A stretch of 64,000 nt of DNA from NCBI GenBank assembly GCA_030374765.1, contig JARGXX010000086.1, forward strand, positions 1,178,001 through 1,242,000. Reading direction: 5' to 3'. Under the pieces are notes generated by a model, which did not search any database, was not told where the DNA came from, and was given only the letters and a program-made list of their open reading frames with translations. A program made the position numbers and the translations under genes. This DNA is from Agarophyton chilense (taxonomy: Eukaryota > Rhodophyta > Florideophyceae > Gracilariales > Gracilariaceae). Shown one piece after another: positions 1 through 64,000 of this stretch; the stretch's first letter is position 1; each line of letters begins with the position of its first letter.

Positions 1-1
1 C

Positions 2-3000
2 GCTACCGTGTTTATGGCTCTGGATGCTAACTGGGGCTACTGGCAAGTCCCAGTCCGGGAAGAGGACCGAGACAAAACTGCGTTTGTTTGCCATTCGGGT
101 TCCTACCGCTTCAAGCGGATGCCGTTTGGTTTAACCAATGCACCGGCCACCTTTCAAAGGGCAATAGACCTACTGATGTCGCGTTTCAAGTGGCGCACGT
201 GCCTTGTCTACTTGGACGACATCATTGTCTTTTCCAGAAACCTGGACGATCACCTGACCCACGTGCGGGACGTGATGACCGTACTGCGAGACGCAGGAAT
301 AACCGTCAAGTTGAGGAAGTGCGAGTTCTTCACCGACACGGTGAAGTATCTCGGGCACGCCATCCGTCCAGGACGGTTAATGATCGAACAAGTTCGTATC
401 AAGTCCCTCTGCGAGGCGAAGGAGCCCCGTACTCAAACGGAGCTCCGATCCTTTTTAGGTCTGGTCAACGTCTATCGACGGTTTATACCGAGTTTCTCGG
501 ATATCGCCGCTCCGCTAAACGCGCTACTGCGGAAGGGCCAGCCACCAAAGCTTGCGCCATTTACCACCGATCAGTCGGAATCTTTTCGCTCCTTGATTAA
601 GGCAGTTACGACAGCTCCCATCCTATCCTTGCCCAAACCTGGGCTTCCCTACTCCATCGACACCGACGCCAGCGACCACCAGGTGGGCGGCTCACTGTTC
701 CAAACCACCCCCAAGGGGGAACGCAAACCAATTGGCTATTGGTCCCGCACGCTGAACGTCCACGAGCGCAACTACTCGGTCTCCGAGAAGGAGTGCCTCG
801 CAGTGGTCTGGGCGTTATCCACTCTGCGCCCATACCTCATGGGCGTTCATTTCACCCTGTACACGGACCATGCCTCGTTGAGGTGGCTGCTGAACATCGC
901 AGATCCTTCTGGCCGCTTAATGCGGTGGCGCCTCCGCTTAGCGGAATTCGACTTCGAGGTCATCTACAAAAAGGGTGTCCAGAACACCCAAGCAGACGCC
1001 CTCTCTCGATTACCTACGACAGGTGAAGCACTTGCCGACCCGGAGGTCGACGAGATCCCGTGCTTTACCTTGGAAGGGGAAACACCGACGGAGTCGGATT
1101 GGCCCGAAACCGGAAAAGACACCATGGAAATGGATGAGCTACTCGCAGCGCGCGAGAATGAAACACCCGTACCCGGGACCTTTGTACCCATCTCCACCGA
1201 GGAGATGATCCGAGAACAGTTCGGCGACCCGTTCTGCACGCGCATACGGGCCCGCCTAAACTGTGGAGAGGACCTCCCGTTCGAGGTAAACGACATCGGT
1301 TACCTCGTCCGGACGGTGAACCACCGATCCCAGATCGTGGTCCCCCACACCCTGCAAACCAGGGTGCTCCACCTCTCACACTACCCGACCCTCGGGGGAC
1401 ACTCCGGTGGGAGAAAACTTTATCTAACCCTGCGAAGGGACTTTCATTGGCCCGCTATGGCGGTTGATTGCTACGCTACGGTGCAGTTCTGCACCCAATG
1501 CGCAAAGAACCGGGTGAAACTCCGGAAGCACTCCAAACGGATGAAGCTTTTCCCCGCAAGGGCGCCCCTCGAGTTTGTCGCAATCGACATTCTCGGGCCT
1601 CTACTCAAGACGCGCAAGGGAAACAAGTTCCTCTTTGTTATCACTGACCGCTTTTCGAAGCTGGTGCGCACCGTACCTTTACGGAAGATCACCGCTTTCA
1701 CGGTTGCGAACGCCTTCGTTACGCACTGGGCGTTCGTTTATGGCCCTCCGATAGAGGTCCTATCCAATAACGGTAAACAGTTCCCCTCTAAGTTCTTTCA
1801 GGACGTCTGCCGCATCCTCGACGTCAAGAACCTGTTTACTACCACCTACCACCCGCAAACAAACGAGCAGTTGGAACGCTTCAACCGCACCTTACTCGCG
1901 TCGCTACGCTCCTACGTATCCGATCACCCAATGACGTGGGATATTTATTCTGATGCTATCACCTACGCCTACAACACGCAGGTTCACCGGACAACCGGTC
2001 TGACTCCCTTCGAGCTTGTGCTCTCCAGGACAACCCCGCCAGTGGCGGTCGAACCCCAACACAGGGTCAACTCTTTCCCATCCGTAGGTCCATACCGCCT
2101 CAAGTGGAAGAACTGGCTTACCAAGCTCGTACCGGTCGCCCGGAAGTCCATGGAACGTGCCCAGGCCGCCTACAAGCGGGATTTTGATAACCGCTTACGC
2201 GGACCACTACCGGCACCGCCCAAGCCGGGAACCTACGTGTTCGTTGGCCGGGAGTACTACAACCCCCGGACCGACAAGCGTCACAAGCTCTCGCCTGTCG
2301 CTGAAGGTCCGTTCCGGGTCGTGTCCTCCCTCCCCGGCACCGTTGTGGTGGACAAGAACGGCGACCACGAACGTCTTTCACAAGACCACATCGTAGCCGC
2401 CCCACCGCCGCAGGCGGAAACCGCATCAGCCCCCGTCGAAACGGCCTCGGATACCACGGGTACAACGGTGGCACCACGCCCCGCCGTGGTACCGCACCCC
2501 TCACGGGGTCTCTCCGATATACCGACTTTATCGGGACCACCGGCAATGCCGGAAACACCTGGCCCTCGCGGCCAGCTACCCTTACGGGCGCCGCGCAGTG
2601 GTATTTATACCCGCCATGCGGTTAGCCCACCATCACCCGTCGCTCCGTCTAAGGAGGGGGAGGGGACCCGCTCAATCGCGGAAGCGTCGCCGTCGCAACG
2701 GAAGTTTAACCGGACACCCCGGGCAAGGCCCCCGAGAGGGCAACCGGCATCGTCGCCGGACGCCAATCCGCTCCCGCGGGACGCGGCGGTCAACCCGACC
2801 GCCAGGCAACCTCGCAAGGTGAACCAAGGCGCTCGAAGACCCGAAGCCGGGAAGCGAGACCCTACGGACGCTCCGCATCGCGTGGAAGCAACTGAGGGCT
2901 CCCCGCACATTCGCGGTCGCACACCGAGCGTTTCGGTCGATACTGGTTCCCCGGCGGGCGCTGCGCAAGCAGGTCTAGCGAGCCACTCCGTTGAGAACGG

Positions 3001-3754
3001 TACGAATCTCATGGGGGAAAAGAGGCGCGACGATAAGTCGAAAACCGCCTCCCTTGCAGAACAATCGGAGCCAACCGTCTGCGACGGTCCGACCACCCGT
3101 CCTCAAGTTCACGTGATCCGGGCGGGAGATCGGACCAATGGGCACCCGGCATCCCGGTCATTGTCTGACAGCCACCCCGCGGAGTCGGATCGCCGGGACG
3201 GTGAACCACTCACCGCCCACGGCGCACCGCACAGCGGAAACTGCCCACCAATGGGAACGCCGCATGCCGCAAATCAAGCGGAGGCCTCCGACGAACCGTC
3301 ACTAAGACGGAAGGACCCCCGCAAACTTGCGGTAAGAGCGGACTTCAGGGAAGCCCCTACCGTCCAGCGGAAAGGCAACCCGGCCGCGCCGGCAACTTCC
3401 GCGAAGCGGTACGGCAGCCCCGGCAACCCGGCAACAACCGCAGAGCGGAATGACAAACCGGGTGACCCGGAACAGGCGACGACGAGCCCAGCACCACGCG
3501 GCGCTGATGCTCGGGTCACCACCACCCGGCAAGGCCGGCAAGTTTACGTGCAGGAGTACGTCCTCGACCGAATCGTCGGACATAGCTACGATGAGCACGG
3601 GGTGCTCCAGTACCGGACCCGCTGGTACGGATACGGGCCGGAGTGGGACACCTCGGAGCCCATCGAGCACCTCCCGCGCTCTGCGGTAATGCGATACCAC
3701 CACCTTGCGGGGACCGCACTCCCAGCCACGCTGGTAAACGCCCAAGAGGGATAA
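2..3754 (+). CDS. pol: Gypsy pol polyprotein, partial (RT, RNase H, integrase, chromodomain)
   Basis: This polyprotein copies element RNA into DNA and integrates it. The frame is open at the window edge, so the N-terminus is missing; residues here count from base 8. RT shows YLDD at residues 68-71. RNase H follows (DTDAS, SEKE and TDHAS motifs). Integrase has an H-H-C-C zinc finger (HYP, GGH, CTQC) near residues 455-495 and a catalytic core. A long Pro/Arg-rich linker (about 800-1170) precedes a chromodomain (about 1180-1235, RWYGYGPEWD), which in this clade is thought to target chromatin. One oddity matters: integrase Asp1 (residue 527) and Glu (623) are present, but the second catalytic Asp is Asn (LSNNG, codon 1766-1768). 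The related element B has Asp there. The frame therefore looks intact but its integrase is probably inactive. Confidence 0.95.
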   Translation, partial: ATVFMALDANWGYWQVPVREEDRDKTAFVCHSGSYRFKRMPFGLTNAPATFQRAIDLLMSRFKWRTCLVYLDDIIVFSRNLDDHLTHVRDVMTVLRDAGITVKLRKCEFFTDTVKYLGHAIRPGRLMIEQVRIKSLCEAKEPRTQTELRSFLGLVNVYRRFIPSFSDIAAPLNALLRKGQPPKLAPFTTDQSESFRSLIKAVTTAPILSLPKPGLPYSIDTDASDHQVGGSLFQTTPKGERKPIGYWSRTLNVHERNYSVSEKECLAVVWALSTLRPYLMGVHFTLYTDHASLRWLLNIADPSGRLMRWRLRLAEFDFEVIYKKGVQNTQADALSRLPTTGEALADPEVDEIPCFTLEGETPTESDWPETGKDTMEMDELLAARENETPVPGTFVPISTEEMIREQFGDPFCTRIRARLNCGEDLPFEVNDIGYLVRTVNHRSQIVVPHTLQTRVLHLSHYPTLGGHSGGRKLYLTLRRDFHWPAMAVDCYATVQFCTQCAKNRVKLRKHSKRMKLFPARAPLEFVAIDILGPLLKTRKGNKFLFVITDRFSKLVRTVPLRKITAFTVANAFVTHWAFVYGPPIEVLSNNGKQFPSKFFQDVCRILDVKNLFTTTYHPQTNEQLERFNRTLLASLRSYVSDHPMTWDIYSDAITYAYNTQVHRTTGLTPFELVLSRTTPPVAVEPQHRVNSFPSVGPYRLKWKNWLTKLVPVARKSMERAQAAYKRDFDNRLRGPLPAPPKPGTYVFVGREYYNPRTDKRHKLSPVAEGPFRVVSSLPGTVVVDKNGDHERLSQDHIVAAPPPQAETASAPVETASDTTGTTVAPRPAVVPHPSRGLSDIPTLSGPPAMPETPGPRGQLPLRAPRSGIYTRHAVSPPSPVAPSKEGEGTRSIAEASPSQRKFNRTPRARPPRGQPASSPDANPLPRDAAVNPTARQPRKVNQGARRPEAGKRDPTDAPHRVEATEGSPHIRGRTPSVSVDTGSPAGAAQAGLASHSVENGTNLMGEKRRDDKSKTASLAEQSEPTVCDGPTTRPQVHVIRAGDRTNGHPASRSLSDSHPAESDRRDGEPLTAHGAPHSGNCPPMGTPHAANQAEASDEPSLRRKDPRKLAVRADFREAPTVQRKGNPAAPATSAKRYGSPGNPATTAERNDKPGDPEQATTSPAPRGADARVTTTRQGRQVYVQEYVLDRIVGHSYDEHGVLQYRTRWYGYGPEWDTSEPIEHLPRSAVMRYHHLAGTALPATLVNAQEG

Positions 3755-4086
3755 ACCGTGAACACGGAATGGAATGGCTGATGGCGCCACGCGCCATCTC
3801 CGTCCATGCCCCAACGCGGGGAAGGAAGCAACCGCTCACGCTATCCCAACGTCGTTGGTGGTCGTGCCAGTTACCTGGTCCGCGCGCGAAGCGCCCACCG
3901 TTAAACACGGAACTCCCAGCTAAACTGGTTCCCTGCAACTCCGGAACCCCGGTAGAAGGCCGGTACCCCGGAAAGAAAGAAGCGGACTTGGGAAAGGGCG
4001 TCGGAAAGGCGACCCTCTTCTTTTATTTCTCACTACTGGCAAGGGCGCCCTAGTGGGGCCGCCCTACATTCTACCGGAAGCTCCGG
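3755..4086. other. Convergent spacer between pol and the antisense gene (element A)
   Basis: This 332-bp stretch lies between the pol stop on the plus strand and the antisense gene stop on the minus strand. Transcripts from both strands would converge here. I see no gene in it. Confidence 0.6.
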
Positions 4087-5862
4087 TCATCTCTCCGCAC
4101 GAGGTGGACCCCCGCCCAGGCGGTTGGCTAAGGCATCTCGCATGGCGGCCACATCACCCGAGATCTCGGAAGGGCGAAGCCCCACCTCCATAAGGAAGCG
4201 CGCGATGACCTCGCCCCGCTCCGCGCCAGCGGCAGTTGCGGGCGGGCCCGCCACCGATGGAGTCGGATAGGAATCCGTTCTCACGGCATCAGCAGCCCCG
4301 GATGGAGCCGCACCACCGTATTTAACGGACCCCTCACCGGCCTCGCCGGACTCGTCATCCTCCATCGGAGCGTAACCCGAATCCTCCGGTTCGTTTTCGA
4401 CCATCGGGTCACCATCCGCATAGCCGCGGTAATAGTCGCTCGAGTCGACATACCCTCGCGGGTGGTCGGCCGGGACTTTACGCGGCGCATGCCGGTTGGC
4501 TTCCGCTTCCTCGCGGCTGATCTCGTGGTACTCCCAGGGGTCGAAGTAGATGAAATCCCCCGCTAGCGCGGTATTCCTCCCGAATCCGGGGCCAGACCCG
4601 CGACGAAGTTGAATGCGTTGGGAGTTCTCCAGCGGGACCTCATCCCACCGGACCCCCTCCACAAAGTCGAGGAGGCCCAGCATCTCTTCTTCGTTCGCCT
4701 CGCCTCCGAGGGGGATGCGAATGTCCAAACGGCGGATCGCAGCCCGCACACGCGGTGGCACGTACCACAATCGGTATTGGTCGTACGCCTCAGCGAGGAT
4801 AAAAGCCGCAGTGCGGACGGCCCATTCGATTACCACGACGGACCACCACCCCGACTGGGGATCGTTCAAGAACGACGACCCTACATAGGTGAAGACTGGG
4901 GGCAGCTTAATGAAGCAACCCCAGCACGCATCCAAGGAGGACCACCAGTCTGGGAGACTGACGTACCGACCACGTCGGTGAGCAGGCGCGATGCCCTCAA
5001 TCTCCGTGTTCTGGTACGGTACGAAATACCCGGTCCGGGCCCGCCAACGCCGCTCATCGCGGATGAAGTTCTGAAGGAAGCTCGAACGCCACTGCCGCGG
5101 TTGGTAGCGGAACTCTGCCCGAAGAATCGGTCGTCCCCAGAAAAGGGCTTCTTGCCGAGCGATCGGTGTGCCCCTCCAAGCGAGGGTTTCCAATCCGTTA
5201 AGACGGTCACAGTACGACATTTCCCCGCGAGTGCGGTAAAGGTGGACGTCGAATTCGACCTCTGGCGGTATCGGGAACTCGAAAGGCGCCCGATGGTGCC
5301 TGAGATAAGCGATCCGCACAAGCGCGGCCTGAGCCTCCGCAGAGAATTCACCGCGTCGGCGGAGTATGTGGTGTACCGGAATGGCGATACGATTACGCCA
5401 ATCCCAGTACATGGTCACCACGCCGGGCGGGTCGCCCGGGAGTATCTCCGAATTATCGGTGTAGGATTGGATCAAATCCTCGTCGCGGACAGCCAATGGG
5501 TGAAACCAAGGCGCATACCGCAACATCGCGGAGCCATGCCGAGTTCTCGGATTTGCACCCACAAGGGCGTCGTAGGTCGGCCACTGCGGTGGGTCCGCCT
5601 GTCCGCGAAGGCGGGCGCCAATACGGTGAGTTTCGTACGCGAGGTTGGTAACATCCCCAGGGTGGGGCGCGGATTGGAAGCCGGTGGAACCGCCAAGGGC
5701 GGGAGTCGCGGATGTGTTATGACGGTCGGGGTTGGACATGGTTCGTGTTGGTGTGCTGTGGTCGGAATCGGATGCGAAGAGCGTGCGTGGGATCCTTGGT
5801 GACGGTGTGTTGGTTTCCGGAGACCCGGTGTCGGACGCGCTCTTATCATGACGAGCTGCCAT
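4087..5862 (-). CDS. Antisense accessory protein of Gypsy element A, 591 aa, function unknown
   Basis: This intact 591-codon frame lies between pol and the 3' LTR but on the opposite strand. Its ATG is about 45 bp inside the LTR, so an antisense promoter in or next to the 3' LTR is the simplest source of its transcript. The N-terminal ~75 residues are Ser/Thr/Pro-rich. A globular region rich in Trp, Tyr and Arg follows (about 90-400), with the landmarks PVHHILRRR, RPILRAEFR, FVPYQN, LPDWWSS and YDQYRLWYVPPR. Next comes an acidic linker (about 480-530) and a short C-terminal helical segment (FLMEVGLRPSEISGD). I recognise no known domain. Homologous antisense genes occur in elements B and C, so the frame is under conservation and is not a shadow of GC-rich DNA. 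The function is unknown; regulation, packaging or counter-silencing are only guesses. Confidence 0.85.
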   Translation of the reverse strand: MAARHDKSASDTGSPETNTPSPRIPRTLFASDSDHSTPTRTMSNPDRHNTSATPALGGSTGFQSAPHPGDVTNLAYETHRIGARLRGQADPPQWPTYDALVGANPRTRHGSAMLRYAPWFHPLAVRDEDLIQSYTDNSEILPGDPPGVVTMYWDWRNRIAIPVHHILRRRGEFSAEAQAALVRIAYLRHHRAPFEFPIPPEVEFDVHLYRTRGEMSYCDRLNGLETLAWRGTPIARQEALFWGRPILRAEFRYQPRQWRSSFLQNFIRDERRWRARTGYFVPYQNTEIEGIAPAHRRGRYVSLPDWWSSLDACWGCFIKLPPVFTYVGSSFLNDPQSGWWSVVVIEWAVRTAAFILAEAYDQYRLWYVPPRVRAAIRRLDIRIPLGGEANEEEMLGLLDFVEGVRWDEVPLENSQRIQLRRGSGPGFGRNTALAGDFIYFDPWEYHEISREEAEANRHAPRKVPADHPRGYVDSSDYYRGYADGDPMVENEPEDSGYAPMEDDESGEAGEGSVKYGGAAPSGAADAVRTDSYPTPSVAGPPATAAGAERGEVIARFLMEVGLRPSEISGDVAAMRDALANRLGGGPPRAER

Positions 5863-5896
5863 GCCGACTTCCTCTTCGAGGTGTTCGCCCTGTCTT

Positions 5897-5906
5897 AAGG
5901 GGGGGA
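5897..5906 (+). promoter_or_regulatory. Polypurine tract of element A
   Basis: The purine run AAGGGGGGGA sits two bases upstream of the TGAAG start of the 3' LTR. This is where the plus-strand DNA primer of an LTR retrotransposon is expected. Confidence 0.75.
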
Positions 5907-5908
5907 TA

Positions 5909-6772
5909 TGAAGAGCAACGTCCTCTAGGGAGGTTTTTGGGGACTTAAGTTTTTTCCGGAGCCTCCGGCGTGCAACCTCGTTATGAGTAGGAGTAATCCG
6001 TTTTCACGGCGATGGCCGGAACGCCGGTGATGCACCGGCGGGACCGGGTGCCATACACGTGGCCGCAGCGCCCGCGCGACACGTGGCCGCCAGATTGGCC
6101 CCTTTGTTAGACGGACATTTAGCTATTTAGGATAGACTTTATTTATTCTATTCTACGGTGACTACAGTACTTAGGCCGCCGGCCTCGCGGCCGCCGGTCC
6201 AGTAAAGTCTCCCCAACAAGGGTGATCTTGGTCTTCCAGATCTTGGCTCTGGGTCGAACCGCCTGCGCGGATATACAACTCCTTACGGAGGGATTTCCCG
6301 TGGTGCACGGCTTCCCAACCCCCTTGGACGTTCAAGCAGCCTTCGTGCGTTGGGTATCTATTCCCACTTTCATGGTTCCGCCCGTGTATACGGTTTGCTA
6401 CACCCGGCAGTGCCGGCTATTCCCGAGTCCCCTCTTGCGACTCGTGTTCAACCTCGCCCTCTTGCCTCCGTTCCCATTTTCCTTCCCTTTTCCTCCCCTT
6501 CATTGGGCAATTCCCGCTATTGTGGCTCGCACTGACACCTGTCGTGCTCGCCACTCTCGTGGGTTTTGCCTCCTCAGAGGATACGCAAGCACCGCTTCGG
6601 CGGATACTCTCGGCTTCTTTCAGCCTCCCTGCGCCCGTCGCGACGGTTCGGCTCCGGCTTACACCCGGCATTGCGCGCCGATCCCTGGGAGGGCTCTACC
6701 GCGCCGGTTACCTCGTGAGAGGAAGATCCGGACGTCTTCGTAGGTTTTCCCCCTTGGGGGCATTGTCCTACA
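5909..6772 (+). repeat. 3' LTR of Gypsy element A (864 bp)
   Basis: The repeat starts TGAAGAGCAACG just after the polypurine tract and ends GCATTGTCCTACA, the same end style as the 887-bp LTRs of element B. An AT-rich block near 6115-6160 could hold a core promoter. The 9-mer ACACGTGGC occurs twice (6055-6063 and 6079-6087). The partner 5' LTR is outside the window, so the start is inferred from homology with element B and from the polypurine tract. Confidence 0.85.
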
Positions 6773-6779
6773 CTACTAC

Positions 6780-6984
6780 TGTACTAAAATGAATATAATT
6801 ACAATTACAATTTCTAACAATTACTCAACCAGAAGGTACATGTCAACACTACACGTGGCTGACAACACCTAGATGGTAGCTCGCCCGGACCTGCATGGCC
6901 GATAATCCCTCGCACCCATCACCTACAGGGTCAGTGCTGTATATTGACAACCTCAAAGGTCAGACCTTCTGCCACTATACGACA
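6780..6984 (-). repeat. 3' LTR of element C
   Basis: On the minus strand this reads TGTCGTATAG...TTTTAGTACA, 205 bp, and matches the repeat at 17839-18043 with few differences. Similarity continues 4-6 bp beyond the CA end (to about 6776), so the outer boundary is uncertain by a few bases. It contains ACACGTGGC at 6851-6859 and several ACC-N4/5-GGT palindromes. Confidence 0.88.
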
Positions 6985-6986
6985 GA

Positions 6987-6996
6987 CCTCCTTCCT
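6987..6996 (-). promoter_or_regulatory. Polypurine tract of element C
   Basis: Read on the minus strand this is AGGAAGGAGG, located two bases before the TGTCG start of the 3' LTR. It fixes the inner boundary of that LTR. Confidence 0.65.
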
Positions 6997-7679
6997 ACCC
7001 GTGAGGCACGCCCCGTGTCTCCTTTCATCAACCCATAGAGGTGTAGCAAGCGACAGCGGCGCGGGCATCGGAGTGGTGTCTGCGCACGGCGCGCGATCCC
7101 TTGAGGTTCAGAACTCGGCGCCAGTATCGGTTGGGGAGGGCGCGCGGCGACGTCGGCACACGAAATGAGCGACAACCATTCAGGTAGGGACTGTTATGAG
7201 GGCGATGCAGTGTAATTAGCGCGCTCGCGGACACCGTTTCGGTGGCGGTCCTGCTTGCTTGCGATTTTGCTTCCGCATAGCCTCCCTGTCTAACCAAGTT
7301 GGTGTCTCACCTTTTCCCGGTTACTCAAACTTCAGTTCCCTCCTAGGTCTCTGCGCAGCGCCGTCCCGCCTGGTCGTTCCCACGGCTCGACAACCCTTCA
7401 GGTAGGGCTGCCTTTAATTGGCGGTGTCGCGACAGTAACCGTTTGTCCGGCTTTTCCCTGAAGGTTTCCTGGCTTCTCGACCTTTCAGGTTTCTTCTACC
7501 TTGTAAGGATTGACTCGTGGCGCCGGTGGGGCCTGAGCCTGCGTCGATACAACCATTGAGGTGTTGGCGTGGGTCCTTGGTGGAAGCTTCCGGTTGTGAG
7601 ACCTTATTGGTGTTGAGCGCCCTCGTCGGTAATAACGCGACCTTTTTCCGGTTTTGCATTCCGTCTTACCCTCAAGGCA
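6997..7679. other. Leader between the element C 3' LTR and its antisense gene
   Basis: I find no convincing gene in these ~680 bp. The stretch is the upstream region of the plus-strand antisense gene and carries one of the densest runs of ACC-N5-GGT palindromes, for example at 7175-7185, 7233-7243 and 7293-7303. Confidence 0.5.
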
Positions 7680-10145
7680 ATGACAGGATCGCGCCGCCTC
7701 CGCGCACGCGTTCGAACCCATTCGGTACCACGTCGGTGCACCTCGCGCTGCATCGTGGATTCGTCCCCGATACCTGGAAGGAGTTGGTCGTCCCCACAAG
7801 CATCACCAGCGCTCGAGAGACGTGAGATGCCGATTACCATTGAGGTTGAAGAAGGCGGAGATTCCGAGGGGATTGATACCCCTGCAGTTATGCCTTTAAG
7901 GTTGGATTGGTCCCGTTCCACGATACCTCAAAGGTCTGGACCCGCTCGCGACCGCACGTCGGCCACTGTTGTACCCGAAATGTCAATGTCGGTACTACCG
8001 GAAAGGTTGGATCCGTTGGCCGTCTCCTCAGAACGGACCGAGGAGGCTCTACTTCAGAAGGATGAATACCCGCTGGTGTTCACCGCGGCGGTGGAGGTCG
8101 AGTCATCACCTCGTTCGTCGGGTCGAGCTACGGCCTTACCAACCATGTCAGGTAGCGGCCCATCTCGTGGCCGCGGACGCGGTGGTATTACCAAGAGGGT
8201 GAATCCCTCGACTTCGCGAACGCCTACCAACATTGGGTTTCACAGCATGCCTGTCCCTGCGACTCAGTTCTCCCCTGGGACTCCGGCTGACCCGTAGCAA
8301 CGCAGTGGTGGACTTCCTTCGACGATTCAAACCAATTGGGATCACAATCTCGCGTTCGGCGCGGCGAACCGGACGACGAGTCAGTATGGACCTTTTGGTA
8401 TTACCTCCGACCAGGTGACGAACAATGACCTGTTGAAGCACGATTGGCCTGTGGCGGTGGGGAATTCGTCACAGCCGGCAGCTCTTACCAGGCCATAATT
8501 GGATGCCTACATGGGTTTGCCCCGTTGGGACTGCGAGCGCCTTCGCTCCGTTCCATTGTTTTTGAAGAAACGGGACCAAGAATCTCAAACTCGTCAGGGT
8601 CGACTGGAATGTTACCAGAGTCGGCAGCGTCATACAACTTTGAGGTATTTCATCCCGCCGATATATCCGAGCGACTTGCCGTATGTGCGCATCGAACCGG
8701 AACTGGATTATTACCGTCGATTGGTGGTGCAAATGTGCCAGTACCCGTTTATTCCGGAGACTTACCTTCCGGTTTCACCTGACTTGGTTTCCCTGAATCG
8801 GCCTTTCACCACCCTCAATTGGGCTGACCGTAGTATGTGGGGCGAGGATGCAGCGACAGAGAGTCGAATTCGCACTAGCAACTGGTACACTTGCGTTATG
8901 CATATGTTTCATAACGTTGAGTACTTCTCACAACCTACGAAGGACGGAAACGATTGGTACATGCTTCGACCAGAGTGGTGGGAGTCCTATGAGGTTCCGT
9001 TATCACTGAGCGTGCCCACTCCGCTGGTCTTGGCGTACTTCGGGAGTCAGATTTCCAGGAACCTAGAGCGGTATTACCTCATTTGGGCGATTGCCTTCTC
9101 GAAATGGACCGTATAGGTTGCCATCCTGGCTCTGGAGGCCGCCCGTTACGGTATCGATTGGGATTGTCGCAATCCCGATTCTGACATATACCGAGAGGGT
9201 GTTCAACCTGTAGGTCGCATATTCTTCATACCTCCGAGGGTTGCCCAGGATATTTCCCGATTTGGTTACGGGAATATCGTGGAGGGGACCGATTCTACCG
9301 TGAAGGATTTGGACTCGTATCTCGAGAAGAGCAAGAATTACCTGTGGGATTCCCATCAAGGTTGGGAGGCTTTCGATCCCGCAACTTGGGAGATTGTGCC
9401 TCGCCACGCCCAATACTATCCCGGGGAGCCTTTTGTTTATGGAGCTCCCGCGAGCCCCGAACCTTATCACGGTACTGTGGAGACACCAGTTGGTAGGTAT
9501 GCTGGTCCCTTCCCGTCCGAGCCGTTATTTCAAGGTCGTAAGTCGCCTATCCCTACAGGTATGACTCCTACTCAATCGAGCTCTTCGCGGGTTGCTGGTC
9601 GGGTTCGACCTCTGTTGGCGGGTATTGCTCGGCCTCCGCTTCATTCTATGATGGATTCTCCGGCCGTGGTCGGTTTTCTGGCTCGAATTCGCCAGTCTTA
9701 CGTCACCAACTATCAGAGGGCTTGGCCTACCTCCGTGGTTGCTGCATTGACGCTCCTTGAAGGTTTGCTGCCGTGCCATGCGTACTACATGAAGGCACTG
9801 AACCAACTTGGTGAGTTCCGGAATCAGTTCCAGTTGGACATGTACCAACTGGCCACCCGTCAAGTTGCCAATCTGGCAAGCGTCTCTTCTGCTGCGCCAT
9901 CTGATCCTTTGACGGATCCCCTTCTAGGTGGAAACTTGAACCCTGCGGTTTTGCAACCTGCTCCGGCGGTTCCTTTCGTTCATCCTCTTTTAGTTTCTAC
10001 TCCTCTCCCCAGTGGCGGGGCTACCGCTCCTTCGCTACCTCTTAGGTCGATGGCTCCTAGCATTTCCGCGGGTTTTCCTCCGTGGGTAATCACTAACACG
10101 GGCCTTCCTGATTCCATTGCTCCTAAACCGACAGGTCCTTCTTAA
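7680..10145 (+). pseudogene. Antisense accessory gene of element C, broken by three in-frame stops
   Basis: This gene reads opposite to element C pol and occupies the same position as the antisense gene of element A. One frame stays readable for 2.4 kb, interrupted only by TAG 8295-8297, TAA 8496-8498 and TAG 9114-9116, with no frameshift. The start could be ATG 7680 or ATG 7827 (MPITIEVEE). Similarity to the element A protein is remote but ordered: a WW pair (RPEWWES), a YFGS block matching YVGSSF, a KWTV/LALEAA block matching EWAVR/ILAEAY, an IPPRV motif and FDP followed by WEI. After that comes a Pro/Ser-rich tail and a helical region (about 9730-9890). Function is unknown. Conservation across distant families argues that the ancestral protein mattered to the elements. 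Confidence 0.72.
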
Positions 10146-10305
10146 AGTAAATTGCTGTCTCTTCTTCTCTCCTCTACTGTTACATTTGGTTGTTCTTTCG
10201 TGTTCTTCGTTGTAGGTAATCTGACACAGATATGCGTCCACCTTCTGCGGAAAACGACGTCTCTTCTCCCCCTTCCTTAGGCCTGAGTACCACGAAGGTC
10301 TAAGG
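10146..10305. other. Convergent spacer between the antisense gene and pol of element C
   Basis: This is the short convergent interval between the end of the plus-strand antisense gene and the end of minus-strand pol, mirroring 3755-4086 in element A. No gene is visible. Confidence 0.5.
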
Positions 10306-13300
10306 TTAGCCGTCTGCGGGCATCGGCTCCTTGCGACGGCGCCAATACCTGATACGGAAGTGTGGGGGTATTGCAGCTGGGGGTTCGAGGATGTCCCCTT
10401 CTAGGCCCCAGCCGTACCACCTGACGGTGTACTTCAGACCATTGTAGGTTCGCGGGTGGCCCACCAGACGGTCAACGGGAAATTCCTCTGAGGTTTGGTC
10501 CTGATCTTTTGGGGGAACGCCACCTCCAGGGTTCATCTGTTCCGAGTTGGGAGCTTCGTTTGTGGGAGCCGGGTCGGAAGCTCCCGCTGTTACCGTGTGA
10601 GGTTCCATTTCCGTCCCTGTTAGAGGGTTCTAATCCGGATCATCCCGTTGTAGTTCATCATTCACCTTAATTGGGGTGGGGTCCTCCGAGGGTCGAGTGC
10701 GCAGAGCTACCGCTCTCGGCTCTCGGGCTAAGTTGCCCGCCTCCATGCGATGTTGAACCTTGTCAGGTGCTACCGTAATACGGTCAATTGATATCGTATT
10801 CGGTATTCCATCTTGGTCAACCGTAACGAAGTGGTCTAATGCGTTCAATACCTCATAAGGTCCCACTGATTTGGGTAGAAGCTTCGAATTGATATTTCTG
10901 TCGATAGCGTCATCGTCTGCCTCATCACCCGGTCGTGGTCTTTTACCTGAAGGTGGGTTGTCTATGTAGACATATTGTCCCGAAGATACAGAGACCACTT
11001 TGGTTATCCTACGGTCGTAGTCGGCCTTGTACGGCTTCTGGGCTGCAGTGAGGCGGCTCTCTGTATGTTTGAGAGCGCTCCTCAACCTCACAAGTGTATT
11101 ACGCTTGACCTGGGCAGGGGTCAGTGCGCCAGCTGCAGTGCTGGTGGTATGATCTCCCTGCACTACAATACCTGGGGGGTGTCGCGAAAGAACCAAATCA
11201 AAGGGAGTGGTCTGCGTTGACCGGTGTACCTGGAGGTTATAGGAGTAGGTGAGCGGTTGCACCAGCTCACCCCACCCAGTTTGGTGCTCTTCCGTAAAGT
11301 GTCGTAGCCTTCATACCAAAGTGTGGTTAAAGCACTCGACCTGTCCGTTGGTCTGCGGGTGGTATGCAGTAGTGAAATAGTGGTTGATGCCCAAGAGGTT
11401 ACATACTGCTTCGAAGAACTTCGATTCCAGGTTTGAACCATCATCGGTGAGTAAGTACATGGTGGCACCATACGGGTAGAAAAAATTGTTGAGGAACGCG
11501 ATCGCCAGCGTTGTTGACTTCGTATCCTTTACAGGTATCGCTCTCGTGAGCTTCGAGAGCCTGTCGGTGATCGCTAGAATGTGCTGATACCCGTTCTTGG
11601 TCTTGGGAAGTTATTAGAACACTGGTCAGTGGTTGAAAAGGTGAATGATCGTGACGGCCGAGGTGAGAGTCGGCCGGTCGACCAGGGTTTATATAGACTA
11701 TTTAATCTTCGAAGAAGAGGTCATAAAGAGTGTTTTCTATTGTACCATTCTAGTTGGGTGCCGTGTGAAGCATGGTTGCTTCCACGAGGTTCAATCGTGC
11801 ATGCGTGTCCAATGCCTCGTTGTCACTTGCTCGATGATGCTGACAGTGACAGATTTGTTGATTGTGACAAGAATGTCATCTATAAAGTCATGGTGACGTG
11901 TGAGATGACAGTGGTCCTTGAAATGACGATTAGGGTCAAAATGGATTATGGGACTGGACCGCCAAAGCACTGAAACTCAAATAACATACTTAAAGCATAG
12001 TATAACTAATTCATAACATAAATGCATAACATAATTGACTAAAAATCATCTGAATTCCTAACTGAAGTGGTCCTAGAAGGTCTATCGCAACAAACTCCAG
12101 CGGACCCGCTGCTGGAATCAGCTTGAGGTGCTTTCGATGCTTTCGAATACCACCGCGGGTACGGACACAGGGTTCGCATTGACCTACAAAGGTATAGACA
12201 TCATGGGCCATATGAGGCCAATGGAACAGTTGCCTCAAGGTGTAGTACATCCTGGTGGCACCGGGGTGTCCCGATAGTCGCGGGTAGTGCGCGAGATACA
12301 AGACTTTCGGGCGAAGCGCCTTCGGAACCACCTTTTGAAGGCTACCATCCAAGGTTGACCTTCTCACGATGTACCCATTGTGGCCCACATCGAACGATGA
12401 TCCTTTGAAACCACTTTGGTCAGCCAGGGTTCTGCAGTACGCATCCTGGGCCTCTTCTCGTAGAAATTCCTCTCGGGTTACGGGCATGACGTTCGTTTCC
12501 TCTAGGGTCAGTATCTGCATTGCCATGTCGGTGTTCCGCAAAACATCTTCTTCAGGTAAGTCCCAACCTCCTTCTAGGTGTTCGCCGGTACCATTTTGGT
12601 TTGATGACACCACAAATCAAGGGATATCATCGTCCACCGGTTCTGTCTCTAACCCTGAGGTGTTTAAGCGTAACATAGCGTCAGCTATGCTGTGCTTGAT
12701 ACCTGGACGGTACTGTACGTCGTATTCAAACTCCGACAGTCTCAACCTCCAACGGGCAAGTCGACCAGACGTATCTGCGAGTCCGAGGATCCACCATAAG
12801 GCATTGTGGTCCGTGCGCAACGTAAAGCGCTCACCATACAGGTATGGACGGAGCATCAACATGCTCCACACTACTGCTAGACATTCCTTCTCGGTTACCG
12901 TGTAGTTCTGCTCCGCCTCATTCATAGCGGGGCTCCAGTATCCTATAGGTAATTTGTCTCCGTTGTGCTGCTCCTGCATGAGACAACAACCAATTTCGGC
13001 ATGGGATCCATCTGTATCCAGCGTGTACGGTAGACCTGTTTTCGGTAACGCTAAGATTGGCGGCGACAACAGCGCTCGTTTCAATTCCTCAAAGGTATCC
13101 ATTTCGTCGTTCGATAGACTCTCAAACCTTTAATGTTCACCTCTCTGGAGCTTCTTGTTGAGGGGAGCCGCTATTTTCGCGAATCCCTTCACGAAGCGAT
13201 GATAAACGTTACATAAACCTATAAAGTATCGTACTTCTGTCTGGGATCGTGGCAACTTGACCTCCTGTACGGCTCCAATGTTGCTCGACGCAACTTCTAT

Positions 13301-14959
13301 GGTAGCAGGGCCTATGATGTGGCCCAGGTATTCAACCGTTGTGGTAAAGAAGACGCATTTTTGTAGCTTCAGCGTCACCCCCGCCTCAGCTAGGAGGGTT
13401 AGTACGGGGCGTAAGTGTGCAAAATGGTCTTCTACCGATCTGGAATAGATGATTACATCATCGATGTATACCAAGGCGGTTGTCCATTTAACTTTCGAAA
13501 GGATGATGTACAGCGCCCTTAGAAAGGTGGCTGGAGCATTGCGCAACCCGAAAGGCATCCGCGTGAAGAGAAACAAACCTGCATGGAACGTGAAGCTCAT
13601 TTTGTCTCGATCTTCTTCACCTACGGGTACCTGCCAATAACAACAGTTGGCATCCAACGTGATAAATATCTGCGCATCTCCCAAGGAGTCGATGCACTCA
13701 TCCATTCTAGGTATCGGGTACGAATCTTTGATGGTCACGCTATTGAGCCTCCTGTAGTCCACACAGAACCTCATACGGTTATTCCCTTTCTCCTGAACCA
13801 GAACCACGGCACTAGCCCAATCTGAGTTGGCTGGTTCAATTACACCTTCTTGGAGCATTCGATCCAATTCTTTGAGTTCTACCTCTCTCGCCTTCGGACC
13901 TGCACGGTATGGTTGCTGATAAATCGGCTTCGAGTCAGGGAGGAGCTGGATGCGATGCTTTGTGGCCTTAATTTGGCCCAGATGGCCTGACCACATGTTT
14001 TCGAACTCCTCCAGAAGGTCGATAATACGGCCCTGCAGTTGGCCGTTTTCTTCACCGATCTGGACTGTATCTTGCCATTGCCTCTCAGGGTCCGGTTCCT
14101 CTTCTTCGTCTACCGATGCCTTATCGGTTAGCTTTGATTCCAAGTTGGTATTTATCGATACCTTTGTGGTTGGGGACGCTTTTGCGCAGCCCCCTTCCTT
14201 ACCGAAGGCGACCTCGCCGAGATCAGTGTGAGCTACGTTGAAGAACCCTTGTGGTGCCGGTAGTTCTATGCCAACATTGGTATTTTTCGGCAACTTCACG
14301 TCATGACTGCTGAAGTTGCTGAGACACACCTTAAAGGGTTGATTTGGGATGTTGTCGACAATCCCGTTGGCCATCAGGGTAAGGTGTCGATGTGCTAACC
14401 TCGGATGGTTTTGTAGTATGGCCAGCCCGGGTGTCTCACACGACACCAGTACCAATATTTGGTGCATTGGCGGGATAACAACCTGTTTGGTAATGCGCAC
14501 TTTGTTGGAGACCATTTCGGTGGATATCGTCTTCTTCGGTTTGGCGAACCATCCCCGTTTGGTTTCCGTATTACCTAAAATGGCACTTCGTCCCCCCTGA
14601 CGTAGGGCGACGGTATGGGAACCAGGAAGGATCGCTTTGACATGTTTGTCAATGAGGTTAGTACCTAGTAGGCAGTCTGTCGGTAAACGGTCGACAACAA
14701 AGAATTGCAGTCTTACCTTGAGGGGTCAGAGCTGTACCACAGTGGTGAGCATACCTCGAAGGTTTAATGGGCGCACATTTGCATCCACCAGCGGGTTGTT
14801 GTCGGGAGGTCGGCTCAAGTTCCGAAGTACCGCCTCAGGTATGACGCGGGAGTTCAGGACGTTTGGGCCGGTCCCTGTATCCAACACGCAGGTGACCGGA
14901 ACCGCAAGGCGATCGGAGAAACACATTGAAGCACGTACTTTATAGTTGTTGTACTTCAT
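10306..14959 (-). pseudogene. pol: Gypsy pol of element C (protease, RT, RNase H, integrase, chromodomain), degenerate
   Basis: Domains in order on the minus strand are: aspartic protease (LDTGTGPNVL, near 14880), RT with YIDD (near 13460), RNase H (about 13100-12620), integrase with an H-H-C-C finger (about 12440-12150) and LTDDG/HPQTNGQVE core motifs (about 11450-11320), and a C-terminal chromodomain (about 10500-10350, VRWYGWG). The frame carries stops at 14726-14728 (TGA), 13130-13132 (TAA), 12617-12619 (TGA), 11311-11313 (TGA) and 10630-10632 (TAG). All are substitutions in an otherwise continuous frame. The only reading shift comes from the 452-bp insertion at 11612-12063 within integrase. 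Removing that insert and one copy of its duplication restores the GPLPK motif typical of Gypsy integrases. Confidence 0.9.
11612..12063. mobile_element. 452-bp insertion in element C integrase, flanked by GAAGT target duplications
   Basis: The integrase coding sequence is interrupted between a GPL codon block and PKTK. The five bases GAAGT lie on both sides (11607-11611 and 12064-12068), and excision of one copy plus the insert leaves an exact integrase motif. The insert encodes no protein that I can recognise. It holds a TATA-like stretch near 11690, a block of repeated TGACA/TGTCA-like pentamers (about 11835-11930) and an AT-rich end. Its ends do not show TG...CA, so it is not an obvious solo LTR. 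It contains no ACC-N5-GGT site, unlike the DNA on either side. Confidence 0.75.
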
Positions 14960-15051
14960 ATGACAAACCGGAACTGGTTGTGACGTGTTCTATTCCACCT
15001 TCAAGGTTCTGCGTATCGATTGGCCTTCCAATTGCAGTTTGGGTTGGGCCA

Positions 15052-17406
15052 TTACGCCAACCATTCGGTGTATTCCTCCTGTACGTGAGGGGTTGAGTCC
15101 AAGTTTGGTTTTTCCTCGATGGTATCGACCTGTACTGGTGTACGGGGTTGGAACCTATTTGGTGCTTGCGTTGAAGACCCATAGAGGCGTTTGTAATTCT
15201 GCATGCGAGCCTGAAGCAACTGGCCTCTCATCCCTGGAGGTAAGTTAGCGCAATTGTTCGCCAAATGGTCTGTCGCGAGACAGAACCAGCAAACGAGGCC
15301 TCGGGTTTGGGGGTCTCGCGTTACCACTGAAGGAGGCTTCGAAACCTGGTTGGTAGGAGCAGTGGCGTAGGATGTGGGTGGGGCGTTATGGGAGCTCGCA
15401 CCCTGCATCCTCTGCGAGCTTATCGCACTTGGCGGCGATGGTATCGAGTTTGGTGTACGCGTTGACGACCAATTTCCTACCGTCGAAGGTTCGAGAACCG
15501 CCCCTGGGTCGCTACCAAGTGGATAGCGGTTCCTGTGGGTACTTTGATGTGCGAGCTACCCTCTGACGTTGTTGTGTCTTCAATTTCCAGGACCGACCTT
15601 TTCGGTTTATCCTTTGAGGTTGGAGGCACGGCTGGTCTCTTTCCCAGCCGAAGGGTATCTCCAAGGCCCTGGGAGTACCGAGCCCGCCCATTGTAGTCTA
15701 CCTTTCGGTTAGTGGCCAGGTAGTTGCCTAACTGGGAACGGATCGCTTTGTCGACATTGTCGGAGAATAGCAACTTTAACCGAGAGGTAGTGAACACATT
15801 ACCACAGCAGGTTTCCAGATTCCACAGCGCGAGCGAAAAATCCGATTCGGTTTGACCAGACCTTTGGTGGTGAGCGAAGACTTCCGAATAAGCCTCTTGG
15901 ATAACCTCATCGGTGGCGTATGTTTCCAAAAGGAAATTGACCACTTCTGGGTATGACTCCAACATCTCTGTGCCATCCTCATCCATCGCTAAGGTATTGC
16001 CGTGGAGCTTACCCTGCAGCAAGTAGCATGCTTGTCCTTTCAGGTAAAACATAAATAGCCACAAAGCAGCACCCTCGAAAAAAACCATTTTGGTCACATA
16101 CAAGCTTGAACTTCTGTAGAAACTCAATCCCCGCAGTAGGATCCGTACCTGTAAAGGTTGTGTCACCCATTTGAAAGCTGAGCTTCTTGTGGTGCTTATT
16201 AATCTTCTGGGAAACCTCTTGGGTGTATTCTGAAGACTTGTTGATCAACCGATAAGTCCTGTAATCAACCGCTTTGGTGAACATATCGTTCAACAATTGG
16301 TGCACCTCCAAGTCCATTTAGGTGTCCGACTCAGATTCGGGCGACTCATTGTATCGCTTTTTCCCCTTTCGGTTCTTTTTTGACGACTTCTTCGTCGACC
16401 TGTTCGGTTTCTTATTCTTCTTACCTTTACGGTCATCATCCGACAAAGAACTCGTATCGGAACTGGAGTCTGACGAGACGGGGTCTGAATCATTCTCTCG
16501 ATTCTTTCCCCTCTTCGTCCTCCGCTTCTTCCCTTTTCGGTTTCTTCGTCGCTCATCCAACGAGTCAGACGAATCTTCCTTGGGACCACCTCCATGGGTA
16601 TCCTTTTGAACGAAACCACTAATTGGTGGCAAATAAATGTCATGAGGATCTACCTTCCCCAGGACCTCTTGACTGTGCCTTGGACCTTGCAGGTACTCAC
16701 TATCAGTAGGTAAGTGTTTGGAATGGGTGGAATGACCCATTTGGAACCCTTGTGGTATGCGCTTTGCGATGTTCACCTGTGTAGGTCGGGATTCTGCGAA
16801 TCCCTCGGAAACCCAAAGGTCCTGCACAGAACGGTAAACATGCTCCCTAGCATCTGTGAAGAGAAACTGTTTCACCATTTCAGGTATCCTGTCCGATAGC
16901 TCTTGAGCTGCTCGGTCAACCACAATACGGATAAATGCATCGACGTCCATTGAGGGCGGAACTATCCGGGTATCCGACTTCTCCTTTACGGTTAATGCAT
17001 CCTCGACCGCGAGGGTGAATAGCTCTTTCGCTCGCTATTCGAGTTGAGGCCATAGCTCCTCCGCTGCAATCTCAAGTGGTAATTTTCTTGGAGGTTCCGT
17101 TGCCATAGGAGGTGGACCATGTACCTTTACGGTTTCGTCCCGAGGGTGCCGGAGCAGCTCCTCGGGGTTTTCCAGAATCGGTTGAGCCGATGGGGCTCCT
17201 TTAGGACCTTTATGGCTTGGCGGGGCGCTCGCACCACGCGTATTCCTTTTAGGTCGTTCAATTTGTGACCAATAGTGGTATCCTGTATTGCTTTGCGGGA
17301 TTTCCTGAAACCAAATAGGTGTACGAGCGTCCAATCCTTCTCGGAATCTCGTGTGAACCGTGAAGGCACGACGAAACCTAAAAGTACTTTCGAAGTCGGG
17401 AGACAA
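15052..17406 (-). pseudogene. gag: Gypsy gag of element C, degenerate
   Basis: This is a structural protein remnant read from right to left. An N-terminal region is followed by a Ser/Asp and Lys/Arg-rich block (about 16560-16330) and a capsid-like region (FTGTDPTAGIEFL, matching FTGEDP in element B). A zinc knuckle follows (CWFCLATDHLANNC, near 15290). Lesions are TAG 17035-17037, TAA 16318-16320, a frameshift at an A7 run near 16077-16083, and another shift between about 15480 and 15400. The exact start is unclear because no strong ATG lies at the left end of the frame. Confidence 0.8.
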
Positions 17407-17674
17407 AAATGTCGTAAAATCACGTGTGGGGTATGCTACTGTCTTGTCTCGGGAGCGTAGTGACGCTCAACCGTAGGGAGCGTGTAGACGCTCAAACTTA
17501 GAAGGTGGACGTAGTAAACCTCGATGGTAAAAGGGCACCGTGAAAACCCACAGGGGCAAACGGCGGGGCAACTAGCCGATACCGTGTAGGTGAACAATGG
17601 TAGGCGTCGACGCGCGGTGAAACCTATGTAATATTTGAGAAACAATGTACCAAAAGGTATAGTTGTGACCCAAA

Positions 17675-17838
17675 TGGTGCCTGTCTTTCACAGATTAGGA
17701 TGGGGGAGGTGCAGTTCCCTATATGCAGTGGACTGCACTCTCCAGATCACCCGGGAGGTGCCAGAAAGGCACGGTCTCTGACCTAGTGCCAGAGACCTGG
17801 CCAGCACTGGCTACAGTGCCAGGTGGCCACTCCACTAC
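17675..17838 (-). other. 5' leader and primer-binding region of element C with serial hairpins
   Basis: Directly inside the 5' LTR lies a run of short perfect inverted repeats: 17709-17715 with 17732-17738, 17758-17762 with 17768-17772, 17773-17780 with 17790-17797 (8-bp stem), the palindrome 17800-17811, and the palindrome 17823-17830. On the minus strand the sequence after the LTR includes TGGAGTGGCC, a possible primer-binding site, but I cannot name its tRNA. In retroelements this region carries packaging and dimerisation signals, so structured RNA is expected. Confidence 0.5.
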
Positions 17839-18043
17839 TGCACTAAAATGAATATAATTACAATTACATGTACTAACAATTACTCAACCGGAAGGTACAT
17901 GTCAACACTACACGTGGCTGACAACACCTAGATGGTAGCTCGCCCGGAGCTGCATGGCCGATGATCCCTCGCACCCATCACCTACAGGGTCAGTGCAGTA
18001 TATTGAAAACCTCATAGGTCAGACCTTCTGCCACTATACGACA
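17839..18043 (-). repeat. 5' LTR of element C
   Basis: This is the direct repeat partner of 6780-6984, with the same 205-bp length and no visible indel. It carries ACACGTGGC at 17910-17918. The DNA to its right is unrelated to the element and marks the element boundary. Confidence 0.88.
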
Positions 18044-19505
18044 TGTTCCAAAGAGTGAAAAAGACAGCAGCAGCACCGCTAAGGAATTTGCTGCGAACAA
18101 CAAACTTTTTCATTAGATAGAGTAGAGTAGCTGTATAAAGGAATCCGTTGGAGTAATGTAAGCCAAGTGATATCCTTTATCTCATACCTTCGCTTCCAGA
18201 AAATTATTTCACTTGCGCTACGAAAACATGTGAAAACGGGTATGCATGCATTTGGAGTCTCACGTAAAGAAGGGTACTCGGAAATGGTGGAAGAGTTCGA
18301 ATGCAGCCGATTATAGACCTTGTCAAACATTTGATATGAAATCAGTTCCTCTTTATTCAGAAAATGTTCGTATCGCTGCTTCTAGCAAAGAAACTACCGC
18401 GGACTTTTTACTCCATACGAAGCGTTTGAGCATTAGTAAAGTTGCCATTTTGAGCAATGGCGGCTTTTCCTTCGCGAAAACTGCATGTCGACGGCTCCAA
18501 CGACAGTCTGTTGCTGGTCGGAGAAAAGGAGACGGAGTTTTTCGGAACGCTGTTGGATGTGCAGAGCTGAAGATCATCGTGTGAAGAACAAGCCGGTGAC
18601 AACTGATGCGGATTTGCCATAATTTTTTCGGTCGAGCTCTATCAGTGGCGCTTTCACATGCAATCAAATACTGTATTTTTCCTGCATCGCTAACTCGAGT
18701 ATGTAGAATGGCGCGCCCAGCGAGAAACTTCTCAACTAACCTACTCTGAGAGGTTCCCTTTATTTCCTATCTTCTACAAAAAGTTGACTACTTTTTCTTT
18801 CCTATAATTTTCTTCCCCTTTTTTCTACACAACCTATGAGCCTCTCTTTAAAGGAACTAAATCAACAGAAGAGGTTAAAAAGCTCTCTTTTATGTATATG
18901 GACTTTAAATCCGCTTCTCCCTCCAATAGTATTGCTTGTACCGCTTCTTGCTCTTTCTGACTTTTTTAAGTATTCTTTGCCCCAGTCGCGCGCACTCTTC
19001 ATCAAAAATTTCAGAATCTAAATTAACAACCTCTCCATCACTTTCTGTTTCTTCTTTAAATATTCCTTTCTGGTTCATACGAACCAACATCTTATAAATG
19101 ATCACACACGTTTCGCTAACGCGGACAACATCTTTCTAATACCACAGAAAAGATTCTCTTCGTAGCACCTGAAAGCGAGCCTAAAGCCCCCAAAAAGCCC
19201 ATTCAAGATCCTTTAATCGGGCAGGCGAAAATAGCTCTTCGGGGATATATTCAGTCAACAAGAAAGCAGCCCAACTGTCTGTTATTCGCATGATGATGTA
19301 GTTTAAAGGCAGAAAACAAATTTATGTCGTACTTACCGTTCCAGATAGACGTGAAAAGAGGTGATACTGCAAGCAATGTCTGTTTGTTGTTCGTGCCATA
19401 TCGTCCCGTGGATCAATGTCACATGTATAAATCATGATCTTTCCATGATTCTACTTCAATCATTGCAAGTTTTCCTTCCTTGGTTTTATGAGACTGTACT
19501 TAGAG
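18044..19505. other. Spacer between elements C and B
   Basis: I see no supported gene. A 66-codon minus-strand frame at 18905-19105 has an acidic then Lys/Arg-rich composition and might be a remnant. The last ~75 bp (from about 19432) join in frame with DNA beyond the other end of element B once the inversion is undone, which may mark a disrupted older gene. Confidence 0.4.
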
Positions 19506-19510
19506 TGCGA
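19506..19510 (+). other. Target-site duplication TGCGA, left side of element B
   Basis: TGCGA directly precedes the 5' LTR of element B. The same five bases, as TCGCA, flank the outer side of the LTR at 49335-50221. This identifies the two LTRs as the ends of one insertion. Confidence 0.85.
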
Positions 19511-20397
19511 TGAAGGACAATGCCCTTTAAGGGGGTTTCTTGGCAGGACTTAGGAAGTTCGCTCGCTTGAGGACTAGCTTGGTCTATGACAAGCTATACC
19601 GCTATTGCGTTCTGACGGCTGGTTCGGACCGGAAGTGCACACGGGTGGAATACGTGAACTGCACGGATGCCAACGCTCGAGTACGAGGCGTGCCACACGT
19701 GGCCCGGATTCTTCCTAATGGTTAGTATTATTTAGTAATTTTTAGTATTTATTTGGCTACGCTATCGCTATTTAGTGTCTATTTTTCGGGCGCGCGCCCA
19801 CTGTCAGGGGCCGCGCGCCACACTACTTAGGAGTTTGAGCACTGCTCCCCAGTTAAGACCCTCTTGGGAGACCAAGGAGGGAGTCTTGGCTCTGAACTCT
19901 TCGCCTTCGGCGCGTCTTCATCGCATACTGCGTGAGCGCCCGTTGCACGTTAGTTCATCCACCCCTCTGTCGACCAGAGTGCTACCACCACCGTGGGTTC
20001 ATATTTAATCGACGACACTTGTCGTAGTCTCGCCCCTGTATAGGGTTTCGCCCCTGTTTTCCTCTTGTTCTCCTTTTTGGCTCTCGTAAGTGGCCGCACC
20101 CCTCACCTCGCTCGTCCACCTCATACGAGTGTTTCCTCGCTCCTTTTCCGACAATCTCCGTGGTACCGCTCCGCATAAGATTGGTCACACCCCCGGACTG
20201 TGCCGTACTCACCTAAACACTCTAAATATATCCCTCCGGATTGGCCTCGGTCTTACACCCGACTCCGTCGTGCCTTTCCAGAGTGGCTCTATTTCTGTGC
20301 TCCGCTGGGACGCGTCTCCTCCGCCTGAGGCGTGTCTCTCAAGAGAGGAAGATCCCGAACATCTTCGTGGTGTCTCCGCTCCAAGCGTTGTCCTACA
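19511..20397 (+). repeat. 5' LTR of element B (887 bp)
   Basis: It begins TGAAGGACAATGCC and ends GCGTTGTCCTACA, which are near-perfect inverted terminal sequences. It is exactly as long as the LTR at 49335-50221. I count 11 substitutions in the first ~220 bp of the pair, so the insertion is not recent. It has AT-rich blocks near 19720-19755 and ACACGTGGC at 19695-19703. Confidence 0.92.
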
Positions 20398-20400
20398 AAC

Positions 20401-20417
20401 TGGTCTCCCGACTTAAG
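20401..20417 (+). promoter_or_regulatory. Primer-binding site of element B
   Basis: TGGTCTCCCGACTTAAG starts three bases after the 5' LTR. It begins with TGG, complementary to a tRNA CCA end, as expected for tRNA-primed reverse transcription. I cannot assign the tRNA species. Confidence 0.65.
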
Positions 20418-20563
20418 AAGTTTGAGTCGGGCACACTCAGTCACGATTAATCGGAAAGAGGACTCACAAATTGAGGTTGATCTCAGTTGCCCTCTTTGAG
20501 AAAGTTTCTTGGCCCCACTAGCCGATCGGGTTTGGATACTCACGTGTAACGGACTCTGATCTC

Positions 20564-22474
20564 ATGTCGTCCAAAGACCGTCCGAGGACGCGGAGTCAAA
20601 CCGGTGCACCGGAACCCTCGCAACCATCCCGTATCCCGGTCCGTTCACGGTCTCATACCGGTCGATCGACTGGCGTGCCAGGTGGAAGGACCTCGAGACC
20701 TCCTGTCTCTGATTGGACACCCCCAGCAAGTGGAGCAGGACCGGCGTCTGCCGCCGCCCTGATGCTCTCCCCTGCTAGGGATGTCACCCCCCATCCCAGC
20801 CTTGCAGCTGTGGAAGAGCAACTCCGCTCTATGCGGGAAGCTCAATTCATCCTTGCAGAGTAGTTCGATTCCCTTTGCAAGAAGGTAAACGACACTGCTA
20901 CGCAGGATTTTTCTGAGGACCTCCATGTCCTCCGTGCGGATGTGAACTCGATTCTAGAGTCCCTTGGTGGACCCTCGGCCCTTATCAAGGACGACGCGGA
21001 CAAGTTATCACGCGTCCGAAGCCGTCTCGAGACGTTGGAACAAACCCTAATGTCGGGGGATGATCCGGTCGAGCCGGTTGCAGTATCCCACAAGGGATGT
21101 AAGGAAGGGAACCGCCAGGCTCGAAAGAAGCGAAGGAACACGGATCCCGAACCGTCGGACTCCTCATCCTCGGAGTCCGACTCTTCCGATTCATCGGTGG
21201 AAGTAGCTCGCCGTGAGCGTTCCTCACGCTCTAAGCGGTCAACAGCCACCCATGGTGTGATCCGCGCCCGCACGAAGGGAAGGAAGCACACAGGTTTGAA
21301 GGAGCTGAAACCGACCAATTCGCTCTTTAAGAAGCTCTTATCATACCGGTACTACCGTTTGGAGGACTCCTCTTTGGATCGTACACCCCATGGTACGGGA
21401 AGAGTGAAGGGCTGCATCAAGCGAATGCATCTCTCACTTGGCAACCAGTTGTTTACTGGAGAAGACCCAATATTAGTGTTGGATTTCTTGGCACGCTTTG
21501 TCGCGGGAGCTGACATCCTTGGAATGAACGAGGGACAGGCCTACATTGCCTTACGGTACTTCTTACGTGGGCTTGCAGAAGACCAGTATCACTCTGTCAG
21601 AGGTACATCACGCGCGTCCGAAGGGGGGGTAACCTGCTGGCCCGAAGCAGTTCAGTACCTCCTGAGGTCGTATGGTACTAACTCCGCCATTCAGCAGGCG
21701 ATACGCGCCCTGCGGGACAACCGCCAACGTCCAGGCGAGTCGGAAACCGAATATTCGTCGCGCCCTAACAAGGACTTCCACCGCTGTTGCAATATTTACC
21801 CCACTGAAGAGCGTTGTACCATGTTTGTCGATGGTTTGGACCCGGCGATCCGGACTCTTGTTGCTCGACGTCGAGAAGATAGAACTAAAGCCACGTATTT
21901 GGAACTAGTGCATTTCGCTCGCGCAGAAGGTGAAGCCCTGCGCGCACGCACCCCTGGATCCAGGCTTAGGTCCGCAAAAGCGTTGATGTTACAACCGGGT
22001 ACCCGGTCAGCTTCGATGATCGACGAACAGGCCTCTCGAAGGGATTATGATAACGTGCAGCTAGCCCATAGCGACGTTCATTCCATCCCGACAACGGAGT
22101 TACCCTCAACCTTGGACGAGTCACAATACGTGATTGGGGATGACACCCTACTCTACGCGGATAAGGGTCGCGTCCGTGTGCCACGCGTCCCACACGAGAG
22201 TGGTTATGTCCGCTTTTCGCGTCCTGGTTCGAGAGATACACGCCCCGCGGTGAAGTTCGCCGAGCCTCGCCACCCAACGCCGGCTTCTGGTTTGATTTCT
22301 CATTTCTGCTACAAACCAGGCCATACTTCTCCACAATGTGTGTTGTCTCTCCGAGAGTGGGCACAAGTCGTAGTCAATTACGAGGCCCTATCCCCGGAGG
22401 ACAAAGCAGCTGTTCCGATTGCATCGTATATCCGTGCTCGAACGGATGTTCCACGTCACGTGTCGCTTCCCTGA
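20564..22474 (+). pseudogene. gag: Gypsy gag of element B (one in-frame stop)
   Basis: This is the structural capsid polyprotein. The N-terminal ~100 residues are Ser/Pro/Arg-rich. The frame is interrupted by TAG 20861-20863 and then continues in phase to 22474. A Ser/Asp block and a basic block (about 21150-21240) precede the capsid-like region (FTGEDPILVLDF to about 21960). A zinc knuckle lies near 22300, but its first cysteine is serine (S-H-F-C-Y-K-P-G-H-x4-C). With one stop and a damaged zinc ligand it is unlikely to be functional. Pol starts about 150 bp downstream in another frame. Confidence 0.88.
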
Positions 22475-22626
22475 GCTCGGGTGGAACCTGCACCGGAATC
22501 CCGTGTCACCGACGTGGTCGGTCACCCCACCGCTTCTGGGGTACCTTCTGGACCTGATGCCAAGGCGTTGCCCGCTCAACGCCCTGAGCAGCCGCCTACG
22601 GCGGAGCAGGCCCAGAAAAACTAAAT

Positions 22627-25600
22627 ATGGGAGTCTCCTCTCAAGGAGGGGTGCCCTCAGAGTCGAGGTCGACGGCGCCCGAGGCTTCCAAGCCTCGCTC
22701 CCTGGTCAAAATCCTTTCATGGAAAGAGGCCGTCAATGACGTGAACTCGGAACACTTTCGTGTTCTGCGTCGTCCGTGGAAGCGTGTTTTCCATAACCGG
22801 TTTCCGGATAGAATTCTGGTGATGGCCAAGAGAAACTACAAGGTCTATGCTGACCTTGGCCTTTCAAACCAGTTTATGGTGCGACACCTTACCGTGTTAG
22901 ACACCGGTGCCGGTCCGAACTTTGTCGTGGAGGAAGTGTTACCGCCTGCAAGGCAGTCTAGAATCCGCCGCGACCACGTCCCGGAGGTCGCTGACGCGAA
23001 CAACAAACCGTTGGATACGGTGGGGCTCATAGAACTGGTAGTCCGCGTTGGCGCTCGCGTGGTAAAACTCGACTTCGTCGTATGTCGGAAATTAGCCGCC
23101 CCAGTCATCTTGGGTTGTGACTTTTGCGACCGCTTCGTCAAAGCAATCTTCCCCCGCCAACGGCGTGTCGAGATGGAGGATGGATCGTCCACTCCAATCG
23201 TTCGTCGTCCGCTTAGGCGGGCCACGAAGAAGCACGTCCCGCTACCGGCAGCACAGGAACCTGGACCGGATCACCGTGAATCTAATAAGCTCCGCGTCGC
23301 AGCGTCGTTGTGCGTCCCGCCTGAGTCCCAAATGATGGTGAAAGTAACCTCCCGTCAACATGGACTCCGGGTCTTCCAACCATTGTCGTCACTGTATGAC
23401 AGGCACAGCCTCGCAATTGCGAACGGAATCGCCCATGTGGACCCAAACCAACCGTTTCACGTGCTGATCGCCAATCTAGGCACTGTACCCCAGTATCTGG
23501 CGAAGAACCAAGTGATAGGGTCCGTCATGCCGCACCCCATTGCTATGGTGCCGACTAAGCTGACCGCAGCTGACGTTCTCGGACTCGTTCACTCTAAGGA
23601 GGGGGACAGCCCGGAACCCGTTTCATCACCGGTACCCGGGGTTCAACCTGTAACATCAGGGACGCAGCCCGTTTCAACGAGTGGTGACCGCCCCGATCCA
23701 GTCCAAGAACTCGAGGACCTGGATCTCAGCCACGTCCTGGAGTCAAACCGCCATCGATTGCGAGAACTGTTGAGGGACTTCACCACTATGTGGGACGGCT
23801 CCCTTGGTGAGATTGCGACTACGGAACACCGGATTGATTTGCTACCGGACACCCGACCCATCTCTCAGCACCCATACCGTGCCGGACCCGCCGCACGCGC
23901 GGAGGAAAAGGCACAAGTGGATAAAATGCTTCGAGCAGGAGTCATTGAACCGGCTCAGTCGCTGTGGGCTTCTTGGCTCCAAAGCAAGATGGTTCCTGGA
24001 GGTTTTGCGTCGACTACCGTCGGTTGAATGCCGTTACCGTCAAGGACGTGTATCCAATCCCAAGAATGGACGAGTACATTGACTCGCTGGGCACCGTCAC
24101 GTCTTTACAACCCTGGACGCCAATCGGGGATACTGGCAAGTTCCGGTAAGGAACCAAGACCAGGATAAAACCGCTTTCGCGTGTCACTCCGGTCTCTACA
24201 GTTTCAAACGGATGCCTTTTGGTCTTTCCAACGCCTCCGCTACTTTCAAGCGAGCCATCGACATCCTATTGGCCGGCTTCAAATGGCGTATCTGCCTGGT
24301 CTACCTGGATGACATAATCGTCTTCTCAGATAATCTGAACAAACATCTCACTCATGTGAGGGATATCATGACCACGCTACGAGATGCGGGTGTCACTTTT
24401 AAGTTGAAGAAATGTGACTTCTTCACGGACACCGTGAAGTATCTCGGCCATGTCATCCGTCCAGGACGTGTTACAATCGAGGAGACTCGTGTTAAGTCAC
24501 TCAAAGAGGCTAAAGAACCGCGGGCGCAAACCGAGCTTCGTTCCTTTCTGGGACTCGCAAACGTCTACCGACGATTCATCCCGCACTTTGCGGACAAAGC
24601 TGCACCGTTAAACGCGCTTTTGCGGAAAGGCCAACCACCAAAACTGGACCCCTTAACCCCCGTTCAAACGGAATCTTTCAACTCTCTTAAGGATTCTGTC
24701 GTCTCCGCCCCGATCCTCTCGTTTCCCAAGCCTGGAAGGCCATTCACCGTAGATACGGACGCCAGCGACTACCAAGTAGGTTGTGCACTGTTTCAAACTG
24801 CACCCAATGGGGAAAGACGCCCCGTAAGGTACTGGTCCCGGTCGCTAAACGTCCACGAGAAAAATTACTCCGTCACGGAGAAGGAATGCCTTGCAGTAGT
24901 TTGGGCATTACAAACTTTGCGCCCCTATCTCATGGGTAATCATTTCACCGTTTTTACGGACCACGCATCACTTCGATGGCTACTCTCCATCTCGGAGCCT
25001 TCAGGCCGCTTGATGAGTTGGCGTCTCCGTCTAGCGGAATTTGACTTTGACGTGCAGTACCGAAAAGGATCGTGAAACACCCAAGCCGATGCTCTCTCCC
25101 ACCTGGTCACTATTGGCGAAGCACCACCCGTCAAAGACGATGAAATAACCTGCTTTGCAGTGAATGGAGACGACGCTACCATCGAGGACGAGGAACGAGA
25201 CACGGACTCTTCAGATTCCGGTTCCGAATTGGACGACTTTCTTCTCTCGGAAGATTCCGAGAAACCCTTACCAGGGAACTTCGTGCCTATTACTCCAGAG
25301 GAGATGATACGGGAGCAATAAGCTGAACCGTTCTGCGCGAAGTTCCGCGCTCAACTCAATGGAGGAGGTACTCTCCCCTTTCAGGTGAATGACGGCGGAT
25401 ACCTTGTACGGATCGTTGGATCGCACCCACAAATCGTGGTACCACATAACCTCCAGTCGAGAGTCTTGCCGTTGTCTCACTACTCCAAACTGAGTGGCCA
25501 CGTCAGGGGACGGAAACTCTATCTCACCCTACGCCGTAACTTCTACTGGCCTGCCATGGCAGTGGAATGCTACGCAACGGTGCGGTTTTGTAGCGATTGC

Positions 25601-27622
25601 GCTCGGAACCGTGTCAAACGTCGCCGTCATGCGACGAAGTTGAAGCTGTTTCCAGCTCGCGCTCCATTGGAGTTTGTGGCCATCGATATACTCGGTCCCT
25701 TCCTTACCACTAAGCGGAATTACAAGTTCTTACTCGTAATTACAGATCGCTTCTCCAAGCTGGTCCGGAGGGTACCGTTACGGAAGATCTCCGCTATGAG
25801 CGTGGCTCAAGCCTTCGTCCTACACTGGGTTTTCGTCTACGGTCCACCGGTCAACCTCCTCTCCGATAACGGGAGACAGTTCGCCTCTCGTTTCTTCGAG
25901 GATGTTTGTCGCATCTTGGACATTAAGAACCTGTTCACGACCACTTACCACCCCCAAACTAATGGGCAGGCCGAACGGTTCAACCGGACATTACTTGCGA
26001 CACTCCGTTTATACGTTGCAGACCACGCCAAAGATTGGGACTTGTTCACTGATGCGCTCACCTTTGCGTACAATACGCAGGTGCACAGGACAACTGGATT
26101 AGCGCCCTTCGAGCTGGTACTGTCCCGTACCCTACCGCACGTGGCGCTGGAACCACAGCCCACGCTGGATACCTTTCCGTCACCGACTGCTTACCGCGAA
26201 GCGTGGAAAACTTGGCTCACGAAGCTCATTCCCGCCGCACGGCGTTCAATGGGCCGAACCCAGGCCGCTTAAGAGCGTGATTTTGATACAAAAGCCCCTC
26301 GCTCGCCGCCACGTCTCGCCCCCGACGGTTATGTATTCATCAGCGAGGAGTATTGGAACCCAGAGAAGGAGAAACGCCACAAGCTGTCACCCATTGCCGA
26401 CGGCCCCTTTCGGGTTATTTCGGTGGCTCCCGACACTGTCGTTGTTGACCTCGCTGGTAATCACGATCGCATCTCCCGCGATCGCGTGGTATCGGCTCCT
26501 CCGCCGTTAACATCCCAACCTACTGGTGTGACTGCTCCCGTTGAAGCGGATTCATCGACCCCCTTACCTCAGGTCCACCCGCGTCCCTACACGTTACCAC
26601 ACCCATCTCGGGGTTTGTCTGACCTTCCGCTACCCGCGGCGCCCAACCCGAAAGGAATAGTGTCGCGCATTCGTCGCTTTTCTCCAGTCCACCCGACGGA
26701 CACCAACTCCGGGGCATCGTCTAAGGAGGGGGAGGCGCCCGACAGCCGTCGTAATCAGGTCGATACCGTCGCTGGAAACGCGGCACCGTCCCGTGTCATT
26801 CTTCGCCCAGCAGGGGTGCCTGATACCGACGTCCTGCACGAATCGACGCAATCGCTATCCAAGCCTCAGAACGCAGCTGCGGATAACGCCACCAACACTC
26901 GTCGAGGTGTCACCACACGTGCAATACGGAATGCAAATGCGCTCGACGCACTGCAGCCTGATACAGTACGAGTGGACGACGCACCGCCAAGTACCCCTCA
27001 CAGGGAGGCGGATACATCCACGGCGCCGACGCTGGACAGCCAGCCATTGGAACGCTCACGTGACTACACGGAATCTCGCCGTGGGACAGAGAGGTGCGAC
27101 AATGCGCCACCACCCCAGCGAATCTCACCGCCGAAGCGAGCTTCACCACGCCGATTAGCGGAACGACCACCCGGGTTACCCGCTGGTGTGGGCCCTCCAA
27201 CCGGAATGGGAAGCGCCAAAACAAGTCCGGCACTTGGAGAAAATGAACCGACGAAGTTGGGTCGACATTCTACTCAGCCGACGACTGCCTTGCGCGCTAC
27301 ACGGCCCGACCGGAGCGAAGCCGCCCAACGAGTGATCACTTCGGTACCCCCTGGCTCAGGACGGGTACCACCCGGAAATAGCGACACCGTCATACGGGAT
27401 GGCCGGGAAGTGTACCGACAAGAGTTCGTGGTCGGAGGCATTTTGGAGCACATTTACCACCCAAAGGGGTATATCCAATACTTGGTCCGTTGGTACGGGT
27501 ACGGCCCCGAATGGGATTCAGACGAACCGATAGAGCACCTACCTCGGTCAAAGGTGGTACAGTATCATCGTCGTACTGTCACAGCTTTGCCGGCTACCAT
27601 AGACCGAGCCCAAGTGGGATAA
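22627..27622 (+). pseudogene. pol: Gypsy pol of element B (protease to chromodomain), degenerate
   Basis: The protease carries LDTGAGPNFV and the C-terminal GCDFCDRF block. RT follows, with a frame change near 23965 and another between about 24105 and 24212. Then YLDD (near 24307), RNase H (DTDAS, SEKE-like TEKE, TDHAS), the integrase H-H-C-C finger and an intact integrase triad (AIDILGP, LSDNG, HPQTNGQAE) are seen. A Pro/Ser-rich tail leads to a chromodomain (about 27410-27560, RWYGYGPEWD). In-frame stops lie at 25073-25075 (TGA), 25319-25321 (TAA) and 26270-26272 (TAA). Protein similarity to element A is high and collinear, so A and B are sister families. Confidence 0.92.
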
Positions 27623-27834
27623 GAAGACACCCGATGGGGATAAAGGAACAGAAGATCTGGATAAGGACCCTTGGAAGGAGGAGAAGATGCACAGAAGACC
27701 TGGAGAAGAACACTCAGAAGAAGTGGAAGAGAAGAAAGAAAACAAATACGTCATAGACGGAAGCTGTTTACTATTTTCGAAGTTGCTGCACACACTACCG
27801 CACAGCGGGACATACTAACCAAGATCACAACGGG
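27623..27834. other. Convergent spacer between pol and the antisense gene (element B)
   Basis: This short purine-rich interval lies between the plus-strand pol stop and the minus-strand antisense stop, as in element A. No gene is visible. Confidence 0.5.
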
Positions 27835-28483
27835 TTAGTTGGAGGAACCCGGATTGCCGTGCGCGCCATCCGAATCGCTAGAGGGGTTACTCCCGCCGGC
27901 CAGGCGTGCCGCAAGGGCGTCTCTCATTGCACCGATGTCGCCGCTCGCCACTTGCGCGTTCAGTCCAACATCCCGGAGGAACTGGGAGATCACGACCGCC
28001 TCTGGGCGGATGGGAACCTCGATAACTTCCGGTTCGTCCGGCAACGCCGCCGCCACTGGATCGACCACCGCACCTGCGTGAGTCGCTCCCTGCGCCGGCT
28101 GCGCCGTAGTATCGGCACCATCGGGGTCTCCCACGTCTCCCATGACCTCGTCGCCACGGTATTCGCCCGCCTCCTCCGGGAGATCATCACCGCCATAGGC
28201 GTAGTAGAAGTCATCCGAGTTGACAAACCCCACGGGGTGCCCGTATGGTATGCTTCGCGGAGCCATCCGGAGTGCCGACGCCTCCGCTTCGGAGATCTCT
28301 TGCTGCTCCCATGGGTTAAAGAAGATGAAATCTCCCGCCAACGGTGTGCCACGCCCCGGAGACCGATCAGCCCCACCAGCTTCTTGACCACGGCCGCTCT
28401 GGGACAGGCACGACATCCCAGTCGACACGCCCAATGATGTCGATGAGCTCCTGAGCTTCATCAGCGTTATTGACACCTCCAAG
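27835..28483 (-). pseudogene. Antisense accessory gene of element B, C-terminal part
   Basis: Read on the minus strand this matches the C-terminal third of the element A antisense protein: PLGG-type start, a LAGDFIFFNPWE block matching LAGDFIYFDPWE, the E-I-S segment, an acidic linker, and a C-terminal block (FLRDVGLNAQVASGDIGAM) matching FLMEVGLRPSEISGD. There is a frame change near 28370-28390. Similarity stops at CCAAG 28479-28483. The missing N-terminal part is at 50257-51476. This is therefore one half of a gene cut by an inversion. Confidence 0.82.
28479..28483. other. Left breakpoint of a ~23-kb inversion
   Basis: The bases CCAAG are where similarity to the element B antisense gene ends and the YqaJ/piggyBac-like gene begins. 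The other breakpoint (51472-51476) reads CTTGG, its reverse complement, so a 5-bp microhomology is shared. Confidence 0.75.
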
Positions 28484-30314
28484 AGGGATTGTTAAGTGCT
28501 GGATTGCTGTTCCCCGCTCTCAAAGCAATTGCAAATATCTATTCAGCAAACGCACCAACGACGGGAAGCTAGTCATACCACAGAGTGATGCAACAGACGA
28601 CAGGGATACTTTGGAGCTTCACTGCCATGCTCATTGCCGCGTTTTAACAGTGGGACAACGGTGTGCCGACTGGTTCATTCTAAGGCAGTTTAGAATTACT
28701 GGAACTACAGCAGGGGCAACGTTATTGGCAGATGCAAACTTCAGATCAGATCTTAACTTGCCGCCGCCCGGGTCTCCGCAAGAGGACACAATGTCTAAGA
28801 AAATGAATAGGCTAGGTGCTTCTTGGTTTAGTTCAGCTAGATCTAATGAAACTATGATGAGAGGAACGTGTAATGAGCAGGCAGTCCTTAATGCTCTTTC
28901 CAAAAAACCCTTCGTTCTTAGCATACATGAGTGTGTAATGCTAGCCGATAAACAGCACAGCTGGCTGGCCTGTTCTGCTGATGAAATTGCCCGAATCGAC
29001 TTGGCACAAACTTCTTTTGCGAGCGCCATTGGCGGAGAGGACAATGTGGCACTTGCTACGGTGGAGATCAAGACGAGTGTAGCCTCGTCGTCCTTAAACA
29101 GAGGGTTAAATAATGCTAGTCTGGGTTTAGCATGCGTGAAGGTTGGGGATGCTTCCGTGCTACAACGCATTCCCCAAGAACACATCGGACAGGAACTGCA
29201 GCAGATGTTGGTCATCAATACAAACTACAGCATTTATGCAGTCAGGTCAGAGACGGCTCTACTTTCTTGTACTCTACTTTATGCCTCTAACGATAAGCTT
29301 CGGGCATACAAGGATTGCCTAGTATCTCAAGGTGGACCACTCGTTACATGGGCGCACACAGACACTCCTGTTGTCCCTTCCTTCGTCGACGTCACCACGA
29401 AGCGTTTACTGAAAGAACGGATTATGTTTTGGAAACTTATCAATACTCACGTCATCAACCACGATGCATTTGTACCTTTAAAACTGTTCAAACACGGAAT
29501 TCAAGGCATGCATTCGAAAACGAAAGGTGGTGTGGACGGCAGCGCACAGGCACGGGCCATTTTAAGAAGTGCCACAACAAAGCTAAAATGGGAGCAGAAA
29601 GTTGTTGGCCAAACGCTTAAAACACTCTTCGTGAATTCCTTTTTGGCCTGGAGGATCATGGAAAAGAATGCCTTGGTGGATGATTTTGAAACCTTTCACA
29701 ACTTGAGTGCGTTTCGACATGAGCTAAATACTCTTGGTTCACTAGCAGATTTTTCCGCAGATGCATGTACAGAACTATTAATATACGCCGATGTTATGGA
29801 ACTACAGACTGGAATGCAGTATGATGCCTCATAGAGCATTCCCAAAAGTATTATCGGGGAGGAGGCCTCTATGTTACGACAAATGGCAAGAAAAAAGCAG
29901 AGATACAGACTTCAATTCTTTAATTCTAGTGACGGCACGAAACTTCGCTTAAATGTTCCTGGGCATGATCAGAAGCAGCTGCGTGTCGAGAAATGGTGTG
30001 CTTTTTGCGGCATGAATAGAAAAGGCACCCAAGGGTTTAGAGGTCATCGGTCATGCTTTCAATGCTGTAACTGTGATGTACATCTTTGTGTGAGAACATT
30101 TCCGGGTTCCCGGCGCTCGTGCTGGGATATTTGGCACTCGAACAGGTGCCTAAAAGCTAGGCGGCTGTTACGCTCGCCACGGATAACGCCAGAGCCTAGT
30201 GGTGAAAGAAATGAAGGTATAAGTGCGTCATCTTCTGACGGTCCGAATTGTAAACGACGTCGTAGCACCGAGTCCGAGCCACGATCTCTACGATCTCGTC
30301 TTCGTAGTACCTAG
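28484..30314 (+). pseudogene. YqaJ-type nuclease joined to a piggyBac-type C-terminal region
   Basis: One frame runs from the breakpoint to 30314 with a single TAG at 29832-29834. The N-terminal part looks like a YqaJ/lambda-exonuclease-fold nuclease: R-x-T-G-T, a GTCNEQAV block with an acidic residue, CSADEI, and the catalytic E-x-K (VEIKTSV, Glu 29064, Lys 29070). The next part resembles the end of a piggyBac transposase: SKTKGGVD with the third catalytic Asp (29535-29537), then KLKWEQ...FVNSFLAW in place of the usual KWW...NAYILY block. After the stop codon, a C-terminal cysteine/histidine finger follows (CAFC, HRSCFQC, CDVHLC, SCWDIWHS), as in piggyBac relatives. The first two piggyBac Asp residues are not seen. 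The extreme N-terminus lies at 51477-51509 on the minus strand because of the inversion. Confidence 0.7.
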
Positions 30315-32978
30315 AAATAAGGATAGTCCTACTTTAAACGTTGTTTTGTTGTTGTTCTAATGTACGGTGCATCGTACATAAAGCAATTTTGCCTCTGTTT
30401 GAGGTGACGTCAAACCCATTTTTCCCCATGCAAAATGACAGGGATCCCAACCACCATTTAGTTTCAAACATTTCACATCTTCTTCTGACATACTCCATAC
30501 CATCCCTGTCACCTTGAAAGTTTCCCCAAAAATTCACGAACGCAACTACAACCACGTAAACGTTAATGTACGATACACCGTACATTACTGAAAATATTAG
30601 GGATATTATGAACCAGTTGTCCTCTGTTGTCAGTGAGACCCGTCGTCTTGTGCCAAATAACTCTCTTCTTTCTGCTTTTGAAAATGTTCGCCAACAAGAA
30701 TAGTGGCAAACGAACAAAAAAGAAATGTCGAATTTTAGCATAGTTCTTTCGATGTACATAGATAAAATCTTTCTCGTAATTGTCCTAAATCTTTTTACAT
30801 CTTGAGGAATAGTCTTCCTCGAGGCCAAAACGGCCCGTTTTGGGGAAGACCAGGTATAAATAATGGTTTGTCGAGAACGAACAGAAAGCCATGTCCTGAC
30901 CTTTAACGGTGCTTTGTGGCTCAAAACGTAGGTAAAGTGACTACAGGGGCAGGCAGGTATGGATTATACTACTTTACTTTATGGAGAGTATGATTAGTTC
31001 TATCCGAACGACGGGTATTTCGTGTGCAGTAGTTGTGGATATGCTCTCCTTTCGCAAGTATGGCATATACCTGAGCGTAAGAATAATCTAAAGATTGTTC
31101 CTATAAAAAATATATATATTACTCATTATTGGGGGGAAAGACTTCAACTCTCCCGATTATTGAAAATCAACAGATTTTAAGTCTGTTGTGTCTATCGTTC
31201 CAGCGCTAAGCTTGCAACTTACGTTAGCGCGCTCCTCTCTCGAGCTTTCGGTTCAGGATTTTCGTTTTAGGCTGCGTTGACGCTTTTTTTTGCTGCGACT
31301 CGGTGGCTTCAGCTGCAAAACAATAGAGCAGCTGGACAGCTTTAATTCCCAAACCAAGTCAAGAGCAGAAGAAGAAATAGGACATCCAGAGCCGATCCCT
31401 GATCTTGACACATCTCAATTGTAATATGTGGTGATCGAGGTCGATTGTAAAACACCATGGAAAACCAATATACCGGTCGCGGCTGTTTAAGCGAAAGAAG
31501 ACAGCATGTTTTTTCTAAAGTTCGAAACGGGGAAGATCCGGCAAATATCTATTTTAAAGGATAAACGTCTTTTTAAAATACATTCTAAAATGTTGAAATT
31601 ATTTCTACTTCAGAGCGAGGAGGCCATGAAAGTCCCAAAATGCTTCTACACGTTATACAAGACGTGTTGGAATGCCTTCTATCTTGCACAACGCCAGCAG
31701 GGCAACGAAAAAGCTCTGATAGTTTTAGTTAGCCTTCTCTTTCCAAAATGTGTTCCTAATACGCGGTGGCAAGCACCACCAATTGCCATTTGTTTGGCAA
31801 GTGAAATAAATTACGGACGATACCACCAGCCCCACTGTTGGAAGTTGTTCAAGTTTCCAGTTGATCCAGCTGTGAAACATTACAATATAGAGCACATATC
31901 TGGGCTTCCCGCGCACACGCCTGCTGTGAAAGCGAATGTGTGCGGAGCGACAAATTGCGCTGCACTGCTGAGCACTGCCGTCCCGCTTCGGCCGCGCCAT
32001 TGCGCTCGACGCCCATGCCTTCACTAAACCTTGGCCGATGAAGAACTCATTGGCGCCGCGCTTGAGTTGCAGGCCCCGCGCCGCGGTGGAGTGCCGTGCC
32101 CCGCGCGTGTATGACTTCTTGCCGTTGCGCCATCCATATCGGTGAAACTGCTGTAGTCGCAACTGCTCGCATCTATACGTGCGCTTCGCACCCTCGTCAC
32201 ACTGGGCCTCCTAGCGTGCGAAACGCTCCTGTTCATGCACATCGCCTCTGCGCAGCTGTATGCCGCCACAATGCATGCCTTCACCGCCGACGCGCTGCAT
32301 GTTTTCGCTTCGTTGCTGCCCGCACCGAGCGCTGCTCTGGCGCCCGCGGTGGCTCCTGCCGTGGTGCACCTTTTCTTTCTGTTATTGCGCGCGCTGTTTT
32401 CTTCGTCGAGGCAGAAAACCAGAACTCAGCGGCTGCTCTAGGGCTCGCCGTGCGTCGGGCTTGCCTATATCGGCGATTTACTTGCCGGGTGGTGGACCCT
32501 CCCGCACACTGGCTCGCCCCTCTTTCATACCGCGCTTCGTACCGAGAGGCTATGACAGCATTTATACCGATTAGCATAGTGCCAATAGCAGCGATCTACT
32601 ATTAATGGTTTCTTCTCGCTTTCATCGTCCGAATCGGACAGCTTTGGGGCGAATTATATGCATTACGTTCAATCCAGACAAGCCTATGAGTTGGGCAGGG
32701 CACTGCGCAGTATGAGTAATATGCCGGAGTCTGTATCTGACACGTTTATTACCAGTATTGTGAGCATGCCTGTTCGAAAAAGCGATGTGCGAGATTCTTC
32801 CATCGTGATGGACATTTTGGGGACTATAGATGATGTTAACTTGCTGGAAGATAGCGAGTTTCCTGATCTCGCGCCTGGTGTGTTCCAACGTGTGTACGCC
32901 GTGAATAAACCACGCACTCACGTAATTCGAATTGTCCTTGTTTAAAAACACATGCCTACCGAGCACTGTAGATTCTTA
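30315..32978. other. Gene-poor region right of the YqaJ/piggyBac-like gene
   Basis: I find no supported gene. A minus-strand frame at 30334-30924 (196 codons, one possible membrane segment) and a plus-strand frame at 31506-32027 (173 codons) match nothing I know. A palindrome at 30360-30379 recurs in inverted form at 30566-30585. From about 32000 to 32580 the base composition turns GC-rich without a convincing product. A 95-codon plus-strand frame at 32658-32945 ends just before the transposon. Confidence 0.4.
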
Positions 32979-34278
32979 AAGTCTGTTTCAAAATCATATC
33001 CCTCGCGCAAATTTTCCAAAAATCGACGTTTTGGCTACAGTAAAACTAACAAAATCAGTGTGGAAAAATTTTCAAGTAAAAAAACTGATTCAAAATCATA
33101 ACCTTTATTGCATCCTTTTTATTCTAACGCGAGTTCAGTAGTTTATTTTTGCTGCTCTAGCCTGTATAACACTTATACAACGCTTTGGCATTGATTCTAT
33201 AAAAGTATTGATAGCATTACAGTCAATCTTTTCCCAGCAATCTTTGATACAATTTTTCAGATCAAAAACTGTATCAAATTGCCTTCCTTGCCCATAAACC
33301 ATTCGGGCCAACATTCCCCAAATGTTTTCGATAGGGTTGAGGTCAGGAGAGCGCGCAGGCCATTCCATAACCGACATATTTAGACTATTGAACCACTGTT
33401 TCATAGAATTGGACCTATGCACAGGTGCATTATCTTGCTGAAAAATGAATTCTTCTCCGTGCATACAGTATGAAAAAGGTAAAAGATAGTTTTCTAGAAC
33501 CTCAGCATACTTCTCAGAGCTCATTGTAGTTTCAACAAAAGCCATATCAGTTGCTCCTTTCGTGGGGATTCCAGCCCAAACCATTACTGATGCGCCTCCT
33601 GAATGCCTAGTCACAAATTTCTTCTTTTCTTTTCGTAGATCATGCCAATAAAATTTATAGCAATCTGGACCATCAAGGTTAAACTTTTTTTCGTCGGAAA
33701 AGATAACATTATTCCATTCCGTTTTCCAATTAGCTTTTTGAGCACACCATTCAACTCTATTTTTCTTGTGATTATCTTTTAAAAAAAAAGTTTTCCTCAT
33801 TTTTGTGTACTTGAAAAAAATTTGACGGTTGACTTCACGCCATATTGTAGATCTTGATAGAGGCAAATTTAGGTTTTTGACAATTTTCCCGCAAGATGAA
33901 GTGTTGCGACATAGTTCTCGCTTAATTCCGCGCTTATCGGCCGGGGATAGTACCGTAGGACGGCCGGTTGAACGCTTTGTTCCGTATGTAGCGGGGTTTT
34001 TGATGAAGTTGCTGATTGTTTTTGGGCTGCGCTTGAGTTTTCAGGCTATATCTGCTGGAATCATACCCTGACCTACTAATTCCATGATTTCGAGCTGTTC
34101 AGAGCGTGTCAGAGGTGCGCCACGAGCCATAATTGAGCGAATGATTGTATAAAGGATATACTTTTGAAACAGTGTTATTGACTTTGTGGTTTTTATTTGT
34201 TGTGAAATGTGCTCTACAGTACGTGAAATGCCTTTTTGGCGCAGTTTTTGTAAAGGGATATGTTTTTGAAACGCACTG
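32979..34278 (-). mobile_element. Tc1/mariner transposon, copy 1 (1300 bp, reverse)
   Basis: TA dinucleotides flank both ends (32977-32978 and 34279-34280), as expected for Tc1/mariner insertion. Terminal inverted repeats read AAGTCTGTTTCAAAATCATA at one end and CAGTGCGTTTCAAAAACATA at the other. A related motif recurs inside each end (near 33090 and near 34160), giving an IR/DR-like arrangement. The length equals that of copy 2 exactly. Confidence 0.93.
33135..34130 (-). pseudogene. Tc1-type DD34E transposase, copy 1, one nonsense codon
   Basis: This is nearly identical to the intact transposase at 35247-36242. Reading starts at ATG 34128-34130. TGA at 34041-34043 replaces the CGA arginine codon of copy 2 (ADIA-R-KLK), a C-to-T change at a CpG. 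The rest of the frame is intact, including the three catalytic residues. The early stop should abolish a full-length protein, although the DNA ends could still be mobilised by copy 2. Confidence 0.93.
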
Positions 34279-34280
34279 TA

Positions 34281-35096
34281 CGCTAGCAACTTTGTCGAGA
34301 TTCGTACTTCAAATTGCGACAGTGCATTTGGTCAGACTCGCGATTTTTTGTGCCCTGTATGGTCTGTGAAAAATACTTTCCGCCATTCTCTCCAACCCAA
34401 ATCTTGTTCATCCCCTTCCATACTTCGATGGAGTCCGTGGCGCACTCCATTAGTATTTCTCCTCCCGACGGATTCTACAAGGCGTGCGCTTTATCTTCCT
34501 CCGCCTTTTTTTGTCTCAATGAGCTTCCTCCCCAGATATTTCCCTACAATTCACATCTCAGACCCCCACAGTTAAGCCATCAGCAGTGTGCAGTCCTTCA
34601 TTATGTGCCTGCTCCTATGAATACCCCGCTGCTTGACATGGGGTAGCTCCAGTTTCTAAGACTGAAGAAAAGAAGATTTCTAAGAATTCAAATATGAGGC
34701 AGATGTCAGAGAGCGAGGGTAAAACATCCAATATTAGAAAACCAGCACAAATTCCTGCAGAACTGGTTGGTATTCGGAATAGTGTTCCAGACGCTCCTAC
34801 CTCCGCTTGGGGAACGATAGCGCTTCAGATCTCAGACGAAGAAGACATTGGTGGCAAAAAGCTATCGCTCGTGTGGAAGAGAGTGGTAGTTGTTAATGGG
34901 AGCTATGACCATTACAAGACTTTACTGGCACCTTCACGGAGACAACTGAGTTAAACGAATTAGAGGTCATTTCTGCGTTCAGCGAACTAGTGTGGCAAGT
35001 GTTGCCTGGTGTGAAAGACTCTTTGGCAGGTTCGTCAAGCCGCAATCGGGCTGGTGCCGTAGGCGACACTCGAGAGAGAGAAATGGTTCGAAGACC
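34281..35096. other. Spacer between the two inverted Tc1/mariner copies
   Basis: About 0.8 kb separates the copies. It holds short frames only (for example 34694-34954, 86 codons, not recognised). Nothing else is supported. Confidence 0.4.
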
Positions 35097-35098
35097 TA

Positions 35099-36398
35099 CA
35101 GTGCGTTTCAAAAACATATCCCTTTACAAAAACTGCGCCAAAAAGGCATTTCACGTACTGTAGAGCACATTTCACAACAAATAAAAACCACAAAGTCAAT
35201 AACACTGTTTCAAAAGTATATCCTTTATACAATCATTCGCTCAATTATGGCTCGTGGCGCACCTCTGACACGCTCTGAACAGCTCGAAATCATGGAATTA
35301 GTAGGTCAGGGTATGATTCCAGCAGATATAGCCCGAAAACTCAAGCGCAGCCCAAAAACAATCAGCAACTTCATCAAAAACCCCGCTACATACGGAACAA
35401 AGCGTTCAACCGGCCGTCCTACGGCACTATCCCCGGCCGATAAGCGTGGAATTAAGCGAGAACTATGCCGCAACACTTCATCTTGCGAGAGAATTGTCAA
35501 AAATCTAAATTTGCCTCTATCAAGATCTACAATATGGCGTGAAGTCAACCGTCAAAATTTGTTCAAGTACACAAAAATGAGGAAAACTTTTTTTTTAAAA
35601 GATAATCACAAGAAAAATAGAGTTGAATGGTGTGCTCAAAAAGCTAATTGGAAAACGGAATGGAATAATGTTATCTTTTCCGACGAAAAAAAGTTTAACC
35701 TTGATGGTCCAGATTGCTATAAATTTTATTGGCAGGATCTACGAAAAGAAAAGAAGAAATTTGTGACTAGGCATTCAGGAGGCGCATCAGTAATGGTTTG
35801 GGCTGGAATCTCCACGAAAGGAGCAACTGATATGGCTTTTGTTGAAACTACAATGAACTCTGAGAAGTATGCTGAGGTTCTAGAAAACTATCTTTTACCT
35901 TTTTCATACTGTATGCACGGAGAAGAATTCATTTTTCAGCAAGATAATGCACCTGTGCATAAGTCCAATTCTATGAAACAGTGGTTCAATAGTCTAAATA
36001 TGTCGGTTATGGAATGGCCTGCGCGCTCTCCTGACCTCAACCCTATCGAAAACATTTGGGGAATGTTGGCCCGAATAGTTTATGGGCAAGGAAGGCAATT
36101 TGATACAGTTTTTGATCTGAAAAATTGTATCAAAGATTGCTGGGAAAAGATTGACTGTAATGCTATCAATCCTTCTTTAGAATCAATGCCAAAGCGTTGT
36201 ATAAGTGTTATACAGGCTAGAGCAGCAAAAATAAACTACTGAACTCGCGTTAGAATAAAAAGGATGCAATAAAGGTTATGATTTTGGAACAGTTTTTTTA
36301 CTTGAAAATTTTTCCACACTGATTTTGTTAGTTTTACTGTAGCCAAAACGTCGATTTTTGGAAAATTTGCGCGAGGGATATGATTTTGAAACAGACTT
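35099..36398 (+). mobile_element. Tc1/mariner transposon, copy 2 (1300 bp)
   Basis: TA flanks lie at 35097-35098 and 36399-36400. Terminal inverted repeats carry the shared core GTTTCAAAAnCATATCCC. Inner copies of the core lie near 35206 and 36270. It is a near-identical inverted twin of copy 1, differing by scattered substitutions and no indels. Confidence 0.95.
35247..36242 (+). CDS. Tc1-type DD34E transposase, intact (331 aa)
   Basis: This transposase cuts and pastes the 1.3-kb element at TA sites. The start is ATG 35247; the open frame upstream is only the terminal repeat. An N-terminal helix-turn-helix pair (EQLEIMELVGQGMIPADIA, then a second HTH near residues 65-110 with a GRP linker GRPTALS) should bind the terminal repeats. 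The catalytic core shows FSDEKKF (first Asp), QQDNAPVH (second Asp) and SPDLNPIENIW (Glu), with 34 residues between the second Asp and the Glu. The length is typical of the family. No lesion is visible, so this may be an active source copy. Confidence 0.96.
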   Translation: MARGAPLTRSEQLEIMELVGQGMIPADIARKLKRSPKTISNFIKNPATYGTKRSTGRPTALSPADKRGIKRELCRNTSSCERIVKNLNLPLSRSTIWREVNRQNLFKYTKMRKTFFLKDNHKKNRVEWCAQKANWKTEWNNVIFSDEKKFNLDGPDCYKFYWQDLRKEKKKFVTRHSGGASVMVWAGISTKGATDMAFVETTMNSEKYAEVLENYLLPFSYCMHGEEFIFQQDNAPVHKSNSMKQWFNSLNMSVMEWPARSPDLNPIENIWGMLARIVYGQGRQFDTVFDLKNCIKDCWEKIDCNAINPSLESMPKRCISVIQARAAKINY

Positions 36399-36400
36399 TA

Positions 36401-38919
36401 CTAATTTTCTCTACAGCGACAACAGTGAGCCATACCAATTTCTTCCGACATTGAACAAGATGCAGTGTGATATTTTTGCTCCACAAACTCACCCGATGGC
36501 AAAAGTACTTCGTTGCTGTATTCGCCAGTAACTGAATCTTATGGAATATTGAAGAACCGACAGTCTTTTGACCAATCTGGTCATAATCATCAAATTTGAT
36601 ATTGTCTTCTCCGCTTCACAGCATTCATTCCCATCTTCAAAATAATCGCCAAATGCGAAATCAAGACCCCTTTCCTTCTCCTCCGTCAATTTCAAGAGTT
36701 AATGGAATATTTTCTTCCAGCACGCGCAGGAGGAAAGTTCAAAAAACTCTAGAATGTATCCATAAAGTCTTGTTGGCTCCTTAGAGGAACTCTTAACATT
36801 GCCGAAAGTTTTACGCCAGGTTTCTTCCCAACAAGATTCCTGAACTTCTCCTTTCCAGCTGCATTTTTAAAAATGCCAAAACATTCTTCGTAATGGAGAT
36901 ATTTGTACTTATCTTCAAGATGGTCTGCTCAAATTCATAACGAACCAAGCGAGGAAAATTTACTGACGATGCTACACTCTTGCGAAGTACGATAAGCATA
37001 ATTACGTAGTCCAAAGATTCAAAGTTCCTCCTATGCTGTTTTGTCACAATAAAAAATATACACTAAACACCACAGTATAAACATTTTAGTTCTTGCAATT
37101 GATTCTAAACACGTTTTCTATGAGCAATACCGTAGAAAACTATTTTAGGCCCTTTACAAACTAAGAAACAAATAACGATCAACTAATGTACAAGTCTGTC
37201 ATATTTCATCTATCAGTATTATACGCCATTTTCATTACAAAACAAATAGTGTTTTACGAATTGCAAAATATTAGAATATATTACATAAAATACAAATAAA
37301 TATGGTATAACTTTCTCTGTTTAAGATCCATTCTTATTTGTGCCAGTTAGTCAACTGCCCATGTTTACTAACTTATGCACCATTTTTCCTTCTTGCAAAT
37401 GGCGATTATTAGTTACACAAATGAACAATTCTTAATTCATAATTTAGGCGCCAGATGTGCGCCATTAATAAATGACGAATCAGAACGCCATTTATAAACC
37501 ATTATTGACTTTATTGGCGCAGAAGTTATGAATATGTAATTCTTACACAATTATTTAGAATAAATGCGCCATTTCATTCTTCTATCATTTTCGGAATGTC
37601 ATAGAAATCTCATTTTATATGCCATTTATGACAATACGAACCATATCGACGCCATTCATACGCCATTTAGAGCATTTGAGTTCTGCTAGGGGAATCCACC
37701 ATTGCTTCTAAACCAACCGCACTTTGGTCTTCAGTAGGCGATGTTGATGAAAATAAAAATGACGGAATGTGAATACTGAGCACAAGTATGGCCTTGTTTG
37801 GTATAGAAAAGTACCGAGATCGTCTCTGGTAATAGATTATTAACCAATATCTCTTCAAAGCTAGTGGTAAGGGTGACCAAAATATCCCGACCTTACTTCT
37901 AGAAAGGATTTCTTTGCTCCACCAATCATAAAAATAATTATCGCTGTTGTTTTTATATCTTTATTTTCCACACCCTTGTAGTTATAAGGAGATCATGCAG
38001 TAATTTCGGGAAGCCATATGCAGATGTATGAATTCGCTCTCGAATCTGAATATTTTGACGATCGAATACACAGGCTGGATGAAGCTCAGAGACGTTTGAC
38101 GATTACTGTTAGTCATTTGAAAGGCTTATCTTGGCTGTCAGTCTACAGTCTTCATGGTACAGCAGCGGTAAAATATTGATCGTTTTTTAAGTGCCATCAA
38201 TTTCTGTTTGGAAGGACTTTTCTTGGTTCATTCGCACCGAAGAATTTTGTACCATGATACTTCTCTAACATACGGAGATAACTTCTTTTTTTATCCAAAA
38301 GTACGAATCCTTTATTGTAATATAGAAGTGAAACTGAAGAACCCCAAATGCTCTCTCTTTATCTTTCCACAACTTTTCCTGGACCTTTGCATGTATACTC
38401 TTGTCGTTCTTACCAGGATCCTGAATGGGTCGATCAAAAAGACCATTGAGGATATATCCCCTTAACAAAAACCCTCCAGTATTCCGCTAAACTGCATTTC
38501 GATGAACTTTGGAAGTATCAGATAGACCAATATAATAGCAACCATTGAAACTTTGAGTAAAGAATGACAATAAAGCAGCCACGGTTTCATTATTGTTAGT
38601 GCCCCAACTCTAAGCGAACCAAAGCCATATGTATAGATCTCTATCATACCATGGGTCAACAGCGATAGTAGCGATATTGCTATCTTGTTCGTTTTGATAC
38701 TGGCCGTATCTTTTGGACGGGCAGGTTTTCCAAAGCTGTGTACAGTAGAAAAACAGCCAATGAAACAACGGAAGCCATTCTTTCGTAACTCAAAGCGATC
38801 GAATCAAGGTCTTTTTTGCCGGGGTAACGATTCAAAATATTCAAAATGCTGTCACCATAAATGCTACGAATACATTCACAGAAATATTTAAAGTATTTTT
38901 GCAATACTTTGGAACAGGA
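36401..38919. other. AT-rich gene-poor region left of the Helitrons
   Basis: I see no supported gene in 36401-38200. A cluster of CGCCATT-like words lies at 37224-37668. From about 38904 down to 38200 the minus strand has consecutive frames with hydrophobic segments (for example 38680-38904 and 38462-38659) that could be remnants of a membrane protein, without recognisable family. Confidence 0.35.
37224..37668. repeat. Cluster of short GCGCCATT / ACGCCATTTA words
   Basis: Within about 450 bp of AT-rich DNA the word (A/G)(C/T)GCCATT and its complement recur about nine times, for example at 37223-37230, 37397-37404, 37459-37467, 37484-37493, 37566-37574, 37649-37656 and 37659-37668. Spacing is irregular, so this is not a simple tandem repeat. 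It may be a decayed repeat or a cluster of binding sites. Confidence 0.45.
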
Positions 38920-38946
38920 TCTCCCTTATAATGATTGTCATCAGTA

Positions 38947-39069
38947 TGAGGGGGGGGCCCCTTCGCGCCAAATCTCCCTACACGTCTGCCTCGTGGCACG
39001 CAAATGCATGAGGGGGGGCCCCTTCGCGCCAAATCTCCCTACACGTCTGACCCGTGGCACGCAAATGCA
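38947..39069. repeat. Tandem duplication of 61-62 bp near the Helitron copy 1 5' end
   Basis: Two adjacent copies begin TGAGGGGGGGCCCCTTCGCG and end GCACGCAAATGCA. Copy 2 of the Helitron has only one unit at the corresponding place. Confidence 0.9.
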
Positions 39070-39893
39070 CTCCCACCCAATAATCATTACTAGATTGCCG
39101 TGCGCCGCCCAAGTGTCGACCAATCAGAATACGTTACGGCACCTCCGACCCTCAGGCTCCAAAACAGCATATATGGTGCACTGATGATGATGAACCGGGT
39201 CAGTCAGACAACTCGGATCTTGACCCTAACCACAAAAAAAACCTCCAAATTTCAGGCATGGGCCACAGCACTCTATATGACAAGAGACTGAGTGCTGTGA
39301 CTGCCCTGGGACCTAGGCAAGGCCGAGCTCGTGTGCAGGCCGCCATCGTAGTAACCCACTGAATATGAGTACCACGGATCTGGGAAAAATCAGGTGCTGC
39401 GTGCTATACCACTGATCGTTTGACGGCGATTCAGGAAGTCTTGAGGGTTTCCCAGACCTTATATACCAGCAGACCTTGCTGTGCAGGGTCTGGGGCGGGC
39501 GCCGTGTCGTACCTCTGGGGGATGGAAAGCGCTTGCTCCACTGCCTGTCAGGGAGTATTGCCGTGAGTAATAATAACAAACCCATCCCAACAACCGGACG
39601 CGGGTTAAACGGCATACGGCTTGAAAACCGGCCGGGCACACTTCGTCCGTCACTTTTCAACAGAGGTGTGTCAAGAGTCCCTGTGCTGCGCATGAGTTGC
39701 ATTGGGTAATATAAGTCTTGCAGCTTTTTTTTAATTAAGACAGCTGCATGCAACCAGCCCCGGTGATGGGTGCAAAGCAAGAAACTGCAACCGAAGATCA
39801 AACATTTTTCTTCACACGGTTTAGTTGTGTTTGTTTTTTATATTACATAAACTTTGTCGTAGATTCGAAGAGCTAGCACAAGCTCAAAATAAA

Positions 39894-40349
39894 ATGAATA
39901 AAGAAGAAGAAGAGAGACAAAACTATGGAGGCGTGAGATGGAGACGAAGAAGAAGAGGTTCTGGAGAAAACAGAGGCGCGACAATCGCAGGAGTGGAAGG
40001 ACCCGAAAGAGTAACGGTTACTGTCGAAGATGCTCCAGATGAAGTACAAGTAAACGAAACTGGTCAGCATGTGCAAGATCCAGTCGTCGTCGCGAATTTG
40101 AACGAAGATGAAATCATTACAGCTCCAACAATCATCGGTGGATCACTTCCAACTACCACGAGAACCACTGAAAACCATCCTCGGGCTAATGTCGAAGAAG
40201 AGATGCCTGCTCCGATGGAATTTGAAGAAGATGAAATCACTCCAGCTCCCGCACCATCCGCTGAGTCAGAGCTTCAGCAGGTTCCTACTTTTGCTATTCA
40301 TTCAGAAGAACAACGTCAAGTTGCAAAGTACTTGCCTGTACGTCGCTAG
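39894..40349 (+). pseudogene. Truncated Helitron ORF1 in copy 1
   Basis: It starts at ATG 39894 and is nearly identical to the first part of the gene at 41805 (acidic start MNKEEEE, Arg-rich block, Thr/Pro/Glu-rich tail). After the IHSEEQ block it runs into the Helitron 3' region and stops. The fusion comes from the internal deletion, so the product lacks Rep and helicase domains. Confidence 0.8.
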
Positions 40350-41804
40350 CGGCCGTCAAGTTGCATAGTCCGTCACTTTAAGTCTACACTGCAAGTAATA
40401 GTATTGGCGGCAGTTTAAACGGAAATATGTGCGTGCCGCGGCCGCTGCTAAGGCGCGCAGCCCCGCTAGCGGCAGTCAACTTACTAAGTCCGTGCCTGTA
40501 CGTCGACACTGCAAGTTACAGTTTCGGAGGCAGTTGGAATGGCATAATATGCTACAACTGCCCCATTGCTTTTAAAATAAAATGTCCTTAACCAAGCTCA
40601 CCATACATTTCAGAGCTCGTTTCAAGATATATCTTTAATATATCGTGCACCAGCTAATGCAAAACGGCACAGCGCTCCTAGTAGCCGATAACCTGCTATG
40701 ATCCATCACTGTACGTCGACACTGTCAATAATAGATTCTTCAGCAAGTTTGGCCTTATATCTCTGCAAAAGGCTACGCTTAGAGCTACAAACGCTACTAA
40801 AAGCTCAAGCATAGTATAATAAGCTTCATAGAAACGAAATAGTCGAGCAGAACGACCGCGGCGCGCAGCGCCGCCTGCGGCCGAAGGCCGCTTTTTCTTT
40901 TCTCCCTAGTAATGATTTTCATCAGTATGAGGGTGGGCCCCTTTGCGCCAAATCTCCCTACACGTCTGACCCGTGGCACGCAAATGCACTCCCACCCAAT
41001 AATTATCGAGTGCACTTTGCTACAGTGCCGTGCGCCGCCCAAGTGCCGAACAATCAGAATACGTTACACCTCCGACCCTCAGGTTCCAAAACAGCATATA
41101 TGGCGCACTGATGAACCGGGTCAGACAACTCGGCTCTTGACCCTAACCACAAAAAAAACCTCCAAATTTCAGGCATGGGCCACAGCACTCTATGATATGA
41201 CAAGAGACTGAGTGCTGTGACAGCCCTGGGACCTAGGCAAGGCCGAGCTCTCGTGCAGGCCGCCATCGTAGTAACCCACTGAGTACCACGGATCTGGGAA
41301 AAGTCAGGTGCTGCGTGGTACACTGATCGTTTTACGGCGATTCAAAAAGTCTTGAGGGTTTCCCAGACCTTATATACCAGCAGACCTTGCTGTGCAGGGT
41401 CTGGGGCGGCCGCCGTGTCGTACCTCTGGGGGATGGAAAGCGCTTGCTCCACTGCGTGTCAGGGAGTGTTGCCGTGAGTAATAATAACAAACCCATCCCA
41501 ACAACCGGACGCGGGTTAAACGGCATACGGCTTGAAAACCGGGTGGGCACACTTCGTCCGTCACTTTTCAACAGAAGTGTGTCGAGAGTCCCTGTGCTGC
41601 GCATGAGTTGCATTGGGTAATATAAGTCTTGCAGCTTTTTTTTAATTAAGACAGCTGCATGCAACCAGCCCCGGTGATGGGTGCAAAGCAAGAAACTGCA
41701 ACCGAAGATCAAACATTTTTCTTCACACGGTTTAGTTGTGTTTGTTTTTTATATTACATAAACTTTGTCGTAGATTCGAAGAGCTAGCACAAGCTCAAAA
41801 TAAA

Positions 41805-43640
41805 ATGAATAAAGAAGAAGAAGAGAGACAAAACTATGGAGGCGTGAGATGGAGACGAAGAAGAAGAGGTTCTGGAGAAAACAGAGGCGCGACAATCGCA
41901 GGAGTGGAAGGACCCGAAAGAGTAACGGTTACTGTCGAAGATGCTCCAGATGAAGTACAAGTAAACGAAACTGGTCAGCATGTGCAAGATCCAGTCGTCG
42001 TCGCGAATTTGAACGAAGATGAAATCATTACAGCTCCAACAATCATCGGTGGATCACTTCCAACTACCACGAGAACCACTGAAAACCATCCTCGGGCTAA
42101 TGTCGAAGAAGAGATGCCTGCTCCGATGGAATTTGAAGAAGATGAAATCACTCCAGCTCCCGCACCATCCGCTGAGTCAGAGCTTCAGCAGGTTCCTACT
42201 TTTGCTATTCATTCAGAAGAACAAAAATCGCTCCAAGAGCTTGATTCGACCGTCATGCTGTTTGCCGGACGTCCAGATCGTGGATTGTATCGCGTTTACT
42301 ACGCATGGGATTCCGATGCTGCTCAAGCATGGATTGATCCAGCCACTCGTGCAAAAATTCCTTAGTTTGAGACGTTGTCCACCGTAGGAACCCGCAGATG
42401 CAGAAGATGCGGTGAGTTTTCACACACCTATGATTCGTGTCCGTACGAAGACTGGACGTTACGAATTCATAGTTGCAAGTGGTGTGGGTGTGTGCTTTTA
42501 GGAAAAGAGGTACATGGAGTCTGTTGTGGCATGAAACGAAATTCAGGATGGGGGGTCACATTTCGTAGACGCCATACTAATGAAGAAATACGAAGCATAT
42601 ACCGTTCAAGAGCATTCCACTCCAACTCCTTAAACTTGAATACGCTTTTTGCCACCACTCAAGCGTTTATGGACACGTCCTATGTCACAGGATGTGGCCC
42701 TTCGTTTCTCAGACTAGAAGGAACTGCAGCACTCGCTCTCCCGGCACACAGACAGAGCAGCACGCGGTATAGTTTTCTTTGGGGCCCAGGGCCTCCTTCT
42801 CTGGATCCTGCTCACTATACACGAGCAAACCTGCAAGCGTTTATCCAAGACATCAACGTGAAACACATGGTTCCGAGACTTTACGAGGTGATTCAGCCCA
42901 AACCTGATGTGGTACAAGAGCGGTATCGAGCGATGCTGACCACGGAGCAAATGCAGGCACAAGAAGAAAATACGGTTGACGTAAGCTCGTAAGCTGCGAA
43001 CGAGGGAGTGATAGTGCGCGGATATGAGGGCACCAGAACTGCAACAGTGTCTGGTGACAACGTAGGTGTAGGTCCGATGTCCGAAGATGCTCCTGGAGCT
43101 GGACCATCCATGATGGGAACCTTCGTAGTCGATCCAGGCGGTTTGTACCATGTCGAGGCCCAGGTGCCTCAGTTGACTCAGGGCACAGATACGGAAGAAC
43201 ACGCAGCTATCACAGGCGACATGGAGCAAGCAGGGGCTGCAGTAACCTCATACAGCAACCCCCGAGTGCGGTATAAATTGCTGAAACCGTCTTCTATGCT
43301 AGCAGAGAGAGGTACATTTCCCCTTCTGTACCCGTATGGCGACGAGCATAAACCGTTTGACCTGTGTTTGTATCTGCAAGCACGAAATGGTACGCAAGAA
43401 AGCTTAGGGCTCGGTTTCGATCAGTGGAATCTTCAGAAGCTTACTTGGGCACAAAATGCAAAGCGTCGACTGTATTCAGATAACTTTTTGCTTAAAAGTG
43501 GTCCATTAATGCAAATGTGGTTGCTTCGCACACAAACGAACATTGAAAACATGCGACTTCAATACCTAGAACGGCAGCAGCCAAGCACGCATAGTTCAAG
43601 AGACGGAAATCGTTCAAGCGCAAAATCAATCGACTGGCGG
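41805..43640 (+). pseudogene. Helitron Rep/helicase polyprotein, N-terminal region
   Basis: One frame runs from ATG 41805 through two in-frame stops (TAG 42363-42365 and TAA 42990-42992) to a frame change near 43575. The start is acidic and Arg-rich. Past the first stop come cysteine pairs (RRCRRCGEF, CKWCGC, CCGM) that look like the zinc finger placed before Rep in Helitron proteins. The region near 43265-43560 (KLLKPSSMLAERGTFPLLYP, Y-P-Y-G) matches the conserved Helitron-like N-terminal domain. It ends where Rep begins. Confidence 0.75.
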
Positions 43641-45105
43641 AATGACTGACGCGCAATTCAGGCTTATGGGACGCATTTTGCTTCCTGATGACTCAGTGAA
43701 CTCTTCTAAGTACTGGAAAAGTAAACGACAGGATGTGCAAGCGATTGTGGCAAGAAAAGGACCCCCTTCGCTATTCATCCCCCTCACAATGAACGTATGG
43801 CGAGCGGATGTGAAGCGTTTAGGCATGGATACGACTCATCGGAGTGCTTTCACAGCACCAGCTAATCGTCCAAGCCCGTTTGACCGCCCAGATTTGATTG
43901 CCAGAGTTTACAACCAGTACATCAACGATATTTTGAAAGACCTCGAAAAGAATTCAGAACAGTTATTTGGGTCCAAGTGCTTGGGACTTGCAGCAAAGCT
44001 GGAGTTTCAAGAACGAAACGTACCGCACCATCACATCCTGCTATGGTTAGAAGGAGGTGTAATGTAATAGAAGACGTAGATGACATTGACAGTCTGATTC
44101 GAGCCGAAGTACCAAGTCCAGGGGAAGATGAAGAACTGCGCGCCCTCGTTTTATCTATGCACCGCCACCGTCACTCTTCATGTTGTCGTAATCGTTCAGG
44201 TCGTTGCCGATTTGGGTACGATAGCACAATGATTGTCCAAGAAACATACATCGAAGAAGGAACAAACCGTGTTGTTTACCGAAGAAGAAATGAAGAAGAT
44301 CTCAAAATCGTGCCATACAATCCTACACTCACTAAGAAGTACCGCTCACACATCAATGTAGAGCGCACGCAGGGTGGAGGAGCGGTAGCATACCTCATGA
44401 AGTATGCTTTTAAGCAGCCCAAAGCACAAGAAGTTTCTCTGAATGTTAGCAACCAGAATGAATCGGGTACAGATACCCAACAACCAGCTGTGGTGCAGAA
44501 TGAAATCCGTGCCTACATGCGGGCACGTGTGGTGGGTGCCGTGAATGCTGCTTGGCGAATCTTTGAGTTTCGTCACGTCTCCATTCTGCCCACTGTGGAG
44601 CGACTTGCAATACATTTGGAGGGAGAGCGAACTTTTGTTCTTCGCATCCCTAATGACATTCACACGGCTTCACAGCCATCAACACTGGAACGGTACTTTC
44701 AGAGACCTGAGACATATGCCAGTCTTGATTACCTCTCCTACTATGAAAAGGTGCGCCTGTTTCGAACCCTCCCAACTAGTGTACTCAATCAGTTTGATGG
44801 AGACAGTACTAAAGTGCCGAGAGACGATTGTGATCCGTCGATGTATGTCGTGGAGAGGTCAGAAGAGAATCAGTGCGTCGCCAGAATTCGAGCCGTCGTT
44901 CCTGCCAAAATAGAGCTTTTTTCACTGCGTTTATTACTTATGAATCGCGCCTCAAGTTCTTACGAAGATGTGAGGACCATTGACGGACAGCAGCTTTCCA
45001 CATTTCGGGAAGCAGCGATCGCAAGCGGGCTGCTCAGTGACGGTACCGAGTTTGCCATTGCGTTTGAAGAGGCAGTTCAAATATATACAGCACTTCATCT
45101 GAACT
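43583..45105 (+). pseudogene. Helitron Rep (HUH) nuclease domain
   Basis: This domain nicks and joins DNA during rolling-circle transposition. The first part (about 43583-44060) includes the FITFTCNP-like block (LFIPLTMNVW) and the histidine motif (PHHHILL, His codons 44026-44034). A one-base frame change near 44055 leads into the second part. There the tyrosine motif YLMKY (44391-44405) provides the two candidate catalytic tyrosines. The AWRIFEFRHVSILPTVERLAIHL block, diagnostic of Helitron Rep, follows. Another frame change near 45105 precedes the helicase. Confidence 0.88.
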
Positions 45106-45112
45106 GCGGCGG

Positions 45113-46921
45113 TTGGTGGTTACGCTGTATCAGAAAGGCGCAGATGCAGAGAAAATGGTTGTTGATCACTGGGAGGCGCTGTGCAGCGATATTCACGCGG
45201 GGGATGAACAACAGCGAAAGCTGGAAATGTATCGACGAATTATTAGCATATCTGACCACCATGGAGGTCGTTTGCTCCGTGAGCATAGCTTCTTTGTTCA
45301 ATATATTCAGCAAAATGAGGAACAAACTGAGACTGATCGTGCAGTAGTCACTCGCCAATTAAGAGTGATGCGAAATGCAAGCACACTGCAATCCAGGTAT
45401 AATACATTGAAACAAACACAAAAACACGTCCTGGATACGATTGTGAATGCTTTAGAACTCCGACAGCAATCCGATCAAGATCGTCTGACCACTCCTGGAA
45501 ACGTTTTCTTTATACAAGGATCTGCAGGCACTGGAAAGACGTATATGTTGAATTTGTTGCGGGATATATGTGAATCAAAAGGAATGCTAGTTGAATTGAC
45601 AGCTACAACGGGAATCGCTGCATCCCTTTACAAGGGAGGTCGCACATTGCACAGTCTGCTTGGTTTGGGTGTGGGAGATAAAGACAGTACTACTACATAA
45701 CTTTCACTGTTGTCCAAGTACGGTCCTCGGTCTCAACGAGCGGAACTTTTGCGCAATCTACAGCTACTCGTACTTGCCGAGATTTCGATGCTCTCCAGAA
45801 GGTTGTTTGAGCTCATGGACGTGCTACTCAAAGACTTGCGAAGTTCTCAAACACAAACGCAACCGCAATGTTTCGGTGGACTGTCTATAGTGTTTGCCGG
45901 CGACTACTCACAGTTGCTTCCTGTTGTGCCTCAGTCGTACATGGAGCCTGAGGCGGGTGGGAACGTTCGAAGAGTGTATACAAACATTTTGAACGAGCTG
46001 CCATGGAAAAGAAATCTCTGGACAGATTCCTCTGTGCAAGTTCTTTATCTCACAGAACAAGTTCGCCAAGAAGATGATCCGGGGTTTGCGGCTTTTTTGC
46101 GTGCCGTTGCGCGCAACACCATCTCGAGTACTATACCACCTCCACTTCAGTCTACTGGAGTGATGCAAACCGCATATACGTTTGTGTGGAAGTGGGTCAC
46201 GACGCGGCGCAAAGAAGATGTAGATCTCAGCAAAATGATAATTGCATCCACAAATCATTTGGTGGATGAACACAATACTGCTGCCCTGAATCTTTTTCCG
46301 GGTGAGCAAATCACTTTGCACTCCGCAACTACAGTACAGCCACTTCGAGCGCAGACTGCCGAGTCGGATATTTCGGACACTATTGTGCCTGAGTTTGCCT
46401 ATGAATATGCTCCTACTGGTATCCCTCCACACAACCTGTGCCTCAAAAATGGTGTTCCTGTGATGGTCATTCGAAACGTTCCGCATCCAGTGTTGGTAAA
46501 TGGGAAAATGTTTGTCGTAGTTCGTGTGGATCAGTTTACGATGCATGTGGCAAGGTTCAACGAAAACGGTCAAGTAATCGAGTCACAAGTGCTGCATCGC
46601 ATTGATTTTGAGTTTTCCTTTGCAGACATTCCTATGATTCGAAGACAGTTCCCCAATCGACTTGCATTTGCAGCAAGAGTTCACAAAGGACAGGGCAAAA
46701 CTCTGAACGGCTTAGTTGTTGATGTGCGATCAAATTTCTTCTGTGCAGGTCAGCTGTATGTGGCGCTGTCACGAGTGCGAAGGAACGAGCATGTGTTGTT
46801 ACTGCACGACTCTAGCCTTACGCCTGACAATCCACAGACGATACATCCGATGCCAGTTCCACTAATCAATCCAGTGCTTCCTGAGGCTATAGAGTTTTGC
46901 AATCCTCACCCCACTACGTAG
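45113..46921 (+). pseudogene. Helitron PIF1-type DNA helicase domain
   Basis: This domain unwinds donor DNA. The frame is continuous except for TAA at 45698-45700. Visible motifs are Walker A GSAGTGKT (45518-45541), a GIAAS motif, Walker B region, GDYSQLLPVV, L-x2-Q-x-R (LTEQVRQ), VHKGQGKTL and LYVALSRVR. The Walker B acidic pair is altered: DE has become AE (Ala codon 45776-45778), which should impair ATP hydrolysis. The C-terminus ends about 200 bp before the Helitron subterminal repeats. Confidence 0.92.
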
Positions 46922-47118
46922 ATATGCATCAGTGCTCAAACACTCAGCCAAAAAAAATGTTATGCTTTTCTATTTGTTTGCGAGTAAACCTGTTTTGATC
47001 TTCAAACTTTTTTCCATTCCGCATTAGAGACGCACGGAGCCATAAAAAGCCAAATCACCAAGATAGTTTGAAACCAATGTATTCTCGTGCTACAAAGAGA
47101 TATCCAGCGCCACTGTTC

Positions 47119-47330
47119 GTGCCGCGGCCGCTGCTAAGGCGCGCAGCGCCGCTAGCGGCCGTCAAGTTGCAAAGTACTTGCCTGTACGTCGCTAGCGGCC
47201 GTCAAGTTGCATAGTCCGTCACTTTAAGTCTACACTGCAAGTAATAGTATTGGCGGCAGTTCAAACGGAAATATGTGCGTGCCGCGGCCGCTGCTAAGGC
47301 GCGCAGCGCCGCTAGCGGCCGTCAAGTTGC
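47119..47330. repeat. Helitron subterminal GC-rich direct repeats
   Basis: A ~52-bp unit beginning GTGCCGCGGCCGCTGCTAAG and ending GCCGTCAAGTTGC occurs at 47119-47170 and 47279-47330. A shorter piece (GCTAGCGGCCGTCAAGTTGC) lies between them. Part of the same array is present in copy 1 around 40310-40500. The region is rich in GCGGCCGC-type palindromes. Confidence 0.8.
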
Positions 47331-47722
47331 TAAGTCCGTGCCTGTACGTCGACACTGCAAGTTACAGTTTCAGAGGCAGTTTGAACGGCATAATATGCTA
47401 CAACTGCCCCATTGCTTTTACAATAAAATGTCCTTAACCAAGCTCACCATACATTTAAGAGCTCGTTTCACGATATATCTTTAATATATCGTGCACCGGC
47501 TAATGCTAAACGGCACAGCGCTCCTAGTAGCCGATAACCTGCTATGATCCATCACTGTACGTCGACACTGTCAATAATAGATTCTTCAGCAAGTTTGGCC
47601 TTATATCTATGCAAAAGGCTACGCTTAGAGCTACAAACGCTACTAAAAGCTCAAGTAGAGTATAATAAGCTTCATAGAAACGAAATAGTCGAGCAGAACG
47701 ACCGCGGCGCGCAGCGCCGCCT

Positions 47723-47737
47723 GCGGCCGAAGGCCGC
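47723..47737 (+). other. Helitron 3' terminal hairpin (copy 2)
   Basis: GCGGCC-GAA-GGCCGC forms a perfect six-base stem shortly before the element end. The identical hairpin is at 40877-40891 in copy 1. Helitrons use such a hairpin as a replication stop signal. Confidence 0.85.
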
Positions 47738-47744
47738 TTTCTCT

Positions 47745-49329
47745 TGTTGAGCAACATTATCGATTATATCATAAAACCGATCGGTCCCCAACACAAGCAA
47801 GCACTCAAGATTTTTAATATCTGGATTTATTCCTGCTATCAAGTGGAATATTTTTGCATGCTCATTTTGTTTGGGAAAATTAAACAAAGATCATTTTAGA
47901 GCTATAAAAACATGGCACGTGGTTCCTAATATCTTTTGCATAAAATTCGGGAAACGTAAACCAGATTACCTTAAAACTGTCTCGTGTTCAAGTTCTTTCT
48001 TTTGTTTCAATACTGCGTTGGTTCTCTTTTTTTATATATGAACATAAGTGTTTTCAATGCTGGTGACAGCTCCAAGTGTTGACGCCAAAGTAGCGGCGCG
48101 ATTTTGTAAGAAAAACTTCAAGGCAACTTCTTCTTCTAAACCCTCGCTAATGGTTATTTTGTGTCTGTTGCGAGAGAGACCAAGATATGCGGTTTTTCAC
48201 GCGATGAGAATTACAAGATGATTGTGTTGTGAAACAAATATGCGTCATTGCTTTGGTTGACAATCATTCAGTTCATATTTTCGCTTTAATTTTGGTTACG
48301 AATTAGACAATAGGGTACCCCTTTGGACTGATATAGCAAAATATATCTCACCGGTACGGATGCAAATTCATATAGTAATTAAAACCAATCTATTTCAGTC
48401 TTTACGTTTCTAAAATACAGCACACCGGTTGTCTTGGTCTTGGAGCAAGTCTACCAGTGTGCTGAAATATAGCAATCCGACTTCAAAATACAACGACCTA
48501 TAGCGACGCGTCTAACGAAGAAGACTACCAGACGGGTGCTACTTGTCCCACCTTGAGTTTGAGCCTTTTTCTGTTCGTTTTACGTCAGCCAACCATTTTG
48601 CGGACTGCATGCAAATAATACAAAAACCAAAACGCATGTATCCTTGTCCTAATGCCGCCGGCGAACTACTTTTGGCGCCAAATGATCGCCCTCCTCGTGA
48701 TCTCACCATCATTGGCATCAAAATGGCCATGAACAGAGGAAAGAAAACAATGTTCTCTTGGGTCCGCACCTGTAGCGCAGTTGTTGCTGTGACACTTTCA
48801 TTTTCAATCATAATTTAAAAGAACCACAAACCCAACCGCAAAGGCCGCAAACCAGGTACGCAGAACATTGATAAGGGTCTTTGCACTTGGATCAAAGATT
48901 ATTTTGGGCCCCATCCTGTGTACTCTCTTCGGTCTTTTCGGCATCGTGTTCGCGTTCGTCTGGGTATGTTCTAAAAACTTCTACATGATCTAACTTCTTC
49001 ATATACAAAGACTTGGAGCCAGCTAAAGAACACCGCTGGAAGAAGGGCCATTAGTCCCGAAATTAAGCTATTGGCCTGTTTACGGATTATCGATACAAGT
49101 AAATAGTTCGAAGACTTAGACGATAGCTGTGGTTTGGGTTCGGAAACTGCAAGAAAGTACTTGCGAGCTTTTTGCTCATTTATAAAGACGCTGTCCATGG
49201 AATCATTCTTGAAAAGGCTCCCAGCAAAACTTGAGCTGGATGGGATTTATGATAGGTACGGGGAGGAAAGATTTAAACGATGTTTCCGACATATTGATTG
49301 TTGTAAACTTACATGGAGGAACTACCATG
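47745..49329. other. Gene-poor region right of the Helitrons with possible membrane-protein remnants
   Basis: No gene is firmly supported. The minus strand has short frames with hydrophobic segments near 49198-48971 and 48930-48780 (a run starting MPKRPKRVHRMG and a following membrane-like stretch). These read in the same direction as similar frames at 38904-38200, left of the Helitrons. They could be remains of one host gene invaded by the Helitrons, but I cannot name it. Confidence 0.3.
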
Positions 49330-49334
49330 TCGCA
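49330..49334 (-). other. Target-site duplication TCGCA (= TGCGA), outer side of the displaced 3' LTR
   Basis: This equals, on the reverse strand, the TGCGA at 19506-19510. It supports joining this LTR with element B. Confidence 0.85.
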
Positions 49335-50221
49335 TGTAGGACAACGCTTGGAGCGGAGACACCACAAAGATGTTAGGGATCTTCCTCTCTTAAAAGACAC
49401 GCCTCAGGCGGAGGAGACGCGTCCCAGCGGAGCACAGAAACAGAGCCACTCTGTAAAGGCACGACGGAGTCGGGTGTAAGACCGAGGCCAATCCGGCGGG
49501 ATATAATTAGAGTGTTTAGGTGAGCACGGCACAGTCCGGGGGTGTGACCAATCTTATGCGGAGCGGTACCACGGCGATTGTCGGAAAAGGAGCAAGGAAA
49601 CACTCGTATGAGATGGACGAGCGAGGTGAGTGGTGCGGCCACTCACAAGAGCCAAAAAGGAGAATAAGAGGAAAACGGGGGCGAAACCCTATACAGGGGC
49701 GAGACTACGACAAGTGTCGGCGATTAAAAATGAACTAACGGTGGTGGTAGCACTCTGGTCGACAGAGGGGTGGATGAACTAACGTGCAACGGGCGCTCAC
49801 GCAGTATGCGGTGAAGACGCGCCGAAGGCTAAGAGTTCAGAGCCAAGACTCCCTCCTTGGTCTCCCCAGAGGGTCTTGACTGGGGAGCAGTGCTTAACCT
49901 CCTAAGTAGTGTGGCGCGCGGCCCCTGACAGTGGGCGCGCGCCCGAAAAATAGACACTAAATAGCGATAGCGTAGCCAAATTAATACTAAAAATTACTAA
50001 ATAATACTAACCATTAGGTAGAATCCGGGCCACGTGTGGCACGCATCGTACTCGAGCGTTGGCATCAGTGCAGTTCACGTGTTCCACCCGTGTGCACTTC
50101 CGGTCCTAACCGGCCGTCAGCACGCAATAGCGGTATAGCTTGACATAGACCAAGCTATTCCTCAAGCGAGCGAACTTCCTAAGTCCTGCGAAGAAACCCC
50201 CTTGAAGGGCATTGTCCTTCA
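49335..50221 (-). repeat. 3' LTR of element B (887 bp, reverse orientation)
   Basis: On the minus strand it begins TGAAGGACAATGCCC and ends GCGTTGTCCTACA. It matches 19511-20397 over its entire length. ACACGTGGC lies at 50029-50037 (minus strand). Confidence 0.92.
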
Positions 50222-50222
50222 T

Positions 50223-50233
50223 GTCCCCCTTCT
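50223..50233 (-). promoter_or_regulatory. Polypurine tract of element B
   Basis: Read on the minus strand, AAGAAGGGGGA immediately precedes the 3' LTR. Confidence 0.7.
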
Positions 50234-50256
50234 TAGGTGACGAACACGCCGTCGAC

Positions 50257-51476
50257 ATGGCGGGGAGGCAACGGTCCAACCGGCATAAGAGCGAGCCGCG
50301 TAACGTGTTCAGCGACCACTCGACTGTCGAAGGCAGAACTGCATCACCGAACGACAAACGCAACAACGCGGTAACCACTCCTCGAACTTCGAGCGCTCTT
50401 CCGCATCGTACACCAACTTCCAGCGACCACATCCCGATACCTCGGCGACCAGCACTCCCGATGAACGGTGGTAACAATCTCCGCCGGGGTTACTTCTCCG
50501 GTTTCCATTCGGCTCCCCTTCCGCGGGGGAGTGCCTCCTCCACCGTGCCGAGCCGATCCCGGGGTCCCGTTGAAGATTCAAGCCACATCACTCCTGCGGA
50601 GGACACCTGGCCCAGTTACGATGAACTCGTCCGGCTAAACCCGCGTTAACATGCGGCGATTCTCCGGAGAGCTCCGTGGTTCCATCCGACAGCGGTCTTC
50701 GACGAAGAACTCGTGGCCGCGTATGCTGATTGCAATGCGCGTCTCCCGGGCGAGCTGCTGGCTTTGATCACCACTTCGTGGGACTGGCGACGCCGTGTGG
50801 CGGTTCCTGTTCACGCGATTCTGCGGCGGAGGCGCGAGTCGGCTGAAGAGACGCATTGTACCTTCGTCCGCATCGGCTACTCACGGATCAACCGGGCGAA
50901 CTTCCAATACCTCATCCCCGACGAATTCGGCTTCGACCTACGGATGTACCGGACTCAAGGTGAGATCGGCTATTGTGACCGCCTTGCGGCGTTGGAAACT
51001 TACGCATGGCGCGGTCAACCGCGAGCGCTTCAAGAAGCGATCTGCTGGGTCCGTCCGATCCTTCGTGCAGAGTTCCGTCACCTTCGTCGTGAGTCCCGAT
51101 ATCGGTGGTTACAGAACTTCATCCGCGAGGAGCGTCGGGGCAGATCCCGCTTTGGGTTCCTTGTCCCTTATCAGAACAAGGAGAGAAACCGGATTAGTCT
51201 CTTCTACCAGTTCGGGCGATACGTTCCCCTGCCTGGGTGGTGGGCCTCCGTCGAGGTGTGCCGGGGATGTTACGTGGAGTTGCCTCCAGTCGTCTCCTAC
51301 CTGGGCTCGTACCTCATCGAGGATCCGCACTCCGGCTTATGGTCCGTTGTCCTAACCGAATGGGCAGTCCGCGCCGCGGCGTACATCTTGTGGGAAGCCT
51401 ACGACCAGTATCGACTGTTGTATCTTCCTCCGCGTTTGCGTGGTTACATCCGGCAGCTGGACCTTCAACTCCTTGG
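50257..51476 (+). pseudogene. Antisense accessory gene of element B, N-terminal part
   Basis: The start ATG 50257 lies 35 bp inside the LTR and matches the element A start (MAGRQR versus MAARHD). A Ser/Thr/Pro-rich segment follows, then TAA 50647-50649 in frame, then the conserved globular region: APWFHP, PVHAILRRR, RPILRAEFR, FVPYQN, LPGWWAS and YDQYRLLYLPPR. Similarity ends at CTTGG 51472-51476, exactly where the fragment at 27835-28483 would take over. Residue-level similarity to element A is high, which suggests selection on this protein after A and B diverged. Confidence 0.85.
51472..51476. other. Right breakpoint of the ~23-kb inversion
   Basis: CTTGG here pairs with CCAAG at 28479-28483. 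Left of it is element B; right of it, on the minus strand, is the first part of the YqaJ/piggyBac-like gene. Confidence 0.75.
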
Positions 51477-52250
51477 AAAGCGGCTGCGACTACAATCATT
51501 AAAAGCCATTTTCCTTCTTTGAGTTCATTTCAACTTTGAGAGTATGCCAGATAAGAAACGCAAATGCATACGAACTCTTGGGGATAGCAGAACGAAACTC
51601 ATCTGCAGCTTTTTGACCGGTGTTGGATTCATTCATAAGGTGCACCACAACTCCCATCCTTCTCCAGGTTACTTGTTTGAATTTCGAACATTTTGGACGA
51701 TGGAAGCGATCGAACAAAAGAACATCCCATCAATTGCATCTCGACCCAATACACGCTGTCCACAAAGATTATGCATAGTTTCTCCGCACGATTTGCACAC
51801 ATGACTTGGAGATGAGTTTAAGCGACATTCACTGATCTTACAAACTGGGTCGGGCCGAGACCTCGGGCTTTCTCGCTTTCTCACATTCGCTGATGATGTA
51901 CTATGTTTCTTGAGCTTGACATCCGTTTTACTTGGGGTCTGTTGTTCTTTGCAGATGGTAGTCCCTTAATGTCTTCTTCGCTTTGATCGGATTCGAGCTT
52001 CTTTTCCTGCCTCCGAAGAAGCAGAGTACTTCTCTCTTTCATAAGGTTCAGTTTCTTTCGTTGATCATCCTCCCTCCCAACTGCCTGGGCAGCGCTTCTC
52101 TTTTGGGAATTCCTTGACGATGTATTTCCGATGAGCGCCTTTTGACATCTTCTTACGCTTAATGATTACTTCTTCGACCTCCGTTCTGTCGGTTTTGGTC
52201 TTGTGCTCCTCAATCTCTTCATCTTTGCTATTCTAAAGGGATGGTTGTGC
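51477..52250 (-). pseudogene. 5' part of the YqaJ/piggyBac-like gene or its neighbour (zinc-finger and charged region)
   Basis: With the inversion undone, ATG 51507-51509 on the minus strand opens a frame that enters 28484 in phase (eleven codons before the breakpoint), consistent with it being the true start of that gene. Further upstream on the same strand lie a Lys/Glu-rich region (about 52240-52000) and a compact finger-like motif (CKISEC, SHVCKSCGETMHNLC, about 51840-51770), in frames broken by stops. They may be an upstream exon, an N-terminal domain lost by mutation, or a separate gene of the same mobile element. I cannot decide. Confidence 0.45.
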
Positions 52251-52619
52251 ATGTTTCCCTGAGGGCTTCGTCTTTTTCGAATACTCTGTGGTGGCTGATG
52301 CGATTCGGAGTTTCGTGACAAGGGCATCCCAGCTCCCCTTGGTGTATGAAAGCAGTTTATGCTCGACTTTCATCGCTGAAATCATGCAATCCATTTATTC
52401 CATAAATTGTGTTCTATTATCAGTCTCTTGTTTTATGCTCTGGAAGCTAGCCTTGCCGTAATACCGCTTGAATAGTTTACTGCGGCACGGCTTGCGATCT
52501 ACAGTCGACATAACTCTTTGGGAATATGAACGTGGTTTTTCCAGTACATTTAGACGCAGATTCCATCCTTCTCCGCGCCATGATCTTCATTATGAAGCTT
52601 GATCGTTTCGTTTAACGCC

Positions 52620-53394
52620 TTTCCGAGGCTGAGGGAGCTTGACTGGCTCGCCGTACGTCCGGTTCATAGGTGGGTCTGGTAACAAAACCTTATCCTCGAT
52701 AACGACAATTCTTCGGAAAAGAGAAGGAAGATATTGGCACCCGATTCTGCATACACGATGGGAGATACTCGTCCCGTTTGTTGGTATGATCTCATATGTC
52801 GACCAGCATGGATTACTTCTCCTTTTATTTTTCGTCTTTGTGCGCCATTTTTGTTTCGAATTGGAACCAGAGTCTTTCTCTTTGTCATGCTTCGCATTCC
52901 AATTCATCTTTCTCGTCCAATTCGCTCGTTCCATTTGACCTTGTGGAAAACTATACACATATCGCAATTTCGTACTCACGAACCGGCGTATAATTGTTTG
53001 TACCTCTTTCAAACGTCACGACAGAAAAAGAATCGTTCTTCCAAACCCTTCCCCAAACGCAAACTGTTTGCCATCCGGGAACTTGACCTGGCGGGAATAC
53101 ACTCTCGCAAAGCGGTCGTACACCACGTCATCAGTAAGCACTTTATATGCCTTCTCGCCTCTCTCATCATGGGCAGTAAGTTGGCAGTGGTGCTAATGTC
53201 AGGATGTGGCGCACGGGTGAAAACAGCACGAAAGACACACCGAGTGCTGCAGCGGCAATGAGAATCGAGAGCAGCAGCGCTCTGAGCGCCCTCGGCGAAC
53301 TAGAGCCTTTCATGGACAGATTTGGCTCCATACTGAGCGATATGCTCGGTGAAATTGGCAGCAGCGGGAACGGTGGCGAGTGCTTCACCGCCAT
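52620..53394 (-). pseudogene. Possible Nudix-hydrolase-like gene remnant with N-terminal membrane anchor
   Basis: On the minus strand an ATG at 53394 starts a short frame with one hydrophobic stretch (about residues 40-62), suggestive of a signal anchor. After a frame change near 53175 the sequence reads YKVLTDDVVYDRF then VKFPDGKQF, then VREYEIA and YSFPQGQME. This order resembles the first half of Nudix hydrolases (W-K-V-L, P-D-G, V-R-E-Y, F-P-x-G-x-x-E). Several frame changes and stops separate the pieces, and I do not see a clean Nudix box. If real, it is a decayed host gene. Confidence 0.35.
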
Positions 53395-53399
53395 ACTAG

Positions 53400-54290
53400 G
53401 TATTGCGGCACTGCAATAAGCTCCGGGTAGAGAATCGCAAGTTAAATTTCGAATTTCATCTCGCCGAACTGACCTCTAAAGTGTGACACATTGACAGCTA
53501 CGCCTTCAGTAATCGCTAAACGACTTCAATATTCGCCGCTGTAAAATGCCAAGCTCTATATCCCGTCGAAGCCCCCTCCCTCGTCTCGCAAGCTCGACAT
53601 TATCCTCAAGCCACACCTAGGCTCCCCCGTTTAGAGAGCTGTCCTTCTTCGCGGACGCCGTTTGACCCCTTTACCAGAACTGCCGCATTCCTATTCGTCG
53701 TGCTTCGCCACCAAAGCGCCTTGACTTTTTTAGTAGTCGTTTCCGCCACTACAACTACCTTTTTTCTGCTATTCCAACCGCCCAAACGTGGAAATGGTCG
53801 CATCTTCGTCCAACACGGACGTTGAAGAAATCGAAGACCTCTCACTGTGACGACAAGAACTGGCTGTTTTTCATTCCTGTCACCAAAGAGTACGTCCTAG
53901 AGTATTTCTCCCATTTTAAGTTTTGGACGAGCTACGAAACAACCAAAACATCAATCTGCAGCACGTGGACCTCAAATTGTTAGAGACCATGGCTGGAATA
54001 TAGTATAAATTCACCGCGCATCCTGGCCCTTGGTCTAACTATGTACGAGATGCTTCTGTGCGCTTCCCGGGCGGAAGATCGAGACCATCGCACCTCACAC
54101 ACGTCACGTGCGCCCCTTTTGCCTTTCACGAGGCTAACAGATGCAAAATGTACGTGTAGAGTTACCAAGCTAAGAGGGTGAAGGGTTGCTATCTTCTATT
54201 TCGGTACTGCATGATATGTGTTGCATATCACACTGGGAACCATTCGAATCGTAGTGCGGTAAAGACGATTTGTAGTTCTAGTTGACGTCA
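53400..54290. other. Unassigned stretch left of Gypsy remnant E
   Basis: No supported gene. I looked for an LTR matching the region right of remnant E (58870-59770) and did not see one. Confidence 0.35.
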
Positions 54291-54294
54291 TTTT

Positions 54295-57200
54295 CTGCTA
54301 AATATAGCTACAGAAGTGTTGCTAGGATGGGATTATTGCGACAGGTTTATCGAAGCGACCCGTCCACAAGGAAAAGTAGTGGATCTAGATGATGGGTTCA
54401 TGGCACAAATTGTTGGCAAGCCGCTGCGTTGATTGCCTGAAAGACACTCCCTCCCACTATTTATTGAGTACGATAAATCTGGAGAACTTGTGCAACCGAT
54501 TCGAGTTAGGAAAACTATATTGATGGAGTCTGTGATCCAAACCTGAGTTCAATTAAGAACGGAATGACAAGGACTCGTGGTCACCGAACCGAATACGCCG
54601 ATGTACGAATCTAGTTGATTTCTGGTCGTTAACGGCATTCTTCACGCTGAACCTGGTAAACCATTTTCAGTAATTTTAAGTAACTTTACCGACATCGAGT
54701 ATCAGATACCTAAGAATCAGGGTGTCACAATAGCTTTGCCTCACCTCTCAATGACGGTCCCTACTCATCTTTCTACTGCAGAAGTATTGGTATTGACGCA
54801 TGTCGGTGACATAGACGAAGAATGGCAAACCACGTCTACAGATCAATTGCCAGCTGCATAATATACAGAGAGTCTGGTTGATGAGCTAGATTTCGCAAAC
54901 GTGTCGCAACAGTACATATCTAAGATCAAATTAATGCTTGAGAAATATATCTCCATGAAAAATGGAAAGATAAAAAAAAACTATCAACCACAAAACATCA
55001 CGTAGATTTGGTTCCATGGTCTTGACACATATCTCAAACACCCTACAGAGCTGAACCTCGAACTCGCCGAATCGAAGAGTAAAATGTCGCCAAAATTCGG
55101 GAAGAAAGAGTCATAGAGGCAGCTTAATCTGCTTGGGCCTCACCAGTAGCTTTGGTTCCAAAACCAGATAGTTCTTTTCGATTCTGTAACGATTATCGAA
55201 ACATGAACGCAGTTACTGTACGAGATACATAACATTTGCCCAGAATGGACAAACTTGTGGACAGCTTAGGAAAACCTAACTTGTTCACAACGTTGGACAG
55301 CAACTCTGGCAAAAGACTGTTATCTGTAGTGAAAGATGACCTAGACAAAGCCACGTTATCATGCCATGCCGGTCTCTACCATTTCAAAAAGATTCCATAT
55401 GCCTTATTCAAAGCACCAGCTACTTTGCAGCGTATTCTGTAGATTTTTTTCTCAGGCTATGAGTGGAAAATTGGTTCAGTGTATTTGGAAGATGTGCTTA
55501 TCTTTTCTCAAAATGGGGAAAGCTGTTTACGGAATATAGAGTATATCGTCAAAGCAGAGCAGACTACACGTACTTCCTTGAAGTTAAAGAAGTGCGTGTG
55601 GTTCGCCGGCACTGTCAAATACTTGGAACACGTAGTCAAGCCGGGGAAGCTTGCTATCTAAAACCCCGAAACAGGGGCTCTCCGCGGAGCTCAACCTCCG
55701 TCTACACAAACGACATAATGGTCTTTCCAGAGATTCTATAACCTGGACTTACTATTTTTGCAGCATTACAGGCACACAAAGCGCAACAACTCAACTCAAT
55801 TATTCGTAAAAGACAGCCATTATAGCTAAAACAATTCAGACCAGCTGAACGGGAAGCGTTTCACCAACTGAAGAAAAGCAGTATTCAAGGTCCAGTCCTG
55901 ACGCTACCAGTCCTCAATCTACAATTTTCAGTTGACGCCGACTAAAGCTATTACCAAGTAGGTTGTGCTCTTTTCCAAAGACACCCTCATATTGAACGTG
56001 AACCTATTGGTTACTGTTCAAGATCGCTGAAAATAGCTGGAAAAGGGTATTCAGTTTCAGAAAAGGAATGAATTGTAGTCTTCTGGGTTCTAACCACCTC
56101 GAGACCTCATCTACAAGGAAAAAGTTTTATCTTCAAAACAAATCATTCGTCAATACGATTGTTACTGCCGATCACAAAGCCCTCCTGTTTTCTCATGCGA
56201 TGGCGATTACGCCTCGTTGAATTCGGTTTCGAATTTAAGTACAAGAAGGAGTTGGATAATATACAACCCGACGCTCTATCGCAACTCAAAAGATTTGGCG
56301 AAAATAAAGAAGAAATCGATATATAAATACATTTCTTCTACATAGATACTCATTCACAATCTTCGGAAGAGAAAAAAGAAACAATTGGTGATTATTAGGA
56401 TGCGGACCCGATTTTGTCGTTGTCAGACACGGACCCTTCAGATCAACTCGAGCAAATCTGTGCACAGAGCACGCCAATGGGAGGCACACCGATACGTTTT
56501 GTGCGTCGATATGCTCTCGTCTTAAAGTGGGTGAGGATCTCCCTTCTTCAATAGATTCACGAAGAACACTGTTAGTACATGTAAAAAAACCAAATCGTGG
56601 TTTCACACGTCATGAAGAGACGAGTACACCATCTGGCGCACGACATCAGACGTTCTGGTCATCAAAGAGGAACGAAGATGTTTATGACTCTATGAAAAGG
56701 TTTTTAATGGCCTACCTCGGCCATGAACTGCAACGCTACAGTAGAATTGTATACGATTTGTGCGAAGAACCGCACGAAGCATTACAAGAAGCAGAAACCA
56801 GTGAGGTTGATCCCAGCGAAAGCGCCTCTGCAATACTTAAGTATTGAAATCTTAGGAGAACTTATTTCCTCAAATGCGAGGCTATGTCTACCTCTTGTGG
56901 TATTCACAGACAACTTTCCGAAGCTAGTGCAGGCAGTACCGCTGAAGCGAATCAGCTCAGTCGTAACCGCGCAGGCATTTATCAAACAATTTGATCTATC
57001 ATATGTCTCTCTAGAAGCTCTTTAATCAGATGATGGGACGCAGCTCGTTACGAAGTTCTTTCAGAAAAATTGCCGCATTGTGAGCCTTCAAAATGTGTTT
57101 ACCACGCCCTACCATCCGCAATGTAACGATCAAGTAGAGCGTTTCAACTGACCACTGATATTAGCCCTACGACACTACATCGCGGAACACATGAAGAATT

Positions 57201-58850
57201 GAAACTTTTGTAAAGATATTCTGTGCAAGGTATACAATACGTAAGGGCATACCTCTTCGAAAATTGCACAGTTCGACCTCGTGCTCTCAGGAAAACCTCC
57301 GGCATTACCTGTTCTGCTGAACGAAAACACGGGAATGGTCCCAGCGACGCCGGCTAAGAGCCATCTGAAGTGCAGGGAGGACTTGAATGGTAGAGCAGAA
57401 GAAGCCGCTGAAGAGCTATTTAACAAACAGACTCTCTATAAGCGAAATTATGATTCTAGAACACAAAATTAAAACTCGCCAATCCTAGTAGAAGATCACG
57501 TTGTTTTCGTGCGTGTTGGAAGCTCTCACAGGCAGAAAGAATCTCGCCATATGTTATTGCGACAACGGCAAGCTTATTTAAGGCAGTGAAATTTATTGAT
57601 GACACCGTAGTTCTCGAGATTGGTGGGAAAGTAGAACGTGTATCGTATGATCGTGTGGAAGTCGCGACTAACCCTAGTGAGAAGGTTCAGGTATCTGTTG
57701 AATCCGATGACTTAAATGCGATGGACCACCAAGGCAAGAGCCTAAGTGAACCTGAGGCGGGTGGACCGCAACCCGTGGCTCCATTGGAGGAGAATGCTTG
57801 TGAGCTCGCACAGTCAGAAGTTTCGTACGCCAATCATTGACAGCCTCCGAAGAATTGGAAAATGACCCGTGCCACGCGCACACCCGTAGAAACCGAAATG
57901 GAGCCTGAAAGAAAGAAACATGTTATAGCACTTGGTTCTGATGAATGAGAGACGAGTGATCGCAACAAGGCGTTGTTGCCACTTCATGTTTAACCGTCAG
58001 GTAAAACGTCACTCGCTGTTCCGTCGATATCAGCTCTCATTCCTGGCGGTAAAGAAGAAGGAGAAGAAGAAGAGGTATCGCCTAATGTCGTGGTGCGAGC
58101 AATTTAGTTAGGAACGCCTGGCGCAAAATAAAATGGGATTATGACTGCGAAGAACGGAAAGAATGGACGCGCTTGGGAGTAACAGAGGACTGTAGAGGCG
58201 ATGCGGCAGGCAACAGAATTTGAGACCGACTAGAACCTAACAGTTCCAAATGCCACTAAACTAGCTCCTGACGAATCCAGATCTAGTTTTCATTGTCCTA
58301 AAGCACCTACAAGTTATCAAAAGAAGCTGCCCACCGACAGTGATTACACCGAATACGGATCTAAATAGGATAAAACGAAGGAATTGCATTCAATAATGGA
58401 ATTAAGAAGTAGGAAGAAGGAAAATTGTATAGAACCTGTAAAACGGGACAGTTACTTATCTGAGAAGGGTTTTTAAAGAGTGAGTAAACTGCCTAAGCGG
58501 TCTGAATGACAGTTAATCGATGAGCGAACGCTTAGCGGCGCTGAGACTGCTGGCACAGATATGCTTATGTCATCTCCATTGCGTTTCAATCCTGGTAACA
58601 GGAGTCTCGCACCAAAAGCGGAAGCATTGGGAAACGCCCAGTATAATGTTATGGATCGCATATGTGAATATGGAGAGCATAAAAACAAAAGTCAATTGCT
58701 GTATCAAATCTATTGGTATGGCTTTCCTCATTCAGTGGATACATAGGAACCTATAGATCATATCCCTCTTTCGCAGCTCGTGTGATATTATCGTCGCATG
58801 CGATCACAACTTCTCAGGGAGATCGACTACTCGTTAGCCGCACTCATGCG
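54295..58850 (+). pseudogene. pol: Highly decayed Gypsy pol (element E)
   Basis: Pieces of a chromodomain Gypsy pol follow one another in the correct order across many stops and shifts. The end of the protease (LLGWDYCDRF, about 54320) comes first. RT follows (LPRMDKLVDSLG, TTLDSN, and YLED in place of YLDD, about 55240-55540). RNase H (about 55930-56280), an integrase core (ILGEL, SDDGTQL, HPQCNDQVERF, about 56850-57150) and a chromodomain (YWYGF, about 58645-58810) complete it. No antisense gene, LTR pair or intact frame is visible. It is the oldest Gypsy copy in the window and only distantly related to A and B. Confidence 0.85.
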
Positions 58851-58869
58851 CACATACCATTTCTAATTA

Positions 58870-59768
58870 TAAGCTAAAAAGGTATTAACAACTCAAGGCC
58901 AAGAAAAAAAGAAGATTAGTAGACAAGAATGAAGCGAGAAGACACGAAGTCACCGAGAAGGGAATAAGAAGAGAAGAACTAGAGAAGAACTAGATAAGCG
59001 AGAAAGAAAGAACAGTAGAGGAAAAGAAGGAAACGGGAAGTTATGAGGTCACCGAAGTTTTACTGGTGTAAGGGCATGAAGTCTTTTTGGACTTATTCTG
59101 TTTGTGTGATCACATCGAATTCAAATACGGCTAGCTAATGTGTCGATTATTGAATGACTTGGCAGACGTTCTGTGACATGAATCAGATCCCTGAAGAATC
59201 CTATCGGAGTCCTCTTCATGGAAGGTCTTTGAGAGACGCTCTTTTATGTAAGCCTTTTTGGCTTAGTTCTGGTATTTGAATACTTTAGTAATCCTGTTGT
59301 TGATCCATTTCGTGCATATATGTTGTTTTCATTTCAGGATCTCATTAGACCCGGAACAACCGGTAACATTCGTATTGCTTTGTAACGCAGGTGCGCCGCT
59401 TTCCAAGATCAGTATTCGTCGTTTGCAGCAGGAGACTGCTTGTAAAAGCATTATTGGCTGAAAGAACCCTGAGGGCAGAACATGGCCGTCCATATTTACA
59501 GGCTGGGACACTTGTCAGTCATCGTCGGATGGAAAGAGGCGGCTCGCACCTGAACTGCAGAAGACTATGTGGGATAGAAGATTTTAGAGAAAGATGGGAA
59601 TCCGGAACGCCGGTGGTCGCACATATAGTGCATGTGTATTGCGCCACCTGTGGTTCTCTCCTAAAAAGAGAGATATGTAGTATTCTACTTCCCATGCGTT
59701 TCGATGGCTTCTTTCTAGCAAAGTTGCGTGTGTACCTCACTACTGAGTAGTATAGTCGGCACTTGGTA
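58870..59768. other. Region right of remnant E, purine-rich then unassigned
   Basis: About 58885-59045 is strongly purine-rich (GA-rich), which could be the decayed end of element E before its 3' LTR. The rest has no supported gene. Confidence 0.35.
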
Positions 59769-59773
59769 TGAAG

Positions 59774-60696
59774 TGTAGAGCAACCCCCAGTTAGAAGATA
59801 CTTGAAGATGCAACTCATAGAATGAGGGTTGAACCCTCCGAGGGTTATGACTATGATCCGCTCTAAGGTGTGCTGAGGTGGCACTGTTTTCTGGTTAGAG
59901 TTCGCCTATGAAGGGAAGATTCGGATGGCCCATGGTTGGATTGGCCCCGTGATACACGTGGCTTAATTTTGGCACCGATTTTCGGATATTTGTTAGAACG
60001 TTGGACTTTTGGGCCCTGACAGTGGGATCTCCACGTGTATGGCCCTGAGCAGGTGTGCACTACTGTAATTAGTAGAGTTTAGTTAGTGGGCCCTACTTAG
60101 GGAGACGAGATCTGACAGTCCGAGGCTCAGAGTAAATGGGAACCAAGGTTGGTCTTTGATACCTTTAGAGGTTCTTCGTCGCCATCGTTTCGGCCTTACA
60201 ACCCGGAACGGGCTCTGGTTAGCAACGCCTGCGTAGGGACACGACTCCACTTGGAGAGTGCCCACGTTTGGGTTCCGTGCAACCACCCCCTTGGGACCGC
60301 TCAGACGACCTGCGTGCACGATACCCCGTGGGGGTTCTGCTTACTTGTTGCGTGCTTTTTTTGTTTCCATTCGAGGACAGGTTTTCGCCCCTGTATTGGG
60401 TTTCTTTTGTTGTTTCGCCCCTTTTCTGGTTCTCGGGTCCGGTGCCTGTTAGTGCCCGACCCTCGCCCCTTTTTTCCTCTTCGCCGGATTTTCCCCCATT
60501 CTTTGGGATACCCATACCCATTCCAGATCCAACGGTTTCTACCCCTCACCTCCGTCGGTACTGCCGGAATCCCCCGTGGGAGTTACACCCCACACTACGG
60601 GTGGAACGGAGGGCTCTGTCTCTGAGTCTGCCTCCCCCAGGAAGCAAGGCTTCGAACACCTTGAGAGCACTTCCCGTCGCCGGGTTTTGCTCCACA
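59774..60696 (+). repeat. Solo LTR of a Gypsy-type element (923 bp)
   Basis: Ends are TGTAGAGCAA and TTGCTCCACA, an imperfect inverted repeat with TG...CA. TGAAG occurs on both sides (59769-59773 and 60697-60701), a 5-bp target duplication. No internal element sequence lies between, so this is a solo LTR left by LTR-LTR recombination. Its 3' half resembles the pyrimidine-rich 3' halves of the A and B LTRs, and it carries ACACGTGGC at 59954-59962. Confidence 0.82.
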
Positions 60697-60701
60697 TGAA
60701 G

Positions 60702-62290
60702 CGTAGTAGAGCACAGAATGTCTAGAGTGAGGTTATATTTGTGGAAAACGTGTTGGTACGGGTCGAGTAGATTTCCACAACTCGGCCATTTGCGACCCTT
60801 CTTAGCGAAGTGCCAAATTGACAATGGCACGCTAAGTGGAGATCTATCTGTCAAGTTTTCCTTCCCTTTATAGCTAGAAGTCCATTAGGGACCATACCCG
60901 TGCGGTGGTTTTTCTAAGTGGTTGACCACTGGATATTTTTTACGTATTACTTGGGACCTCAAACTGGTAGACAGTATATGAGGTACCAGAGGTGAGCTCC
61001 GACTACAAATAAAGGAGATAACAGGGGTATCATGACTCTTCTGTTACTCGCTTAGGACTCCTTAACCGGGGATCAGGACGAGCTTTAATAGAGGGCTAGA
61101 CCATAACAACTTCTCGAGGCACCACGCTTACCACGCCCTATCAGCCTTATACAGTTTACTTTTCACCCTCGCTGGCGAATAGGGATCTCACAACCAAATT
61201 TCAGCTCGCTGTTGTTGTAGCTCTACCAAACCTTTTCACTTAGCCGCAAGCACCACATCGGCAGTATGAACTCAGTTTCAGGTGTCTACTCTTACCAAAA
61301 GAGCGGATGCTACACTTCCTATGCCTTCGGCGTTTTTTATCCATTTACTTGTGCTTTGTATTTTTCGAGACAGGTATCGGATGCGCTGGGTCATTTTCAT
61401 CCGTCAAAATGATTTTCTACAACGTTTACCGGCGGGAGCTGACAAGATCGAATCGGGTTTCAACGTTCTGCACGGAAACGGCAGGGCACCCAAAACATTA
61501 CAACAGTCTGCTTACATCCTCCCGTAAAAGAAGGAAGTTATCGGACAAATACTCCACAGAAGAGGTATCGAACCTGACATGCAGGACTTCAAACTCCTCC
61601 ACAAGAGCATTATGAGCTTCGCGCATCTTTTCAAACTGCTTTTGTTGGTCTGAATCACTATTAATATTAAATACTTCCTTCTGGGTCGTGGGGTAACCCA
61701 GTGAGCCATTTAGATGCGAATGAGATATCCTGTAGATGTGCGAAAGAAGGGCCGAACTATATGGATATTTGGATGTTCAGTGAATGTAACTTCGGCTTTC
61801 ATTAGATATTCATCTAATGTGCAGAAAATATATCCATTTGATGTTCTTTGGATACTCACTAAATGCACGACAGATGTGCAATAAAATCTTCACATGTCCA
61901 TGACTGAGCTTGGAATTGTACGCAAAGATATACGCAAGACCAACTTCAGATGCTCATCGGATAAACAGCAGGGGCCAATAGAATTGTAGGCTTTTATGAA
62001 AGCGAGCCAATAGTAGTTCGACATTTATAACCACGCTGTTCCAATTGATGTCTGTGTTATGTGCGTGCAAAGTGAATCAGTCCTTCCAAATGGTACCATA
62101 TAAATGGCTAATAAATAAATTTAAACTCTACTTCCATGGAAACAAGTGTCAGGCGATGTAGCGCTCAATTTGATGCTAAAATGTTGAAATGATATGCAAT
62201 CCGGGAGCTGCTGCGATTTTGAATGGCTTCGTTGGCACTGTTGCTACCCTTCATAATATTATTTCCGCTTTGAGTCGTACATGGTGGCCC
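60702..62290. other. Gene-poor region
   Basis: No supported gene. Short frames near 61282-61709 are not recognised. Around 61690-61900 short words such as GATGTGC and GGATAT recur irregularly. Confidence 0.35.
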
Positions 62291-62294
62291 CATT

Positions 62295-64000
62295 TCAGAG
62301 AACACCGCCAAGCTCCATTCCCCTCCCGCACATCATATCTATTTTACAGGGATCCGAAAAGCTTCCCCGGCCTCCACAGTCAAAGAATCCGACCAGACAT
62401 TTCATGCAGTGAATATCTTCTAACGGGCGACGATTTTCACAAACTGATCCCCTCCGCGGCCCATTTCCAAGACGAACTGATGGAACTCCTGTCACTCTGT
62501 CTACAGATAATCCATACTGCCAGTCAACACGCACAATTTTCATGGTCTTCGAATGAATTACATGCTCATCGGTGTGCCGATAGCAGACTGACTGTTCCCA
62601 TATCTCATTCAAATAGCCGTAATAGACTGTACAGCCCTTGATTTCTCCATCTAGTGATCCATCCTCGCCTTCTCTGTCAAAATGTCCCGCAATTCAGCAA
62701 AACTTCCTGGCCCTGCATCCGTTCTGTTGCTGGCGATTTGTGAATTGCTTCACAGTTTCTACCGTGAATGCTTCTGCACCATCGGAAGCTTCAACGTTTT
62801 TGAATGTCTTTATGAGATCAATTTTGACATCGAATGAAGTGATCGATAGCACATTCATTACAAATATCAGTTCTTGCGCTCGTTTGCCATCCTCACCAAC
62901 CACCACTCCCGGGCCACCCAGTTTACTAATGCCAAGACACTTGTGAACCATTGCATGTAAGTCATTATCGACCTCCAATTCCTCGTCATATCCAAGCTCT
63001 TCACCTGTGATATCTGCCTTAGAATCACCCCCCTTGGATGGACCGTACCTAGAGAGGCCCACGCCACCGTTTAACAGCCTTAGAACAATTATGTTCAGCG
63101 TCTTGTGGTGAAAGTTTGCTTCGGTGTGTAATCTTGATTGCACCATATCAGAAACTTCTCCGGCTACTCTTTCCGTGATACATTGTGAAACTTTGACAAG
63201 TAGATCACATTCATTCATCATTGATGGGAAGTGTAATATTGGGTGTGTTGTTGGAGTGAAGCAAAACGCATGCTTCGAGACGATATGGAATAATTCGGCA
63301 AACAGGACATACATATGTTGAAAAATCATTTTTAGATCTTCAATTGGTTTCCTGAATAGCACGATATCGAAAATGATGTGCATTTTGTCGGAGGTCAGTG
63401 CCCATAGTTTTGTTATCCGTGAATTAACACGTCTTTCGTTGAATATAATGGGTCCATAAAACAGCCAAAGGCTCTTGGAATGCTCAGACTTATAGGATGA
63501 GAGATCCTCATATGATTGAGGCGGTCTACTCCATGTAGAAGGGATACCATGGGAGCCGCTCTCCAGTGATTTAGGACATTACGTATGTTGATCTGTTGGC
63601 GACACAATCCGGGTGAGTACCAATTCAAAGTGCTTTCAAGTGCTTCACCCATCCCAGGAGCCACTGGTGCATAATGTCATATGGAGAATCGTTAAGAATA
63701 TCGAATGATAATCGAGATATATGAATTCTTCGCTTCACCGCATTATCTTGCATGATGCTTTCAATCACTGTGTAACTGCTACCTAGTCTTGCCGAATCCA
63801 GCCTAGTCCATACTGGCTGCATTCCAGTTCGTGTTCTGGAACTTGCACATTCAATTCCAATCAAAGTACTCTTGCCTCCGACCATCCCTCCTCGCTTTTT
63901 CAGAACTGCCTACGGACTTCCAAAATCAGGTATCATAAAAATTCTACCTCTTGATCCATCAATTCGTTTCGATTTCTTGTGGCACTTTCAACAGGGCTTG
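62295..64000 (-). pseudogene. Possible Tnp2/CACTA-like transposase remnant, continuing past the window
   Basis: Minus-strand frames read consecutively from the right edge. One contains SPYDIMHQWLLGWVKHL (about 63690-63640), like the D-x-M-H-x-x-L-G block of Tnp2-type transposases. A later one (62694-63383) has a THPILHFPSMMNECDLL run followed by ITERVAGEVSDM, in the place of the H-x-L-x-H ... F-G-P ... E-x-F-E-x-x-N block. Frame changes near 63640 and 63390 break it. The assignment rests on these two motifs and their order only. The N-terminus is outside the window. Confidence 0.4.

Follow-up and report, generated by a model that had tools for sequence, protein, structure and literature searches.

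Element C, a Gypsy-type LTR element of Agarophyton chilense, carries the two-fold symmetric site ACC-N5-GGT from one LTR to the other, in coding and noncoding DNA, with no clear strand preference and in all of its copies examined. The site is specific to this family; families A, B, and F have symmetric sites of other kinds. The explanation that we favor, with somewhat less than even confidence, is family-specific self-recognition by a nucleic-acid-binding protein encoded by the element itself, with the product of an antisense gene as the first candidate and anti-silencing as the probable outcome. All coordinates refer to the window, the whole stretch of 64,000 nucleotides that was analyzed (contig JARGXX010000086.1, positions 1,178,001 to 1,242,000 of the forward strand).

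Element C and its sites

Elements A and C are assigned to the Ty3/Gypsy type on the basis of their LTRs and of matches to reverse transcriptase (RT), RNase H, and integrase. The parts of element C are the following:

6775..18043, minus strand: element C, Gypsy-type LTR element, with gag-pol on the minus strand, an RVT_1 match, and sites at 6867–18019
6775..6984, minus strand: 3′ LTR (left copy), three sites, 95.2% identity with 17834–18043
17834..18043, minus strand: 5′ LTR (right copy), three sites, 95.2% identity with 6775–6984
6985..8200, no strand assigned: leader plus the beginning of the antisense region, with the densest internal sites (14 begin at 7175–8190)
7680..10145, plus strand: antisense gene, split in the window copy into three ORFs, 26–27% identity to the A, B, and F proteins
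10630..14515, minus strand: pol region (RT, RNase H, integrase), interrupted
11612..12063, no strand assigned: insert without ACC-N5-GGT, mostly missing from copy L063, which aligns on both sides
15477..16950, minus strand: ORFs presumed from their placement to be in the gag position

In the pol region, RT was recognized by Pfam, and pieces of RNase H and integrase by their similarity to element A; the ORFs in the gag position matched no Pfam family over its cut-off. Copies in which the antisense gene has an open frame were found. The alignment with L063 is lost between 11611 and 12064, and a 92-bp piece adjoining the insert (12064–12155) aligns to that copy.

Between 6867 and 18020, element C contains 63 exact ACC-N5-GGT sites. 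The distribution of spacings peaks at N5 and has shoulders at N4 (20), N6 (29), and N7 (15); N8 gives 8, the other spacings from 0 to 15 give 2–8 ACC/GGT pairs each, approximately background, and the excess is not equal at all spacings. The preliminary description of this DNA had reported the enrichment and the centering of the N4 and N6 variants on N5, and both are borne out, whereas its count of about 54 fell short. Its expectation of 2.75 was an underestimate, since C is rich in both ACC and GGT; the triplet frequencies of the element itself predict 7.5.

This frequency of the two triplets speaks for an origin of the sites in chance, base composition, or codon bias, an explanation that is refuted by the Markov and codon-shuffle controls, as well as by the sharp dependence on spacing, and to which we assign next to no probability. 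An order-2 Markov simulation of C yields 7.3 expected sites, with none of 200 runs reaching 63, and ACC-N5-GGT ranks first among all triplet pairs at gaps 0–25. Codon-preserving shuffles, which had been proposed as a check, leave the excess at k = 5 standing on both coding strands, with 17 sites vs. 3.3 in the antisense ORF (copy L063) and 19 vs. 5.4 in six gag and pol ORFs of the window copy (0 of 1000 shuffles in each case).

The sites occupy every part of the element, as had been described, at densities per kb of 14.3 in the LTRs, 10.1 in the leader, 6.1 in gag, 5.3 in the antisense region, and 3.6 in pol. The last of them begins at 18009 and the next one in the window at 22508, in agreement with the claim that enrichment stops at the end of the element; outside C, the rest of the window is approximately at background. 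Two foreign inserts show no excess, and the 452-bp insert, said to lack the enrichment, has no site between 11611 and 12064. The proposed check of other genomic copies likewise gave an excess, with 16–23 sites in each of 19 out of 19 further antisense-region loci of ~3.6 kb. A tandem array was rejected as the source of the sites, as Tandem Repeats Finder reported one 27-bp array and the flanks are unrelated. The earlier view that the sites are numerous, independent, and two-fold symmetric, with neither flanks nor spacer fixed, is supported. No positional rhythm of the sites was found in element C.

The arms of the sites are marginally more conserved than lone ACC or GGT triplets (95.6 vs. 93.6%, p = 0.07), a weak difference. 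Changes in both arms that preserve pairing at N5 are at or below expectation in seven of nine cases, the exceptions being GCC/GGC (6 vs. 2.0) and ACT/AGT (5 vs. 1.5). Changes of the first base in a single arm are tolerated, and in this respect the sites resemble the half-sites of a dimer. Outer pairing is avoided in C as in A (4 of 63 sites vs. 15.3). Element C keeps sequence, not pairing, at its sites, which appear to serve recognition of the duplex. No clear strand preference was seen, a few single classes giving uncorrected p values of 0.01–0.03, and the folding z scores of the sense and antisense strands are equal. With pairing changes unfavored, an RNA hairpin is unsupported for C.

Symmetric sites of the other families

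The statement that ACC-N5-GGT is not enriched in A and B proved correct, with chance-level counts of 4 sites in A (1–6700) and 5 in B (20400–28460), although the counts given, about one and none, did not. The conclusion that these elements lack such a feature has to be abandoned, since both carry different dyads. The top dyads differ among A, B, and F, and their geometry is alike. The parts of element A are the following:

1..6772, plus strand: element A, extending upstream to contig position 1173377, with dense CC...GG palindromes
8..3754, plus strand: pol ORF of 1248 aa (RT, RNase H, integrase), 56 CC-stems where codon shuffles give 13.2
4087..5862, minus strand: antisense gene with an open frame of 591 aa, 30 CC-stems where codon shuffles give 5.2; candidate for the protein that reads A
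5909..6772, plus strand: 3′ LTR, 97.7% identity with the upstream LTR (L059, 377–1240)

A single ORF of A matches RT, RNase H, H2C2, and rve in that order, and a match to the chromodomain, which lies at the end of pol in the chromovirus branch of Gypsy, is weak (20.7 bits vs. a cut-off of 25.1). Element A contains 160 palindromes of the form CCNN-loop-N′N′GG in 9.8 kb. Their free positions form Watson-Crick pairs, their ends are sharp, and they recur with a 21-bp rhythm. The dyads of F, the fourth family, resemble those of A, and a rhythm of 21–22 bp, about two turns of B-DNA, is found in both. Directional arrays in A, defined by the outer purine/pyrimidine mismatch, were rejected, as neighbors are uncorrelated (61 of 125 alike).

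Free inner positions of the A sites are Watson-Crick paired in 48 of 52 and 40 of 43 cases, the 48 of 52 being those of the fourth pair, which may have any identity. The pair just outside the stem is anti-complementary. This covariation is outside the predictions of a plain dimer on duplex DNA, and the paired free positions look like those of hairpins. Single-strand hairpins, that is, stem-loops with family-specific ends in the genomic RNA or cDNA, which Gag or another element protein would read in packaging or reverse transcription, are an alternative that we regard as unlikely. It draws on the pairing and the exact stem ends of A, on an excess of 4–5-bp stems with loops of 3–5 in A, F, and B, and on the aligned pol of A and B, in which 15 of 110 pair changes are compensatory, compared with 10 of 205 for slid controls (p = 0.008). 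However, compensation is little or none elsewhere (A to F, 1/38; F to A, 1/23; B to F, 1/7; F to B, 3/19) and absent among 29 A copies. There is no G.U at the fourth pair (0/52 and 0/43), and G.U and A.C deviations are alike; the large excess is confined to stems whose 5′ base is CC, GG-based stems showing none. The equal folding of both strands, as well as the C stem of only 3 bp, at which pairing-preserving changes are unfavored, also argue against hairpins.

A mutational process, such as errors of hairpin-templated reverse transcription, would produce functionless palindromes with strict Watson-Crick pairs of any identity and no strand bias, as in A, and confined to the retroelements of the window, as observed. 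We consider it very improbable in view of the fixed CC...GG polarity, the exact ends that avoid further pairing, and the 21-bp rhythm in A and F, as well as of the fixed ACC/GGT sequence in C.

The following features belong to family B:

19510..20397, plus strand: 5′ LTR, 95.6% identity with 50222–49335, its LTR role presumed from its place
20942..26272, plus strand: gag and pol ORFs with CGC-N5-GCG and CGT-N5-ACG dyads, identified by Pfam matches of copy L060
27835..28482, minus strand: antisense gene fragment, ending abruptly near 28460
49335..51615, plus strand: fragment with an LTR and a partial antisense gene, 94% identity to L060 of B over 274 aa

The signal of the B dyads, CGC-N5-GCG and CGT-N5-ACG, is weaker than that of the other families. 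In the B antisense ORF, CGC-N5 occurs twice vs. 1.2 in codon shuffles, which is not significant, and neither is the rhythm of B (0.078 vs. 0.124, the largest of 60 simulations; 0.090 vs. 0.096 in copy L061). The antisense gene is longer in other copies (582 aa in L060 and 622 aa in L062).

Sites of A and C come near to mutual exclusion. A loci (L009–L038, 4.8 kb) contain 1–9 ACC-N5-GGT each, the 8 of L009 including neighboring C, and 14.3–21.6 CC-stems/kb; C loci (L040–L058) contain 0–1.7 CC-stems/kb. Within the window, Helitron-like and Tc3-like DNA has no comparable site excess and, as far as searched, no antisense gene. The control region at 31–49k has a top palindrome of its own, the contiguous CGGCCG (9.6 vs. 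5.8 in simulations), which weighs against the explanation that we favor. A further family, D (P0003-like), was found in at least 68 places.

A host DNA-binding factor, acting as an activator or an architectural protein exploited by the elements, would also yield such sites, as would any two-fold factor, and the LTRs have the highest site density in C. Nevertheless, several such factors would be needed for four families with different dyads, and the sites span coding DNA far from the LTRs; we judge a host reader improbable.

The antisense gene as candidate reader

An antisense gene is common to all four families, with that of C the most diverged. It lies between pol and the 3′ LTR in A and C, in which the LTRs are mapped, and the B fragment has an LTR beside the gene. 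Protein identity is 46–53% among A, B, and F and 26–27% for C. The gene had been dismissed as a weak candidate because A and B possess it without the motif; this reasoning fails, as A, B, and F have dyads of their own. Since C is the most divergent in both its site and its antisense protein, a correspondence seen over four families in all, the antisense gene becomes the leading candidate for the reader. Gag and integrase likewise vary between families.

No DNA-binding domain was recognized in the antisense proteins, and they had no Pfam match. Transposase_28 (TRP28, PF04195) matched none of 12 antisense proteins at E up to 5, and fold predictions, with mean pLDDT of 41.3 and 39.4, were too poor for use. 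Seven related proteins were found outside this genome, and none in the collections of viral contigs and genome contigs.

The self-recognition that we favor starts from the finding that each of these Gypsy-type families has its own kind of two-fold symmetric site, spread along the entire element, LTRs included, whether the DNA is coding or not; in C, this is ACC-N5-GGT, in one arm of which T may replace A. Most likely, the element itself would encode the protein that binds them, in the first place the antisense product, and each such protein would then recognize its own family alone. The most likely use would be to counter host silencing by shielding or activating the copies of that family, in the manner of VANC in the VANDAL DNA transposons. 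We can further speculate, with considerable doubt, that the sites form a second, family-private code along the whole element, protein-coding parts included, through which the rapidly diverging antisense protein coats the DNA of its own family, escaping silencing or telling self from other families. In A and F, the units of such a code would be the base-paired palindromes of 11–13 bp, which are sharply delimited, end in CC/GG, and recur about every two helical turns; in C, they would be the scattered ACC-N5-GGT dyads. If so, the antisense genes of Gypsy elements would gain a function. Lying over genes of both orientations, the sites show that the element is constrained by more than its proteins, and they offer a precise candidate ligand for the red algal antisense proteins.

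Comparison with known systems

Many short stem-loops act as packaging signals dispersed throughout the genomes of RNA viruses, as far as described in the cited account (PMC6281560). The red algal sites are likewise short, palindromic, and spread along the element, but differ in the strict pairing of A without G.U, in having no clear strand preference, and in the 3-bp stems of C.

Antisense ORFs of unknown function are described for the plant Gypsy elements Grande (gene23), RIRE2, and Retand (TRP28), and the Retand product is predicted to bind DNA (PMC7264820, PMC11963269). As in the Tat/Retand group, the antisense gene of the red algal elements is placed after pol and before the 3′ LTR, whereas no TRP28 domain was found in their antisense proteins. 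The cited parts of these sources describe no self-directed sites for the Grande, RIRE2, and Retand ORFs.

The VANC analogy drawn in the preliminary description holds in outline and fails for the layout of the motifs and the class of element. According to the cited portions of the VANDAL reports (PMC5735166, PMC10398659), a motif is dense in one family and rare elsewhere, and related families differ; in the red algal elements, the candidate reader is likewise encoded by the element and varies from family to family. The VANDAL motifs (YAGTATTAY and AGTTGTCC/AC) are described there as lying mainly in noncoding DNA in one orientation, grown as tandem repeats, whereas the red algal sites are palindromic, do not form tandem repeats, and fall within genes on either strand, in elements with LTRs and RT, RNase H, and integrase rather than in a Mutator-like DNA transposon. 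In VANDAL, the encoded protein binds the motif and removes silencing marks, and a comparable role is proposed for the red algal reader. Self-recognition of this kind is described in those reports for VANDAL DNA transposons; family-private sites in red algal LTR retrotransposons would broaden it to a second element class and to a remote lineage.

Enrichment of ACC-N5-GGT in Element C

The genome searched comprises 79.8 Mb in 135 contigs, with the window located at G000:C86:1178001-1242000 (our handles for genome and contig). The features of element C are as follows:

6775–6984 and 17834–18043: LTRs, 95.2% identical by self-comparison
minus strand: gag-pol
7680–10145, plus strand: antisense gene, opposite gag-pol and between pol and the 3' LTR; broken in the window copy

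The enrichment of ACC-N5-GGT along C, put forward in the preliminary description, is real and strong, and it is broader than was reported there. The site occurs 63 times within 6867–18020 and ranks first among all triplet pairs at gaps 0–25 (63 versus 7.5 expected); order-2 Markov simulation gave 7.3, with 63 reached in 0/200 runs. The peak lies at N5, as had been described, followed by N6 (29), N4 (20), N7 (15), and N8 (8), with 2–8 at each of the other spacings of 0–15. The excess is retained when synonymous codons are permuted within open frames, both in the antisense ORF of L063, another copy of C (17 versus 3.3), and in the window copy across six ORFs of gag/pol (19 versus 5.4; 0/1000 shuffles each), N4, N6, and N7 being likewise elevated in this test.

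Every part of C has sites, at the highest density in the LTRs (14.3/kb) and the leader (10.1/kb). The segment 11612–12063, which is unaligned in L063, contains none, in agreement with the earlier remark on a foreign insert, and a 2.5-kb insert in L063 (6517–9045) with a match to DDE_1/Tc5-like transposases serves as a control with no site excess, carrying a single site, the chance level. The enrichment recurs in the other genomic copies, with 16–23 sites in about 3.6 kb in each of the 19 other antisense-region loci examined. With a piece of the antisense protein of C as the query, the genome has at least 151 matches, and with the LTR and leader at least 40; some copies have an open antisense frame, such as L063 (875 aa).

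The spacer is unconserved, as first suggested; both spacer and flanks are low in information, with A/T preferred beside the arms. When both arms are changed with complementarity kept at N5, counts are at or below expectation in seven of nine cases, the exceptions being GCC/GGC (6 versus 2.0) and ACT/AGT (5 versus 1.5). First-base changes in one arm are tolerated (TCC-N5-GGT, 24 versus 6.8; ACC-N5-GGA, 10 versus 3.8), a pattern that half-sites of a dimer would be expected to give. Across 26 C loci, arms are conserved at 95.6%, lone ACC/GGT at 93.6%, and all positions at 91.6%; as arms and lone triplets differ at p = 0.07 (permutation), conservation supports selection on the sites weakly.

Dyads of the Sister Families

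A fourth Gypsy family, F, adjoins an A copy in locus L064 (1–5600), and its dyads are A-like.

L064 3423–5360, minus strand: antisense gene of F, 645 aa

Elements A and B were at first considered to lack the feature. This holds for ACC-N5-GGT itself, which is near chance in A (7 versus 5.3) and B (5 versus 3.0), as also in F (5 versus 2.6; 28/200 simulations) and other window DNA (5 versus 2.0; 12/200), but A and B have dyads of their own. In the triplet-pair scan, the top dyads of A are CCG-N6-CGG (52 versus 10.4) and CCG-N7-CGG (43), with CCC and CGC variants; those of B are CGC-N5-GCG (16 versus 3.1) and CGT-N5-ACG (13 versus 3.4), and those of F, CGC-N4-GCG (20 versus 3.5) and CGT-N5-ACG (15 versus 2.9). 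The counts in A, B, and F were each matched in 0/200 simulations. A control stretch (31–49k) has its own top palindrome, the contiguous CGGCCG, which exceeds its simulations (9.6 versus 5.8). The signal of B is weak: under codon shuffling, its gag/pol gives 9 versus 3.2 for CGC-N5 (3/1000) and 10 versus 3.0 for CGT-N5 (0/1000), and its antisense ORF 2 versus 1.2 for CGC-N5 (327/1000).

In the palindromes of A, the inner positions are paired. The next inner pair of CCG-N6-CGG may have any identity and is Watson–Crick in 48/52 (13.8 expected by permutation); in CCG-N7-CGG the fourth pair is Watson–Crick in 40/43 and the fifth in 30/43. Both inner pairs of CC-N8-GG are Watson–Crick in 77/148 overall, and both are in 39/82 within A coding sequence (mean of 300 codon shuffles 7.4, maximum 17). 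The pair immediately outside the palindrome is strongly anti-complementary, being complementary in 6/88 in A, where 75/88 are purine–purine or pyrimidine–pyrimidine, and in 4/63 in C (15.3 expected by permutation).

In the window's four A segments, the density of CC-stems, counted as CCNN-loop-N'N'GG with loops of 3 to 5, is 14.9–24.1 per kb; three blocks of L059, the upstream part of A, have 18.0, 18.0, and 9.0. Values are 3.4–5.5 in B, 0.9 in C, and 0–1.4 in other window DNA. All 30 A loci show 14.3–21.6, and all 19 C antisense loci 0–1.7. Against codon shuffles, the excess is found in A (pol, 56 versus 13.2; antisense, 30 versus 5.2), F (pol, 33 versus 7.1; antisense, 26 versus 6.0; 0/200 for all four), and B (gag/pol, 26 versus 8.7, 0/200; antisense, 9 versus 3.6, 4/200), with C giving 6 versus 3.0 in gag/pol (9/200) and 2 versus 3.5 in the antisense gene (168/200). 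GG-initial stems show no comparable excess in the same ORFs, the highest being 5 versus 2.0 in B antisense (12/200).

Possible Duplex or Hairpin Recognition

Adjacent A sites lie 17–22 or 37–43 apart, and rarely 24–36. When the sites are read as a CC-minus-GG wave, the best-fitting period is 21.1 in A (0.153, against at most 0.069 in 60 simulations) and 21.7 in F (0.217 versus 0.097). In B the wave is not significant (0.078 versus 0.124), and neither C nor two further stretches show one. Fitting a damped cosine yields 21.5 for A and 22.0 for F. A 21-bp pitch, about two turns of B-DNA, suits duplex binding, although an RNA footprint of about 20 nt would also produce it.

The sites might instead be recognised as paired single-strand stems, as the Watson–Crick pairing of the free positions in A's palindromes would suggest. 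In aligned A–B pol, 15/110 changed pairs are compensatory versus 10/205 in slid controls (p = 0.008, both directions combined, some sites being counted in each), whereas the other comparisons give 1/38 (A to F), 1/23 (F to A), 1/7 (B to F), and 3/19 (F to B), and 29 A copies yield no compensatory pair. G.U is also absent from the fourth pair of A sites (0/52 and 0/43), and G.U and A.C deviations are alike (12 and 9 against 7 and 7 in A; 21 against 22 in C, 19 against 15 in B, 17 against 20 in F). Folding z-scores are similar for sense and antisense strands (A, −0.88/−1.02; C, −0.59/−0.66; B, −0.46/−0.34; F, −0.33/−0.19; other, −0.24/−0.07). We rank duplex binding first because the finding concerns C, where sequence, not pairing, is kept; the sites of A do not fit duplex binding without an extra assumption.

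A Candidate Reader Protein

An antisense gene follows pol in all four families (A, B, C, F), and the A copy is open (591 aa). The gene had been rated a weak candidate on the grounds that A and B carry it without the motif; this case falls, because A and B have dyads too. The antisense proteins of A, B, and F share 46–53% identity, and that of C 26–27% with these over 164–242 residues; in pieces of RT, RNase H, and integrase, C is 38–55% identical to the other families, and A–B pol pieces are 62–70% identical. The antisense protein is thus more divergent than these pol pieces, as would be expected for the partner of a changing site. Judged from these sequences, it is a candidate reader; other element proteins, such as Gag, could also serve, the comparison having covered the antisense protein and pol pieces.

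The antisense proteins match no Pfam family above cut-off, a search for a solved structural relative found none, and two predicted models were both poor. Part of the C protein is 72% identical to an Agarophyton chilense protein over half of the query, and the A protein 60% identical to one from Gracilariopsis chorda. From these protein matches, a gracilariacean red alga is very probably the host.

A further antisense-gene family, D, which is close to a related protein, P0003, occupies at least 68 places in the genome; its open frames are about 611 aa long. Three equal-scoring A antisense genes (L024, L025, and L026; G000:C68 3138181, 3147378, and 3156575), lie on one contig at intervals of exactly 9197 bp; an A-derived unit is repeated there in tandem.

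Other Features of the Window

28470–30314, plus strand: two ORFs (454 and 147 aa) truncating the 3' end of B, with zero Pfam matches at E 0.01; by eye we take them to resemble a piggyBac transposase
32972–36405: a pair of inverted repeats of 1.3 kb, separated by 816 nt and complementary at 98%; the right repeat overlaps an ORF of 416 aa that has Tc3-like transposase domains
41736–46921: several ORFs, Helitron-like because one of them has PIF1 helicase domains; flanked by direct repeats of about 300 nt (39410/41321 and 40314/47160)

Comparison with Known Systems

Among titles and abstract openings listed from open-access PMC articles, neither such sites in LTR retrotransposons nor red algal antisense genes of this kind were found. 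For plant Gypsy elements, the excerpted text describes antisense ORFs as being of unknown function (PMC7264820). The Retand TRP28 proteins are presented in a similar excerpt as predicted DNA binders (PMC11963269); none of 12 antisense proteins here matches that domain.

According to the excerpted text on VANC proteins, VANC21 binds YAGTATTAY, VANC6 targets carry AGTTGTCC/AC, and the motifs lie, mostly outside coding DNA, in arrays of a single orientation that expanded by tandem repetition (PMC5735166). The sites described here resemble that system in being family-private and dense, but differ in belonging to LTR elements, in being palindromic, and in lying in coding DNA without tandem repeats. 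By the features given in that text, the present system is not a member of the VANC/VANDAL class.
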